A DNA stretch of 59,679 nucleotides, taken from positions 1 through 59,679 of the forward strand of contig JAFGSN010000108.1 in NCBI GenBank assembly GCA_016934575.1, in the 5' to 3' direction. Positions 1-59,679 of the stretch are shown piece by piece (position 1 is the stretch's first letter; every line of letters begins with the position of its first letter). The DNA is from Vicinamibacteria bacterium (GTDB lineage: Bacteria > Acidobacteriota > Vicinamibacteria > Fen-336). The notes below the pieces were generated by a model that was not told the DNA's origin, ran no database searches, and saw only the letters and a list, made by a program, of their open reading frames with translations. A program made the translations under genes and the position numbers.

Positions 1-2
1 CA

Positions 3-119
3 TGCCTCATGAACGACATCGTGAAGCAGCTTCGCGCTCTCGCCAAGGTCGAGTTGCGCCAGCACGCCGACGGATCAATCACCCCCGAAGCAGAAGGCAA
101 GGAGCAAGAAAAGCGATGA
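3..119 (+). CDS. C-terminal fragment of a CDS truncated by the window edge (...CLMNDIVKQLRALAKVELRQHADGSITPEAEGKEQEKR*)
   Basis: Open frame 3 from the window edge to TGA at 117-119, overlapping the hflK-like start as ATGA. Could instead be a short ORF starting at 9. Confidence 0.4.
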   Translation, partial: CLMNDIVKQLRALAKVELRQHADGSITPEAEGKEQEKR

Positions 120-1141
120 CAAGACCCAGTTGGACGCATGGACCATTCGACGTCGGAGGCGAGAGGCCCTTCAGAATGCCGTCCGTGAAAAGCCCCTCTC
201 CACGCGTGCTGCGGATTCTCGCGGGCGCGATCATCGTCCTGTTGCTGCTACTGACGAGTTACTTCCAGATCGAGCCTGACGCGGTCGGAGTCGTGCAGCG
301 TTTCGGCAAGTACGTGCGCACGACCAATCCCGGCCCGCACTTCAAGATCCCCTTCGGCGTCGAGAGGGTGACGAAAGTCCCCGTTCAGCGACAGCTCAAA
401 CAGGAGTTCGGTTTCCGCACGGAGCACATCGGCCGAGGAACCCGCTATGCTCAAGCGGCGGACGAGACCACGGCCGAGTCGATGATGCTCACGGGCGACC
501 TGAACGTCGCGGAGGTCGAGTGGATCGTCCAATACCGCATCCGGGATCCCCAGGCCTATCTCTTTCGCGTACGCAACCAGATCGAGACCTTTCGATACAT
601 GTCGGAGGCCGCCGTTCGCGTCGTCGTCGGCGATCACAGCGTGGACGAGGTGATCACGATCGGACGCGAGGAGGTGGCGCGCAAAGCTCAGCAGGAGCTG
701 CAACGCCTCTGCATCCTCTACGACATCGGCATCGAGATCCAGCAGCTCGTCCTGCAGAACGTCAATCCGCCCGACCCGGTCAAGCCGGCGTTCAACGAGG
801 TCAACGAGGCCATCCAGGAGCGGGAACGCGCGATCAACGAGGCCATGGCCGAGTACAACAAGGCCGTGCCGCGCGCCAAGGGCGAGGCGGAACAGGCGGT
901 GCGCGCGGCCGAAGGTTATGCCACGGAACGCGTCAATAACGCGCAGGGCGACGCCAAGCGTTTCGAGGCGCTCCACGCGGAGTACCGCAAGGCGCCAAAC
1001 GTCACTCGTAAACGCATCTATCTCGAGACGATGGCCTCGATTATCCCCAAGATGGGCCGCAAACTCATCCTCGACGAGAAAGCGCGCGGCGTGCTGCCGA
1101 TCCTGCAGCTCGACGGTCAAGCCAAGGAGGTGTCCCAGTGA
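116..1141 (+). CDS. hflK: SPFH/band 7 protein, HflK-like FtsH protease modulator
   Basis: N-terminal TM segment, then QIEPDAVGVVQRFGKYVRTTNPGPHFKIPFGVERV (SPFH). Followed by an HflC-like gene with overlapping stop/start. ATG at 116 preferred over the ORF-track start at 2. Confidence 0.9.
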   Translation: MTRPSWTHGPFDVGGERPFRMPSVKSPSPRVLRILAGAIIVLLLLLTSYFQIEPDAVGVVQRFGKYVRTTNPGPHFKIPFGVERVTKVPVQRQLKQEFGFRTEHIGRGTRYAQAADETTAESMMLTGDLNVAEVEWIVQYRIRDPQAYLFRVRNQIETFRYMSEAAVRVVVGDHSVDEVITIGREEVARKAQQELQRLCILYDIGIEIQQLVLQNVNPPDPVKPAFNEVNEAIQERERAINEAMAEYNKAVPRAKGEAEQAVRAAEGYATERVNNAQGDAKRFEALHAEYRKAPNVTRKRIYLETMASIIPKMGRKLILDEKARGVLPILQLDGQAKEVSQ

Positions 1142-2073
1142 AAAGCGCGATCGCCGGTCTGTTCCTCTTCGTCCTGGTCATCGTGCTGTGGTCGTCCGTC
1201 TACACCATTTCCGAGACCGACCAGGCCATCCTGACGCAGCTCGACAAGCCGATCGGCGGCGTGGTCAGCGACCCCGGTCTGCACGTCAAGGTGCCGTTCA
1301 TTCAGAACGTGCACCGCTTCGACAAGCGCTGGCTGGAGTTCAACGGCGAGGCCAACGAGATTCCGACCAAGGACAAGAAGTACATCTGGGTCGACACGTA
1401 CGGGCGCTGGCGCATCGCCGATCCGCTGCGCTTTTATCAAGCCGTTCGGGACGAACGCGGCGGTCAGGGCAGGCTCGACGATATCATCGACGGCAAGACA
1501 CGCGACTCCGTGGCGCGCTACGACTTGATCGAGGTCGTGCGCTCGACCAATCGCAGCTTCGAGGCGACCGAGGAGATCGAGGGCATCGGTTCGCCCGAAG
1601 CCAGGGCCGAAGTCAAGGTGGGTCGCGAGACGATCGCCCAGGAGATCCTTACGGCCTCCGCGGAGATCACGCCCCAGTTCGGCGTGGAGCTGGTCGACGT
1701 GCGCTTCAAGCGCATCAACTACGTCGATTCCGTGCAGCGCACGGTTTTCGACCGCATGATCACCGAACGCCGGCGTATCGCCGAACGCAGTCGATCCGAA
1801 GGCCAGGGACGGGCGGCCGAAATCCGCGGTCGAAAAGAGCGCGACGTCATGGCCGCGTCCTCTGTAGGCTATAGGCAGGCGCAGGAGATCAAGGGCCAGG
1901 CCGACGCGGAGGCCACCGCGATCTATGCGAACGCCTACAACCGCGACGTCGACTTCTATCAGTTCCTGAAGTCGATGGAGACGCTCGACGCCAGCCTGGA
2001 CGACAAGGCCTGGCTCATTCTGTCCACCGACTCGGAGTTGCTGCGATATCTCAAGCGGAGCGAAGCGCGCTGA
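1138..2073 (+). CDS. hflC: SPFH protein, HflC-like protease modulator
   Basis: GTG start overlapping the hflK stop. YTISETDQAILTQLDKPIGGVVSDPGLHVKVPFIQNVHRFDKR and C-terminal YRQAQEIKGQADAEATAIYANAY are HflC-like. Confidence 0.92.
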   Translation: MKSAIAGLFLFVLVIVLWSSVYTISETDQAILTQLDKPIGGVVSDPGLHVKVPFIQNVHRFDKRWLEFNGEANEIPTKDKKYIWVDTYGRWRIADPLRFYQAVRDERGGQGRLDDIIDGKTRDSVARYDLIEVVRSTNRSFEATEEIEGIGSPEARAEVKVGRETIAQEILTASAEITPQFGVELVDVRFKRINYVDSVQRTVFDRMITERRRIAERSRSEGQGRAAEIRGRKERDVMAASSVGYRQAQEIKGQADAEATAIYANAYNRDVDFYQFLKSMETLDASLDDKAWLILSTDSELLRYLKRSEAR

Positions 2074-2089
2074 GCGCTTCATGACCTCA

Positions 2090-2121
2090 CACGGGCGCGG
2101 CGCCTGACGGCCGCGCCCGTG
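2090..2121 (+). terminator. Strong hairpin downstream of hflC (12-bp perfect stem, 8-nt loop)
   Basis: CACGGGCGCGGC-gcctgacg-GCCGCGCCCGTG. No U-tract follows, so factor-independent termination is uncertain. Confidence 0.5.
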
Positions 2122-2134
2122 AATCGTCGCTGCG

Positions 2135-3055
2135 ATGGTATTCCTTCAAAAACGAAAGCTCGGCCTCGTCCTCGGAGGCGGCGCGAGCCGGGGCGTGGCG
2201 CACATCGGCGTCGTCAAGTGCCTCGACGAGGAACGGTTGTATCCCGACGTCGTTGTCGGCACGTCCATCGGCGCTCTGATCGGTTGTCTCTACGCCTGCG
2301 GCTGGGGCTTCGGCCGAATCGCCGACTGGGCGCGCGAGGTCGCGAGCTCAAGCGAGTTTCGCCAGCTCGGATTCGAGGCCTTTGCCGAGCACAAGAAGGA
2401 CTTCGCCGTTCGACGCATGGGATATTACCTTCGCGAGCGTCTCATCCATGCTCGGATGGCGCTCGCTCCATTTGTGACGAAACGGGAGACGCTCCGCAAG
2501 GTCATCGACTGCTTCGTGCCCGACGTGCTCATCGAAAACCTGCCCGTCGCTTTCGGCTGTACGACTCTCGACCTTGTGAACGGCCGAGACATCCTGCTCC
2601 GCGGCGGTCCCTTGCGCGACGCCGTAATGCGCTCGATCTCGATCGCCGGCATGTTCCCGCCCTTCGAGGAAGACGGCTGCGTTCTCGTCGACGCCGGTCC
2701 CACATGCAACGTCCCCGTGGACGCCTGTCGTGAACTGGGCGCGGAAGTGGCGGTCGCGGTCAACCTACGCTCCGATCTGGCCCGGTTCAGCGCCGCCCAC
2801 TCGGCGCTGGCGACGACCTTCCGCGCCGACGAGATCGCTCGTTATCGTCTGAACAAGATCGAGGCGCAACGCGCGAACGTTCTTATCGAGCCGCGTCTCG
2901 AGTCGATCCACTGGGCCGACTTCGGAAAGATCGACGTCGGCCTCCGCGCCGGCCATGCGGCCGCTCGCGCCAAGCTATCCGACATCCGAGCCGCGCTGCG
3001 AATCGGACCGCTCGACCGCATCAGGAGTCTTCTCCCACGGCGAAGCTCACGCTGA
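2135..3055 (+). CDS. Patatin-like phospholipase family protein (RssA-like)
   Basis: GLVLGGGASRGVAHIGVVKCLDE (oxyanion glycine-rich motif), GTSIG (GxSxG nucleophile elbow), VDAGPTCNVPVD near the catalytic Asp region. Confidence 0.85.
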   Translation: MVFLQKRKLGLVLGGGASRGVAHIGVVKCLDEERLYPDVVVGTSIGALIGCLYACGWGFGRIADWAREVASSSEFRQLGFEAFAEHKKDFAVRRMGYYLRERLIHARMALAPFVTKRETLRKVIDCFVPDVLIENLPVAFGCTTLDLVNGRDILLRGGPLRDAVMRSISIAGMFPPFEEDGCVLVDAGPTCNVPVDACRELGAEVAVAVNLRSDLARFSAAHSALATTFRADEIARYRLNKIEAQRANVLIEPRLESIHWADFGKIDVGLRAGHAAARAKLSDIRAALRIGPLDRIRSLLPRRSSR

Positions 3056-3312
3056 GCTTCGATCCGCGTTTCGAGCCGGCTCGAAGTCGAGGACACGGAC
3101 GTCATGCCGGGAGGACTTCCACGCCTTCCGGCGTCATCCTGCCGAATCCCTCGCGATCCCTGCCATGGCGCCAACCGTCATCGTCGGCTATGATCATGGA
3201 GGCCGACACATGAAGGCTCTCGAATCCGGAAGAATCGGACACCCCATGGCGCGGAGTCGGCGAAATCGTTGGGAATTGTCTTTCGCAATCGGGCGCCGGG
3301 CGGCCGGAAACA

Positions 3313-4383
3313 ATGATAGCAACAAGCAATATCCGCATCACGGGCTTCCATCCCATCCCCTCCCCTTCCCTCCTGAAAAACGAGCTGCCCATGACCGAGA
3401 AAAGCAACCGCCTGGTCGTGGAAAGCAGGAACACCATAAGAAACATCCTGGAGAAAAGGGACGCCAGGCTCCTCGCAGTGGTCGGTCCCTGCTCCATTCA
3501 CGACCCCGCCGCGGCCATGGAATACGCGTCCCGTCTCGCGGCCCTGCGGGACCGCGTCAGCGACAAGATATTTCTCATCATGCGGACCTATTTCGAGAAG
3601 CCGCGCACCGTCCTCGGCTGGAAGGGACTCATCACCGACCCTCACCTGAACGGCACTTATGACATCGAGGTCGGCCTGCGGATCGCCAGGCAACTCCTGC
3701 TCGACATCACCGCTCTGGGACTGCCCTGCGGCTCCGAAATGCTTGATCCGATCATTCCGCAGTACATTGCCGACCTCTTGAGCTGGGCTTCGATCGGCGC
3801 CCGCACCACGGAGAGTCAGAAACATCGCGAGATGGCGAGCGGGCTCTCCATGCCGGTCGGATTCAAGAACGCGACCACCGGGGACTTGAAACCGGCCTTG
3901 AACGCGATGGAATCGGCGCGCCATCCCCAACATTTCATCGGCATCGACGAGGAGGGGCGGACGACCGTGTTTCAAACCGCGGGCAACGAGCTGTCGCATC
4001 TCGTCCTGCGTGGAGGCGCGTCCGGCCCGAATTATCACGAGGAAACGGTCGAGCAGGCGGAAAAGATGATCGCCGACATTCATGTCGATCCGGCGATCAT
4101 CATCGATTGTAGTCACGGCAACTCCGGCAAACAGCCTGCAAAACAGAAACGGGTTCTCGCCTCCCTCATCAACCAGAAATCGAGCGGCCGGAATGCGATC
4201 GTCGGCTTCATGCTCGAAAGCAATCTTAAGGACGGCTCGCAAAAAATTCCGGACGATCCGGCCGCGCTCGTCTACGGCCAGTCCGTGACGGACGCGTGCG
4301 TCGGATGGGCGGAGACCGAGGAGATCCTTCAGGAAGCTTGCCGGCGACTGCCGGCAGCCGCCGTTCCGGAAGCGGAGGGATAA
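3313..4383 (+). CDS. aroG: 3-deoxy-7-phosphoheptulonate synthase, class I (AroG/F/H type)
   Basis: VVGPCSIHDPAAAMEYASRL, RTYFEKPRTVLGWKGLITDPHLNGTYDIEVGLRIAR, IGARTTESQKHREMASGLSMPVGFKN, DCSHGNSGK. Confidence 0.95.
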   Translation: MIATSNIRITGFHPIPSPSLLKNELPMTEKSNRLVVESRNTIRNILEKRDARLLAVVGPCSIHDPAAAMEYASRLAALRDRVSDKIFLIMRTYFEKPRTVLGWKGLITDPHLNGTYDIEVGLRIARQLLLDITALGLPCGSEMLDPIIPQYIADLLSWASIGARTTESQKHREMASGLSMPVGFKNATTGDLKPALNAMESARHPQHFIGIDEEGRTTVFQTAGNELSHLVLRGGASGPNYHEETVEQAEKMIADIHVDPAIIIDCSHGNSGKQPAKQKRVLASLINQKSSGRNAIVGFMLESNLKDGSQKIPDDPAALVYGQSVTDACVGWAETEEILQEACRRLPAAAVPEAEG

Positions 4384-4508
4384 CCAACCGGACGGCGCCG
4401 ACCGCCACGCGATCGACGCGCGACAACGCCGGAGTTGAAGCGTGCGCGTCAGCTCGCTCGTGAAAGGATCGGCGTCTCGGCGACAGCCGCCCGCGGCCTG
4501 CCGTCGTA

Positions 4509-5615
<1,107 letters not shown>

Positions 5616-5782
5616 GCGCCCTCCTCAATGGTTTCCAAATTCTCTGGCGACGACATTCAACTCGGCGGCAAAAACAGACTACCTTATCGCTCGAAGAACC
5701 GTCAAGCGACCCGACCCAAGAATTTGACCGTGACGCCGCGTCATCTAAACTTATTCGTGGACATAAGAGGCGCGCGGGCCGC

Positions 5783-6595
5783 ATGACTTCCGCAATGGTC
5801 GACCTGAATCCGATCGCTCAGGCGTTGGTCGCCGGGCTCTTCACGTGGCTCCTCACGGCCCTGGGCGCCGGGTTCGTCTTTTTTGTTCGCAGCATCAACC
5901 GCAAGCTGCTGGCCTCGGCGCTGGGATTCGCCGCGGGCGTGATGATCGCCGCCAGCTTCTGGTCGCTGCTCGCGCCGGCGCTCGAGATGTCCGCGAACGG
6001 AGCCTTGCCGGCATGGCTGCCTCCGGCCGTCGGCTTTCTGCTCGGCGGAGCCGCGCTGCGCCTGATGGACCGTTTCCTGCCGCACTTACACCTCGACCGT
6101 TCCATCGAACAGGCCGAGGGCGTCTCCCAGCACTGGCGCCGCAGCACGCTGCTCGTGCTGGCCATTGTTCTGCACAACGTCCCCGAGGGGCTGGCCGTCG
6201 GGGTGGCGTTCGGCGCCGTGGCCGCCGGAATTCCCGAGGCCACGCTCAGCGGCGCCGTTGTCCTGGCGATCGGCATCGGCATTCAGAACATGCCCGAGGG
6301 ACTGGCCGTCTCGGTGCCGTTACGCGGCGAGGGCCTCACGCGCCTCAAGAGCTTCTGGTGGGGCCAGCTCTCGGGCATCGTCGAACCGATTGCCGCGGTC
6401 GCGGGCGCCGTCGCCGTCGTGATCGCGCGACCGATACTTCCGTACGCGCTTAGCTTCGCGGCGGGCGCCATGATCTTCGTCGTCATCGAGGAACTGATCC
6501 CCGAATCACAGTCCGGCGACGAGGGCGACATTGCCACGCTCGGCGCGATGCTGGGATTCGCCGTCATGATGATTCTCGACGTTTCTTTCGGATGA
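5783..6595 (+). CDS. ZIP family metal transporter
   Basis: Multiple TM segments with HNVPEGLAVGVAFGA and NMPEGLAVSVPLRGEG (ZIP TM4/TM5-type motifs) and a C-terminal MIFVVIEELIPES motif. Confidence 0.92.
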   Translation: MTSAMVDLNPIAQALVAGLFTWLLTALGAGFVFFVRSINRKLLASALGFAAGVMIAASFWSLLAPALEMSANGALPAWLPPAVGFLLGGAALRLMDRFLPHLHLDRSIEQAEGVSQHWRRSTLLVLAIVLHNVPEGLAVGVAFGAVAAGIPEATLSGAVVLAIGIGIQNMPEGLAVSVPLRGEGLTRLKSFWWGQLSGIVEPIAAVAGAVAVVIARPILPYALSFAAGAMIFVVIEELIPESQSGDEGDIATLGAMLGFAVMMILDVSFG

Positions 6596-6635
6596 TGAAT
6601 CGCGAGCTTTCGTCTTCTCACATCCACGCCAAAAA

Positions 6636-6896
6636 TCATATCATTGTGATCTCGTAGATCCGGCGCATGCCGCCGCCGAGATCCTCGGCGATCGTCGCGC
6701 CGTTTTCAAGAAGAGCACAACGGCCGACGAAAGTACGCGACACCCAGTCCTGAAGCTCCCGGACGCTGCGCCATGCGCCGCCGGTCGGCGAGACGACGAC
6801 GGTCTCCTGACAGCGACCTTTTCTGAAAAGACGCGTCTTGATCCTCATCCGGCAGACCGACAATGCGCTCCTCCTTCCGTCGTTTGTTCGTTTCAT
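6636..6896 (-). CDS. Hypothetical small protein (MKRTNDGRRSALSVCRMRIKTRLFRK...)
   Basis: ORF of about 86 codons in an otherwise unassigned interval. No recognised family; may be spurious. Confidence 0.3.
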   Translation of the reverse strand: MKRTNDGRRSALSVCRMRIKTRLFRKGRCQETVVVSPTGGAWRSVRELQDWVSRTFVGRCALLENGATIAEDLGGGMRRIYEITMI

Positions 6897-7062
6897 GAGA
6901 CGCCCGATCGATCGATTTGGTCGGCCGCCGCCCGTTGGAGAGTGAGACGGATCACAAGCAGACGTCCCGAAGCTTTCCTTGCGTTGCAATCTTCCATTAG
7001 ACTAGTGCCGAACCTGAACTGCTTCTGAGTCGAAGCACTGGGGCTTCGACAGGGAGGATGTC

Positions 7063-7431
7063 ATGCTCTTGCCTCTCCTTTTCAGCCTATCGGCGCTCGC
7101 GGCTCAAGAGCCGCCTCCGCCCATTGAAGAAACCGTGGAGCCGCCCGCCGACGTCGCGATGCCGGCAAGCGATACGATCGGCGCGCAAGCCGAGATCAAC
7201 CTCGGAATCCAGGCCTATCTCAAGCGACGTTTCACCGCGGCCGAGGAGCACTTCAACCGAGCGCTCGACGTGGACCCGGGCAGCGCGGCGGCGGCTTACT
7301 ATCTCGGCTATACGATTTATAAGAGGGTCGAGTTCCGTCGCTTCCATCCGGACAAGAATCGAGCGAAAGAGCTGTTCATGAAGGCGTTTTCGCTCGATCC
7401 CTCTTTCAGACCGAGCTGGAAAAGCCTGTAA
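7063..7431 (+). CDS. Secreted TPR-repeat small protein
   Basis: Signal-like N-terminus MLLPLLFSLSALAAQE, then TPR-like INLGIQAYLKRRFTAAEEHFNRALDVDPGSAAAAYYLGYTIYK. Confidence 0.6.
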   Translation: MLLPLLFSLSALAAQEPPPPIEETVEPPADVAMPASDTIGAQAEINLGIQAYLKRRFTAAEEHFNRALDVDPGSAAAAYYLGYTIYKRVEFRRFHPDKNRAKELFMKAFSLDPSFRPSWKSL

Positions 7432-7497
7432 GCGATCATTCGACGGGCCGTCCACGGCTCGACGCCCGTTCGATCTCGCGACACGCGAGTCCCGGTC

Positions 7498-8940
7498 ATG
7501 GACGTTCTATTGCTCGACCAAGATCCTGGACGCGCCAGCTTGATCGTCGGCGCGTTCGCGGAAAGCGGCGACAGCGTTCAAATCGACGACGGCCAGGATC
7601 ACGCCCGGTTGAAACGCCTGGTCGCGGAACGTCCGCCTGATCTGCTTGTCGTTTCATGGCCGCCGGGCGCCGGCGCCGGCGCGCTGATTGCGAGCTCGCC
7701 GAATTCCATCCCGATGCTCTTCCTGGCGGACCATGACGAGGAAGTCCCGCGCGCATCATTCGCGCAGGAGCAATTGTCGCTCTCCGGCGGCGACCTGCGA
7801 CGCCTGCCGCGCGCCGCCGAACGCGTGACGCGCGCCTGGCGTCTGATGGCAAAGCTGCGACAGGCCGCCGAAGCCTTGCACGAAAGCGAAGAACGCCTCC
7901 GCATGGTTGCCGACTTCACGAGCGACTGGGAATACTGGATAGGACCGGACGGCCGCTTCCTTTACGTATCGCCGGCTTGCGCGCGCATCACCGGTCACGC
8001 CGCCTCGGATCTCATGGCCGATCCCGGCCTGATGACGCGCATCATCCATCCCGACGATCGCCGCGCGTTCGTCGAGCACATGAGCCGCGTCATGAATGGA
8101 TCTCCCAAAAACTGTCGCATGGATCTCCGCATCGTTTGCCGCGACGGCGAGACGCGCTGGATCGCCCACTCCTGCCGGGCCGTCCATCATGATAGCGGGG
8201 CCTGGTGGGGCCGGCGCGGCAGCAATCACGACATCACGGAGCGCAAGCGCTCCGAGGCGGAGCTGGCCCGCCTGAGCGCGGAGTTGCGCGGCCTGGCGGC
8301 GCATCTGCAGACCGTTCGAGAAGATGAACGTCGCAGAATCGCCCAGGGCATCCATGACGAGCTGGGTCAGGCGCTCACCGCCCTGAAAATGGACGCCGCA
8401 TGGCTCGAGAGACGCCTGTCCGCCGGCGATCCGGCCCTGGCCGACAAGGCTCGCGACATGATCGACCTCATTGGACTGACGCTGCAGTCGGTGAAGCGTC
8501 TTTCCCTCGAGTTGCGGCCGCGCCTGCTCGACGATCTGGGGCTGCCCGCCGCGCTCGAATGGCAAACGGGCGAGTTCGCACGCCACACCGGCATTCAATG
8601 CGCGCTTCGCGTACGCCCCGACGATCTCGACCTTCCGCGAGAGCTTTCGACCGCGGTCTTTCGCATCGTGCAGGAAGCCCTCACGAACGTCGCCCGACAC
8701 GCTCACGCGACTCGCGTGGAGGTCGCGCTGGCGCTTGCCGGCGGCCGCCTCGGCCTGCTCATCGACGATGACGGCCGCGGCATCCGCGGCGAGGCGTTGC
8801 GCGATCCCGCGTCTTTCGGACTTATGCAGATGCGCGAGCGGGCGATCGCATGCGGCGGCGATCTCGCGATCGAGGGCCGCCCGGATCGCGGCACCTCGAT
8901 TCGCGTCAACGTGCCCTTCACGCCGGAGCGTCCCCGATGA
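7498..8940 (+). CDS. PAS domain sensor histidine kinase (NarL-type, HisKA_3) with a degenerate receiver-like N-terminus
   Basis: PAS region (EERLRMVADFTSDWEYWIGPDGRFLYVSPACARITGH), RIAQGIHDELGQALTALKMDAAWLER (HisKA_3 H-box), EALTNVARHAHATRVEV, IDDDGRGI, GLMQMRERA. Confidence 0.9.
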   Translation: MDVLLLDQDPGRASLIVGAFAESGDSVQIDDGQDHARLKRLVAERPPDLLVVSWPPGAGAGALIASSPNSIPMLFLADHDEEVPRASFAQEQLSLSGGDLRRLPRAAERVTRAWRLMAKLRQAAEALHESEERLRMVADFTSDWEYWIGPDGRFLYVSPACARITGHAASDLMADPGLMTRIIHPDDRRAFVEHMSRVMNGSPKNCRMDLRIVCRDGETRWIAHSCRAVHHDSGAWWGRRGSNHDITERKRSEAELARLSAELRGLAAHLQTVREDERRRIAQGIHDELGQALTALKMDAAWLERRLSAGDPALADKARDMIDLIGLTLQSVKRLSLELRPRLLDDLGLPAALEWQTGEFARHTGIQCALRVRPDDLDLPRELSTAVFRIVQEALTNVARHAHATRVEVALALAGGRLGLLIDDDGRGIRGEALRDPASFGLMQMRERAIACGGDLAIEGRPDRGTSIRVNVPFTPERPR

Positions 8941-9599
8941 CGGCCGGCGAGGCCGGAAGCGGCTCGGCCACGCGCGTCTTCGTCATCGACGATCACGCCG
9001 TCGTGCGACGAGGGCTCCGCCAGATCCTCGAAGAGTCGCCCGAGGCGACGCTCGCCGGCGAGGCCGGAAGCGGCGCCGAAGCGCTCACGCGACTGCGGCA
9101 AACACACTGCGACGTCGTCGTGCTCGACATCTCCCTTCCCGACTGCAACGGCCTCGATCTGCTGCGACAGATCCGATCGCAACATCCGCGCCTGGCCGTC
9201 CTCATCCTGACGATGCACGCTGAGGAGCCTTATGCCGTGCGGGCGCTTCGTGCCGGCGCCGCGGGCTATCTCACCAAGGACGGCGCGGCCGAGGAGCTGC
9301 TTGCGGCGATCCGCAAGGTCGCGGCGGGCGGGCGGTATCTCTCCTCGGCGCTGGCCGAAACGCTGGCCGTTCGTATCGGCGCCGGCACGCGCGAATTGCC
9401 GCACGAGCGGCTCTCCGACCGAGAGTTCCAGGTTCTGTGTCTCATGGCGACGGGCCAGAGCCTGACGGAGATCGCCAACACGCTGGGAGTAAGCGTCAAG
9501 ACCGTGAGCACTCACCGCGCGCGAATGCTCGAGAAGATGCATCTCCGAAACAACGCCGAACTGATTCAATACGCCGTCAGGCACGATCTGGTGGCGTAA
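8937..9599 (+). CDS. NarL/LuxR-family response regulator
   Basis: ATGA overlap with the kinase gene. Receiver RVFVIDDHAVVRRGLRQILEE...VVVLDISLPDCNGLDLL and HTH LSDREFQVLCLMATGQSLTEIANTLGVSVKTVSTHRARMLEKM. Confidence 0.95.
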   Translation: MTAGEAGSGSATRVFVIDDHAVVRRGLRQILEESPEATLAGEAGSGAEALTRLRQTHCDVVVLDISLPDCNGLDLLRQIRSQHPRLAVLILTMHAEEPYAVRALRAGAAGYLTKDGAAEELLAAIRKVAAGGRYLSSALAETLAVRIGAGTRELPHERLSDREFQVLCLMATGQSLTEIANTLGVSVKTVSTHRARMLEKMHLRNNAELIQYAVRHDLVA

Positions 9600-9626
9600 G
9601 AACGCCAAGACGCGAAACCGCGGAGG
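9600..9626 (+). repeat. AACGCCAAGACGCGAAACCGCGGAGGG element, copy A
   Basis: Shares the GCCAAG/ACGCGAAA purine-rich phrase with the inverted copy at 9701-9736. Confidence 0.45.
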
Positions 9627-9690
9627 GATATGATGCGACCGAGAATCAACCGAGTCGCGTCATTGGTAATGAAGCTCATCGAGACACGTC

Positions 9691-10917
9691 TCATGACGAC
9701 CGCGCCTTGGCGTCTTCGGGTTTTCGCGTTTCCGCCTCATGAGGCCATGGAGCGACGGGCTCTGGATCAGACAGGAGACCGCAGACGAACGGGAGCGAGG
9801 CCTCGGCCGCCAGACGGTGCGCTTCTTCATTGGGATGAAGGTCCGCGGCATGAACCCACAGCGACGACGTTTGCCGGCCGCGAAAGGTTTCGAGAAGATC
9901 GAGGCAGGGCACGCCGCTTCTTCTAAAAAACCGCCGCAGCTTCATGTGAATCGCCTCGAAAGGATACTCCCGCTCCAAGTCCACGAGAAGCGGCCAGACG
10001 ACCACGCCGAAGCCGCACCGCCGCCGCCGCGCCTCGCGTTGCATGCCGGCCAGCAGTTCTTTTGTCCTCTGCCAGCCTTCCTGGTTTCGATCGGAGTACA
10101 TTCCACGATACCAGTCGACGGTCTCCCGTGAAATACGGCGAGCCGCGACGCGGTCGCGCACGAATTCCCACGCACGCGGAGTCCAGGGATCGCGACGCGC
10201 GCCGACATGACGGACCATGATGTAGTCATTGATCATCGGCCAGCGGCGAACGAACTCCGGGGGCTTGTCGACGTCGTTGAGCACCATCCCGAAGATGACC
10301 AGGTCAGGCTCCCAGCGCAGCGCTTCCTCGAACAGCCGATAGAGCGCGGGGAAATCCCTCCCGCGACGGCCGAAGTTCAACGCCTCGCAGCGCTTGTCGC
10401 AGCGCCGTCTCAAGGACCTTTCGAGAGCGCGCGGGTAACAATCGCGCTCGCGCACGCCCTGTCCTTCCGTGAAAGAATCCCCCACAACGGCGACGCGCAG
10501 CGCGCCTTTCCGCTTGGCCTCGAAGGGACGATCGCGAAAACCTCGCGCGTTGTAACGAAACTCGACGGCGTAAGGTTGCGAACGCGCAACCTGCTCCAAT
10601 CCCGGAAGGCCCTGGGCGGCATAGGCGGCGCGGACTTCCGGCCGCCGGAGATCGACGTCAAACCCCCCTCGGGGATTGCTCGAATAGAGATCCAGGATCA
10701 ACGCGTTTTCACGCCGCGCAAGATCGCCTTTGTCGCTGACGCGTAAACCGACTCGTTCGCCGGATGAGCGATAATTCGCGATGCGCAGTCCAATTTCGAA
10801 CAATAGAAGCGACAACGCGCACGAGCAGGCGGCAAGCGCGTAGCTGGACCATCGACTCGATCGCGACACGGAGGACAAGAATAACATCCGATCCATCGGC
10901 GCGCCGGGCACCGGCAA
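9691..10917 (-). CDS. SGNH/GDSL hydrolase family protein with N-terminal TM segment
   Basis: LRVAVVGDSFTEGQGVRERDCYPRAL (GDSF block I), ALNFGRRGRDFPALYRLFEEALRWEPDLVIFGMVLNDVDKP, HPNEEAH near the C-terminus. Confidence 0.8.
   Translation of the reverse strand: MPVPGAPMDRMLFLSSVSRSSRWSSYALAACSCALSLLLFEIGLRIANYRSSGERVGLRVSDKGDLARRENALILDLYSSNPRGGFDVDLRRPEVRAAYAAQGLPGLEQVARSQPYAVEFRYNARGFRDRPFEAKRKGALRVAVVGDSFTEGQGVRERDCYPRALERSLRRRCDKRCEALNFGRRGRDFPALYRLFEEALRWEPDLVIFGMVLNDVDKPPEFVRRWPMINDYIMVRHVGARRDPWTPRAWEFVRDRVAARRISRETVDWYRGMYSDRNQEGWQRTKELLAGMQREARRRRCGFGVVVWPLLVDLEREYPFEAIHMKLRRFFRRSGVPCLDLLETFRGRQTSSLWVHAADLHPNEEAHRLAAEASLPFVCGLLSDPEPVAPWPHEAETRKPEDAKARSS
9701..9736 (-). repeat. GGCGGAAACGCGAAAACCCGAAGACGCCAAGGCGCG element, copy B (inverted relative to copy A)
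   Basis: On the minus strand it encodes the SGNH hydrolase tail ...AETRKPEDAKAR. Confidence 0.45.
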
Positions 10918-10980
10918 GGCCGGCGCTACGCGACGCCGTGCTCGAGCGATGAATGACGCGAAGGCAAGAGACAGAAACGC

Positions 10981-11319
10981 CTACGCTTCGCCGACGGTCG
11001 CGCGGGAAGCGAGGTATGCGAGGACAAGCTCATCCAGGGAAAGATCTTCAATGACGGCCTGATCATGAGAGGCGTCGTACTTGCCCCTCCGGACTTCCTG
11101 GATCATGCCTTTATGCTGATCCTCCATCAGCTTGGTGATCGCTTTTTCGTCGTTCTCGTCCTTGATCAGCTCCCCGTACGGTAAACGTCTTGATCCCAGG
11201 ATCTCGCCGCCGCGATAGACGAGGGTTTCGATTAACGGATTCTCGGGCCCCTTGTCCTCGGTCTGGACGTGATACACGACGCCTCTGACCTGCACATCCG
11301 TGTTGAATCCGGTAATCAT
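10981..11319 (-). CDS. Conserved hypothetical protein (MITGFNTDVQVRGVVYHVQTEDKGPENPLIETLVYRGGEILGSRRLPY...)
   Basis: Coherent ORF of 112 aa. The NTDV-x-GVVYHVQTEDKG pattern recalls a family I believe is recurrent in environmental bacteria. Confidence 0.65.
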   Translation of the reverse strand: MITGFNTDVQVRGVVYHVQTEDKGPENPLIETLVYRGGEILGSRRLPYGELIKDENDEKAITKLMEDQHKGMIQEVRRGKYDASHDQAVIEDLSLDELVLAYLASRATVGEA

Positions 11320-11584
11320 GACGCGCGCCGCGTGAGAAACTCTCTAACCCTGGATTGTAGTGGACGGGACTTCCTTGTTCAAGATCCATGAACGGCCCTC
11401 GGTCAGGGGCCGCGCCTATCGCTGGGATCCAGGTCCGACCGCGCTTTCAACGGCGGAAGCTGCTACGATACGACTCGGCGAACAACGACGCCACACGTTC
11501 CGTCGAGCGCCAGCGCTCGGATTATACGTGTCGTCGGCATTCACATAGAGCCTATGATCCGGCGAAAATGAGGAGGAACGTCTC

Positions 11585-12619
11585 ATGTGGAGGCAAGCAA
11601 CGCTCTGTAGCATCGTCATCCTGATCTGCGGCGGATCGCTCGCGGCCTGCCGGAGCGCTTCCAAAAACAAACCCGACCAGGAGATCGCGGCGGCGTTCGG
11701 CGAAACCCGAATCACCATGAAGCAACTCGAGGAGCGCGTCGGAAACCGACTCGTATCCGTCAAGAACCAGGAGTACGCGATCAAGGAGTCGGTCCTGCGC
11801 GAGATGGCGGCGGAACTTCTCGTCGAGCAGGAAGCCGCGCGGCGCGGGCTGTCGTCCAAGCGATTGATCGAGCAGGAGGTCGACGCCAAGGCCACGCCTC
11901 CGACGGAAATCGAAATCGGCGCCTACTATGAACGCGTGCGTGAACGCGTCAAGGATCGGCCCAAGGACGAGGTGCTCCAGGAAATCGCGCAAGGGCTTGG
12001 CCAGCAGAAGCGCTCGGAGCGCCATGCGGCTTTCACCCGGGAGCTTGCCGTTCGTGAGGGATTGCGTTTGTTCATCGAGCCGCCCCGGGCCGTGATCGGC
12101 TCCGTTTCCGCGCCGACCAGGGGATCCGCCGACGCTCCCGTCACGATCGTCACGTTCTCCAACTTCCAGTGCCCATGGTGCAGCCGCGCGGCGCTGACGC
12201 TGCATGAGATCGAGCGGCATTACGGCGACAAACTGCGCGTTATCTATCGTCATTATCCGTATCGCCCGGAAGCGCAGAAAGCCGCCGAAGCCGCGAGCTG
12301 CGCCGACGAGCAAGGCAAATTCTGGGAGATGCACGACAAGCTTTTCGCGACGCAGACCGATCTCGCCGTGCCCAAGCTCAAGGAGCAGGCCGTAGAGGTC
12401 GGCCTGAACGCCAAATCTTTTGAAGAATGCCTGGACTCGAACCGGCGCGCCAAAGATTGGCAGCGCGACCTCGCCGACGGCGAAAGGCTCGGCATCACGG
12501 GCACGCCGGCCTTCTTCATCAACGGACGGCTACTGTCGGGCGCGCAGCCCTTGGCTCGCTTTCAGGAGGTCGTCGACGACGAGCTGGCGCGGTTGGAAGC
12601 GTCGGCGACCGAACATTGA
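11585..12619 (+). CDS. Thioredoxin/DsbA-like lipoprotein with N-terminal SurA/PrsA-like helical segment
   Basis: Lipobox-like GGSLAAC, then RGSADAPVTIVTFSNFQCPWCSRAALTLHEIERHYGDKLRVIYRHYP (CPWC active site) and ITGTPAFFINGRLLSGAQP (cis-Pro loop). Confidence 0.85.
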   Translation: MWRQATLCSIVILICGGSLAACRSASKNKPDQEIAAAFGETRITMKQLEERVGNRLVSVKNQEYAIKESVLREMAAELLVEQEAARRGLSSKRLIEQEVDAKATPPTEIEIGAYYERVRERVKDRPKDEVLQEIAQGLGQQKRSERHAAFTRELAVREGLRLFIEPPRAVIGSVSAPTRGSADAPVTIVTFSNFQCPWCSRAALTLHEIERHYGDKLRVIYRHYPYRPEAQKAAEAASCADEQGKFWEMHDKLFATQTDLAVPKLKEQAVEVGLNAKSFEECLDSNRRAKDWQRDLADGERLGITGTPAFFINGRLLSGAQPLARFQEVVDDELARLEASATEH

Positions 12620-14001
12620 GATCATCGGCCAAACGGATCGGAACTATCGTGGCCCGCGCCGTGGCATCGAGCCGCGGCGCGACGTTTTTCCGGCTAACGC
12701 TTCTGGGGCTCGCCGCTCGCCTGGCGTTTCTCGTTCTCGAGCCTGCCGCGGATCTCGTCGGCGACGAACGCGCCTGGACGCAATGGGCCGAGTGGATCGC
12801 GTATCCGCGGACCGGCTTCTCGCCGCTCCGTTTTCGTCTGATCTACCGCCCGCCGCTTTACGTCTATTTCATCGCCTTGATCGAATCGTTCCTCGGCTCA
12901 TTGACCGCCGTGAAGATCATCCAGGCGCTCGTCTCTTCGCTGCTCGTGCCGGCCGTCGGCCGCATAGGGTCGCGCGTCTTCGGCGCGCGCGCCGGCGTCG
13001 TCGCCGCCCTGATCGCCGCCCTGTACCCGGAGCTGGTGTGGTTTTCCGTTCACTTCTGGTCCGAGACGGTGTTTCTCATCCTGCTCATGTGGGCGTTCGA
13101 AAGGCTCGTCGCGGCGGACTCGGAACGCGGCGGTCTCGCCGCCCTCACGGCGGGATTGTTGTGGGGGCTGGCGACGCTGACACGCGAGACGACGCTCTAT
13201 TTCACGCCCGTGGCGGCGACGTGGCTCGCCCTGTCAAGGATTCGCAAGCAAGGACGCCGACGGGCGCTCTTGTTCCTGGCCGCCGTTGTGCTCGCCGTCC
13301 TGCCCTGGACCGCGCGCAACTGGCTTCTGTTTCGAACGTTCGTGCCGGTCTCCACCGCCAGCGGCCTCAATCTCTGGCAAGGCAACGTTCCGCTCTCCTG
13401 GCGTGAGGTCCATGCGGAATACGACTCGATCCCGGGGCGCATCCATCGCTTTCAGGTGATGCGCCAGCGGGCGCTTCAAGCGATCATCGATCGACAGCCA
13501 ACCTGGATCCTTGAAAAGCTGAACGAGCAAATGCCGAAGTTCTGGGAGCTGGACGGCTTTCCTCTCGCGTTCATGCGTCGCGGCGCATACGGTCGCGTCA
13601 ATGAGCGCGCCTATCTCCTGGCGGCGATCGTGGTCCTGATCCCGTATCTCGCGCTTCTGGCGATCTTCGCCATGAGCGTCTCCACGCCGCGTTTCGGCCG
13701 GCTGCCGACGCTCTTGCTCCTGTTCCTGGCGTACTACAACCTTGTTCACGTCATCGCGCATGGCATGTCCCGCTATCGCTTGCCGGTGATCCCCGTGCTC
13801 ATCCTGTTCGCGGCCCATGGCTGGATCGCCATGCAGGAGGGCGGGCTCAGACGTTTCGGCGCGCGACGCCTGGCGGGCGGAGCGACCGTCGCCCTCGTCC
13901 TGGCGCTTTCCGTCGCGGCGAGCGTGCCGGAGCAATGGAGCAAATACCGACTTTGGCGACGGGGAATCGCCGAAGCCATCGACATCGATCAATCGCCTTG
14001 A
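12616..14001 (+). CDS. Glycosyltransferase family 39-like membrane protein (ArnT/PMT-like)
   Basis: About 10 hydrophobic segments, early acidic motif DLVGDERAWTQWAEW, RPPLYVYFIALI, TLTRETTLYFTPVA, LPWTARNWLLF. TTG at 12616 overlaps the upstream stop; GTG at 12649 is an alternative. Confidence 0.75.
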   Translation: MRSSAKRIGTIVARAVASSRGATFFRLTLLGLAARLAFLVLEPAADLVGDERAWTQWAEWIAYPRTGFSPLRFRLIYRPPLYVYFIALIESFLGSLTAVKIIQALVSSLLVPAVGRIGSRVFGARAGVVAALIAALYPELVWFSVHFWSETVFLILLMWAFERLVAADSERGGLAALTAGLLWGLATLTRETTLYFTPVAATWLALSRIRKQGRRRALLFLAAVVLAVLPWTARNWLLFRTFVPVSTASGLNLWQGNVPLSWREVHAEYDSIPGRIHRFQVMRQRALQAIIDRQPTWILEKLNEQMPKFWELDGFPLAFMRRGAYGRVNERAYLLAAIVVLIPYLALLAIFAMSVSTPRFGRLPTLLLLFLAYYNLVHVIAHGMSRYRLPVIPVLILFAAHGWIAMQEGGLRRFGARRLAGGATVALVLALSVAASVPEQWSKYRLWRRGIAEAIDIDQSP

Positions 14002-14117
14002 CGGCGCGGACGACGGGGACACCGGCGCGAACAGCGCAGTTGTCTCGCCCGGATTCTCGGTCGCGATCTCGGGTCTTGACGCGTCGCCGCCACGCGCCTA
14101 GTATCGACGTATAAGTC

Positions 14118-14456
14118 ATGATGACTCGTTCGGAACGGCGGCGGTTTTCACGGGTCCGGCTGGACGGTCGCCTGAGCGGGAAGGTGACGGTCGTCCTGGA
14201 TTTCCGCATCGTCGCCCTTTCAGAAACGGGCGCCACGATTCAATTGCCCTTTCCTCTCAAGGCCGGATTGCCGTGCGACCTCGTCCTGCACTTGGCGCAC
14301 GTATCCTTGGACCTCAAAGGACACGTCACCAACCTGACGCCGCCGCTTGACGCCGACGGACCATATCAGGTGGGCATCCATTTCGACCGACCCCAGTCCA
14401 TTGATCGCGCCCTGCTCGAGTCGTTTCTCGAGCGCGAACGGCGAAAGCGCCGATGA
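14118..14456 (+). CDS. PilZ domain protein (first of a tandem pair)
   Basis: ERRRFSRVRLDGRLSG (RxxxR), IVALSETGATIQLPFPLKAG, YQVGIHFD. Confidence 0.75.
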   Translation: MMTRSERRRFSRVRLDGRLSGKVTVVLDFRIVALSETGATIQLPFPLKAGLPCDLVLHLAHVSLDLKGHVTNLTPPLDADGPYQVGIHFDRPQSIDRALLESFLERERRKRR

Positions 14457-14746
14457 AAAACACGGAAGCCATGACCGGAAAAATGAGCGTTCAGACCGTC
14501 ATTCGATGCCTCGACATCAGCGAGGACGGCGCGCTCCTCCTGCTCGATCTTCCGCTCGAGCCGGGCGCGACGCACGACTTCTTGATCAACATCGAGGATG
14601 AGACCGTAAGAATTCGCGCCGTGGCGCGTCATTGTCGTTCAGTCGAGAACGGGTACCAGGCGGGCGTGCAGTTCGTCAAGATCGATTCCGCCGACGAGCG
14701 CCGGCTGCGAGACGCCATTGCCCGACTCAGATCGAGCGCGGATTGA
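14453..14746 (+). CDS. PilZ-like domain protein (second of a tandem pair)
   Basis: ATGA overlap with the previous gene. VIRCLDISEDGALLLLDLPLEPG and YQAGVQFVKID. Confidence 0.65.
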   Translation: MKNTEAMTGKMSVQTVIRCLDISEDGALLLLDLPLEPGATHDFLINIEDETVRIRAVARHCRSVENGYQAGVQFVKIDSADERRLRDAIARLRSSAD

Positions 14747-14805
14747 GCGCCCTTTTGTGCACTGAGCCGACTTCGCTGTCGCCGGATGATCGAAGGCGCC
14801 GGCGC

Positions 14806-16764
14806 ATGGCATCGAGCCTGATGTCTCTATGCCTCGCCTGTTCGCTCGCCGGCTGCTCTCGACAGCCCAAGGCGACGGCCCGGCGAAGCGACTTCGCCTC
14901 CAGTGACGCGAAACACGAGACGGCGCGAGTTTTACGCGAAGACGCGGCCGCCGTGCGTCATGAATCGGACGGACAGGGCCGAGCCGTTCTCGTCGAGCCC
15001 AGGACGGCTTCTCATGGCGCGCCCATTTTGACTGTCGGATCCCGGCATCGATTCGTCATCGATTATTATGCCGATCCTCTCGGCGTCGATGTCGGAGGCG
15101 CCATCGCTTTCCTGCCCTCGCCGTTCTGGGGATGGGATCCGCCCCAGACCGGCGTCCCGGCGGCGCCGGGTTATGCCACCGTTGAAACCGATGCGCCGGG
15201 CGTCGTGCTCCAGCCGCGCGTCCGTAACGGACTCCTCATGATCGAGGTCACGGGGCGAGCGTTGCGGTCCAATGAGCGCGTGCGCATCGTTTACGGCGCC
15301 GGCCCGGCCCTCGCGCGCGTCGATCGTTACGCCGAGCATGACGAGCGTCTCTGGCTGTCCGTTGACGGCGACGGCGACGGCGTACGAGCGCTCGTCGACG
15401 ACTCTCCGCGCGTTCACATCCGCGCCGCTCGACCGGCGCGTTTACTGGTGACGTTGCCGACAACGGCACGTCCAGGCGACGCCGTCCATCTCACCGTCGC
15501 CGTCGTGGACGCCGCCGGCAACGCATTCATTCCCGTCAGGGGCGAGGCGCGGCTGACGGGCGTCAAAGGTCTCGGATTGCCGGAGAGAATCGCGCTGAAA
15601 TCGGAGCACGACGGTTGCCGGCGCGTCGCCGGGGTCGCCGAGCGTGAAGGCGTCTATCGCATCGAGTCGCGCTTGCGGCTATCGGAGCGGTCGACGCTTG
15701 CAGGAACGAGCAATCCGCTCGTCGTGCGCAAAGGAATCCCGCCCCTGCGCTGGGCCGATCTTCACGGGCACTCGCAGATTTCTGACGGCACGGGCACTCC
15801 CGAGGACTACTTTCGTTACGCGCGGGACGTGGCCGCCCTCGACATTGCGGCGCTCACCGACCACGACCACTGGGGCATGCGCTTTCTCGACATGCGCCCC
15901 GACCTCTGGCGAGAGATCCGCATGACGGCGCGGCGTTTCGACGCGCCTGGCCGCTTCATCGCCCTGGCCGGCTACGAATGGACGAGCTGGCTTTACGGAC
16001 ATCGCCATGTGCTGTACTTCGGCGAGGATGGAGACGTCCTGAGCGCGCTCGATGCGAAATCCGAAACTCCCGCGCTTCTCTTCGAGGCGCTCGCGGGACG
16101 CAAGGCTCTGACGGTCGCGCACCACTCGGCCGGCGGACCGATCTCGACGAGCTGGCGTTTCCGTCCCGAGCCGTCGATCGAGCCCGTGACGGAGATCGTC
16201 TCCGTTCACGGCAGCAGCGAAGCCGAAGATTCCCCCGGCCTGATCTACAATCCCGTTTCGGGCAACTTCGTGCGCGACGCCCTTTCGAAAGGTTTCGTGC
16301 TTGGATTCGTGGGGAGCGGCGACAGTCATGACGGCCATCCGGGACGCGCGCGACTCTCGAGCCCATGCGGCGGTCTGGCCGCCATCTTCTCCGACGAGTT
16401 GACGCGCGACGGCGTTCTTTCCGCGCTACGCAAGCGTCTCGCTTATGCGACAAACGGACCCCGCATCTGGCTTCGGATCTGGCTTGACGGGCATCCGATG
16501 GGAACGATCCTCAGTCCGGCGCCTGACGGCGCGCGCGCGCATCGACTGCGAATCGTCGTCGCGGCCGAGACGCCCCTCGCAAGCGTGGAGATCATCCGCG
16601 GCGACGGCGATCGCCGGGAATTCGACGCCGGCGGTCGGCTCGACTGGCATTCGGAACACGCCATTCCGCCGCTCGCCGATCAAGAGCGCCTTTACGTTCG
16701 CGTGCGTCAGCGGGACGGCGGCGCGGCCTGGTCGAGCCCGTTCTTCGCGCGATTCTCCGATTGA
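14806..16764 (+). CDS. PHP-type (DUF3604/CehA-like) metallohydrolase, predicted lipoprotein
   Basis: Lipoprotein-like MSLCLACSLAGCS. PHP metal motifs DLHGHSQISDGTGTPEDYFRYA, AALTDHDHWG, AHHSAGG, GSGDSHDGHPG. Confidence 0.75.
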   Translation: MASSLMSLCLACSLAGCSRQPKATARRSDFASSDAKHETARVLREDAAAVRHESDGQGRAVLVEPRTASHGAPILTVGSRHRFVIDYYADPLGVDVGGAIAFLPSPFWGWDPPQTGVPAAPGYATVETDAPGVVLQPRVRNGLLMIEVTGRALRSNERVRIVYGAGPALARVDRYAEHDERLWLSVDGDGDGVRALVDDSPRVHIRAARPARLLVTLPTTARPGDAVHLTVAVVDAAGNAFIPVRGEARLTGVKGLGLPERIALKSEHDGCRRVAGVAEREGVYRIESRLRLSERSTLAGTSNPLVVRKGIPPLRWADLHGHSQISDGTGTPEDYFRYARDVAALDIAALTDHDHWGMRFLDMRPDLWREIRMTARRFDAPGRFIALAGYEWTSWLYGHRHVLYFGEDGDVLSALDAKSETPALLFEALAGRKALTVAHHSAGGPISTSWRFRPEPSIEPVTEIVSVHGSSEAEDSPGLIYNPVSGNFVRDALSKGFVLGFVGSGDSHDGHPGRARLSSPCGGLAAIFSDELTRDGVLSALRKRLAYATNGPRIWLRIWLDGHPMGTILSPAPDGARAHRLRIVVAAETPLASVEIIRGDGDRREFDAGGRLDWHSEHAIPPLADQERLYVRVRQRDGGAAWSSPFFARFSD

Positions 16765-18707
16765 ATCAGGGAACGCCTGGCCACGGCGTACAGGTGCCAC
16801 CCCAAACCGGCGAAAATCGCGGCCGAGACGAGCTGGCCGATCCACTCGGCGGGATACGTGATCGCGAAATAGTGGGGAACCGCGGAAATGATGACGGCGA
16901 TCGCGGCGATGATCACGCCCATCAACCCTTCGCCCGCGATGAGCCCTGATCCCAGCAGCACGCCCTGATCCTTGCCGCTCTCCGCTTTCGGCGCTTCGCG
17001 CGCGAACCGCGCGCCCACGGCGTGCCTGATCCATCCTCCGATGAAAACGGGCGTCATCGTCTGTAGCGGCAGGTACATGCCCACGGCGAACGGAAGCGGC
17101 GGGATCCGGAGCAGCAGCGCCAGTACGGCGAACACGGCTCCGATCCCCACGAGATCCCATCTCAGGTTCCCGTCCAGAACGCCGTCCAGAACCGTCTTCA
17201 TGAGCGTGGCTTGAGGCGCCGGCAGTTCCTCCGTGCCGAAGCCGTAAGCCCGGCCCAGATAAAAAACCGACAGACAGACGAAGAACGCCGTTCCGATCAC
17301 GCCAAGCAGCTCGCTGATCTGCTGCTTGCGCGGTTCGGCGCCGATCAGGAATCCCGTCTTGAGATCCTGGGAGATGTCCCCGGCGATCGACGCGGCGACG
17401 CAGACGACGGTGCCGACGGTCAGAGCCGTGATCTTTCCAGTGAGATCGGTCCAGCCGACGAGGTGAAACACGAGCCCCGTTCCGAGCAACGTCACGATGG
17501 CCATGCCCGACGTCGGATTCGACGAGACGCCGATCATGCCCACGATCCGCGACGAGACGGTGACGAAGCAGAAGGCGAAAAACGCGATCGCCGCGCCGCC
17601 CAGAAGCCGCATCCATGCCGTTGTGCCGCCGCCGATGATGCCGGGAACAACCGCGATCAGAACGACCGCCAACACGACGCCTGAAAGCACGGCCTTGATC
17701 GACAGATCCCGTTCGGTCCTCAGCCGTCCCGCGCTCAGCATCCGAGCGCTCATGCGCATCTCACGCATTCCGATGCGCAGCGAACGGACCATCGTGGGAA
17801 TCGACTTGGCCACGGTGATCAATCCCGCGCACGCCACGGCGCCGGCGCCGATGATGCGAATGTAGCCTTCCCAGATGTCTCCCGGCGAAAGCCGAGCGAT
17901 GGTCGTCACGGCGGGATCCAGCCCTTTCGATCGCAGGTAGACGAGCGTGTTGTCGGCGATCGGCAGATCGCCGAACTTCCAGGAAATGAACGGAATGACG
18001 AGCAGCCATGAAAGCGCGCCCCCGCCCACCATGATGGCCCCGATGCGCCTTCCCAGGATGTATCCCACGCCCAGGAGAGCGGGAGTCGTGGAGACGCCGA
18101 CGACCGCCTTCTTGATCACCGGCAACGCGACCTCGACTTTGGACGGCCAGAGATACAGCAGCGAGGTCAGTCCTTTGTAAAGGGCGCCGACGCCCAGGCC
18201 CTTGAAGACGCTCCTGGCGCTTGCTCCGCCCTCGGAGGCGGCGATGAGCACTTCTGCGCTTGCCGTGCCTTCGGGATAAGGCAGGTTGCCGTGCTCCTTG
18301 ACGATGAGATAACCGCGTAGCGGAATCATGAACAAGACCCCGAGAACGCCGCCGCACAAAGCCAGAAGCGTCATCTGCATCAAGTGCGGCTGAAAGCTCC
18401 ATAGAAAGAGAGCCGGAATCGTGAAGATGATCCCCGAGGCCAGAGACGAGCTGGCCGAGCCGGCAGTCTGGGAGATGTTGCATTCAAGGATGGTGGATCG
18501 TCCCAGCAACGGCGACAGAAGCCGCAAGACCGCCACCGAGACGACGGCCAGAGGAATCGCCGTGCTGATCGTCAAGCCGACCCTCAGGCCCAGGTAGGCG
18601 TTGGCGCTTCCGAAGACGGCGCCGAGAAAAATGCCTAGCAGCACCGTCTTGGCATTGAAGTCGCGCAAGTTCGTTTCAGGTGGAACGAATGGTTTGTGTT
18701 CCTGCAT
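16707..18707 (-). CDS. Oligopeptide transporter, OPT family
   Basis: 666 aa polytopic protein. NAKTVLLGIFLGAVFGSANAYLGLRVGLTISTAIPLAV, SSNPTSGMAIVTLL, GDISQDLKTGFLIGA match the OPT family. Confidence 0.93.
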   Translation of the reverse strand: MQEHKPFVPPETNLRDFNAKTVLLGIFLGAVFGSANAYLGLRVGLTISTAIPLAVVSVAVLRLLSPLLGRSTILECNISQTAGSASSSLASGIIFTIPALFLWSFQPHLMQMTLLALCGGVLGVLFMIPLRGYLIVKEHGNLPYPEGTASAEVLIAASEGGASARSVFKGLGVGALYKGLTSLLYLWPSKVEVALPVIKKAVVGVSTTPALLGVGYILGRRIGAIMVGGGALSWLLVIPFISWKFGDLPIADNTLVYLRSKGLDPAVTTIARLSPGDIWEGYIRIIGAGAVACAGLITVAKSIPTMVRSLRIGMREMRMSARMLSAGRLRTERDLSIKAVLSGVVLAVVLIAVVPGIIGGGTTAWMRLLGGAAIAFFAFCFVTVSSRIVGMIGVSSNPTSGMAIVTLLGTGLVFHLVGWTDLTGKITALTVGTVVCVAASIAGDISQDLKTGFLIGAEPRKQQISELLGVIGTAFFVCLSVFYLGRAYGFGTEELPAPQATLMKTVLDGVLDGNLRWDLVGIGAVFAVLALLLRIPPLPFAVGMYLPLQTMTPVFIGGWIRHAVGARFAREAPKAESGKDQGVLLGSGLIAGEGLMGVIIAAIAVIISAVPHYFAITYPAEWIGQLVSAAIFAGLGWHLYAVARRSLIQSENRAKNGLDQAAPPSR

Positions 18708-19032
18708 CGCATCCCCCGGTCGCCAAGCTCGCGCACTAACCTATCCGAGAAGGCAGCCATGGCAAAGCGGCGATCGTGCGCCGTTCGGCGGAGCGGCCAA
18801 TTCGAAAGCTGCTGGACAGGCGCGCCAAGGGGAGCACATTCCAGAAGCGGCGGGTTCCCGGAGAACCGTCTGATTGCACGCATCGTCCACGCGAAAAGCA
18901 TTCCGATTGGCAAAGTCGAGCTGTAAGACGGCGACGACGCTCATAACATACTCGGCCTGTGCGCGCGTTAATTTGAGAAAAAACGCCTTGCTTCGTAATG
19001 AAGAACATGATAACTAACCGCATCGTATCCTG

Positions 19033-19053
19033 GGGCAGGCAGGCCTCCTGCCC
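19033..19053. repeat. Intergenic hairpin GGGCAGG-CAGGCCT-CCTGCCC
   Basis: 7-bp perfect inverted repeat. Lies upstream of the more likely methyltransferase start at 19085. Confidence 0.4.
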
Positions 19054-19084
19054 GTTGACGACACGATTCATTTGTCAAATACTG

Positions 19085-20014
19085 ATGACATCACCTTCAG
19101 CCTTGAGATCCCCCTCCATTCTCGAGCTCGTCCCGTGCAATCTCTGCGGACGAGACGATTTCTCTGTGCTCTTCAACTCTCCGCTGCGCGTCAGTGAAAA
19201 GGACGCTGCGGATTTCATGGCGTCCACCGATCGTTTCGACCACTACGGCCAGATCGTCCGCTGCCACGGTTGCGGCCTCGTCTACGCCAATCCACGGCCT
19301 GTTCCGCGACAGCTCCAGGAAGGATATGCCCGCACCGAAGACGCCGACTACGCCCGCGAAGCGTCGAGCCGGAGCATCAATGCCCACATCTCCCTGCATA
19401 CGATCAAGAAGTTCAAGGAACGCGGGCGATTGCTGGACGTGGGCTGCGCGACGGGATATTTTCTGAACGCGGCCCGACTGAGCTTCGAGCCATGCGGCGT
19501 CGAGCCTTCGCGATGGGCCGGCCGCTTCGCTCGAGAGGTTCTTTCGATCGACGTCCAGCAAGGCTCCTTGGAGGAAGCCGACCTCCAGGACGACTGGTTC
19601 GACGTCGTCACGATGAACGACGTGATCGAGCATCTCACCGATCCTCGCTCATGCCTCGAGAAAGCGCGCCGGCTGCTTCACGCTCAAGGATTGCTCTATA
19701 TCGTGACGCCGAACATCGCCAGCCTGTCCGCCCGATTGCTGCGCGGTCGCTGGTGGGGCCTGCGACCGGCGCATCTCTACTACTTCTCCCCGAAGACGCT
19801 CAAAGCAATGCTGGCGGAAACCGGTTTCGAAACCGTCTTCGAGAAATCGTTCGGGCGCATCTTCACCTATGCATACTGGGCCAGCCGATTGAGCAACTAC
19901 CCCCGACCGATTTCCGCCGCCGCGAGAACGCTCGTTCGGCGGCTGAAGATAGAGGACAAGTTCCTGTACCTCGACACGCGGGACACGATCGAGTTGTGCG
20001 CTCTAAAAAAATGA
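19085..20014 (+). CDS. Class I SAM-dependent methyltransferase with N-terminal zinc-ribbon
   Basis: CNLCGRDDF...CHGCGLVYANPRP, GRLLDVGCATGYFLNAA, FDVVTMNDVIEHLTDPRSCLEKARRLL. The ORF track begins at 18998; ATG at 19085 preferred. Confidence 0.88.
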   Translation: MTSPSALRSPSILELVPCNLCGRDDFSVLFNSPLRVSEKDAADFMASTDRFDHYGQIVRCHGCGLVYANPRPVPRQLQEGYARTEDADYAREASSRSINAHISLHTIKKFKERGRLLDVGCATGYFLNAARLSFEPCGVEPSRWAGRFAREVLSIDVQQGSLEEADLQDDWFDVVTMNDVIEHLTDPRSCLEKARRLLHAQGLLYIVTPNIASLSARLLRGRWWGLRPAHLYYFSPKTLKAMLAETGFETVFEKSFGRIFTYAYWASRLSNYPRPISAAARTLVRRLKIEDKFLYLDTRDTIELCALKK

Positions 20015-20122
20015 CGTGTGCGCCAGACCAGAGGAGATCGGGCCGACCGCGGCAGCACGGCCAAGGATCAAGTTGAGCCGCTCGTGATACTCAGGATAAT
20101 AGATAATAAGAGACGATGGAGC

Positions 20123-20207
20123 GGAGGGCTAGCCTAACGGTAAGGCAGGAGCCTTGAAAGCTCCCGGGCGCAAGCCTTTGGGGGTTCGAATCCCTCGCCC
20201 TCCGCCA
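20123..20207 (+). tRNA. tRNA-Ser (anticodon TGA), CCA encoded
   Basis: Acceptor GGAGGGC/GCCCTCC, D-arm GCC-TAACGGTAA-GGC, anticodon stem-loop GGAGC-CTTGAAA-GCTCC, long variable arm, T-arm GGGGG-TTCGAAT-CCCTC, discriminator G plus CCA. Confidence 0.95.
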
Positions 20208-20211
20208 GCTC

Positions 20212-20883
20212 TCAGCGCACATCGACCTCGTCGCCCATGACCAGACGAGCCCCGGCGTTCACGGCGTCGTGGAGATCGGCGTCCAGTCCGGATTCCGGAA
20301 TCGGCGGCGCCGCATCGGAGAGCAGAAGGACGGGTTGATAAAGCCCCATGGCGTGAAGTCGTAGCGTCGCTTCGAGACGATCGCCGTCTCTCGCGCATGG
20401 GGGCTCGGTCGAGCATCGCAGCACGACTTCGGCGTCGTTCAGGTACACGCGCAACTCTGCATGCCGTGCGCCTCCCGTTCGCGCGGTCAATGTGAGAAAG
20501 TCGTCCGGATGAACCTCAGCGCCGCGACGCGTCTGGCCGTGCCCAGCCTGCGTTTCCACGGCGAGTGACGGCGGCGGCGGCTCTAATCTTGGAGCAAAAA
20601 ATATCGCCGCCGACACAAGCGCGACGGCGGCGGCCGCCAGCACAAACCGCGGCTGAGGCCACCACTCGCGCGCCTTCCGGCGCTCGAGGGCCGCGCGAAC
20701 CCGCGCCTCCCAGCCGGCGGGAGGCGCCTCGTCTCGGCCGAGCGCGCCAATGCGCGCCTGGAGTTTCTCGTACTCGATCCGCGCCGTCCGACAATCCGCA
20801 CAGATCTCAAAATGCTCGCCAAGTCGCCGGCCCTGTTCCAACAAGAGAAGGCCTTCTTGCTCGAAGCGTTCACATCGCGTCAT
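20212..20883 (-). CDS. zf-HC2-type transmembrane anti-sigma factor
   Basis: HFEICADC (HX3CX2C), single TM FVLAAAAVALVSAAIFFA, C-terminal extracytoplasmic domain. ATGA overlap with the upstream ECF sigma gene. Confidence 0.82.
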   Translation of the reverse strand: MTRCERFEQEGLLLLEQGRRLGEHFEICADCRTARIEYEKLQARIGALGRDEAPPAGWEARVRAALERRKAREWWPQPRFVLAAAAVALVSAAIFFAPRLEPPPPSLAVETQAGHGQTRRGAEVHPDDFLTLTARTGGARHAELRVYLNDAEVVLRCSTEPPCARDGDRLEATLRLHAMGLYQPVLLLSDAAPPIPESGLDADLHDAVNAGARLVMGDEVDVR

Positions 20884-21485
20884 GGCCGTACTCCGCCTTC
20901 TTCCAGGCACCGGCGCAGCACCGGGAGAGCCCGCGCGACACGCGCCTGAAGAGTCGCGGGACGATGGCCGCAGACCGTGGCCATCTCTGGATAGGAAAAG
21001 CCTTCGATGTACCTCAACAGGACGGCCGTCCTGACCTGCGGATCGAGTCTCTGGACGCAATTTGCGAGCCGCCGGTTGATCTGCGCCGCGACGGCATCGT
21101 CCTCGGCGCTCATATCGTCATGCGGTTTTTCGACGACCGCATCGAGCGGCGCGAAACGCGCCGCCCACCGCTTGCGCTTCTTCAACGCGTCCAGGCACCG
21201 GTGCGCCGCGATGCCGAAGAGCCACGACCGAATCGACGACCTGTGCTCGAAACGAGTGAAATCCCGAAAAGCTTCAAGAAACGTGATCTGCAGAACGTCT
21301 TCGGCGAGCGCAGCGTCCCGTAACATCTGCCGGCAATAACGATAGAGCGATTGTCCGTAACTCCGCATGAGCACGTCCAGGGCCTCTTCCCGACGGCCCT
21401 GATCGAGCGCGGTCAGGGCCGCCTGCTCTATGATCTCGCGTGTTTCAAGTCCGGCGACGGCGTTGATGACTTCTTCCTTTCCCAT
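20880..21485 (-). CDS. RNA polymerase ECF-type sigma factor
   Basis: YRYCRQMLRDAALAEDVLQITFLEAFRDFTRFEHRSSIRSWLFGIAAHRCLDALKKRKR (sigma2) and LDPQVRTAVLLRYIEGFSYPEMATVCGHRPATLQARVARALPVLRR (sigma4). Start MGKEEVINAVAG chosen over the ORF-track start. Confidence 0.9.
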   Translation of the reverse strand: MGKEEVINAVAGLETREIIEQAALTALDQGRREEALDVLMRSYGQSLYRYCRQMLRDAALAEDVLQITFLEAFRDFTRFEHRSSIRSWLFGIAAHRCLDALKKRKRWAARFAPLDAVVEKPHDDMSAEDDAVAAQINRRLANCVQRLDPQVRTAVLLRYIEGFSYPEMATVCGHRPATLQARVARALPVLRRCLEEGGVRP

Positions 21486-21690
21486 GGACGGCGCTTCCGG
21501 ACTCCGTGACGTCGCCGTTCGGCGGCAACAGGACTCCGTCAAGAGCTGACGCAATCCCATAATGGCGTAACGCATTGAAGCAGACAACACGCGCTTTTCG
21601 GTCTCGGCGCATCCTGCCAGGATGCATCGAGGGAGCCGCCCGTTCTTGCGTCGGAAACAAAGGCAACGCCACGGAGTCGCTCCATTTTCG

Positions 21691-22092
21691 TCAGGGCAGT
21701 CTGCCGCCTGACGGCCTCAGGTCAAAAGCACAGCCGGGACAACTGACGATCGGGCATGCCGCGGAGGGTTGGCAACGGGTGGAAGTCACCAGACGCAATT
21801 CCACGAGATCGTATGTGGGGGACTCGGCGCCGCCGCCGGACAACGGAATCTCGATCGATCTGATCCCAGGCGAAAGCATCACTCCGCTGATCTTGCTCCC
21901 GGACTTGGCTAAGACAATATAGGTCCCGTTGCTCTTCAATCCGTTGATATGAAGAGCTTTATTCTCGACCCTCAGCATCGAGGACGATACGGGTGCGTTC
22001 GCTGTCGTCTTTGATGGCTTCGCGAAGCCAACGCCGACGATCGCCGGCAGCGTCAGTGAAACGGCATAAACGATGTATCGTTTTCCATTCAT
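21691..22092 (-). CDS. Small exported hypothetical protein encoded with the CHAT protein
   Basis: Signal-like N-terminus MNGKRYIVYAVSLTLPAIVGVGFAK. ATGA overlap with the CHAT gene stop. Cys-rich C-terminus CQPSAACPIVSCPGC. Confidence 0.6.
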   Translation of the reverse strand: MNGKRYIVYAVSLTLPAIVGVGFAKPSKTTANAPVSSSMLRVENKALHINGLKSNGTYIVLAKSGSKISGVMLSPGIRSIEIPLSGGGAESPTYDLVELRLVTSTRCQPSAACPIVSCPGCAFDLRPSGGRLP

Positions 22093-24536
22093 CTTGCTTC
22101 TCCTTGCTTATCGAAACGGATTGAGGACATGCTCACTGCCCTGGATCCCATCATTACGAACGCGCTCCAGAAGGACGGCGGCTCGCCGGTTTCGATGAAT
22201 CCGCGTTGGCTCCGAGCCAGGGCGCGCGCCGGATCACGCGCTCCGCCCTTCTTGTAGAAATCGATCAAGAAACGACGACTCGAGCTGTCCGGAAACGACC
22301 AGAGCGAAGCGACGACGGCGCGGCTCCCGGCCGCAAGAAAGGCCGCCGCCATGGGACTGGCGATCCCTCGCGCGGAACGCGTCGCGGACGCGCAGCTTGC
22401 GAGAACCACCAGCCGAGAAGCCACGCCGCTTCTAATGATCTCATCAGCCGCGATGGGACGATCCGAAAGACGTATTTGAGGGCCCCGCGGTCCGATCTCG
22501 CCGTGGGTCGCCAGATGCAGGACCGACGAGTCCCGCCCCTTGTCGATCAACATCGCGGCCGTTGCGTCGGATCCGACATGAGCGGTGACGTCGAGCAGCC
22601 GGGCGACGTCGCGAGCCTCCCGGGCCGCGGCTGGCAGATTCCCGAGAGGGTCTCCCAGAACGACGGGAGGCCGACGGAATACGCGCGGATCTCCCTCGAT
22701 AGCGTTGAATGCATTGAGGCTCGGTGAATGTATGATCGCATGGCGCTCCACCAGATATCCGTTCTTCAGGCGAAGGGCGGCGAATGGAACGCGGTCGAGG
22801 AGCGTATCGGTAATGACGAGGAGGTCCTGTGCCGTTCCTGGCAATACGTCTTCCGGCAAGAGTATCATTCCCAACTTCGCCGCAAGCGACTGGTCGTCGG
22901 GAGACGCGACAAATCGCTCGACCAGAACGCGAATCTCATCGGCAGGCAGGCTCAAACGCCGCGCATCCAAGTGCGCGGCGCTCACGCGCATCAACCAAAG
23001 CCATTCCCCGGCCTTAAAGTACGCCAACGCGTGATGCTTGCCGATGCTCTGCGCCATTTGTTCCGAAGTCATGAGCACGCCGGCGAACGACTCGCTCAGA
23101 GCCGGTATCAAGCCTTGCAGCGTGTCGATCCTGTCGGCGGCGCTCTCGATCATCAGATCTATTGGCGATTCATCGCTCTTCGTTCCCATGCCACGCGTCG
23201 CGATCGCGTCGACGAACACGCGCGCCCTGACCCTTTCGGCCGTCTCGAGCGCCTTCCATAGGTCATGCTTCCGGCGAACCTGTTGGAGGAAAAGCGCTTC
23301 AAAGGGACCCCGCTTCCGTTCGAGATGCCACGATTTGAACTCGCCGAAGCCCAAGTTGGAGCGCATCCGCTCCAGAATGCGGCAGGATCGCTCGAACGCC
23401 TGCTCAGCCGCGGAATCGTTCCCGCGCCCTTCCTCCAGAAGACCGGATTGGTACTCAAGATCCCAGGCCCATTCATCGGGCGGATCGGATCGCAGCCCAT
23501 CGCGAATGGCCATTGCAGCGGCGGCTCCGTCCCCTCGCGCACGCTCGACGATCGCGCGAAAGTAGTGAAGCGCGACACGATTGCGGCCATATGGATCCGC
23601 GTGGCGCTCGGCGGCCTCGAGGTGGGTCAACGCCGCGGCCGTACGCTCCAATTGCACGTTGACATCGACCAGGTTGAGGTGGATTATCCGCAGAATCTCT
23701 GATTCGCCCGCTCTCTCCGCTTCAGTCAACGCCTGCTCGAACGAGTACCGCGCCAGCTCGGCGCGGCCTTCGTTGAGATATATCAGACCCGTGTTGGCGA
23801 GATACTTCGCCCGCCCCGACGTCGTCTGCAACGTTGCAGAATCCTTCATGATCGCCAGTGCTCGTCGCGCGCCTTCAAGATCGCCCACATCGATGAGAAG
23901 CGCAAAAAGTCCCTCGGAACCCAGCGCACTCAGCTCGATATCTCCCGTCTCAGCCGCGATATCGAGCGTTCGAGCCACGTAAATCAGCGCATCGCGATAA
24001 CGTGACTTCTCCCACGAGAGATGGAATAGACGGTAGAGGTTCAGCGCGGCCTCTTTCTCCCGGCCTTTCGCCTGATACTGCTCGACGGCTCGAAGATATG
24101 CCCGCCGAGCCGGATCGGTTCTATCGCGCCGCCGGCGGCTGATGGCCGCAAGCTCCCATGCGCGCGCCTCCTCGGACGAGCCGCGGAGTCGCGCCAACCA
24201 TTCCTCGACCTGCGCGTGATGATTCAGCTCCAGATGCGCCTCGGCCGCCAGGGCGCCGACCTCCGAATCTCTTTCGGCCTCGAATGCCCGCGTACAAGCC
24301 TGAATGGCGGCCTGATGATTCTCTTCCTCGATCATCCGCCGGCAGCGTTTCTCCTGACTCTCGTGGCAAGCGGTCGTCATCAGGAAAAGCATGAGCGCCA
24401 CCAGACGGTTGAAGCGCGCCTTGCCGCGCAACCGTTCAATCCACCGCCATAAACTGAGGCGACGAGAGGCGACCAAACACAACGCGATGCCTGGTTTTTC
24501 CGTCGGCGGCTGTCCAGCTTTTCGAGCCACGATCAT
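22089..24536 (-). CDS. CHAT domain-containing protein with TPR repeats
   Basis: C-terminal HLATHGEIGPRGPQIRLSDRPIAADEIIRSGVASRLVVLASCASATRSARGIASPMAAAFLAAGSRAVVASLWSFPD matches CHAT peptidases (His in HLATHGE, Cys in LASC). TPR-like helices N-terminal. Confidence 0.9.
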   Translation of the reverse strand: MIVARKAGQPPTEKPGIALCLVASRRLSLWRWIERLRGKARFNRLVALMLFLMTTACHESQEKRCRRMIEEENHQAAIQACTRAFEAERDSEVGALAAEAHLELNHHAQVEEWLARLRGSSEEARAWELAAISRRRRDRTDPARRAYLRAVEQYQAKGREKEAALNLYRLFHLSWEKSRYRDALIYVARTLDIAAETGDIELSALGSEGLFALLIDVGDLEGARRALAIMKDSATLQTTSGRAKYLANTGLIYLNEGRAELARYSFEQALTEAERAGESEILRIIHLNLVDVNVQLERTAAALTHLEAAERHADPYGRNRVALHYFRAIVERARGDGAAAAMAIRDGLRSDPPDEWAWDLEYQSGLLEEGRGNDSAAEQAFERSCRILERMRSNLGFGEFKSWHLERKRGPFEALFLQQVRRKHDLWKALETAERVRARVFVDAIATRGMGTKSDESPIDLMIESAADRIDTLQGLIPALSESFAGVLMTSEQMAQSIGKHHALAYFKAGEWLWLMRVSAAHLDARRLSLPADEIRVLVERFVASPDDQSLAAKLGMILLPEDVLPGTAQDLLVITDTLLDRVPFAALRLKNGYLVERHAIIHSPSLNAFNAIEGDPRVFRRPPVVLGDPLGNLPAAAREARDVARLLDVTAHVGSDATAAMLIDKGRDSSVLHLATHGEIGPRGPQIRLSDRPIAADEIIRSGVASRLVVLASCASATRSARGIASPMAAAFLAAGSRAVVASLWSFPDSSSRRFLIDFYKKGGARDPARALARSQRGFIETGEPPSFWSAFVMMGSRAVSMSSIRFDKQGEAR

Positions 24537-24735
24537 TGTCGAGCATTCCGCTCGGATCAGATGAGAGACAGACTATCCGGCGTCCTCTCTCGGCGTCAAG
24601 CGGGCATAAAAGTCGTGATCGGAAGCGGACGTAATCCTGAATGCAATACAAGAATACAATGTGCTCTTCCAGAGACGCTAATGACGCGTAAACGCGTTGA
24701 ACCGGAGACGATTACGACGTCATCTTAATCGTACT

Positions 24736-26586
24736 CTACTGTTGAGATCTCCGAACTTGCGACAGATCGCGCACCGCGCCCTTGTCGGCGCTGGTGGCGG
24801 TCAAGGCATAGGCCTGAAGCGCCTGCGATACGACGCGCTTACGTCCGACGGGAGTCCAGGCGTCGGCGCCGCGCGCGTCCATCTTCTTGCGCCGTTCTTC
24901 AAGAACCGCGTCGGGAACATCGACGTTGATCGTGCGTGCCTCGATGTCGATGCGGATGACGTCGCCCTCCTCGATAAGACCGACGTTGCCGCCGCAAGCC
25001 GCCTCCGGGCTGATGTGACCGACCGACAGACCCGCGGTCCCGCCGGAGAAGCGGCCGTCGGTGATCAGGGCGCACTCGCGTCCCAGGCCCTTGGACTTGA
25101 TGAACGTCGTGGGGTAGAGCATCTCCTGCATGCCTGGTCCGCCCTTGGGTCCTTCATAAACGATGACAACGCAGTCTCCTACCTTGATCCGATTCCCGAG
25201 AATGGCCTCGACGGCCGTCTCCTGAGAGTGAAAAATGCGCGCCGTACCGCTGAATGTCCGACACTCCTCGGGCACGCCGGCGGCCTTGACGATGCAGCCG
25301 TCGGGAGCGACGTTGCCGCGCAGGGTGCACAAACCGCCGTCTCGCGAGTAAGCGTGCTCCGCGTCGCGGATGCAGCCGCGCGCGCGATCAAGATCCGGCG
25401 CCGAATGGTATTTTTCCTGGACGAAGCCTTCAATCGAGCGCGCGCCTCCCGGTGCCGCCAGTGTGCGCCGGCGCGCCGCGTCCGTGCAGCTCGATCGGCG
25501 GGGATCATTACGGTCGATCAGCTCGCCGATCGTCGCGCCGGAAACCGTCCGGCAGTCGCGGTGGATCAGCCCCTCGCGCTCCAGCTCGCCCATGATGGCG
25601 AGGATGCCGCCAGCGCGGTGCACGTCCTCGACGTGATAGTCGGAGCTGGGCGCGACCTTGCAGAGTGTCGGCGTCTCGCGTGAGAGACGATCGATGTCGC
25701 TCATGGTGAACGCGACGCCGGCCTCGCGCGCCACGGCCAGAACGTGGAGCACGGTGTTCGTCGACCCGCCCATGGCGATGTCGAGCCGCATGGCGTTCTC
25801 GAAGGCCTCGAACGTCGCGATCGAGCGCGGCAGAACCGAAGTGTCTCCGTTGACGTAATGACGCCGCGTCATTTCGACGATGCGCCGCCCGGCCTCCTCG
25901 AGCAACGCCTTTCGGAGGACATGCGTCGCTACGAGCGTGCCGTTGCCTGGAAACGCCATACCGATGGCCTCATTCAGGCAATTCATCGAGTTGGCGGTGA
26001 ACATCCCCGAGCAAGAGCCGCATGTCGGACAAGCCCGCAGCTCGTACTCGCGCACTTCATCCTCGCTCATGGCGTCGTTTCCGCCGGCGAAGATGGCGTC
26101 GATCAGATCAAGCCCCTTTCCATCGGGAAACCGGCCGGCCTCCATCGGCCCTCCGGAGACAATGATCGCCGGAATGTTGAGACGCATCGCGGCCATCATC
26201 ATGCCTGGAGTAATCTTGTCGCAGTTGGTGATGCAGACGAGAGCGTCGGCCACGTGGGCCTCGACCATGAACTCGACCGAGTCGGCGATAAGGTCGCGCG
26301 AGGGCAGCGAATAGAGCATTCCTTCGTGCCCCATGGCAATGCCGTCGTCGATGGCGATGGTGTTGAACTCGACGCCGAATCCGCCCGCCGCGTCGACGAC
26401 TTGCTTGACCATCTGGCCGACGTCCTTGAGATGAACGTGGCCTGGGACGAACTGCGTGAACGAGTTGGCGATGGCGATGACCGGCTTCTGGAAATCATCG
26501 TCCTTCATTCCGTTCGCGCGCCACAGCGACCGCGCGCCGGCCATGCCGCGGCCTTCCATCGAGATACGGCTTCGGTAGGGCTTCAT
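24736..26586 (-). CDS. ilvD: Dihydroxy-acid dehydratase
   Basis: 616 aa. [108 protein letters not shown]-like [10 protein letters not shown]. Confidence 0.97.
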
Positions 26587-27312
26587 CGTCGATCCTCCGT
26601 TTGACTCCCCCGGCTTGCGCCTGGGCCGAAGACGTCACCCTAGGAGGACGAGGGCGCGCTGTCAAGTCGAACGCTGGAAGCGCCGCCACATGACACCCGT
26701 GAAACGGATCGTATTCCGAGCCGCGATTTACCAACGATATGAATTGACCGGTCCCATGGGGACCGTCTAACATTGGAGGCGGTTGGTAAAAAAGTTAACA
26801 CCGCACGCTATCTCGATGCTGGGACGGCCGGACGCGCCAACGCAGGCTTTAGCGGATCAGATTGCGAGCGATCGGCAGAGTTGCTCGGACCTCATATGAT
26901 TCGAATCGTCGGCGATCGATCTCGATCGCCGGTTTGTCGCATCCGCTTGGGGCGATACAGGCTGGAGATCAAGCAGGACAAAACGCCCGGCATCTTTGAC
27001 GAATTGGGCTGCCGGGCGAAAAGCCTTCCCGCACAGGTCGCCCGAAACGCGTCGGCGCATGGGTCGGAGGAAGACCCTCCGTTTGTTGAAATGCGCGCAT
27101 CGTGCGACAATCACGCGTCTTAACCGCGAGCGCATCGACGTCAGCGCTCGATAGATTTTTGACGTCCAACGATCCGCCGAGTTCAACTTCGAGCTGAAGA
27201 GTCGGTCTTGGCGTGTCGAACGACGCCGACTTCACGCACGCGACATCCTGATGGACGATTCGCCACAATCCGATCCGAACGAACGCATCTCCAGCCTGCG
27301 ACGGTGCGCCTG

Positions 27313-29286
27313 ATGACGCAAACATTGATTGCGCTGGCGGCGTTGCTCGTCTCGGCGTCCGCGGCGCTCGGACTCCGCTCGCGCGCGCGCGCCGCAAGCC
27401 GGCTCGGCGCCGCCGGTTCTCCGGCTGCACTCGCCATATGCGTCGTTGCGTTGATCCGGGTCCTGTCGAGCGGACACGCGGTTGCTCTACGCGTCTCGTG
27501 GGCGGAGCCGTTCGGCGAGCTCACTTTGGGGATCGACGCTCTTTCGTCCTTCTTCCTGCTGATCATTCTGTCGCTGTCGGTTGTCACCGCGCTCTATGGC
27601 GTCGGATACCTCGAACGCTCTTCCCAATCCAGCGTGTCCTGGTTCTTCTTCAATCTGCTCGTCGCCAGCATGATCGTCGTCGTCATCGCGCGGCACGTGC
27701 TCGTGTTCCTGCTCGCCTGGGAGACGATGGCGCTTACGTCGTTTTTCCTCGTGGCGCACCATCACGGGCAACGTTCGGTGCGACGAGCGTCGTGGATTTA
27801 TCTCATCGCGAGCCATCTGGGATCGTTCTTCCTGTTGCCGATGTTCTTTCTGCTCGCGCCTGCCGGCGGATCACTGGCGTTCTCGGATTTGGGCCATGCG
27901 CTCGCTCCCTGGGCCGCCTCGTCCTGCTTTGTTCTGGCGGTGATCGGCTTCGGCTGCAAGGCCGGTTTGATGCCGCTGCACGTGTGGCTGCCCGAGGCGC
28001 ATCCCGCGGCGCCAAGTCACGTCTCGGCGCTCATGTCGGGCGTCATGATCAAGATGGGCGTCTACGGCCTGCTGCGCGTCGCCATGCTTCTGGGCGAACC
28101 GCCGCTCTGGTGGGGGTGGCTGCTGCTTGCGCTCGGCGCGATCTCGGCGTTGCTCGGCGTTCTCTTCGCGCTTGCTCAGCACGACTTGAAACGGCTTCTG
28201 GCCTATCACAGCGTGGAAAACGTCGGCATCATCGTCCTGGGAATCGGTGTCGGCTTCACCGGCCTATCCAGCGGCGCGCCGCATGTCGCCGTATTGGGAT
28301 TCACGGGCGCTCTTCTGCATGTCTTGAATCACGCCGTTTTCAAAGGACTGCTGTTCCTGGGCGCCGGCTCCGTGCTTCGCGCGACACATACCGCCGAGAT
28401 CGACGAGCTGGGCGGACTCATGCGACGCATGCCGGTGACCGGGTCCACTTTCCTGGTCGGCTGTTTGTCGATCTGCGGCCTACCGCCGTTCAACGGATTC
28501 GTGAGCGAGTTCCTGATTTACTGGGCCATGATCGCCGGCGTTTTGTCGCTCACGGCCGCGACCGCCGTTCCGCTTGGCGCCACGGTCGCGGTCCTCGCTT
28601 CGGTCGGAGGGCTGGCGCTCGCTTGCTTTGCCAAGGCCTTCGGCATCGTCTTCCTCGGGCTGCCGCGCAGGACCACGCCGCAAAGCGTCGTTGAAAACGG
28701 GCCGTCGATGACGGCGCCCATGGTCCTGCTCGCCGCCGCTTGCCTCGCCTTGGGTCTATCCGGTCCCCTGCTCGCGCCGGCCGTGGCAACCGTCGTCGCC
28801 GACCTGCATGCGCCGATCGACGCCGCTTCCATCCATGCGACAACCCGCGTTCTAAGCCGCGTCACCCTCATCGCCGCGGCGTTTATGGCTCTCGTCGCGG
28901 CGATGGCTCTTGTCCGTCACCGGCTCTTATGCCGGCGCGAGTCGCGCGCTGCGCCCACTTGGGATTGCGGTTATGTGGCGCCCTCGGCGACGATGCAGTA
29001 TACGGCCTCGTCCTTCGCGCAACCCATCGTCGACCTCTACGGCTCCTTGCTCAGAACACGCAAGCGTCTCGATGCGCCCGAGATCCACTTTCCCGAAGCG
29101 GCGCATCTCGAGACCGAGACTCCGGATCTCAGCCGCGAAGGCATATACGAGCCGCTGTTCGAAGCGATTGGCGTCGCGCTGCGACGCATGCTGGTGCTCC
29201 AGCACGGTCAGTTGCACATCTACGTCCTGGCCGTCGTTTTGACGCTGATCGCGTTGCTGCTCTGGCAGGTGGGGTGGAACTCGTGA
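27313..29286 (+). CDS. Hydrogenase-4 subunit B-like (HyfB/NuoL-family) proton-translocating membrane subunit
   Basis: Polytopic Mrp antiporter-type: GFGCKAGLMPLHVWLPEAHPAAPSHVSALMSGVMIKMGVYGLLR, LAYHSVENVGIIVLGIG, HVLNHAVFKGLLFLGAGSVL. C-terminal CGYV-type HyfB tail. Confidence 0.93.
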   Translation: MTQTLIALAALLVSASAALGLRSRARAASRLGAAGSPAALAICVVALIRVLSSGHAVALRVSWAEPFGELTLGIDALSSFFLLIILSLSVVTALYGVGYLERSSQSSVSWFFFNLLVASMIVVVIARHVLVFLLAWETMALTSFFLVAHHHGQRSVRRASWIYLIASHLGSFFLLPMFFLLAPAGGSLAFSDLGHALAPWAASSCFVLAVIGFGCKAGLMPLHVWLPEAHPAAPSHVSALMSGVMIKMGVYGLLRVAMLLGEPPLWWGWLLLALGAISALLGVLFALAQHDLKRLLAYHSVENVGIIVLGIGVGFTGLSSGAPHVAVLGFTGALLHVLNHAVFKGLLFLGAGSVLRATHTAEIDELGGLMRRMPVTGSTFLVGCLSICGLPPFNGFVSEFLIYWAMIAGVLSLTAATAVPLGATVAVLASVGGLALACFAKAFGIVFLGLPRRTTPQSVVENGPSMTAPMVLLAAACLALGLSGPLLAPAVATVVADLHAPIDAASIHATTRVLSRVTLIAAAFMALVAAMALVRHRLLCRRESRAAPTWDCGYVAPSATMQYTASSFAQPIVDLYGSLLRTRKRLDAPEIHFPEAAHLETETPDLSREGIYEPLFEAIGVALRRMLVLQHGQLHIYVLAVVLTLIALLLWQVGWNS

Positions 29287-30179
29287 CCACGGCCCTGCTC
29301 GACTTTTTAACGGCCCTGGCGCTCGCGCCCCTGCTGCCGGGCGTGATCGCTCGCGTCAAGGCGCTTTTCGCGGGCCGCCAGGGACCGCCGCTACTCCAGG
29401 CTTACTTCGATCTGTGCAAACTGCTCCGTAAAAGCGGCGTTTATAGCACGGCGACCACGTGGATTTTTCGCGCCGGACCGATCGTCGCGTGCGCTTCCGT
29501 CGTCGCCGCTCTGGCGCTGACTCCGGCAGCGGGGAGAACGGCGCTGATCTCGTTTCCCGCAGATTTCGTGCTCCTCGCGTATCTTCTGGCGTGCGGCCGA
29601 TTCTTCACCGTGCTCGCGGCGCTCGACACCGGATCAAGCTTCGAAGGCATGGGCGCCAGCCGCGAGGTCCACTATGCCGCGCTGGGAGAGCCGGCTTTGC
29701 TGCTCGGCCTGCTGGCGCTCGCGCGACAGACCGGCACGATGTCGCTCCCGTCGCTGCTTGGCCGGGCGAGCCCGCTGGCGCCCGAGGCGGCCCTCGTCGG
29801 CGCCGCGCTCTTCATCGTTCTTTTGTGCGAGAACGCGCGCATTCCGTTCGACGATCCGAACACGCACCTCGAGCTGACCATGATTCACGAGGCCATGGTT
29901 CTCGATCATGGCGGGGTCGATCTGGCGCTGATCCACTATGGCTCTTGGCTGAAGCTCTGGCTCTGGAGCGCTTTGCTCGCCGGCGTCCTCATGCCGGTCG
30001 CTCTCAAGACAATCGTGACGCCGGTTCCGCTCGTGGGCGTGACGGGCGTTCTGGCGGTCGCCCTGGGAATCGGAGTCGTGGAGTCTTGTATCGCGCGCTT
30101 GCGCCTGCTGCGCGTTCCACATCTTCTCGCCACGGCGCTGGCGCTTGCGGCCGTCGCCTTCATTCTGGGAGTACGTTGA
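29283..30179 (+). CDS. Hydrogenase-4 subunit C-like (HyfC/NuoH-like) membrane subunit
   Basis: GTGA overlap with the upstream gene. LLPGVIARVKALFAGRQGPPLLQAYFDLCKLLRK, SFEGMGASREVHYAALGEPALLL, ENARIPFDDPNTHLELTMIHEAMVLDHGG. Confidence 0.92.
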   Translation: MTTALLDFLTALALAPLLPGVIARVKALFAGRQGPPLLQAYFDLCKLLRKSGVYSTATTWIFRAGPIVACASVVAALALTPAAGRTALISFPADFVLLAYLLACGRFFTVLAALDTGSSFEGMGASREVHYAALGEPALLLGLLALARQTGTMSLPSLLGRASPLAPEAALVGAALFIVLLCENARIPFDDPNTHLELTMIHEAMVLDHGGVDLALIHYGSWLKLWLWSALLAGVLMPVALKTIVTPVPLVGVTGVLAVALGIGVVESCIARLRLLRVPHLLATALALAAVAFILGVR

Positions 30180-30181
30180 CG

Positions 30182-30823
30182 ATGATGGACGGAGTCGTCG
30201 ATCGGCTGATGGTGTTACTGATCCTTTCGGACGTCGCGCTGCTCGGCATGTCGCGTTTGGGCGCGGTCATCGGCCTGGCCGCGCTGCAAGGCGCGCTCCT
30301 CGGCGGCTTGGCGCTGTCCGCGTCCGGGGAGACGTCGCGCGCCGTCCTCCTGGCGGCGGTGGGATTGAGCGTCCGCGGCCTGCTCTTCCCCTGGCTCTTG
30401 CGACGCACGGCAAGACGCGCCGGAGTTCAACGCGATCTCGAACCTTTTGTGGGCTATGCCCTGTCGCTGCTGATCGGAATCGTCATGCTCGGCGCGTCGA
30501 TGGCGCTCGGCGCGCGCCTGCCGCTCGGGCGGGCGGGAGTTTCGAATCTGGTCGTGCCGGCCGCGCTCTTCACCATGTTCACCGGCGTGTTCTTGATCGT
30601 CGCTCGGCGCAAGGCCTTGACGCAATGCGTGGGGTACCTCGTGCTCGAAAACGGCATCTACGGCTTCGGCGCGGCCTCGGTCGGCGAAATTCCTCTGCTG
30701 GTCGAGCTGGGCGCGCTGCTCGACCTTTTCGTGGCCGTGCTCGTGATGGGCGTCGCCGTCTATCGCATCACCGCGGAGTTCGACCATATGGACACCCAGC
30801 GGCTCGATGCGCTGAGAGGATGA
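30182..30823 (+). CDS. Hydrogenase-4 subunit E-like (HyfE/NuoK-like) membrane subunit
   Basis: Hydrophobic 213 aa. TQCVGYLVLENGIYGFGAASVGEIPLLVELGALLDLFVAVLVMGVAVYRI is typical of HyfE. Confidence 0.85.
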   Translation: MMDGVVDRLMVLLILSDVALLGMSRLGAVIGLAALQGALLGGLALSASGETSRAVLLAAVGLSVRGLLFPWLLRRTARRAGVQRDLEPFVGYALSLLIGIVMLGASMALGARLPLGRAGVSNLVVPAALFTMFTGVFLIVARRKALTQCVGYLVLENGIYGFGAASVGEIPLLVELGALLDLFVAVLVMGVAVYRITAEFDHMDTQRLDALRG

Positions 30824-30829
30824 GACGTT

Positions 30830-32335
30830 GTGATGCATGATTCGACGCTTGTCTTCGCGGCGCTCATCCTTCCCGCTCTCGGAGCGGCGGCGGTTCCGCT
30901 CCTGCGCCGGGCGCGCGGCGTACTGGCCGTGACTTGCCTCGTGACGCTCGTCGACGTCTTGCTGGCCGCCGTCGTCTCCGTTTCCGTGCTGCGAAAGGGT
31001 CCGGTCGCAGCCGCGGCAGGATGGCTGCGCGTCGACGCCCTTTCGGCGACTCACCTCCTTCTCCTGTCGCTCGTCGGCGGCCTGAGCAGCCTGTTCGCCT
31101 TCGTCTACTTCGACGACGAGCTCCAGCAAGGCCGGTTGACGCTCAGACAGTCGCGCCTGTTCGGCTCCCTTTGGTGCGGCGCGTTCTTCGCGATCACGCT
31201 GCTGCTCGCGTCCAACAACCTCGGCGTGATGTGGGTCGGCATGGAGGCCACGACGCTGTTCACGGCGTTTCTGATCTCCGTGCATATCTCGCGCGAGTCG
31301 CTGGAGGCGATGTGGAAGTACGTGCTGATCTGTTCGGTGGCGATCGCGTTCGCCTTCATGGGCACGCTCATCACGGCCGCCGCCGCGCCGCGCACCGGAG
31401 CGCCCTCCGCGCTCTTCTGGACGAGCCTTCTGGCCGACGCCGCCCGCCTCGACCCGCGCCTCATGCGCGCGGCGTTCGTGTTCCTGCTCGTCGGCTACGG
31501 AACCAAGGCCGGGCTGGCGCCCATGCACAACTGGCTGCCTGACGCGCACAGCCAGGCGCCGGCGCCGGTATCGGCGCTTTTTTCGGGATTCATGCTCAAC
31601 AGCGCGCTGTACTGCATCCTGCGCTATCTCCCCGTCGTCGAGAGCGCGACGGGCGGCGAGGGCGGGGAACGGGGACTGTTGCTAGCTCTCGGTCTCGTGT
31701 CGCTTTTGATCGGCGCGGGCTTTATTCTGTTTCAACATGACGCCAAGAGACTGCTCGCTTATTGCAGCGTCGAGCACATCGGTCTGATCTGCGTAGGCGT
31801 CGGCCTCGGCGGAGCCGGCACGGTCGCGGCTCTTGTCCACGCCCTCAATCACTCGTTGGCGAAGAGCCTGGCCTTTTTCAGCGCCGGGCGGTTGGGACAG
31901 GCGTTCGGCGGCCATGACATTGCGCGCATGAGCGGCGCTTTCCGGGCCTCGCACGCCTGGGGCGCCGGCCTGCTGTTCAGCCTCATCGCGCTTTCCGGAG
32001 CAGCGCCGTTCGCCGCCTTTTTGAGCGAGCTGATGATCCTCAAGGCCGCGTTCGACGCGCGCCGCGGCGTTCTTTTCGCCACGTTGCTCTTCGGTCTTGG
32101 ACTGGCTTTCTTGGGGCTGCTGCGCCATGCCATCAGAATCGCCTGGGCGCGTTCGGACGCCACGCCGCGCCGGCTTCCGGATCGAGCGATCGAGCGGTTG
32201 ATCGTTGGGGCGACGTTGTGCCTGCTTCTGGTTCTCGGACTGGGCTGGCCCGAGAACCTGGCGCGGGCCGCCGTAAGCGCCGCGCGCATCATCGACGGCG
32301 GTTCGGCGGCGGCACTGGCGGGAATCTTGCCATGA
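30830..32335 (+). CDS. Hydrogenase-4 subunit F-like (HyfF/NuoN-like) proton-translocating membrane subunit
   Basis: GYGTKAGLAPMHNWLPDAHSQAPAPVSALFSGFMLNSALYCILR, LLAYCSVEHIGLICVGVG, ALNHSLAKSLAFFSAG. Confidence 0.92.
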   Translation: MMHDSTLVFAALILPALGAAAVPLLRRARGVLAVTCLVTLVDVLLAAVVSVSVLRKGPVAAAAGWLRVDALSATHLLLLSLVGGLSSLFAFVYFDDELQQGRLTLRQSRLFGSLWCGAFFAITLLLASNNLGVMWVGMEATTLFTAFLISVHISRESLEAMWKYVLICSVAIAFAFMGTLITAAAAPRTGAPSALFWTSLLADAARLDPRLMRAAFVFLLVGYGTKAGLAPMHNWLPDAHSQAPAPVSALFSGFMLNSALYCILRYLPVVESATGGEGGERGLLLALGLVSLLIGAGFILFQHDAKRLLAYCSVEHIGLICVGVGLGGAGTVAALVHALNHSLAKSLAFFSAGRLGQAFGGHDIARMSGAFRASHAWGAGLLFSLIALSGAAPFAAFLSELMILKAAFDARRGVLFATLLFGLGLAFLGLLRHAIRIAWARSDATPRRLPDRAIERLIVGATLCLLLVLGLGWPENLARAAVSAARIIDGGSAAALAGILP

Positions 32336-33858
32336 CAAGCGCCGCTATCGCCGTCCGTAACGGCCAGTCGATTGCCGTCGAGGATCTGCCGAAGCTTGCG
32401 ATCAAGCCGTTTCAAGCCGAGGTCGTCTCCGCTCTCTCCGGCGGCGCGCGCGTCGCGGCGTTTTTCGGCGCGCCCGAAGCGGACCTGACCGGCCGGTCGA
32501 GCGCGAAGCTTCGTCTGATCATGGCGCTGGCGCAGGACCGAGAACGATCGCTCATGCTGCTCTCGACCTCGGTAGGCGACGCCTATCCTTCATTGACTCC
32601 GGCTTTCCCGCAGCTCCATCGCTTCGAACGCGAGATCCTCGAGCAGTGGGGCGTGACTCCCGAAGGTCATCCCTGGGCCAAGCCGGTGCGATTTCAGACG
32701 CCGTATCGCGCGCCGGCCGGCCACGCGGTCGAACCCGCGACGATCGGAGTCGTCGACTTCTTTCGCGTCGGCGGCGGCGAAACCCACGAAGTGGCGGTCG
32801 GACCGGTGCACGCCGGCATCATCGAGCCGGGCCATTTCCGCTTCCAGTGCCACGGCGAACACGTTTATCACCTCGAGATCTCTCTCGGATATCAGCACCG
32901 CGGCGTGGAACGCGGCCTCATCGGCGCGCCTCACGCGCGCTCGCTGCATTACGCCGAAACGCTCGCGGGCGACACGACCATCGGACACGCGACCGCGTAT
33001 GCGCAGGCAATCGAGTCGCTGGCCGCGGTCAAGGCGCCCGAGCAGGCCAAGGCCTTGCGCGCAGTCGCGCTCGAACTCGAGCGCCTCGCCAACCATGTCG
33101 GCGATCTGGGCGCGCTGGCGGGCGACGTGGGTTTTCTGCCGACGCTTTCCTATTGCGGGCGTATTCGCGGCGACGCCCTCAACCTCACCGCGCTTCTCTG
33201 CGGAAGCCGATTCGGACGCGGCCTCGTCGTCCCCGGAGGCGTCCGGTTCCCCTGCGACGAGAGCCGCGGCGCCGAAATCCGCCGTCGTCTGGCGCGCATC
33301 ACGGACGACGCGCGCAACGCCGTCGATCTGATCTGGACGACCCCATCGGTGACGGAGCGTTTCCAGGGCGTGGGGATTCTGCCCCGCGATCTGTGCCTCG
33401 CCATGGGCACGGTGGGCATGGCCGCGCGCGCCGCCGGATTGCCGCGCGACGTGCGCCATGACTTTCCGGCCGGCGACTCGGCGCTCCGTGAGATACCGAT
33501 CGCCACGGCGGATGACGGAGACGTGCTCGCCCGCGCCCTTGTGCGCCGGCGCGAGATCGAGGCTTCGATCAAGTTCGTCGACAATCGACTGGCGAATCTA
33601 CCGGCCGATCCGCACCGCCGCCCGCTCTCGTCTTTACGAAGCCGACGCCTGGTGGTGGCGCTTGCGGAAGGCTGGCGAGGCGAGATCTGTCACGTCGCCT
33701 TGACGGACGATCAGGGCCGCGTCGCTCGCTACAAGGTCGTCGATCCCTCTTTCCATAACTGGTCGGGCCTGGCTCTTGCCTTGCGCGACCAACAGATCTC
33801 CGACTTCCCTTTGTGCAATAAGAGTTTCAACCTCTCATACTGCGGACAGGATCTCTGA
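32332..33858 (+). CDS. Hydrogenase-4 large subunit-like (HyfG/NuoCD-fusion) protein lacking [NiFe] cysteine ligands
   Basis: ATGA overlap with the upstream gene. N-terminal NuoC-like FHRFEREILEQWGVTPEGHPWAKPVR. NuoD-like EISLGYQHRGVERGL...LELERLANHVGDLGALAGD. No N-terminal CxxC; C-terminus DFPLCNKSFNLSYCGQDL. Confidence 0.92.
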   Translation: MTSAAIAVRNGQSIAVEDLPKLAIKPFQAEVVSALSGGARVAAFFGAPEADLTGRSSAKLRLIMALAQDRERSLMLLSTSVGDAYPSLTPAFPQLHRFEREILEQWGVTPEGHPWAKPVRFQTPYRAPAGHAVEPATIGVVDFFRVGGGETHEVAVGPVHAGIIEPGHFRFQCHGEHVYHLEISLGYQHRGVERGLIGAPHARSLHYAETLAGDTTIGHATAYAQAIESLAAVKAPEQAKALRAVALELERLANHVGDLGALAGDVGFLPTLSYCGRIRGDALNLTALLCGSRFGRGLVVPGGVRFPCDESRGAEIRRRLARITDDARNAVDLIWTTPSVTERFQGVGILPRDLCLAMGTVGMAARAAGLPRDVRHDFPAGDSALREIPIATADDGDVLARALVRRREIEASIKFVDNRLANLPADPHRRPLSSLRSRRLVVALAEGWRGEICHVALTDDQGRVARYKVVDPSFHNWSGLALALRDQQISDFPLCNKSFNLSYCGQDL

Positions 33859-33862
33859 AGCC

Positions 33863-34648
33863 ATGTCGATCGCCAACATTCTCGCGGCGCGTATCAAGCA
33901 GGGGCATCGCACGCTGCCGTTTCCACCGGACCAGTCCGTCATCTCCGATCGTTATCGCGGATTGCCGCGGCTCTCTCCCGATCGCTGCGTCGCCGGCTGC
34001 CGCGCGTGCGCCGAGGCATGCCCGACCGGAGCGATCCGTGTCGGGGACGCGCCGGCGATCGACATGGGCCTCTGCCTTTTCTGCGGCGAGTGCGCCGCGG
34101 CCTGCGAACGTCAAGCGATCGTGTTCTCGCAAGACTACCGAATGGCGGCGTGCTCGCGTTCCGACCTCGTCGTCGATCGCGAAGACCGGCGAGCGGCGAC
34201 GTCCTCCGCGCCCGTCAAATGGCGTCTCTTCCGTCGCTCGCTCAAGCTGCGCCAGGTCAGCGCCGGCGGATGCAACGCGTGCGAGGCCGACATCAATGTC
34301 CTTGGAACGTTAGCCTGGGACCTCGGCCGATTCGGCGTCCAGTTCGTCGCCTCGCCGCGCCACGCGGACGGTCTGCTGGTGACCGGACCGGTCAGCCGCA
34401 ACATGGAACTGGCGTTGCGCAAAACCTACGACGCCGTGCCTGAGCCGCGCATCGTCATCGCCGTGGGCGCTTGCGCCATTTCGGGAGGACCCTACATGGG
34501 ACATGAAGAGGCGCGCGGCGGCGTCGGAGCCGTCCTCCCGGTCGACCTCCACATACCCGGCTGTCCTCCGCATCCGCTCACGATTCTTGACGGTTTGTTG
34601 CGCGTGATGGGGAAAAGCGATCCGCAAACCGCCTCGCCTTTTCGGTAA
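33863..34648 (+). CDS. Fused 2x[4Fe-4S] ferredoxin (NuoI/HyfH-like) and small subunit (NuoB/HyfI-like)
   Basis: CVAGCRACAEACP and CLFCGECAAACE, then QVSAGGCNACEADINVLGT...VGACAISGG...HIPGCPPHPLTILDGLL (proximal cluster ligands). Confidence 0.9.
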   Translation: MSIANILAARIKQGHRTLPFPPDQSVISDRYRGLPRLSPDRCVAGCRACAEACPTGAIRVGDAPAIDMGLCLFCGECAAACERQAIVFSQDYRMAACSRSDLVVDREDRRAATSSAPVKWRLFRRSLKLRQVSAGGCNACEADINVLGTLAWDLGRFGVQFVASPRHADGLLVTGPVSRNMELALRKTYDAVPEPRIVIAVGACAISGGPYMGHEEARGGVGAVLPVDLHIPGCPPHPLTILDGLLRVMGKSDPQTASPFR

Positions 34649-34684
34649 CGCGCTCATTCTTCGACCTCATTCCATGTCCTCCAA

Positions 34685-34714
34685 TTGACACTCTTTCAAA
34701 GGGAACGTTATATT
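34685..34714 (+). promoter_or_regulatory. Predicted sigma70-type promoter upstream of nuoA
   Basis: TTGACA (34685-34690), 18-nt spacer, TATATT (34709-34714), in the gap between the hydrogenase-4-like cluster and nuoA. Confidence 0.55.
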
Positions 34715-34764
34715 TCCCCGGCATTGCGCCGGATGTCGTCAAGTCGTGACGAATGAGGAGGATC

Positions 34765-35133
34765 ATGACCGCCAGCTCGCCGCTTCCCTCCTATGTCCCG
34801 ATCCTCGTGCTCGGCGCGATCGCCGCCGGCTTCGCGATCCTCACGATTCTGTTCTCGCATCTGATCGGCCGCCCGCGATCCACGCCCGCGAAGAGCGCGA
34901 CGTACGAGTGCGGCATGCCGCCAGTCGGCACGGCGCACGCGCGATTTCCAGTCAAGTTTTACCTGGTGTGCGTGATCTTCATCCTCTTCGACGTGGACGC
35001 GGCCTTCCTCTATCCGTGGGCGCTCGTGTTCCGCGAGCTCGGAATATTCGGCCTGATTGAGATGGCGCTCTTCGTCTGCATCCTCGGCGGCGGCTTTGCC
35101 TATGCCTGGAAGACGGGAGCGCTCGATTGGTGA
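34765..35133 (+). CDS. nuoA: NADH-quinone oxidoreductase subunit A
   Basis: YECGMPPVGTAHARFPVKFYLVCVIFILFDVDAAFLYPWALVFRELG. Start ATG 34765 is preceded by GAGGAGG; the ORF-track start 34753 overlaps that RBS. Confidence 0.95.
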   Translation: MTASSPLPSYVPILVLGAIAAGFAILTILFSHLIGRPRSTPAKSATYECGMPPVGTAHARFPVKFYLVCVIFILFDVDAAFLYPWALVFRELGIFGLIEMALFVCILGGGFAYAWKTGALDW

Positions 35134-36950
35134 CGAAGACCGTGGAATATAAACCCGAGAACCTGGCGCTCTTCGAGCGCATACGTGCTCGTTACCCCGA
35201 GAAGCGCTCGGCGCTCCTGCCCGCGCTCCATCTGCTGCAGGATCAAGAAGGTCATATCAGTCGCGAAGGCGTCGAGTACGTCGCCGCGCTTGTCGGCGTC
35301 ACTCCGGCGCAGGCGCACGACGCGGCCAGCTTCTACACCATGTTTCGGTTCACGCCGTCGGGACGGCGGCGGATCGAGATCTGTACGAATCTGTCCTGCG
35401 CGCTGCGCGGCGCGGACGATCTATACGCGGGCGTCTGCAACAAGCTCGGCCTCGAAGGAGACGGAATCTCGTCCGCGGGCGATCACGCCGTGTCGAGCGC
35501 CGAATGCCTTGCGGCCTGCGGCGGCGCGCCGGCGCTTCAAGTGAACGGCGCATGGGTCGAAAACGTTCAGAAAGGCGAGATCGAGGACGTGCTGGCTGGA
35601 CGCCTCTCGCGCCGCCCACTCAAGTGGCCGCGCAGCCCCGGCGAGCCGATCCTGTTACGCAACGTCTTCAAGAAGGATTCGACCTCGCTGGCGACGTACC
35701 GCGCCGGCGGAGGCTATGCGCGGCTGCGCGATCACCTGACGACGCCGCCCGGGGAGATCGTCGAAGCGGTCAAGCTCTCGAACCTGCGCGGACGCGGCGG
35801 AGCCGGCTTCCCCACTGGCGTCAAGTGGGGTTTCCTTCCCGCCGGAGATCCGAGGCCGAGGTATCTGTGCGTCAACGCCGACGAGGGCGAGCCCGGCACG
35901 TTCAAGGATCGCCTGCTGATCGAGCGCGATCCACATCAGCTCATCGAGGGGATCGTCGCCTCGTCCCACGCGATTCGCGCTCGTGCGTGCTACGTCTATC
36001 TGCGCGGCGAGTTCCATGAAGCCTGCCATGTCCTGGAGAACGCTCTCGATGAAGCGCGCGGCGCGAATCTCGTCGGTCCCAACGTGCTCGGCACCGGCGT
36101 CGATGTCGAGATCCATCTGCACCGCGGCGCCGGCTCGTACGAGTGCGGCGAGGAGACGGCGCTCATCGAGAGTCTCGAGGGCAAGCGCGGCCAGCCGCGG
36201 CTCAAGCCGCCGTTCCCGGCCGCCAAAGGGCTCTATGACTGCCCGACGATCGTCAACAACGTCGAGACGATCTGCTGTGTTCCGCTGATCCTCGATCGCG
36301 GCGCCGGCTGGTTCGCCTCCTACGGCACGGAGCGCAACGCCGGTCCCAAGCTGTATTGCGTGAGCGGTCACGTGAACCGTCCCGGAGTCTATGAGGCGCC
36401 CATGGGAAGCATCACTTTGCGAGACCTCGTCTTTGGCGAGGGATACGGAGGCGGAATCCCCGGCGGGCGGCGATTGCGCGCCGTGATCCCCGGCGGTTCC
36501 TCGACGCCCATGCTCACGGCGGGAGAGATCGACGTGGCGATGGATTTCGAGAGCCTGAGCCGCGCCGGTTCAGCGCTCGGCTCGGCCGGCGCCATCGTCA
36601 TCGACGACTCGACGTGCATGGTCTGGGTCGCGCAAAGACTGACGCGTTTCTACAGGCGGGAATCGTGCGGCAAGTGCACCCCCTGTCGCGAGGGAACGGC
36701 CTGGATGCTGCGTTTGCTCGATCGCATCGAATCAGGCAAGGGCGCGCCAAGCGATCTCGATACGCTCTCGGAGCTCTGCGAAACGATCTCCGGCAGCGCC
36801 TTGTGCCCGTTCGGCGACGCCGCCGTCATTCCCGTCGCTTCGACGCTCGCCAGGTTCCGCGCCGAATACGAATACCACGTACGCGAGAAGCGCTGCTGGA
36901 AAGAGGTCGCGAACACGTACGAGGACGCGGCCGGAGGCGCGGGTCGATGA
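35130..36950 (+). CDS. nuoEF: NADH-quinone oxidoreductase subunits E and F fused
   Basis: NuoE part CTNLSC...AECLAAC (2Fe-2S). NuoF part NLRGRGGAGFPTGVKWGF, CVNADEGEPGTFKDR, YECGEETALIESLEG, ESCGKCTPCREG, LCPFGDAA. GTGA overlap with nuoA. Confidence 0.95.
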   Translation: MTKTVEYKPENLALFERIRARYPEKRSALLPALHLLQDQEGHISREGVEYVAALVGVTPAQAHDAASFYTMFRFTPSGRRRIEICTNLSCALRGADDLYAGVCNKLGLEGDGISSAGDHAVSSAECLAACGGAPALQVNGAWVENVQKGEIEDVLAGRLSRRPLKWPRSPGEPILLRNVFKKDSTSLATYRAGGGYARLRDHLTTPPGEIVEAVKLSNLRGRGGAGFPTGVKWGFLPAGDPRPRYLCVNADEGEPGTFKDRLLIERDPHQLIEGIVASSHAIRARACYVYLRGEFHEACHVLENALDEARGANLVGPNVLGTGVDVEIHLHRGAGSYECGEETALIESLEGKRGQPRLKPPFPAAKGLYDCPTIVNNVETICCVPLILDRGAGWFASYGTERNAGPKLYCVSGHVNRPGVYEAPMGSITLRDLVFGEGYGGGIPGGRRLRAVIPGGSSTPMLTAGEIDVAMDFESLSRAGSALGSAGAIVIDDSTCMVWVAQRLTRFYRRESCGKCTPCREGTAWMLRLLDRIESGKGAPSDLDTLSELCETISGSALCPFGDAAVIPVASTLARFRAEYEYHVREKRCWKEVANTYEDAAGGAGR

Positions 36951-38014
36951 CCGCGCTCACATGGCCGCAGGAGCTTGCGATCCGCAGCGCGCTGGCGCTC
37001 ACTGTCGTGGCGTTCCTGCTCGGCCTGTTCTCGGTCATGACCTACATCGAGCGCCGGCTTCTGGCTTTCATGCAATTCCGCCTCGGCCCCAATCGCACCG
37101 GGCCCCTCGGCCTGTTCCAGCCCGTGGCGGACGGCATCAAGCTCTTCTTCAAGGAGGAATTCGTCCCGCAAGCCGCGAACCGATGGGCGTTCATCGCCGC
37201 CCCGGCCGTGGCGATCACGACCGCGCTCATGGCCGTCGCCGTCATTCCTTACGGAGGCGCCGTCACGATGCCGCGGTTCGACCTGCTGCCCGAGTGGCTG
37301 CGCGGGCGCCCGATTCCATTGCAGATCGCGCACCTCGACGTCGGCGTGCTCTACCTCTTCGCGGTCTCGACGCTCGGCGTTTATGGAATCGTGCTGGCCG
37401 GCTGGTCGGCGAACAACAAATGGTCCCTGATCGGCGCCTTGCGCAGCTCGGCTCAGATGTTCTCTTACGAGCTGGCGCTCGGATTGTCATGGGTCGGCCC
37501 CATCCTGCTCGCGGAATCATTGCGCATCGAAGACATCGTCGCGTGTCAGGCGGGAGGAATTCATCGCTGGAACGCAATCATACAGCTTCCGGCGTTCATG
37601 ATTTATTTGTTCGCCGCCACGGCCGAGGTCGGCCGCCTTCCCTTCGACCTGCCCGAGGCCGAGGCCGAGCTGGTCGCCGGCTTTCACACCGAGTACGCCT
37701 CGATGAAGTTCGCCCTGCTGCAGATGGCCGAGTACGTGAATATGATCACCGTCTCGGTGCTCGCCACCGATTTCTTCCTCGGCGGGTGGCACGCGCCGCT
37801 CGTCTCGCTCCAGTCCGCGGCCGGCGTGAATCTCGGCTTGCTCTGGTTCGGAGGCAAGACCGGCGCGCTGCTCTTCTTGTTCATCTGGCTTCGTGGCACG
37901 CTGCCGCGACTGCGTTATGACCAGCTCATGCGATTCGGCTGGAAGGTGCTCGTCCCGGCCGCCGTCATGCACATCCTGGGCACGGCGGCCGTGATTCTGT
38001 GGCTGACGCGGTGA
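36947..38014 (+). CDS. nuoH: NADH-quinone oxidoreductase subunit H
   Basis: YIERRLLAFMQFRLGPNRTGPLGLFQPVADGIKLFFKEEFVP, EVGRLPFDLPEAEAELVAGFHTEYASMKF. ATGA overlap with nuoEF. Confidence 0.97.
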   Translation: MTALTWPQELAIRSALALTVVAFLLGLFSVMTYIERRLLAFMQFRLGPNRTGPLGLFQPVADGIKLFFKEEFVPQAANRWAFIAAPAVAITTALMAVAVIPYGGAVTMPRFDLLPEWLRGRPIPLQIAHLDVGVLYLFAVSTLGVYGIVLAGWSANNKWSLIGALRSSAQMFSYELALGLSWVGPILLAESLRIEDIVACQAGGIHRWNAIIQLPAFMIYLFAATAEVGRLPFDLPEAEAELVAGFHTEYASMKFALLQMAEYVNMITVSVLATDFFLGGWHAPLVSLQSAAGVNLGLLWFGGKTGALLFLFIWLRGTLPRLRYDQLMRFGWKVLVPAAVMHILGTAAVILWLTR

Positions 38015-38076
38015 AGCGATGAAGACGTTTCTTAAGTTCGAGTGGCGGCGATCACGTGGAGAGGGTATAAAAGGAT

Positions 38077-38161
38077 TGCGATTCGGCTGGAAGCGCTCGT
38101 CCCGGCCGCCGTCATGCGCATCCAGGGCACGGCGGCCGTGATTCTGTGGCTGATACGGTGA
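38077..38161 (+). repeat. Decayed second copy of the 3' end of nuoH
   Basis: Hand alignment to 37929-38014: about 80 of 86 columns identical, with one 1-nt gap. Ends in the same ...GTGATTCTGTGGCTGAxxCGGTGA. Confidence 0.9.
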
Positions 38162-38162
38162 G

Positions 38163-38654
38163 ATGGCGGAAACGATCCTGTTCTACGCGCTGGCGATCAC
38201 GGCATTTTCGGCCGCGTTCGCCGTCGTGCTGCAAAAAAGCGCGCTTGGCAGCGCCTTTGCGCTGATCGTCGTCCTGTGTTCGCTTTCGGCGATCTACGGC
38301 CTGCTGGGCTCGCCAATCCTGGCGACGCTTCAAATCGTCATATACGCCGGCGCCGTCATGGTGTTGTTCCTCTTCGTGATCATGCTGCTCGATGTTCGCC
38401 GCGAAAAGGGCGGCGGCGGTCCGCGCAGCTTCGTTCCGCTTGCCTTGCTCTTCGCCGGACTCCTCGTCCTGCAGGTCGGCGCGGTTCTCGTCGGCTCGGA
38501 GCTCGTTCCTCAATCCGCCCCATTCGACGGATCGGCCAAGGCCTTTGCCCGGCGACTGTTCTCGCAGGATTATGTCTACGTCTTCGAAGCCACTTCAGTC
38601 CTCATCGTTGCGGCTCTTGCGGGCGCCCTGGCGCTCGCCCGGAGGCGACGTTGA
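38163..38654 (+). CDS. nuoJ: NADH-quinone oxidoreductase subunit J
   Basis: TLQIVIYAGAVMVLFLFVIMLLD is the NuoJ hallmark. Confidence 0.96.
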   Translation: MAETILFYALAITAFSAAFAVVLQKSALGSAFALIVVLCSLSAIYGLLGSPILATLQIVIYAGAVMVLFLFVIMLLDVRREKGGGGPRSFVPLALLFAGLLVLQVGAVLVGSELVPQSAPFDGSAKAFARRLFSQDYVYVFEATSVLIVAALAGALALARRRR

Positions 38655-38959
38655 GCGAAACACTGCTCCGGCACGCACTGGCGCTCAGCCTGGCGCTCTT
38701 TGCCGTCGGCGCGGTCGGCGTCCTTCTTCGGCGCAACGTCATCACCGTGCTGATGTGCATCGAGCTGATGCTCAACGCCGCCAATCTGGCGCTCGTCGCC
38801 TTCAGCCGTTCGTGGGCGGCCGTTGACGGACACGTCATGGCGCTCTTCGTGCTGACGGTGGCGGCGTCCGAGGCGGCGGTGGGGCTGGCCATTGTCATCG
38901 CGCTTCAACGCGCGCGCGACACGCTCGACGTGGACGCGTTCGATGAGTTGAGAGGCTGA
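38651..38959 (+). CDS. nuoK: NADH-quinone oxidoreductase subunit K
   Basis: TTG start overlapping the nuoJ stop. RRNVITVLMCIELMLNAANLALVAFSR...VLTVAASEAAVGLAIVIAL. Confidence 0.95.
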   Translation: MSETLLRHALALSLALFAVGAVGVLLRRNVITVLMCIELMLNAANLALVAFSRSWAAVDGHVMALFVLTVAASEAAVGLAIVIALQRARDTLDVDAFDELRG

Positions 38960-38960
38960 C

Positions 38961-40946
38961 GTGGCGCGATTGCTCTTCGAGGGCCTGACGCGCGTCTTCT
39001 CGATCGAGGTGCTTCCCTGGCTGGCGCTCATGCTCCCGTTCGGCGGCTTTCTGGTGCTCAGCCTGTTCGGCGACTGGATCCGTAAAGACCGCGAGGAGCG
39101 CGGCGCCGGCGTGCTCTCCTGCTGCACGGTGCTGCTTTCGTTTCTCATCGCCGTGGCGACGGCCTTCATGCTCGGCGATGCGGGACGTGATCTCGAGCAG
39201 CAGCGGCAGAGTCTGAATCTGCCGCAGCGACAGGGCCCCTACCTTCCCTTTCAAGCTTACCTGGCTGTCGATTGGATCGACGTCTCGGGTCTCTCGATCC
39301 CGGTAGCCCTTCTGCTCGATCGCCTGGCTTCGGTGATGATGCTCGTCGTCACCGGCGTGAGCTTCCTGATCCACGTCTATTCACTGGGCTACATGGCGCG
39401 CGACGAGGATCGCGTGCGTTACTTCAGTTACCTCAACCTCTTCGTTTTTTTCATGCTGCTGCTCGTCATGGCCACGAACCTGCTCATGGTGTTCGTGGGG
39501 TGGGAAGGCGTCGGCCTGTGCTCCTATCTGCTGATTGGATTCTGGTTCAAACGGCCTGACGCCGCGGCCGCGGCCAAGAAAGCCTTCATCGTCAATCGAG
39601 TCGGCGACGCCGGTTTGATCCTCGGCCTGATCATGGCTTACCACGCCTTTGGCACGCTCGATCTGCTGTCGATCACGGATCACATCGGCGGCTTGGCGCC
39701 GGAACGGCTCGGCGAGCTCGGGATCGTCACCGTCATCGCGCTTCTTCTGTTTCTCGGTGCTTGCGGAAAGAGCGCTCAACTGCCGTTGCATGTCTGGCTG
39801 CCTGACGCCATGGAAGGACCGACGCCCGTCTCGGCGCTCATCCATGCCTCAACAATGGTCACGGCCGGCGTCTATCTCGTCGCGCGGCTCGCGCCTCTGT
39901 ATCGGCAGTCGGAGACAGCCATGCTCGTCGTCGCCGTGATCGGCGTCCTCACGGCTTTCGTGGCCGCGACCATCGCTCTCGTCCAGACCGACATCAAGAA
40001 GGTTCTGGCCTACTCGACCGTGAGTCAGCTCGGATTCATGTTTCTCGCGTGCGGCGTCGGCGCCTTCGGCGCGGCGGTCTTTCACCTCGTGACGCACGCG
40101 TTTTTCAAGGCGCTGCTGTTTTTGAGCGCGGGCTCGGTCATCCACGCGCTGGGCGGCGAGCAGGACATGCGACGCATGGGCGGCCTGGCGCGACGCCTGC
40201 CCTGGACGTTCTGGACGTTCGTGATTGGCGCGGCGTCCCTGGCCGGCTTGCCCTTCCTGGCCGGCTTTTTCAGCAAGGACATGATCCTGGAGGGCACGTT
40301 TGCTACCGGCCGGACGGCGATCTTCGTCACCGCCCTTCTCGCGGCGCTTCTGACGGCCGTCTACATCACGCGCCTCGTCTGCCTGGCGTTTCTCGGCGCT
40401 TCTCGACTCGACGCGGAGAAGACGGCTCATGCGCACGAGTCGCCATGGGTGATGACCATTCCGCTCGTCCTCCTCGCCGTCGGATCCGCGACGGCCGGCT
40501 TCGTCCCGCTTCCCGACATGCTGCGGCCGGTCATGCACGGCGCCGCGAGCGAGTCGCGCGCCGTGCGCTGGATTCCTTACGCCGCCACGACCTTGTCTCT
40601 TTTTGGAATCATGCTCGCCGCCTATCTCTATCTTCTTTATAAAGAGACGCCGGCCCGCTTGGCGTCGGCGCTGCCCTGGATCCGGCGTGCTCTTGAAGCC
40701 AAGTGGGGCTTTGACGACCTCTACAACGCCTTTGTCCGCCGGGTTCTCGTGAGCGGCGGCAGGCGTATTCTCTGGCGCGCGGTGGACTCGTTCCTGATCG
40801 ACGGAACCGTGAACGCCACGGCTCGAGCCGTCGGCTCGGCGGCCGAGACGCTCCGATCCGCGCAGACCGGCCTCGTCAGAGGTCACGCCTTGCTCGTTCT
40901 CGGCGGCGCCGTGGCGCTCGTCGTCTATCTGCTGTGGCCACGATGA
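38961..40946 (+). CDS. nuoL: NADH-quinone oxidoreductase subunit L
   Basis: GWEGVGLCSYLLIGFWF, GACGKSAQLPLHVWLPDAMEGPTPVSALIHASTMVTAGVYLVAR, THAFFKALLFLSAGSVIHALGGEQDMRRMGGL. Confidence 0.97.
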   Translation: MARLLFEGLTRVFSIEVLPWLALMLPFGGFLVLSLFGDWIRKDREERGAGVLSCCTVLLSFLIAVATAFMLGDAGRDLEQQRQSLNLPQRQGPYLPFQAYLAVDWIDVSGLSIPVALLLDRLASVMMLVVTGVSFLIHVYSLGYMARDEDRVRYFSYLNLFVFFMLLLVMATNLLMVFVGWEGVGLCSYLLIGFWFKRPDAAAAAKKAFIVNRVGDAGLILGLIMAYHAFGTLDLLSITDHIGGLAPERLGELGIVTVIALLLFLGACGKSAQLPLHVWLPDAMEGPTPVSALIHASTMVTAGVYLVARLAPLYRQSETAMLVVAVIGVLTAFVAATIALVQTDIKKVLAYSTVSQLGFMFLACGVGAFGAAVFHLVTHAFFKALLFLSAGSVIHALGGEQDMRRMGGLARRLPWTFWTFVIGAASLAGLPFLAGFFSKDMILEGTFATGRTAIFVTALLAALLTAVYITRLVCLAFLGASRLDAEKTAHAHESPWVMTIPLVLLAVGSATAGFVPLPDMLRPVMHGAASESRAVRWIPYAATTLSLFGIMLAAYLYLLYKETPARLASALPWIRRALEAKWGFDDLYNAFVRRVLVSGGRRILWRAVDSFLIDGTVNATARAVGSAAETLRSAQTGLVRGHALLVLGGAVALVVYLLWPR

Positions 40947-42448
40947 GTTACTTGGAAAACAACACGCTGAGTCTGCTCATACTGCTCCCGGTCGCTGGAG
41001 CTCTGGTCGTCGCCCTGATCCCCCGCGAGCGCGAGACCCTTCAGAAGACCGCCGCGCTGCTGTTCTCGGGCCTGGTTTTCTGGTTCGCGCTCGGGCTCAT
41101 CCGCGGCTTCACAGCTTCGCCGGCCATGCAGTTCGTCGAGAGAAAGGCGTGGATTCCCGCCTATGGAGTCTCTTATCACGTCGGCGTCGACGGACTGAGC
41201 CTGTGGCTCGTGGCGCTCACCGCGCTGCTCACTCCGCTGGCGCTCCTTGCGTCGTGGTCGTCGATCGACGCACGCATCAAGGAGTTCAACGTCTTCATGC
41301 TGCTGTGCGAGGCGGGCTTGATCGGCGTCTTCTGCGCGCTCGACCTGCTCCTGTTCTACGTCTTCTGGGAAGCGACGTTGATTCCGATGTACTTCCTCAT
41401 CGGGATCTGGGGCCATGAGCGCCGCATTTATGCGGCGATCAAGTTTTTTATCTTCACGATGACCGGCAGCGTGCTCATGCTCGTCGCGCTGCTCGTGCTC
41501 TACAAGGCGGGCGGCCAGTCGAGCTTCGATCTCACGAGCCTCCAGCGCGTGGAGATCGATCCCGCGTTGCAGATGTGGCTCTTCGCCGCTTTCGCTCTGG
41601 CCTTTGCGGTCAAGGTCCCCTTGTTTCCGCTTCACACCTGGCTGCCGGACGCCCACGTCGAGGCGCCCACGGCCGGTTCGGTGATCCTCGCCGGCGTGCT
41701 GCTCAAGATGGGAGCCTATGGCTTCCTGAGACTGGCGATTCCGCTTTTCCCCCACGCCGCGGCGCGGTTCGCGCCGTGGATCGGTGCCCTGGCGGTCGTC
41801 GGGATCATCTACGGAGCGCTCGTCTGTCTCGTTCAAACCGACCTCAAGAAACTCATCGCCTATTCATCGATCGCGCACATGGGTTTTGTCATGCTCGGAA
41901 TCGCCTCGTTCACGACCATCGGCGTCGTGGGCGCGGTCTACCAGATGCTCAATCACGGAATCGCCACCGGCGCGCTGTTCATCATCGCCGGCATGCTCCA
42001 TGACCGGCGTGATACGCGCGAGATTTCCGAGTTCGGAGGCCTCGGCGGCGTCATGCCCTGGTTTTCCGCCTTGTTTCTGCTCGTCGGTCTGGCGTCGATC
42101 GCCGTGCCCGGATTCGGCGGCTTCGTCGGCGAGATCCTGATTCTCGTCGGATCCTGGCCCAAGAGCCCGGCCCTCACGATCATCGCGGTGCTGGGCATCG
42201 TGCTCGCCGCCGGATATATGCTCTGGATGATCGAGCGCGTCCTCCACGGGCCGGTGAAGCACGCATCCAACTCATGTCTCCGGGACCTGACGGCGCGTGA
42301 GGCGTTCGTCCTCGTGCCCTTGGTCGTGCTGACGATCTTCATGGGCGTCGCCAGCCCGCTCTTCACCCGAAAAATCACGCCGACCGTGAACATTCTCGTG
42401 CATAAAGTCTCGATGGAGACGCGTTCTCCCTCGGGGGATGCGCGATGA
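40943..42448 (+). CDS. nuoM: NADH-quinone oxidoreductase subunit M
   Basis: ATGA overlap with nuoL. FAVKVPLFPLHTWLPDAHVEAPTAGSVILAGVLLKMGAYGFLR, KLIAYSSIAHMGFVMLGI. Confidence 0.97.
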   Translation: MSYLENNTLSLLILLPVAGALVVALIPRERETLQKTAALLFSGLVFWFALGLIRGFTASPAMQFVERKAWIPAYGVSYHVGVDGLSLWLVALTALLTPLALLASWSSIDARIKEFNVFMLLCEAGLIGVFCALDLLLFYVFWEATLIPMYFLIGIWGHERRIYAAIKFFIFTMTGSVLMLVALLVLYKAGGQSSFDLTSLQRVEIDPALQMWLFAAFALAFAVKVPLFPLHTWLPDAHVEAPTAGSVILAGVLLKMGAYGFLRLAIPLFPHAAARFAPWIGALAVVGIIYGALVCLVQTDLKKLIAYSSIAHMGFVMLGIASFTTIGVVGAVYQMLNHGIATGALFIIAGMLHDRRDTREISEFGGLGGVMPWFSALFLLVGLASIAVPGFGGFVGEILILVGSWPKSPALTIIAVLGIVLAAGYMLWMIERVLHGPVKHASNSCLRDLTAREAFVLVPLVVLTIFMGVASPLFTRKITPTVNILVHKVSMETRSPSGDAR

Positions 42449-43899
42449 CGATCGACTTCCGGCCGGCCCTCCCGGCGCTGATCGTCGCGCTGACGGGCGT
42501 CGTCGCGCTCGTGATCGACGCCTTCACGCCGCGCGCGGGACGCTCGCGCACGCAGAGCGTCTGCCTGACCGGCCTCGCGGCCGCGTTGCTCGTCACGTTC
42601 AGCCTACCGGTGAGAATCGGCTGCCCGGCATGCTCTCCGCTCACCGGGGGGAGCGTGGTCAGCGATACATGGTCCGTCGCCCTGCAAGCGCTGGTGCTCG
42701 TCGTCGGCATGCTCGCCTTGCCGCTCTCGACGGCGTACTTCCGCGCCATTGATCAGGACCGGGGCGAGCAAAACGCGCTCATCATGTTTGCGATCGCCGG
42801 CATGCTGGGCCTCGTATCCTCGGTGGAGCTGATCTCACTTTTCATCTCTCTCGAAATCATGTCGGTTGCGCTTTACGCGCTGACGGGTTCCCGGCGCGCG
42901 CGGAGCGACAGTCAGGAGGCGGCGCTCAAGTACTTCGTGACCGGAGCGTTCTCGTCGGCCTTTTTCCTCTATGGCGTGGCTTGGCTCTATGGCGTGAGTG
43001 GCGGCACAACGTTCGACCGGATCGCGTCAACTCTGGCCTCGCCGCTGGGCGGGAATGTCGGCTGCGCCCTGCTGGCGTCGGGTTTTTTGCTCGTCGGATT
43101 CGGCTTCAAGATCGCGGCCGTTCCATTCCACTCCTGGGCACCCGACGCCTATCAAGGCGCGCCGACGAGCGTTACGGCCTTCATGTCGACGGCCGTCAAG
43201 GTGGCGGCGTTCGGCGCGCTCACGCGCGTCTTCCACGGCGCCCTCTTTCCGCTGGCGGATCGCTGGATCCCGCTTCTGGCCGCGCTGGCCGTGCTAACGA
43301 TGATCGTCGGCAACGTGAGCGCCCTGGCTCAGCGCGACCTCAAGCGGATGCTCGCGTACTCTTCCGTGGCTCATGCGGGTTATGTCATGACGGCTCTGGT
43401 GTCGCAACCGCCACAGGCCGCGGCGGCGGTCTTCATCTACCTCGTTGCGTACTCCGTCACGAACCTGGGCGCATTTGGCGTCCTCGCCGTACTGGCCAAG
43501 GATGGCAAGGAACCCTTGACGCTCGCCGACATTTCCGGCATGGCGCGACGCCGGCCGTTCCTGTCCGCCGCGATGGCGGTTTTTCTCGTATCGCTGACCG
43601 GCGTGCCGCTGACCGCCGGTTTTATCGGCAAGCTGCGCGTCTTTGCCGCCGCAATCTCCGCCGATCATGCGGTTCTGGCGCTGGTCGGTCTCCTGATGAG
43701 CGCGGTCTCGGCCTATTACTACTTGCGGGTTGTCGTGGCGATGTACATGGAACCGCCGCAAGACGAAGACCGTTGGGCGAACGTGACGGGCGCCGCGGGC
43801 CTCGTCATCGCGCTCTGCGCTCTGGCGGTCCTGATGCTCGGCGTGTTTCCAGAGCGTCTCTTCGCCTGGGCGCAAACGGCGGCGCAGACGTTTCGTTGA
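42445..43899 (+). CDS. nuoN: NADH-quinone oxidoreductase subunit N
   Basis: ATGA overlap with nuoM. FGFKIAAVPFHSWAPDAYQGAPTSVTAFMSTAVKVAAFGALTR, MLAYSSVAHAGYVM. Confidence 0.96.
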   Translation: MTIDFRPALPALIVALTGVVALVIDAFTPRAGRSRTQSVCLTGLAAALLVTFSLPVRIGCPACSPLTGGSVVSDTWSVALQALVLVVGMLALPLSTAYFRAIDQDRGEQNALIMFAIAGMLGLVSSVELISLFISLEIMSVALYALTGSRRARSDSQEAALKYFVTGAFSSAFFLYGVAWLYGVSGGTTFDRIASTLASPLGGNVGCALLASGFLLVGFGFKIAAVPFHSWAPDAYQGAPTSVTAFMSTAVKVAAFGALTRVFHGALFPLADRWIPLLAALAVLTMIVGNVSALAQRDLKRMLAYSSVAHAGYVMTALVSQPPQAAAAVFIYLVAYSVTNLGAFGVLAVLAKDGKEPLTLADISGMARRRPFLSAAMAVFLVSLTGVPLTAGFIGKLRVFAAAISADHAVLALVGLLMSAVSAYYYLRVVVAMYMEPPQDEDRWANVTGAAGLVIALCALAVLMLGVFPERLFAWAQTAAQTFR

Positions 43900-43933
43900 T
43901 CAGTGCTGACACTGAAGAAAGGCGGTACCTAGG

Positions 43934-45970
43934 ATGCGCCTGAACATGCTCACGCTATTCGTGATAACGGCGGCCGGTCTTCTCCTTCCTGGAACCGGTC
44001 CGGCGCATGCAAGCGAATCAGAGACGCTGGCTTCCCCAAACGGCGACGTGACGTTGACCGTCGGCCGCGATGATGGCGCCGGACACGACTCCTCCGATAA
44101 ACAGCTTGCCTATACAGTCCGGTATCGGGGCAGCGACGTGCTGCTGGATTCCAATCTGCGCCTGGAGTTCAAAGACGGTCCGCCGCTAGCCGCGGACCTC
44201 ACGATCGACAAGGTCTCCCGGCGCACGATCCAGGAAACGTGGGAGCGTGTCTGGGGCAAACGCAAGACCGTCGTCAATCACTGTAACGAGCTGACGCTGG
44301 AGTTGCGAGAAACGCGTGAACCGCGCCGCCGAATCAACCTATCGTTCCGGGCCTACGATGACGGCTTTGCCTATCGGTACGCTCTTCCGGAATCCTGGGG
44401 TGGTTTCGAGCTGAAGGCGGAACGCGCGGCGTTTTGTTTTCCCGACGACGTCACGGTCTGGGCCGCGACATACGGCGGTTTCCACTCGCCGCAGGAAGCG
44501 GAATTCAACCGGATGAAGCTCGGCCAGCTCGCAACGAACCAGGTCTACGGATGCCCGATGCTTATAAAAATCGCGCCCGCCGTCTGGATCGCGCTCACGG
44601 AGGCCGCCTTGACGGATTGGGCCGGCATGTACTTCACGCCGGCGGGCGATCGACCGCACACGCTTCTCACCCGACTCTCCCCCCGTCCCGACGAGCCCGA
44701 CGTGGCCGTGCGCTCCAGGGCGCCGCGGTCCTCCCCGTGGCGCGTGGTCATGATCGGAGATCGGCCTGGAGCGCTCGTCGAATCCGACATCATCCAGAAC
44801 CTCAACGATCCCGCGAGCTTCGATGCGTCCTGGGTCACGCCCGGCAAAGCGGCTTGGGATCGCTGGTGGAGCAGCAGCTACGCTCCGGATGTGTCCTTCA
44901 AAGTCGGAATGAACACGAAGACGATGCAGTACTTCGTCGACCTGGCCGGCGAGATGCACTGGCAATACCAGCTCGTCGACGAGGGTTGGTACGGCGCGGC
45001 CTTCGCCGATGGAGCGTTCAACACGACGTGGGCCGCCCATCCGACGAGCCGGATCACGACGGCGATCCCCGAGCTGGACTTGCCCGGTTTGATCGCCTAT
45101 GCGAAAGAGCGCGGAGTCAAGATCATCCTGTGGCTGCACTGGGGCCACGTGAACGAACAAATGGATGAAGCGTTTCCGCTCTATGAAAAATGGGGCGTGC
45201 ACGGAGTCAAAATCGACTTCATGAACCGTGACGACCAGGAGATGGCGCGCTTCTACGCTCGCGTGGCGAAGAAGGCGGCCGAGCATCGTCTCGTCGTCGA
45301 TTTCCACGGCGCCTACAAGCCGACCGGTCTCAGTCGCACCTATCCCAACCTCGTGACCCGCGAGGGCGTGCTCGGCAACGAGTACAATAAATGGAGCGCC
45401 CGCGTCACGCCCGATCATAACGTGACCGTGCCGTTCACGCGCGGCCTGCTCGGAGAGATGGATTTCACTCCGGGAGGATTCCGGCAAAAAACGAAGGAGA
45501 CGTTCCGTCCGACGAACGACACGACGGGCACGTTCGTCATGGGCACGCGCGCGCACCAGCTTGCCATGCTTGTGGTCTATGAAAGCGCTCTGCAGGTTCT
45601 CTGTGACAGCCCGTACAGCTACCGCAGCAGCCCGGCCGGAACGGATTTCTTGAAAGTCGTCCCAACGACATGGGATGACACGAAGGTCATTCACGGTCAA
45701 GTGGGCGATTTCATCACCGTGGCCCGCCGCTCGGGCGACGACTGGTACCTCGGCAGCATGACCGACTGGGACGCGCGCGACCTGGAGATTCCGCTCGGCT
45801 TTCTCGGACCACGACGGTATCAAGCCGAGATCTGGGCCGATGCCTATGAAGCGGACGAGTTCCCGGACCGATTGATGAAAGAGATCCGCGTCGTGACGGG
45901 CGCGGACAGGCTGACCGCGCGCCTGGCGCCTGGAGGCGGGCACGTCGTGCGCCTCACGCCCGCGCAGTGA
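43934..45970 (+). CDS. Glycoside hydrolase family 97 protein (alpha-glucosidase-like), secreted
   Basis: Signal peptide. SPNGDVTLTV...LAYTVRYRGSDVLLDSNL, ERVWGKRKTVVNHCNELTL, WQYQLVDEGWYG, VVDFHGAYKPTGLSRTYPNLVTREGVLGNEYNKW. Confidence 0.93.
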   Translation: MRLNMLTLFVITAAGLLLPGTGPAHASESETLASPNGDVTLTVGRDDGAGHDSSDKQLAYTVRYRGSDVLLDSNLRLEFKDGPPLAADLTIDKVSRRTIQETWERVWGKRKTVVNHCNELTLELRETREPRRRINLSFRAYDDGFAYRYALPESWGGFELKAERAAFCFPDDVTVWAATYGGFHSPQEAEFNRMKLGQLATNQVYGCPMLIKIAPAVWIALTEAALTDWAGMYFTPAGDRPHTLLTRLSPRPDEPDVAVRSRAPRSSPWRVVMIGDRPGALVESDIIQNLNDPASFDASWVTPGKAAWDRWWSSSYAPDVSFKVGMNTKTMQYFVDLAGEMHWQYQLVDEGWYGAAFADGAFNTTWAAHPTSRITTAIPELDLPGLIAYAKERGVKIILWLHWGHVNEQMDEAFPLYEKWGVHGVKIDFMNRDDQEMARFYARVAKKAAEHRLVVDFHGAYKPTGLSRTYPNLVTREGVLGNEYNKWSARVTPDHNVTVPFTRGLLGEMDFTPGGFRQKTKETFRPTNDTTGTFVMGTRAHQLAMLVVYESALQVLCDSPYSYRSSPAGTDFLKVVPTTWDDTKVIHGQVGDFITVARRSGDDWYLGSMTDWDARDLEIPLGFLGPRRYQAEIWADAYEADEFPDRLMKEIRVVTGADRLTARLAPGGGHVVRLTPAQ

Positions 45971-45986
45971 AAGCCGTCTCGGACGA

Positions 45987-46364
45987 TCAGGCGTCGTCTT
46001 GTCGAGCCTGGACCTTGCATAGATGTTCGAGGTATCGCTCGAGTTTTCCACGGTTCTCCGGAGTCAGATCGATGAATCTGATCCCGGAACCCGAAGTGAT
46101 ACGAATCGAGTCCTTGGGCAGATCATAGTTCCAGATCACTTTCCCGCGCGCCTCGATGGTTGCATGATCGCCCAAAGACAATCTGAGCAACACCTCGGAA
46201 GCGATCGGGAAAGGCTCGTCGCTCGCGATGAAGAGTCCGCCCCGACTGATGTTCATCACGCGATTGGAGACGAACATGCCCCGCGACTCGCAGTCGACGT
46301 GGATGTCGACTTCGAACCGCGGATTACCGCGCGACGCGTCGAACGACGTTTCCGGTGCCATCAC
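45987..46364 (-). CDS. PilZ domain-containing protein
   Basis: SRGNPRFEVDIHVDCES (RxxxR), VMNISRGGLFIASDEPFPIASEVLLRLSL, SGIRFIDLTPENRGKLERYLE. Confidence 0.85.
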   Translation of the reverse strand: MMAPETSFDASRGNPRFEVDIHVDCESRGMFVSNRVMNISRGGLFIASDEPFPIASEVLLRLSLGDHATIEARGKVIWNYDLPKDSIRITSGSGIRFIDLTPENRGKLERYLEHLCKVQARQDDA

Positions 46365-46924
46365 GCTCCTCCGGCCTGCTCCGCGCGATCATGCGCCGAG
46401 ATCCTCATCCCGACGAATCGAGTCTTGTGAACGGACCCTGCGGAACATCCGTTGCTCCGGATACGCCTTTTGGAAGCGCGCGGCGAGATCGACCTTGCTC
46501 TCGCCGGTCGCGGCATGGCGAGAAGCCGCCCGCTTGCTTCTGGCGGCTGTCTGTCGGAATACGGAACCGGCGCGCCGGCTCGTTGATCATTTCGCATCGA
46601 TCACACACGCGACATTCCGCGCTAGATCAGGGTTCGCCGAGTTGACGGTCGTTTTCTTTACTAACGATAAAATATCACGCCGCTTAAGCCCCGTCTAATC
46701 TCATTGTCCCGTCCAGCGGCCACGCGGTTCGTGGTTGTGGAAATCATGCCAGGCCCTGCACCGAAGCCGGCGGATCCGTCTGAGACACGACGCCCATTGG
46801 CGCCATGACACGTGGTCCGAGGCGGCGTGTCGTATCTTGACTCGATCGCAGGCGCCGCTTACGCTTGGCGCGTCTATGAAACGCAGGCATCCGCGAGACT
46901 CTGGTCAGGCGGAAAGACGGAATC

Positions 46925-47647
46925 ATGGCGACCCCAGAATCGACGGAACGTAGAATCCAGTATCGCTACGCGTTCTATTTTCCCGACGGCGCTCGAAAGA
47001 TCTTCCGCATCACTCTGCGGCACGCGACTCTTGCAATCGTCTCGCCGGAGCGAAACGCTTATCCCGAGTGGACGGCGCTTGAATATCGGCGATGTCGCAA
47101 CTGCCCGCTCGATCCCTCGCTCCAGCCTCACTGTCCCATCGCTCGGGAGATGGTCGACGCGGTGTGTTTCCTCAAGGACTGGCGTTCGTTCGAGGAGGTG
47201 GAGGTGCACGTTCAGGCCGGAGAATCCCGGCGCTACATGAAACGCACGACGTTGCAGGAAGGCGCCGGCGCCCTGCTGGGCATCTACATGGTGGCGAGTG
47301 GCTGCCCGATTCTGAACAAGTTGCGGCCCATGCTGGCCACACACCTGCCCTTCATGAGCTCCGAGGAATCAACCTACCGCACGGTTTCGATGTATCTCAT
47401 GGCGCAGTACTTCCGACACAAACGCGGCCATGCGGCGGACTGGGGCCTTGGGGAGCTTCTCGCGTTGCTGCACGAGTGCCGGACGGCCAACTCCGACTAC
47501 TGTGATCGCCTGCGCTCCCTGGGAATCGGTGACGCGGCGCTGAACGCCCTGGCCCTGCTCAACGTTCAGGGAGAGCTGACGAGCCTGTCGCTCGAGACCG
47601 GAGATCTGACGCGCTGGGAGCGCATCTTCGGCGAGCATTACGACTGA
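46925..47647 (+). CDS. Conserved hypothetical protein with CxxC/C motif (RRCRNCPLDPSLQPHCPIA)
   Basis: 240-aa coherent ORF filling the interval before convergent hisG. Cys motif suggests metal binding. Confidence 0.7.
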   Translation: MATPESTERRIQYRYAFYFPDGARKIFRITLRHATLAIVSPERNAYPEWTALEYRRCRNCPLDPSLQPHCPIAREMVDAVCFLKDWRSFEEVEVHVQAGESRRYMKRTTLQEGAGALLGIYMVASGCPILNKLRPMLATHLPFMSSEESTYRTVSMYLMAQYFRHKRGHAADWGLGELLALLHECRTANSDYCDRLRSLGIGDAALNALALLNVQGELTSLSLETGDLTRWERIFGEHYD

Positions 47648-48517
47648 TCAGTACACGAGCTTGTTGAGCGGATATTCGACGATGCCCTCGGCGCCGGCGC
47701 GCTTCAGCTCCGGAATGATGTCCCGCACGGTGCGCTCATCGATGATCGTCTCGAGCGCCACCCACCCGGGATCCGAAAGCGGGCTCACCGTCGGCCGCCG
47801 CAGCGCCGTGAGCGCCTTGAGCACCGCATCCATCCGATCGCGACGAACGTTCATCTTCAACCCGACCTTGTCCGCGGCGGACAGCGCGCCCGAAAGCAGC
47901 AACGCCAAATTCTCGAGCTTGTTCCGCTTCCAGGGATCCTCCCAGGCATCACGATTGGCGATGAAGAGATTGCGCACTTCCAGAACGGTCGCGATCTCGC
48001 GCAGGCGATTGGCGCGCAACGAGCTGCCGGTCTCGGTGATCTCGACGATGGCGTCCGCCAGGTCGGGCGGCTTGACCTCCGTCGCCCCCCACGAGAATTG
48101 CACCTCGACCGAAACGGCGCGTTTCTCAAAAAAGCTCCGAGTGACGTTGACCAGTTCCGTGGCCACGCGCTTGCCGGCCAGATCCTCGGGCTTTTGAAAC
48201 GGCGCATCGTTCGGCACGGCCAGAACCCAGCGACAAGGACTGTAACTCTGCTTGGAATAAACCAGTTCGGCGACCGTGACGAGATCGGCGCCGCTGTCCG
48301 CGTGCCAGTCGCTGCCGGTGATGCCGGCGTCGAGAACGCGTTGCTCGACGTAACGCGAGACCTCTTGCGCGCGGATAAGCATGGCCTCGATCTCGGGATC
48401 GTCGAAAACCGGGTAATAAGAGCGATCCGAGACGGACACGTTATAGCCCGCGTTCTGAAACAGGCGTAGCGTGGATGCCTGCAGGCTGCCTTTCGGCAGC
48501 GCCAGCCTGAGTCGCAT
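47648..48517 (-). CDS. hisG: ATP phosphoribosyltransferase
   Basis: [77 protein letters not shown]. Start 48517 chosen over the ORF-track start 48589. Confidence 0.95.
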
Positions 48518-48761
48518 TCCTTGATCTTCCTTTCCTCTCAACGCCGCTTGCTCTTCATGCCGCAAGTTGCCGGCGCGCGTCCCGGGCACGCTTGCGGGAC
48601 ATCAAGTCTATCACCGGCGCCTTCTCAAGCCTCGCTCTCCGGCAAAGGCGCGCAGTCTCGGCGCTCCGCTTGACTCGTGCCGTTCAAGCCGCTAGTGTCC
48701 GTGGCCAGGCCGGCCTTCATGCGCCCAGGGCGGGCGCGCTCTCCGGCAGAGGACGACCACG

Positions 48762-49937
48762 ATGAACACGCGCGGGCTGCTCGAAGCGGCCGAAAAATAC
48801 TTGATGTTTGTCACGACCAAGCCGCCCATCGTCATGGAGCGCGGCAAGGGCATGTATCTCTGGGATACCGACGGCCATCGGTATCTCGACTTCGTCGGCG
48901 GTTGGGCCGTGACCTGCCTGGGGCACTCGCATCCGGCCATGACACGGGCGCTGAGCAAGCAGGCGCGCAAGCTCGTATCCGCCAGCCCGGCCTTTCATAA
49001 TCGGACCCAGATTCAGTTCGCGGAGTTGCTCCTGCGCCACACTTGCATGGACAAGGTGTTTTTCGTGAGCACCGGCGCCGAGGCCAACGAGGGCGCCATC
49101 AAGCTCGCGCGTAAGTACGGCAAGACGCACAAAAGCGGCGCCTACGAGATCATCACGGCGCTCGACAGTTTTCACGGCCGTACGCTGGCCACGATGTCGG
49201 CCACGGGCAAGCCGCAGTGGAAGGATCTGTTCGAGCCCAAGGTGCCGGGCTTCATCCATGTTCCCTTGAACGATCTCGCCCGGCTCGAAACCGCGATCAA
49301 CGACAAGACCGTCGCGATCATGCTCGAACCGATCCAGGGCGAGAGCGGCGTCAATCCCGTCGACGTCGGATACATGAGCTCTCTGCGGCGGCTGTGCGAC
49401 GAGCGGGGGATTCTGCTCATTCTGGACGAGATCCAAACCGGCTACGGCCGCACCGGCCGGCTCTTCGGCCACGAGCACTTCGGCGTCGAACCCGACATCA
49501 TGACGCTCGGCAAGGGCATCGGCGGAGGTTTTCCGCTGGCGGCTCTTCTCGCGAAACAACGCTTCTGTGTCTTTGAAAAAGGGGATCAGGGCGGGACATA
49601 CACGGGTCAGTCGCTGGCCATGGCCGCGGGTCTGGCCGTGCTCAAGGAAATTTTGGCGAAGAAACTCTGGGAGCATGCGGCGCGCATGGGCGAATATCTC
49701 ATCGCTCGTCTCCGCGAGATGGAAAAGGACGGCAAGATCCGCGACATCCGCGGCCGCGGCCTGCTCGTCGCCTTCGACATCGAGGGCAAAGCCGGCGAAG
49801 ACGTCGTCGCCGATTGTCTGAAGAAACGGCTCCTTCTCAACTCCCCGCGGCCGGCGACCATTCGACTCATGCCGCCGCTGATCATCGACAAGAAGCACGT
49901 CGACGCCGCGATCACGATTCTACGTTCCGCGATCTGA
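48762..49937 (+). CDS. argD: Acetylornithine-type aminotransferase (class III PLP)
   Basis: YLWDTDGHRYLDFVGGWAVTCLGHSHPAM, FFVSTGAEANEGAIKLARKYG, FHGRTLATMSATGK, LILDEIQTGYGRTG, TLGKGIGGGFPLAALLA. Confidence 0.88.
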   Translation: MNTRGLLEAAEKYLMFVTTKPPIVMERGKGMYLWDTDGHRYLDFVGGWAVTCLGHSHPAMTRALSKQARKLVSASPAFHNRTQIQFAELLLRHTCMDKVFFVSTGAEANEGAIKLARKYGKTHKSGAYEIITALDSFHGRTLATMSATGKPQWKDLFEPKVPGFIHVPLNDLARLETAINDKTVAIMLEPIQGESGVNPVDVGYMSSLRRLCDERGILLILDEIQTGYGRTGRLFGHEHFGVEPDIMTLGKGIGGGFPLAALLAKQRFCVFEKGDQGGTYTGQSLAMAAGLAVLKEILAKKLWEHAARMGEYLIARLREMEKDGKIRDIRGRGLLVAFDIEGKAGEDVVADCLKKRLLLNSPRPATIRLMPPLIIDKKHVDAAITILRSAI

Positions 49938-50080
49938 GCGGCGGCATCATCCGGCGCCCTTATCCGCCCGAAAAAGGGATCGGAGAGCCGAAGTCCGGCG
50001 TTTGTTCCATGAATCGGGCAAGCGCCTTGCGGCGCACGCCGCCGCTTGGGAGCTCCCACGCCGTCCGGCGCCGGGATATT

Positions 50081-50112
50081 GACAACGTCAACATTCATGT
50101 TGTAATGTTGTC
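50081..50112. promoter_or_regulatory. Nested inverted repeat upstream of a TonB-dependent receptor, candidate operator
   Basis: GACAAC-gt-CAACAT-tc-ATGTTG-taat-GTTGTC. Locally AT-rich in a GC-rich background. Confidence 0.45.
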
Positions 50113-50171
50113 GCCGTCAACTACGGCGCCGCCGACGGCGCCTACGCGCCACGGAAAGGACGTATTTCTCT

Positions 50172-52487
50172 ATGACAAGTTCATTCGCCTCGAAAGCGGC
50201 GATCGCAGCATGCGTTCTCGTGACGATCAACGCGAGCGCGGACGAGGAACGGCGTTCAGGCGCCATCCTCGGCGTGATCATGGATGAGACGATACAAGCG
50301 CCGCTGGCAGGGGTCGTCGTCACGATGGATGACGTCGGACAAAGCGTGGAGACGAACGCCGACGGGCGCTTCGAGCTTCAAGGCGTCCCGGCCGGTTCCC
50401 ATCGGTTGTTTGCGACCCGGACGGGCTACTTCCCGAAAATCGAGACGGACGTCGTCGTGACGCGCGGGCGGGATACGCTGATCACGATTCGCATGCAGGC
50501 CGCGCCGAGACTCACCGAGGAAGTGGACGTGCAGGCGTCGTCGTTCAGCCGATCGGGCGATACGGCTTCAAGCGCGTTCAGCATGTCCTATGAGGAGCTG
50601 CGCCGCGCGCCCGGCGCGTTCGGCGGCGACATCACGCGTCTCGTCCAGAGCCTGCCCGGCCTCATCGCCCGGGACGACATGCGCAACGACGTCGTCTCCC
50701 GTGGAGGAAACCCGGCGGAGAACCTCGTTCTGGTCGACGGCATCGAGACGCCCGGACTCAGTCACTTCGGATCACTCGGCGCCGCCACCGGCGGCGTCTC
50801 GATGGTGAACGCCGAGCTGGTCGGAGACGTCTCGTTCATGGCAGGCGGCTTTCCCGCTCAGTATGGGGATCGTCTTTCGTCGGTGCTCGAGGTGTGGCTG
50901 CGCGAGGGCAACCGCAGGCGCTTCGCGAGCGAGTTCGATCTCAGCATGGCCGGCGCGGGATTCGTCCTGGAGGGTCCGCTCGGCGGCCGCGGTTCGTGGA
51001 TGGCAAGCGGTCGGCGCAGCTACGTCGACCTGATCGCCGGCGCTTTCGACGCCTCGGGCATGCCGGTCTACGCCAACTACCAGACGAAGCTCGTCTATGA
51101 CCTCGACGATCGCAACAAACTGAGCTTGATGAGCCTCGGCGGTTGGGAGGACATACGCGTCCGCGTCGAGGATCAGGACGAAGATGACACGAACACCCTG
51201 GACGCCGACCAGACCGGCTGGCGAACGACGACCGGCCTGAGTTGGCGCGCTCTGATGGGCGCTACCGGCGCCTCCACCGTCTCGGTCGCCCACTCCCTGA
51301 CCGCGTACGACACAGTCGCCCGGGATCTCAAGCTTGGCGGAGCGCTCGTGTCGGATAATCGTTCGCGCGAGCGCCAACTGTCATTGAAGCACGATCTCGC
51401 CTTCAGTCTCGGCGCCACCATGTTGCGGACAGGATGGTCGATGAAACGACAGTCGGTCGATTTTGAGCGCGCGAGTCCGCTCGGTGAAGAAGACCCCTAC
51501 TCGACCGATCCGACTCGCGTCAACGCCTACACGTTCGACGAGCGTTCAAGCGCCATGAGCGGCGACGCCTACCTGCATTTCAGCAGGCCGCTCACGAAAT
51601 GGGCGACCCTGTCGCTGGGTGGACGCTACGATTACTTCGACATCAACGCCTCCTCGACCGTCGCGCCGCGCGCCAGTATCGTCTTTCATCCGCTCTCCAG
51701 AATCGATCTAAGCGCGTCGGTAGGCCGCTATTATCAGATGCCCGCGCTCGTTTACATGAAATCTCACGCGGAGAACCTGGCGCTCGAGCCGATCCGCGCC
51801 GATCACGTGGTCGCCGGAGCGGCGTACTATCCGTCGTCCGACGTCAAGCTCACGATCGAGGCCTATGACAAGCGCTACTCCGACTATCCCGTCGCCCGTG
51901 ATTTCCCCTACCTCTCGCTCGCCAACAAAGGAAACGAGTTCGATATCTCGCTCTTCCTGGCGCCGCTCGTCAGCAGCGGAGAAGGGCGGGCGCGCGGCGT
52001 CGAGCTGTATCTCCAGAAAAAGTTCCGCCGCGGTTTCTACGGGCAGGTCAGCTACGCTTTCTCAAAGACCGAGCACGTGGCGCTCGACGGCGTGCGTCGT
52101 CTCGCCGACGTCGATCTACCGCATGTCTTTCAACTTGTCGGAGGAGTGAAGATCACGCCGAGCTTCGAGATCTCCACTCACTTCTGTTATTCCTCGGGGC
52201 CGCCCATGACGCCTTTAATCGCAGATGAGTCGCGCGCGCAGAACCGCATGGTTTTGGACTTCAACCGAATCAACGCCGAGCGCGCGCCTCTCTACCATCG
52301 TCTCGATGTGCGCCTCGACCGCCGATTCTCCTTTGGCTGGGGCAACTTCGTGGCGTATATCGAGGTCGACAACGTCTACGATCGCAAGAACATTCGCTTT
52401 GAAACCTGGAACTCCAACACACGGCAGCGTGAGTTTGAATACCAGGCGGGACTCCTGCCCATTGCCGGCATCAACGTCGAGTTCTGA
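50172..52487 (+). CDS. TonB-dependent receptor with N-terminal carboxypeptidase-regulatory-like domain
   Basis: Signal peptide. SGAILGVIMDETIQAPLAGVVVTMDDVGQSVETNADGRFELQGVPAGSHRL, plug-like DDMRNDVVSRGGNPAENLVLVDGIE, then beta-barrel-like sequence ending in an aromatic residue (VEF). Confidence 0.88.
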   Translation: MTSSFASKAAIAACVLVTINASADEERRSGAILGVIMDETIQAPLAGVVVTMDDVGQSVETNADGRFELQGVPAGSHRLFATRTGYFPKIETDVVVTRGRDTLITIRMQAAPRLTEEVDVQASSFSRSGDTASSAFSMSYEELRRAPGAFGGDITRLVQSLPGLIARDDMRNDVVSRGGNPAENLVLVDGIETPGLSHFGSLGAATGGVSMVNAELVGDVSFMAGGFPAQYGDRLSSVLEVWLREGNRRRFASEFDLSMAGAGFVLEGPLGGRGSWMASGRRSYVDLIAGAFDASGMPVYANYQTKLVYDLDDRNKLSLMSLGGWEDIRVRVEDQDEDDTNTLDADQTGWRTTTGLSWRALMGATGASTVSVAHSLTAYDTVARDLKLGGALVSDNRSRERQLSLKHDLAFSLGATMLRTGWSMKRQSVDFERASPLGEEDPYSTDPTRVNAYTFDERSSAMSGDAYLHFSRPLTKWATLSLGGRYDYFDINASSTVAPRASIVFHPLSRIDLSASVGRYYQMPALVYMKSHAENLALEPIRADHVVAGAAYYPSSDVKLTIEAYDKRYSDYPVARDFPYLSLANKGNEFDISLFLAPLVSSGEGRARGVELYLQKKFRRGFYGQVSYAFSKTEHVALDGVRRLADVDLPHVFQLVGGVKITPSFEISTHFCYSSGPPMTPLIADESRAQNRMVLDFNRINAERAPLYHRLDVRLDRRFSFGWGNFVAYIEVDNVYDRKNIRFETWNSNTRQREFEYQAGLLPIAGINVEF

Positions 52488-52528
52488 ACGTCGGACTCCA
52501 TGCCGCAACGATCGCGGCGGTTGTTGCC

Positions 52529-53926
52529 TTATCGGAAGCCGATATTGCGCGCGGCCAGGGCCAGACCCTCGCGGGCCTGCGTGATCAGCTCCCACCACGA
52601 TCGCGTCGAAAGCGCCCGTCGTATCAGATAGCTCGGCCTGAGGTAGAAACGCAGCACAGCCTTGCGTGTGAGACGCCGTACCTCTTCTCGAGTCAGGACG
52701 CGCGTGGCCATGGCGACCGTGGCGCCGGATTGATCCATGACGCGCGTATCGCCGATCAAACCCTCGGCCCGCGCCTGCTCGCGCAGCGGCGTGCCAAAAC
52801 GCGGCACCGCGACGCTGAACGAGGCGAAATCGAGGGGCAGCGCGCATGCCAGCCGAATCGTGGCCTCGACCGTCTCGCGCGTGTCCTCGGGCAGGCCCAG
52901 AATGAACGTCCCCACGGTGCGGATGCCGGCCTCCCGTACCATTCTCAACCCATGGGCAATCTTGTCGCGGTGATAACCCTTGCGATATGCCTGGAGCGTG
53001 TCCGCCGAAGCCGACTCGACTCCGAGGATGAGCGTGTGGCAGCCGGCCCGGCGCCAGGCGGCGAGGATTTCCGGCGTGAAGACATCGACGCGAGTGAACG
53101 TCGTCCAACCGAGATCCAGGCGTTCCTCCGTCATGCGACGGCAAAGCGCGAGGTTGCGTTCCCGGCGGACACCCCAGGTCTGATCGATGAAGAAGATCTC
53201 GCGCACGCCGGCGGCCTTGAGCCGCCTGAGCTCTTCCATCACGTTGTCGACGCCGCGAAACTTGAAACCCAAACCGCTCATGACACAGAAGCTGCATGAG
53301 TAAGGACATCCGAAGTCCGTCAGGACCGTGGCGAAAGGCCGCGAGCGAGCGAAGCTGAAGTGATAGCGCGGGTTGACGAACAAGTCGTGCCGCGGCAGCG
53401 GGCACTCGAAGGCGGCGCCCCGCGCGCGCGGCCGGCGCGCCGCGCGTATCACGCCGCCGGCGCGGAACACGATCGTCTCGAGGGCGTCCTTGCGGCCGAG
53501 AAGAAACAGCGTCGCGTCGTCGTTGACGAAATCAAGGATGGCGGCGTCGATGAAGGGATTCTCCTCCAGCCAACGCTCCGTGTCGTCCAGAAACACGTCG
53601 CCGCTGCCGATGAAGGTCGTTGTTCCGCCCAGGCGTTCCTTGACGTCCCTGAGAAAAGGAAAATCATAATTCCAGCTCACGGCTCCCGTCAGGAACAAAA
53701 TCGCATCGGGTCGAAGAGCCAGGATCCTCCGGCGACAAGTTTCCTCGTCGAGGCGATCCACCACGGCGTCCAGAACAGCGACGTCGAAGTGCCGCGCCAG
53801 GCGTCCGCTCTGCATGAGCAGATCCACGGGCTCGAAAATGTAGTTCGAGCGCGTCGTCTTGCTGCAGTAATAGTCGCGAACGACGAGGTCGGGCGCCGGC
53901 GGATTGAGGAGCAGGACGCGCTTCAT
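52529..53926 (-). CDS. B12-binding-like radical SAM protein
   Basis: CPYSCSFCVMSGLGFKFRGVDNVMEEL (CxxxCxxC), IFFIDQTWGV, GVESASADTLQAYRKGY. N-terminal Rossmann-like MKRVLLLNPPAPD. Confidence 0.9.
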   Translation of the reverse strand: MKRVLLLNPPAPDLVVRDYYCSKTTRSNYIFEPVDLLMQSGRLARHFDVAVLDAVVDRLDEETCRRRILALRPDAILFLTGAVSWNYDFPFLRDVKERLGGTTTFIGSGDVFLDDTERWLEENPFIDAAILDFVNDDATLFLLGRKDALETIVFRAGGVIRAARRPRARGAAFECPLPRHDLFVNPRYHFSFARSRPFATVLTDFGCPYSCSFCVMSGLGFKFRGVDNVMEELRRLKAAGVREIFFIDQTWGVRRERNLALCRRMTEERLDLGWTTFTRVDVFTPEILAAWRRAGCHTLILGVESASADTLQAYRKGYHRDKIAHGLRMVREAGIRTVGTFILGLPEDTRETVEATIRLACALPLDFASFSVAVPRFGTPLREQARAEGLIGDTRVMDQSGATVAMATRVLTREEVRRLTRKAVLRFYLRPSYLIRRALSTRSWWELITQAREGLALAARNIGFR

Positions 53927-53948
53927 CTTCGAAAATCCCCGGGGACGC

Positions 53949-54806
53949 TCACGCCTCCCGCCGCGCGACGTAAAGCCGCTCGCCGATCGTCACCGTGAAG
54001 CGCGCCTCGCGCAATGCGCGAGGAAGCGTCCGAAAAACGAAAGCCGAAAGACGCGTGAGCGCCGGGACAGGATACGCCCGGAGCAGCGGATCCAGATATG
54101 CCAGCGAAAGGCGCTTGCGCGCGCCCGTCTCTCTCGCCAGTCCGAGCCCGGTGCGCGCCAGCAGGCGACGAAAGGCCGCTCGCGTCGGATAGAAGCGATG
54201 CTCCTCCTTGTAATGCGGCCACGAAGCGCCCATGAGTCGGGCCGTCAGGCTGTCAAGATCAGGGACAGTCACGACAAAAACGCCGCCGGGCCTCAAGACC
54301 TCGGCGACTCGCCGCAGCAGGGCGGCGGGATCGGGATGGTGCTCGACGACGTCGAAGGCCGTGATCACGTCGAACGACGCCGGGGGGTAGGACGCCTCCT
54401 CGATGACGCCTTGCTTGATCCGATCCGGCGCGACGCTCCTGGCGACGCTGACGGCATGAGACGAGATATCCATGCCGAAAGCGTCGAAGCCGCGAGCGAG
54501 CGCCGCCGCCACGAGGTATCCGCCGGCGCAGCCGAGGTCGAGGAGACGCCCGGCGGCGCCCATCGAGATGAGCAGATCCAATCGCATCCCGGCGGTCTCC
54601 TCGCGTTGCATCCAACTCGGGCTCCCGGGTCGCATGTCCCAGGGCGTGAAGTATTCATCATCATAGGTTGCTGCGGGACGGTAGGGGTGAATCGCGACGT
54701 CGAGATAACGCGAGCCGCAATCGTCGCACGCGCGCAGGCTCAGACCGCCCCGGCCGCGGCGCGTTGCAGCGGATGGCGAATCGCACAACGGGCAGACTAT
54801 CGCCAC
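53949..54806 (-). CDS. Class I SAM-dependent methyltransferase with N-terminal zinc-ribbon
   Basis: CPLCDSPSAAT...CDDCGSRYLDVAI, GRLLDLGCAGGYLVAAA, FDVITAFDVVEHHPDPAALLRRVAEVLRPGG. Confidence 0.88.
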   Translation of the reverse strand: MAIVCPLCDSPSAATRRGRGGLSLRACDDCGSRYLDVAIHPYRPAATYDDEYFTPWDMRPGSPSWMQREETAGMRLDLLISMGAAGRLLDLGCAGGYLVAAALARGFDAFGMDISSHAVSVARSVAPDRIKQGVIEEASYPPASFDVITAFDVVEHHPDPAALLRRVAEVLRPGGVFVVTVPDLDSLTARLMGASWPHYKEEHRFYPTRAAFRRLLARTGLGLARETGARKRLSLAYLDPLLRAYPVPALTRLSAFVFRTLPRALREARFTVTIGERLYVARREA

Positions 54807-56053
54807 GCCGCGACCGCCGCCGTCTGGCCCGCCCGATGCTCGCTATGCGAAGAGAGAAGCGCACGGCACGTCTCGATCACGGGCGTGAGACCGATCGCCT
54901 GCACGCACACGTTGCGTCCGTTGCAGGCCGCCGTCTTCGAGTTGTAGACGTTGAGGCACGGGCTGCAGTAAACGCCGGCGTAATGGACCTTCTGTCGAAC
55001 GCCGAGAGGTCCGTAAAGTCCGGGCGTCTCCGGCCCGAAAATCGCCACGCAAGGCGTGTCGACGAGCGTCGCCAGGTGAAGCGGTCCGGAGTCGTTGGTT
55101 AAGAAAAGGGCCGCTCCGCGTAGAGCTTCAGCCAGCTCGGCCAAGCCGAGACGGCCTGCCAGACTCACGACGCGATCGCGCGGACGGCATTGTTCTACGA
55201 CGGACTCGGTATAAGCGGCCTCCGAGGATGCGCCGATGAACACACAGCGCAGGCGTGAATTCTCCGAGAGAAGCGTGCTCACGGCGCTCGCGAAGCGATC
55301 CGCCATCCAGCGGCGCTCCAGACACAGCTCGCTGGCGTTGGGATTGACGAGCAGCATCGGACCGCCGGCGTCGAAACCGGCCCGTGCGACGAGCGCGCCA
55401 TAGGCGCGCGCCGCTTCTTCGTTTCGGGGCAGTCTCGGCAGACGCGGCGGCTCTCTTTCGTCGATCGCCGCGCCCAGAATCTCGGCCTGGGCCAGGAACA
55501 CACGCGTGATGTGTTTTGTCGCGTTGAAGTAAACGGGGTGAGTGAGCAGATTGCCGCGCCAGGCGATGCGCGACCAGTAACCAGCCCGCGTGCGGGCTCC
55601 GGAGAGGTAGGCGACCACGGCCGAAAAACGCGCGAAGAACTCGAGATCGCAAACCACGTCGACCCGAGCGCGCCACAGGCGCCAGACCGCCGCCAGAGTA
55701 TCGACGACCAGACGCCAGAGACGCTTCGTGTCGATCGTCATGACCTCGTCAAAATGTCCGAGCATCTCCGCCAGCTCGCGGTTCTCGCGAAACGTCAGGA
55801 ACACGATGCGCGCCGCGGGGTACAGCGCCCGGACCTTGGCGATCATCGGAGCGGCGAGGATGATGCTCCCCATGCCGAGGTACTTGGTGATCAAGACGAC
55901 ACGAACGCGCTCATGTGGGACCGTACGGCGGCGCAACCGGCCGATGAGAAGCTCGACGACGTCCAGAACGAGGCAGCCGAATCCGCCGGCCCACTGGTCG
56001 ACACGCTTCATGAAATTGACGCGCATATCTCGGTTATCAGCAGGTCTTGGCAA
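54797..56053 (-). CDS. Glycosyltransferase family 9 (heptosyltransferase-like)
   Basis: LITKYLGMGSIILAAPMIAKVRALYPAARIVFLTFRENRE, ALFLTNDSGPLHLATLVDTPCVAIFGPETPGLYGPLG. True start may be the internal Met at MRVNFMKR. Confidence 0.87.
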   Translation of the reverse strand: MPRPADNRDMRVNFMKRVDQWAGGFGCLVLDVVELLIGRLRRRTVPHERVRVVLITKYLGMGSIILAAPMIAKVRALYPAARIVFLTFRENRELAEMLGHFDEVMTIDTKRLWRLVVDTLAAVWRLWRARVDVVCDLEFFARFSAVVAYLSGARTRAGYWSRIAWRGNLLTHPVYFNATKHITRVFLAQAEILGAAIDEREPPRLPRLPRNEEAARAYGALVARAGFDAGGPMLLVNPNASELCLERRWMADRFASAVSTLLSENSRLRCVFIGASSEAAYTESVVEQCRPRDRVVSLAGRLGLAELAEALRGAALFLTNDSGPLHLATLVDTPCVAIFGPETPGLYGPLGVRQKVHYAGVYCSPCLNVYNSKTAACNGRNVCVQAIGLTPVIETCRALLSSHSEHRAGQTAAVAAWR

Positions 56054-56396
56054 TCCAGGCGCCCATCACGACTCATGGCTCTTCATTTCATCATTCCGCC
56101 CGGTCCGACGCTCCGCGAAGCCGCCCTGTTTGCAGCGAAGAATACCATGGCGAAACGCCGCCGGCATCGGCTTGACCTGAAAGAAGGCGCGCGCATAAAC
56201 CCGGCACGGATCGATAGCCGAAGCGTATCGATGCCACTGGATCGAGATCTCCGGCGCATTCTTTTACGCCACGGCGAGACCGCATGACGAGGATACGCTG
56301 TTTCTCCAATGGCACAATGGCACGGAGTCGCTTGAAAGACGACGATCGAGTCGAGTAGCATCCGACCGGACGAATGCAGAGCCGGCGCCAGCGATC

Positions 56397-57368
56397 ATGA
56401 AAGCAATCCGCATTCACGAGCACGGCGGACCCGAGGTTCTGCGCCTCGAGGAAATCGACGATCCTACGATACGCGGCGGCGAAGCGATCGTCCGCGTCGC
56501 AGCCGCGGGAGTCAACTTCATCGATGTCTATCACCGCACGGGACTCTACCGGCCGGCCGAACCGCCTTTCATTCCGGGCGTTGAAGCCGCCGGGCGGGTC
56601 GAGGCCGTCGGGGAGGGCGTCGGTTCCGTGCAAGCGGGCGACATCGTGGCCTTCGCGGGTCCGCTGGGAAGCTACGCCGAGCACGTCGCGGTCGCCGCCG
56701 AACGCCTCGTCGTCGTTCCCGCGGGAATCGACCCGCGTATCGCCGCGGCTGTGATATTGCAGGGCCTCACGGCTCACTATCTGACCGCATCGACTTTTCC
56801 GCTGGAAGACAGCCACACGTGCCTCGTGCACGCGGCGGCCGGCGGAGTGGGCCGGCTCCTATGCCAGATGGCGAAGATGCGCGGAGCGAGGGTCATCGGC
56901 ACCGTATCCTCGGACGACAAGGGGCGAATGGCGCGCAGCGCCGGCGCTGACGACGTCATTCGCTACGACCGTGACGACTTCGAGCAGGCGGTGCGAAATC
57001 TCACCGCTGGACGCGGCGTTGAGGTCGTCTACGACGGTGTCGGCCGATCGACGTATGAAAAGAGCCTGAACTGCCTTGCCGCGCGCGGCATGCTGGTTCT
57101 CTTCGGCAACGCGAGCGGCGCCGTTCCGCCCATCGACCCGCTCGTTCTTTCGAACAAGGGATCCGTGTTCTTGACGAGACCGACTATAGGCCACTATACG
57201 GCAACCCGTGCCGAGCTTCTGCAACGCTCCGCGAACCTGTTCGAATGGGTGCGCCAGGGTCGCTTGAGCGTTCACATCGACCGCGAGCTGCCGCTGGGCG
57301 AGGCCGCGCAGGCACATCGCGATCTCGAAGCACGACGCACGAGCGGCAAGCTACTGCTCGTCCCCTAG
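56397..57368 (+). CDS. Quinone oxidoreductase (zinc-independent MDR family)
   Basis: MKAIRIHEHGGPEVLRLEEI, GVNFIDVYHRTGLYRPAEPPFIPGVEAAGRVEAVGEGV, LVHAAAGGVGRLLCQMAKMRGARVIGTVSSDDK. Confidence 0.93.
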   Translation: MKAIRIHEHGGPEVLRLEEIDDPTIRGGEAIVRVAAAGVNFIDVYHRTGLYRPAEPPFIPGVEAAGRVEAVGEGVGSVQAGDIVAFAGPLGSYAEHVAVAAERLVVVPAGIDPRIAAAVILQGLTAHYLTASTFPLEDSHTCLVHAAAGGVGRLLCQMAKMRGARVIGTVSSDDKGRMARSAGADDVIRYDRDDFEQAVRNLTAGRGVEVVYDGVGRSTYEKSLNCLAARGMLVLFGNASGAVPPIDPLVLSNKGSVFLTRPTIGHYTATRAELLQRSANLFEWVRQGRLSVHIDRELPLGEAAQAHRDLEARRTSGKLLLVP

Positions 57369-57384
57369 TCTCGGACGCCAACGC

Positions 57385-58545
57385 TCACCTCATCTCACGC
57401 AAGAACCAACGCGTCATCAAGCGCCCGACGACATCGTGTCCATGGTCCTCGAAATGCGTGTCTCCGCCGAGATAGAGATCATCGTTGTTCTCCGCCACGT
57501 GCTCCCTGAGCAATGGAAGCAGATCCAGCACCGGAACCTGGCGCTCTCTCGCCCAGATTTTGACGTAGATCTGGGGATAGGCGATGTCCCAGTTTCGACC
57601 GGATTGATGACGGGCATAAACCTGATCCTTGAAAGGAATGCAGACGACTCCGAAGCGCGCTCCGCCAGCGACCGCGATCGCACGCATGCGCTCGAGCGTC
57701 TCGAGCGCCAAGTCCTTCGCCTCGAACGCGACCGGCGGCCACGGCTGCCGAGACCAGAATGTCTCGGTCGTGAATCCCGGCAGCGCCTGAAAGCGCATAC
57801 GTCGATTCTGCAAACCGAACAAACGCATAAGCAACCGGCCCGAGGCGAAAAGGGAGGCATGTCTGCGAACGATGGAGTCGTCGAACGCCTGCTGTGGCGT
57901 GGGATATTCGCGCGATCGACAACACGCGGGAATCCTGTCGAGGATCCTGGGATCCAGATCCGCCGCTCCATTGCGAATGACGAACTTGTCGAGCCCGAGC
58001 CAGGTGTCCCGGAAATCATTGCCGTTGTAACTCGCGACAAGGACGTAATCGGGCGCGAATCGCAGCGTCTCCTCCAGCAACATGAGCTCCATGTCGTCGA
58101 AGCCATATCCGGACACGCCGAAGTTCAGCGCCTCGTATGGCTCTCCAAGCTCGCGATCGAGGACTCCAACAAACGTCCTGGCCGGACTGCCCGCCCAACA
58201 ACCGTAAACGAACGAATCGCCGAGCACCGCGATGCGTTTGACGCCGTTCGCCTTGCGCAAAGCGACGTCACGCCAGCGCATGCCGAATCCGTTCGTCGAG
58301 AAATCGATCGTCCGACCCTTGACGATGGCCGTCAATCTCAGATCAGGAATGTTGCGAAACGAGCCGGTGCCGTTCGGATTAGGCCGAAGCAGCGGCGCCG
58401 TCAGCGACGACCCGGGCGGATGACGGCGACCGCGCTCGATGATCCGCGCCCCGACCTCGAGCGCGAGAAGTGAAAACATCGGCCCGACGACGACGAGCGC
58501 TCCCACGAAGAAGAATCGTCTGAACCGGCCTTTCTTCATCACCAA
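57385..58545 (-). CDS. SGNH/GDSL hydrolase family protein with N-terminal TM segment
   Basis: KRIAVLGDSFVYGCWAGSPARTFVGVLDREL, ALNFGVSGYGFDDMELMLLEE, GGDTHFEDHGHDVVG (DxxH-like). Confidence 0.8.
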   Translation of the reverse strand: MVMKKGRFRRFFFVGALVVVGPMFSLLALEVGARIIERGRRHPPGSSLTAPLLRPNPNGTGSFRNIPDLRLTAIVKGRTIDFSTNGFGMRWRDVALRKANGVKRIAVLGDSFVYGCWAGSPARTFVGVLDRELGEPYEALNFGVSGYGFDDMELMLLEETLRFAPDYVLVASYNGNDFRDTWLGLDKFVIRNGAADLDPRILDRIPACCRSREYPTPQQAFDDSIVRRHASLFASGRLLMRLFGLQNRRMRFQALPGFTTETFWSRQPWPPVAFEAKDLALETLERMRAIAVAGGARFGVVCIPFKDQVYARHQSGRNWDIAYPQIYVKIWARERQVPVLDLLPLLREHVAENNDDLYLGGDTHFEDHGHDVVGRLMTRWFLREMR

Positions 58546-59522
58546 TAATGATGCACGAGAGGACGAATTCGCTCGTCATAAAGCGCTCGAACGCGCGTCA
58601 TGACGGAATCGTCGAGTGGCGGAAGACCGGCGGCCGCGACGTTCTCCTCGGCCTGCCGCGCGCGCTTGGCTCCAGGAATGGCGCAGGTTACGGCGTCGAA
58701 CATGAGTATCCAGCGCAACGCGAGCTGCGCCAGCGTGGCGGCGGGCGGCACGAGCCCGCGCAGATCCTCGACCGCCGCCAGGCTCGTCTCGAAGTCGATG
58801 CCTGAGAACGTTTCCCCCCGATCAAAAGCCGCTCCCTCACGGTTGAAGAAGCGGTGATCGTCAGGCGCGAAGACGGTCCGGCGAGTCATCTTGCCGGCGA
58901 GCATCCCCGAGGAAAGGGGCAAGCGGGCCAGGACGCCGACCCGACGGCGGCGAGCTTCGCTGAAGAACAGATCCGCCGGACGCTGGCGGAACATGTTGAA
59001 CACGATCTGGACCGACTGCACTCCGGGATACTCAATGGCTTTGAGCGCTTCTTCCACTTTTTCCACGCTGACGCCGTAATGGCGGAGCTTGCCGGACGCG
59101 ACGAGATCGTCGAGAGCGCCGAACACCTCCGGCCGATAATAGACCTCCGTCGGCGGGCAATGGAGCTGTAGAAGATCGACGGCGTCCGCTTCGAGGTTAC
59201 GAAGGCTTCGCTCGATAAAAGCCGTGAGGTTCGCGCGATTGTATCCCTCGGCGACATGCGGATCCAGCCGCCGGCCGGCCTTGGTGGCGATATAGATCGT
59301 TTCACTGCGCTCTCGGCGGAGACGGCCAACCAGCCGTTCGCTATGTCCGTCGCCGTAGACGTCTGCCGTATCGATGAAATTGACTCCCTTGTCGATGGCG
59401 CCATGCAGAGCGGCCAGCGACTCCTTGTCATCGACCGGTCCCCACGTGCCGCCGATCGCCCAGGCGCCGAAACCGATCGTCGATACTTTCCATCCCGTTC
59501 GTCCCAAATCACGATATTCCAT
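58539..59522 (-). CDS. Aldo/keto reductase
   Basis: MEYRDLGRTGWKVSTIGFGAWAIGG, GVNFIDTADVYGDGHSERLVG, VDLLQLHCPP, CAIPGAKRARQAEENV. Confidence 0.95.
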   Translation of the reverse strand: MEYRDLGRTGWKVSTIGFGAWAIGGTWGPVDDKESLAALHGAIDKGVNFIDTADVYGDGHSERLVGRLRRERSETIYIATKAGRRLDPHVAEGYNRANLTAFIERSLRNLEADAVDLLQLHCPPTEVYYRPEVFGALDDLVASGKLRHYGVSVEKVEEALKAIEYPGVQSVQIVFNMFRQRPADLFFSEARRRRVGVLARLPLSSGMLAGKMTRRTVFAPDDHRFFNREGAAFDRGETFSGIDFETSLAAVEDLRGLVPPAATLAQLALRWILMFDAVTCAIPGAKRARQAEENVAAAGLPPLDDSVMTRVRALYDERIRPLVHHYW

Positions 59523-59655
59523 GTCTTGACCACCGCCATTCTCCGACCCGATGATACGGGCCGACGACTCGCCAGTACATTATGCATCAGCTCTTAGCGC
59601 AGGCGCAAGAATAGATCACCACGTCCGCATCGGACATCTAACAGTACGCCACTGA

Positions 59656-59675
59656 CCCGGCTGCATGCAGCCGGG
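59656..59675. repeat. Perfect 20-bp palindrome CCCGGCTGCATGCAGCCGGG at the window edge
   Basis: Direct reading: first 10 nt are the exact reverse complement of the last 10. Confidence 0.6.
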
Positions 59676-59679
59676 GCCA

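Follow-up and report, generated by a model that had tools for sequence, protein, structure and literature searches.

The window analysed here, a 59,679-nucleotide stretch of DNA from a Vicinamibacteria bacterium, raises a specific question. Is a TPR-CHAT protein part of the switch that controls an ECF sigma factor, and does it act by cleaving the anti-sigma? The initial annotation had proposed the minus-strand order CHAT, small exported protein, ECF sigma and anti-sigma, and all four ORFs were confirmed. The features are as follows.

20212-20883, minus: membrane anti-sigma, 223 aa, with an HX3CX2C motif, one TM segment and an ectodomain
20215-20592, minus: anti-sigma ectodomain, 126 aa, beta-rich
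20593-20646, minus: anti-sigma TM segment, about aa 80-97
20791-20814, minus: anti-sigma HX3CX2C zinc-binding motif, HFEICADC, aa 24-31
20880-21485, minus: ECF sigma, 201 aa from the ATG at 21485 (ORF open to 21590), with Sigma70_r2 and r4_2
21691-22092, minus: small exported protein, 133 aa, with a signal peptide and a Cys-containing C-terminus
22089-24536, minus: TPR-CHAT protein, putative lipoprotein, 815 aa from the ATG; PF12770 at E=9e-38 over aa 553-798
about aa 61-421 of the TPR-CHAT protein, minus: TPR region, helices confident in the AF2 model
aa 553-798 of the TPR-CHAT protein: CHAT domain (PF12770)
22392-22394, minus: Cys715 of the presumed catalytic dyad, motif LASC, invariant in orthologs
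22503-22505, minus: His678 of the presumed catalytic dyad, motif HLATHGE, invariant in orthologs
24366-24389, minus: lipobox region LFLMTTAC, with Cys57 at 24366-24368

A tRNA-Ser gene lies beside the unit at 20123-20207 on the plus strand. An ORF at 24736-26586 was named from its sequence as an ilvD-like dehydratase. The GC content of the locus matches its surroundings, with no sign of recent import.

Proteins encoded by the locus

The 815-residue protein has the architecture of a TPR-CHAT peptidase, with a TPR superhelix and a CHAT domain containing a His/Cys dyad. The two residues that the initial annotation had named as catalytic are both present. Cys57, Cys65, Cys81, His678 and Cys715 are invariant in all seven CHAT orthologs, and the Cys715 column is also the Cys of Csx29 and of DdvA in the CHAT profile alignment. 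This profile, which includes the window protein, matched in order DdvA (8rot, E=7e-23), Csx29 (E=3e-11) and separase (E=4e-7), with both His and Cys aligned in the matches to DdvA and Csx29. The CHAT part of the AF2 model is poor (pLDDT mostly <60), and the active-site geometry is not readable from it.

A possible but imperfect lipoprotein signal had been suggested at the N-terminus, and the orthologs bear this out. Five of the seven have canonical lipoboxes (LSAC, LSGC, LAAC, LLGC and VLGC), and those of the window protein (LMTTAC) and the L195 ortholog are imperfect. Judged by the retention of its Cys57 in all seven, the window lipobox is real. Translation probably begins at an in-frame TTG at 24431, and the lipoprotein signal would then be of textbook length. 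The invariance of Cys57 and of the His/Cys dyad makes it very probable that the CHAT protein is exported as a lipoprotein and retains catalytic residues. As far as sequence can tell, it is not the cytoplasmic protein that would have spoken against the earlier idea of a protease acting on the anti-sigma or the small protein; it looks to be outside the cytoplasm, in the compartment that also holds the small protein and the ectodomain of the anti-sigma.

The small exported protein has no match in Pfam or NCBIfam. Its gene overlaps the CHAT gene by ATGA (22089-22092), and its counterpart adjoins CHAT in 7/7 loci, with an overlap or a gap within about 60 bp. One-to-one matching fails because the small proteins have diverged too far, with identities of 14-32% except for one close pair. 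A profile built from the other six nevertheless put the window protein first when 320 window ORFs were ranked (E=0.002, next 0.61). A candidate match in the genome G070 was rejected, as it lies antisense to an 865-aa gene. Most likely, the small protein regulates either CHAT or the ectodomain, as an inhibitor, a co-factor or a ligand.

The sigma and anti-sigma genes overlap by ATGA (20880-20883), and a 4-bp overlap (NTGA) is found in 7/7 loci; both ATGA overlaps at the locus had been described correctly. The pair matches an ECF sigma with a class I (zinc-finger) membrane anti-sigma in its r2/r4 regions, gene overlap, HX3CX2C motif and single TM segment. The earlier label zf-HC2 holds in part. 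The motif is present, and class relatives of the protein sit directly downstream of an ECF gene, but Pfam zf-HC2 gives no score on the window anti-sigma, and NCBIfam 'antisigma' stays below its cut-off (E=9e-6). As described, there is one TM segment and an ectodomain of more than 100 residues. Most of the ectodomain is modeled fairly confidently by AF2 (pLDDT mostly 74-92), and the fold search with the anti-sigma returned generic Ig-like matches at low TM-scores. His24, Cys28, Cys31, juxtamembrane Arg120, Cys157 and Cys163 are invariant in the ortholog alignment. Arg120 is located in a lower-confidence loop of the model, not far from the TM segment. Cys pairs away from the active site would fit an oxidising compartment.

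Conservation of the unit and its wider context

Our first search covered 193 genomes of the window's class, where matches were confined to the CHAT domain. A GTDB contig scan with the single window CHAT sequence gave no close homologs. The phylum sample contained two full-length CHAT orthologs of 36-37% identity, G534 (JAHZIX010000029.1, a MAG) and G247 (CP011806.1, Acidobacteria bacterium Mor1). Four more (G601, G604, G557 and G558) were recovered with a profile from the class to which G534 belongs. Full-length orthologs, 35-39% identical, are thus present in at least six other Acidobacteriota genomes. These phylum and class searches scored only the top few candidates of each genome, which makes the counts lower bounds. 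The unit is rare: at least 1/193 genomes in the window's class, and at least 1/41 and at least 5/149 in two other classes.

All seven genomes contain the four genes for the TPR-CHAT protein, the small protein, the ECF sigma and the one-TM anti-sigma, and the other six genomes belong to other families. Conservation of the four-gene order had been set beforehand as a test, and it holds. The order and strand of the window are kept in six of the seven (the window, L194, L204, L205, L206 and L207). The exception is L195, in which CHAT-small and sigma-anti-sigma form divergent pairs with a subtilase-like gene in between. Leave-one-out profiles recovered the window sigma (E=4e-72) and anti-sigma (E=4e-70). 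Distances of the four proteins correlate at 0.84-0.93, partly driven by the close pair L206/L207. Of the four, the small protein changes fastest, but its divergence parallels that of CHAT (r=0.93). Among the CHAT loci of the class, no homologs of the small protein or of the ectodomain were found; these came up only with the true orthologs.

The two gene pairs could in principle be unrelated neighbours, as about 200 bp lie between them in the window and the unit is rare. However, six more genomes from other families keep all four genes adjacent or near one another, which refutes chance adjacency. Since the set recurs in seven genomes, comparison of the loci indicates that the four genes are one conserved signalling unit, beyond chance. 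The pairs may be two transcripts, given the gap between them, which in several loci reaches a few hundred bases; in L195 they are divergent. A search for an ECF-like promoter motif common to the upstream regions of CHAT and sigma gave only isolated matches at about chance level.

The association of CHAT with ECF genes extends beyond the unit. In neighbourhoods from the window's class, an ECF gene lies within 3 kb of 74/128 CHAT ORFs. ECF density 0-2 kb upstream on the CHAT strand is 0.186 per kb, compared to 0.012 beyond 3 kb (~16-fold). Three layouts are observed: an ECF gene directly before a CHAT without signal peptide; an ECF gene, a zinc-finger TM anti-sigma and an exported CHAT; and sets of four genes in which a further protein stands between the anti-sigma and the exported CHAT (for example L157 and L120). 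An export signal is found in 22/27 CHATs beside a zinc-finger membrane anti-sigma and in 0/13 directly behind an ECF gene, a comparison chosen after seeing the data, with the cut-off lowered and the second group narrowed to directly adjacent ECF genes. Under the stricter hydrophobicity threshold used at first, the figures were 13/27 and 4/33 (P=0.003). In the remaining 5/27 anti-sigma-linked CHATs, the signal lies further inside an over-extended ORF. These counts suggest that CHAT export tracks the presence of a zinc-finger membrane anti-sigma.

In L058 and L154, which are from different families, zf-HC2, TM, TPR and CHAT are fused, and a sigma gene is located directly upstream. The zf-HC2 score of the L058 fusion is slightly under the Pfam cut-off. 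Similar CHAT/anti-sigma pairings, some in one polypeptide, thus appear to recur across Acidobacteriota. Together with the solved anti-sigma DdvA, the fusions show that anti-sigma control can involve a CHAT domain.

A proposed switch and its alternatives

We propose that the four genes are a trans-envelope module in which CHAT acts as a site-1-like protease of the anti-sigma, a reading to which we assign a probability of roughly 45%. On the cytoplasmic side, the HX3CX2C domain of the anti-sigma would bind the ECF sigma; the protein would span the membrane once and place a beta-sandwich ectodomain outside. The TPR superhelix of the exported lipoprotein would sense stress, a ligand or the small exported protein. 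The CHAT domain would then cut the ectodomain, perhaps at the loop with the invariant Arg120. Resident proteases would complete the breakdown of the anti-sigma, and the freed sigma would transcribe its regulon. An M50 site-2 protease is encoded; site-2 proteases are near-universal.

The site-1-like role is our best guess because of the shared compartment, the conserved dyad, the fusions and the precedent. The parts of the model that we infer are the protease activity, its substrate, the cleavage site, the role of the small protein and the signal. A conserved dyad is not proof of cleavage of this particular partner. The gap or divergence between the two gene pairs, the lack of a common promoter motif upstream of CHAT and sigma, and the rarity of the unit also count against the proposal. 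We consider it highly likely that CHAT is functionally linked to the sigma switch, and hold this with far more confidence than the cleavage step. More tentative is a broader version of the proposal, which we regard as possible but doubtful. Here the lipoprotein would be a dedicated periplasmic site-1 protease of the ECF anti-sigma, gated by the small exported protein; exported TPR-CHATs across Acidobacteriota would generally be the outer arm of sigma/anti-sigma switches, with DdvA-like fusions as the one-piece form.

Other arrangements of the same parts were considered. CHAT and its partner may be an output of the switch, induced by a sigma under its own sensor anti-sigma and acting on envelope or foreign proteins. 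ECF regulons often take in neighbouring genes, and the divergent pairs of L195 with the subtilase-like gene between them resemble a regulon neighbourhood. However, the two fusions and DdvA put CHAT physically on the anti-sigma, and CHAT export tracks the membrane anti-sigma; we find an output role unlikely. The TPR-CHAT protein may instead bind the ectodomain and control it by conformation, like a detached DdvA ectodomain. Fold comparison of the low-confidence TPR-CHAT model lists DdvA (8rot, 8rw5) among its best matches, covering most of the protein; this is a lead only, since the CHAT part is unreliable, and it was confirmed afterwards by the profile match to the DdvA CHAT. Against such a sensor, His and Cys are both kept in 132/135 CHAT ORFs aligned across the phylum, and none of the seven orthologs lacks either residue. 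This argues for catalysis, and we find a purely conformational role improbable.

Catalysis could also be directed at the small protein; the product, like an extracytoplasmic cytokine, would bind the ectodomain and free the sigma. In every locus CHAT and the small gene are direct neighbours, the coupled evolution of the two proteins fits such a pairing, and Csx30 shows that a CHAT protease can have a substrate dedicated to it. The low identities among the small proteins and the lack of a conserved cleavage motif in them count against it, and the Cys residues near their C-termini point to a folded protein with disulfides. Ligand maturation of this kind therefore seems quite improbable, and cleavage of the anti-sigma remains our preferred reading.

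Comparison with known systems

Large bacterial genomes are rich in TPR-CHAT proteins, but few roles outside CRISPR were found for them in the literature. If exported CHATs, whether free, paired or fused, are tied to membrane anti-sigmas, many TPR-CHATs would be assigned to envelope signalling. Craspase would be joined by a second CHAT-to-sigma route, and the partners would be a place to look for the signal and any cleavage of DdvA-type switches.

ECF anti-sigmas of the RseA/DegS/RseP type have one TM segment and an ectodomain and undergo regulated proteolysis from outside the membrane. The site-1 cut in those systems is made by a signal peptidase or a PDZ serine protease, whereas the candidate in the window is a CHAT protein. 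Separase (peptidase C50) likewise combines helical repeats with a caspase-like domain, and its profile match is weak. Unlike the window protein, it is eukaryotic and cytosolic, and its role is unrelated.

The initial annotation had cited the type III-E CRISPR system as a precedent for coupling a TPR-CHAT protein to an ECF-like sigma, and this is well founded. Csx29 cuts Csx30, which otherwise inhibits CASP-sigma, a proven CHAT-to-sigma route (PMC10028731). Among the non-subscription papers covered by the search, Craspase was the sole functional link of CHAT with sigma/anti-sigma. Craspase is activated by guide-RNA binding to target RNA and is hence cytoplasmic, and its substrate Csx30 is itself the inhibitor. 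In contrast, the invariant lipobox Cys and the signal place the window CHAT, by prediction, outside the cytoplasm. No cas genes were found among the scanned neighbours of the window unit.

DdvA, which the initial annotation does not mention, is the closer precedent. It is the anti-sigma of the ECF sigma DdvS in Myxococcus xanthus, for which the inducing signal was not known in 2015 (PMC4374960), and its structure entry (PDB 8rot, 8rw5) describes a transmembrane anti-sigma factor, CHAT domain-containing protein. Like the window system, it has a CHAT with His and Cys and a cognate ECF sigma. DdvA contains the sigma-binding domain, TM segment and CHAT in one polypeptide, as the L058 and L154 fusions appear to, whereas separate ORFs encode them in all seven orthologous loci, the window's included. 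The window CHAT is a separate, putative lipoprotein, the anti-sigma has an ectodomain of its own, and a small exported protein is added. CHAT-linked anti-sigma control is therefore not wholly new, as DdvA and Csx29-Csx30-CASP-sigma precede it. What is new is the split version, with a free lipoprotein CHAT, a dedicated small exported protein and a separate anti-sigma.

Four-gene layouts and neighbouring genes

Several CHAT neighbourhoods from the window's class contain other third genes. At loci L086, L129, L135, L151 and L157, the order is ECF sigma, zinc-finger anti-sigma, a protein of ~250 aa and a TPR-CHAT lipoprotein. The third gene is unrelated, and this layout represents a further four-gene type. 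At L120, L125, L127 and L139, an ECF sigma gene is followed by genes for a TM protein without a zinc-finger motif, a small exported protein (~150 aa) and an exported CHAT protein. The small protein is analogous to that of the window, but no sequence relation between them is detectable.

At L195, which carries an orthologous unit, a subtilase-like gene (5068-7950), a possible regulon member, separates the divergent CHAT-small protein and sigma-anti-sigma pairs. A second, divergent ECF and CHAT system (3936-8164) adjoins the orthologous unit at L206. Elsewhere in the window, two consecutive gene sets of complex I type occupy 27208-43899. Antiporter-like and 49-kDa subunits are followed by NuoE/F, NuoL, NuoM and NuoN-like subunits, perhaps a membrane hydrogenase-like module next to complex I.

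Sigma-CHAT pairs and fusions

At nine loci (L045, L047, L048, L050, L052, L053, L056, L059 and L104), an ECF sigma gene lies immediately 5' of a TPR-CHAT gene whose product lacks a signal peptide. The two genes overlap or nearly overlap, and anti-sigma is absent. These pairs are cytoplasmic sigma-CHAT dyads. Natural fusions are found at two loci:

L058, 2333-5749: zf-HC2-TM-TPR-CHAT protein, preceded by a sigma gene
L154, 6956-10348: zf-HC2-TM-TPR-CHAT protein, preceded by a sigma gene

Both fusions are similar to DdvA, the Myxococcus anti-sigma.
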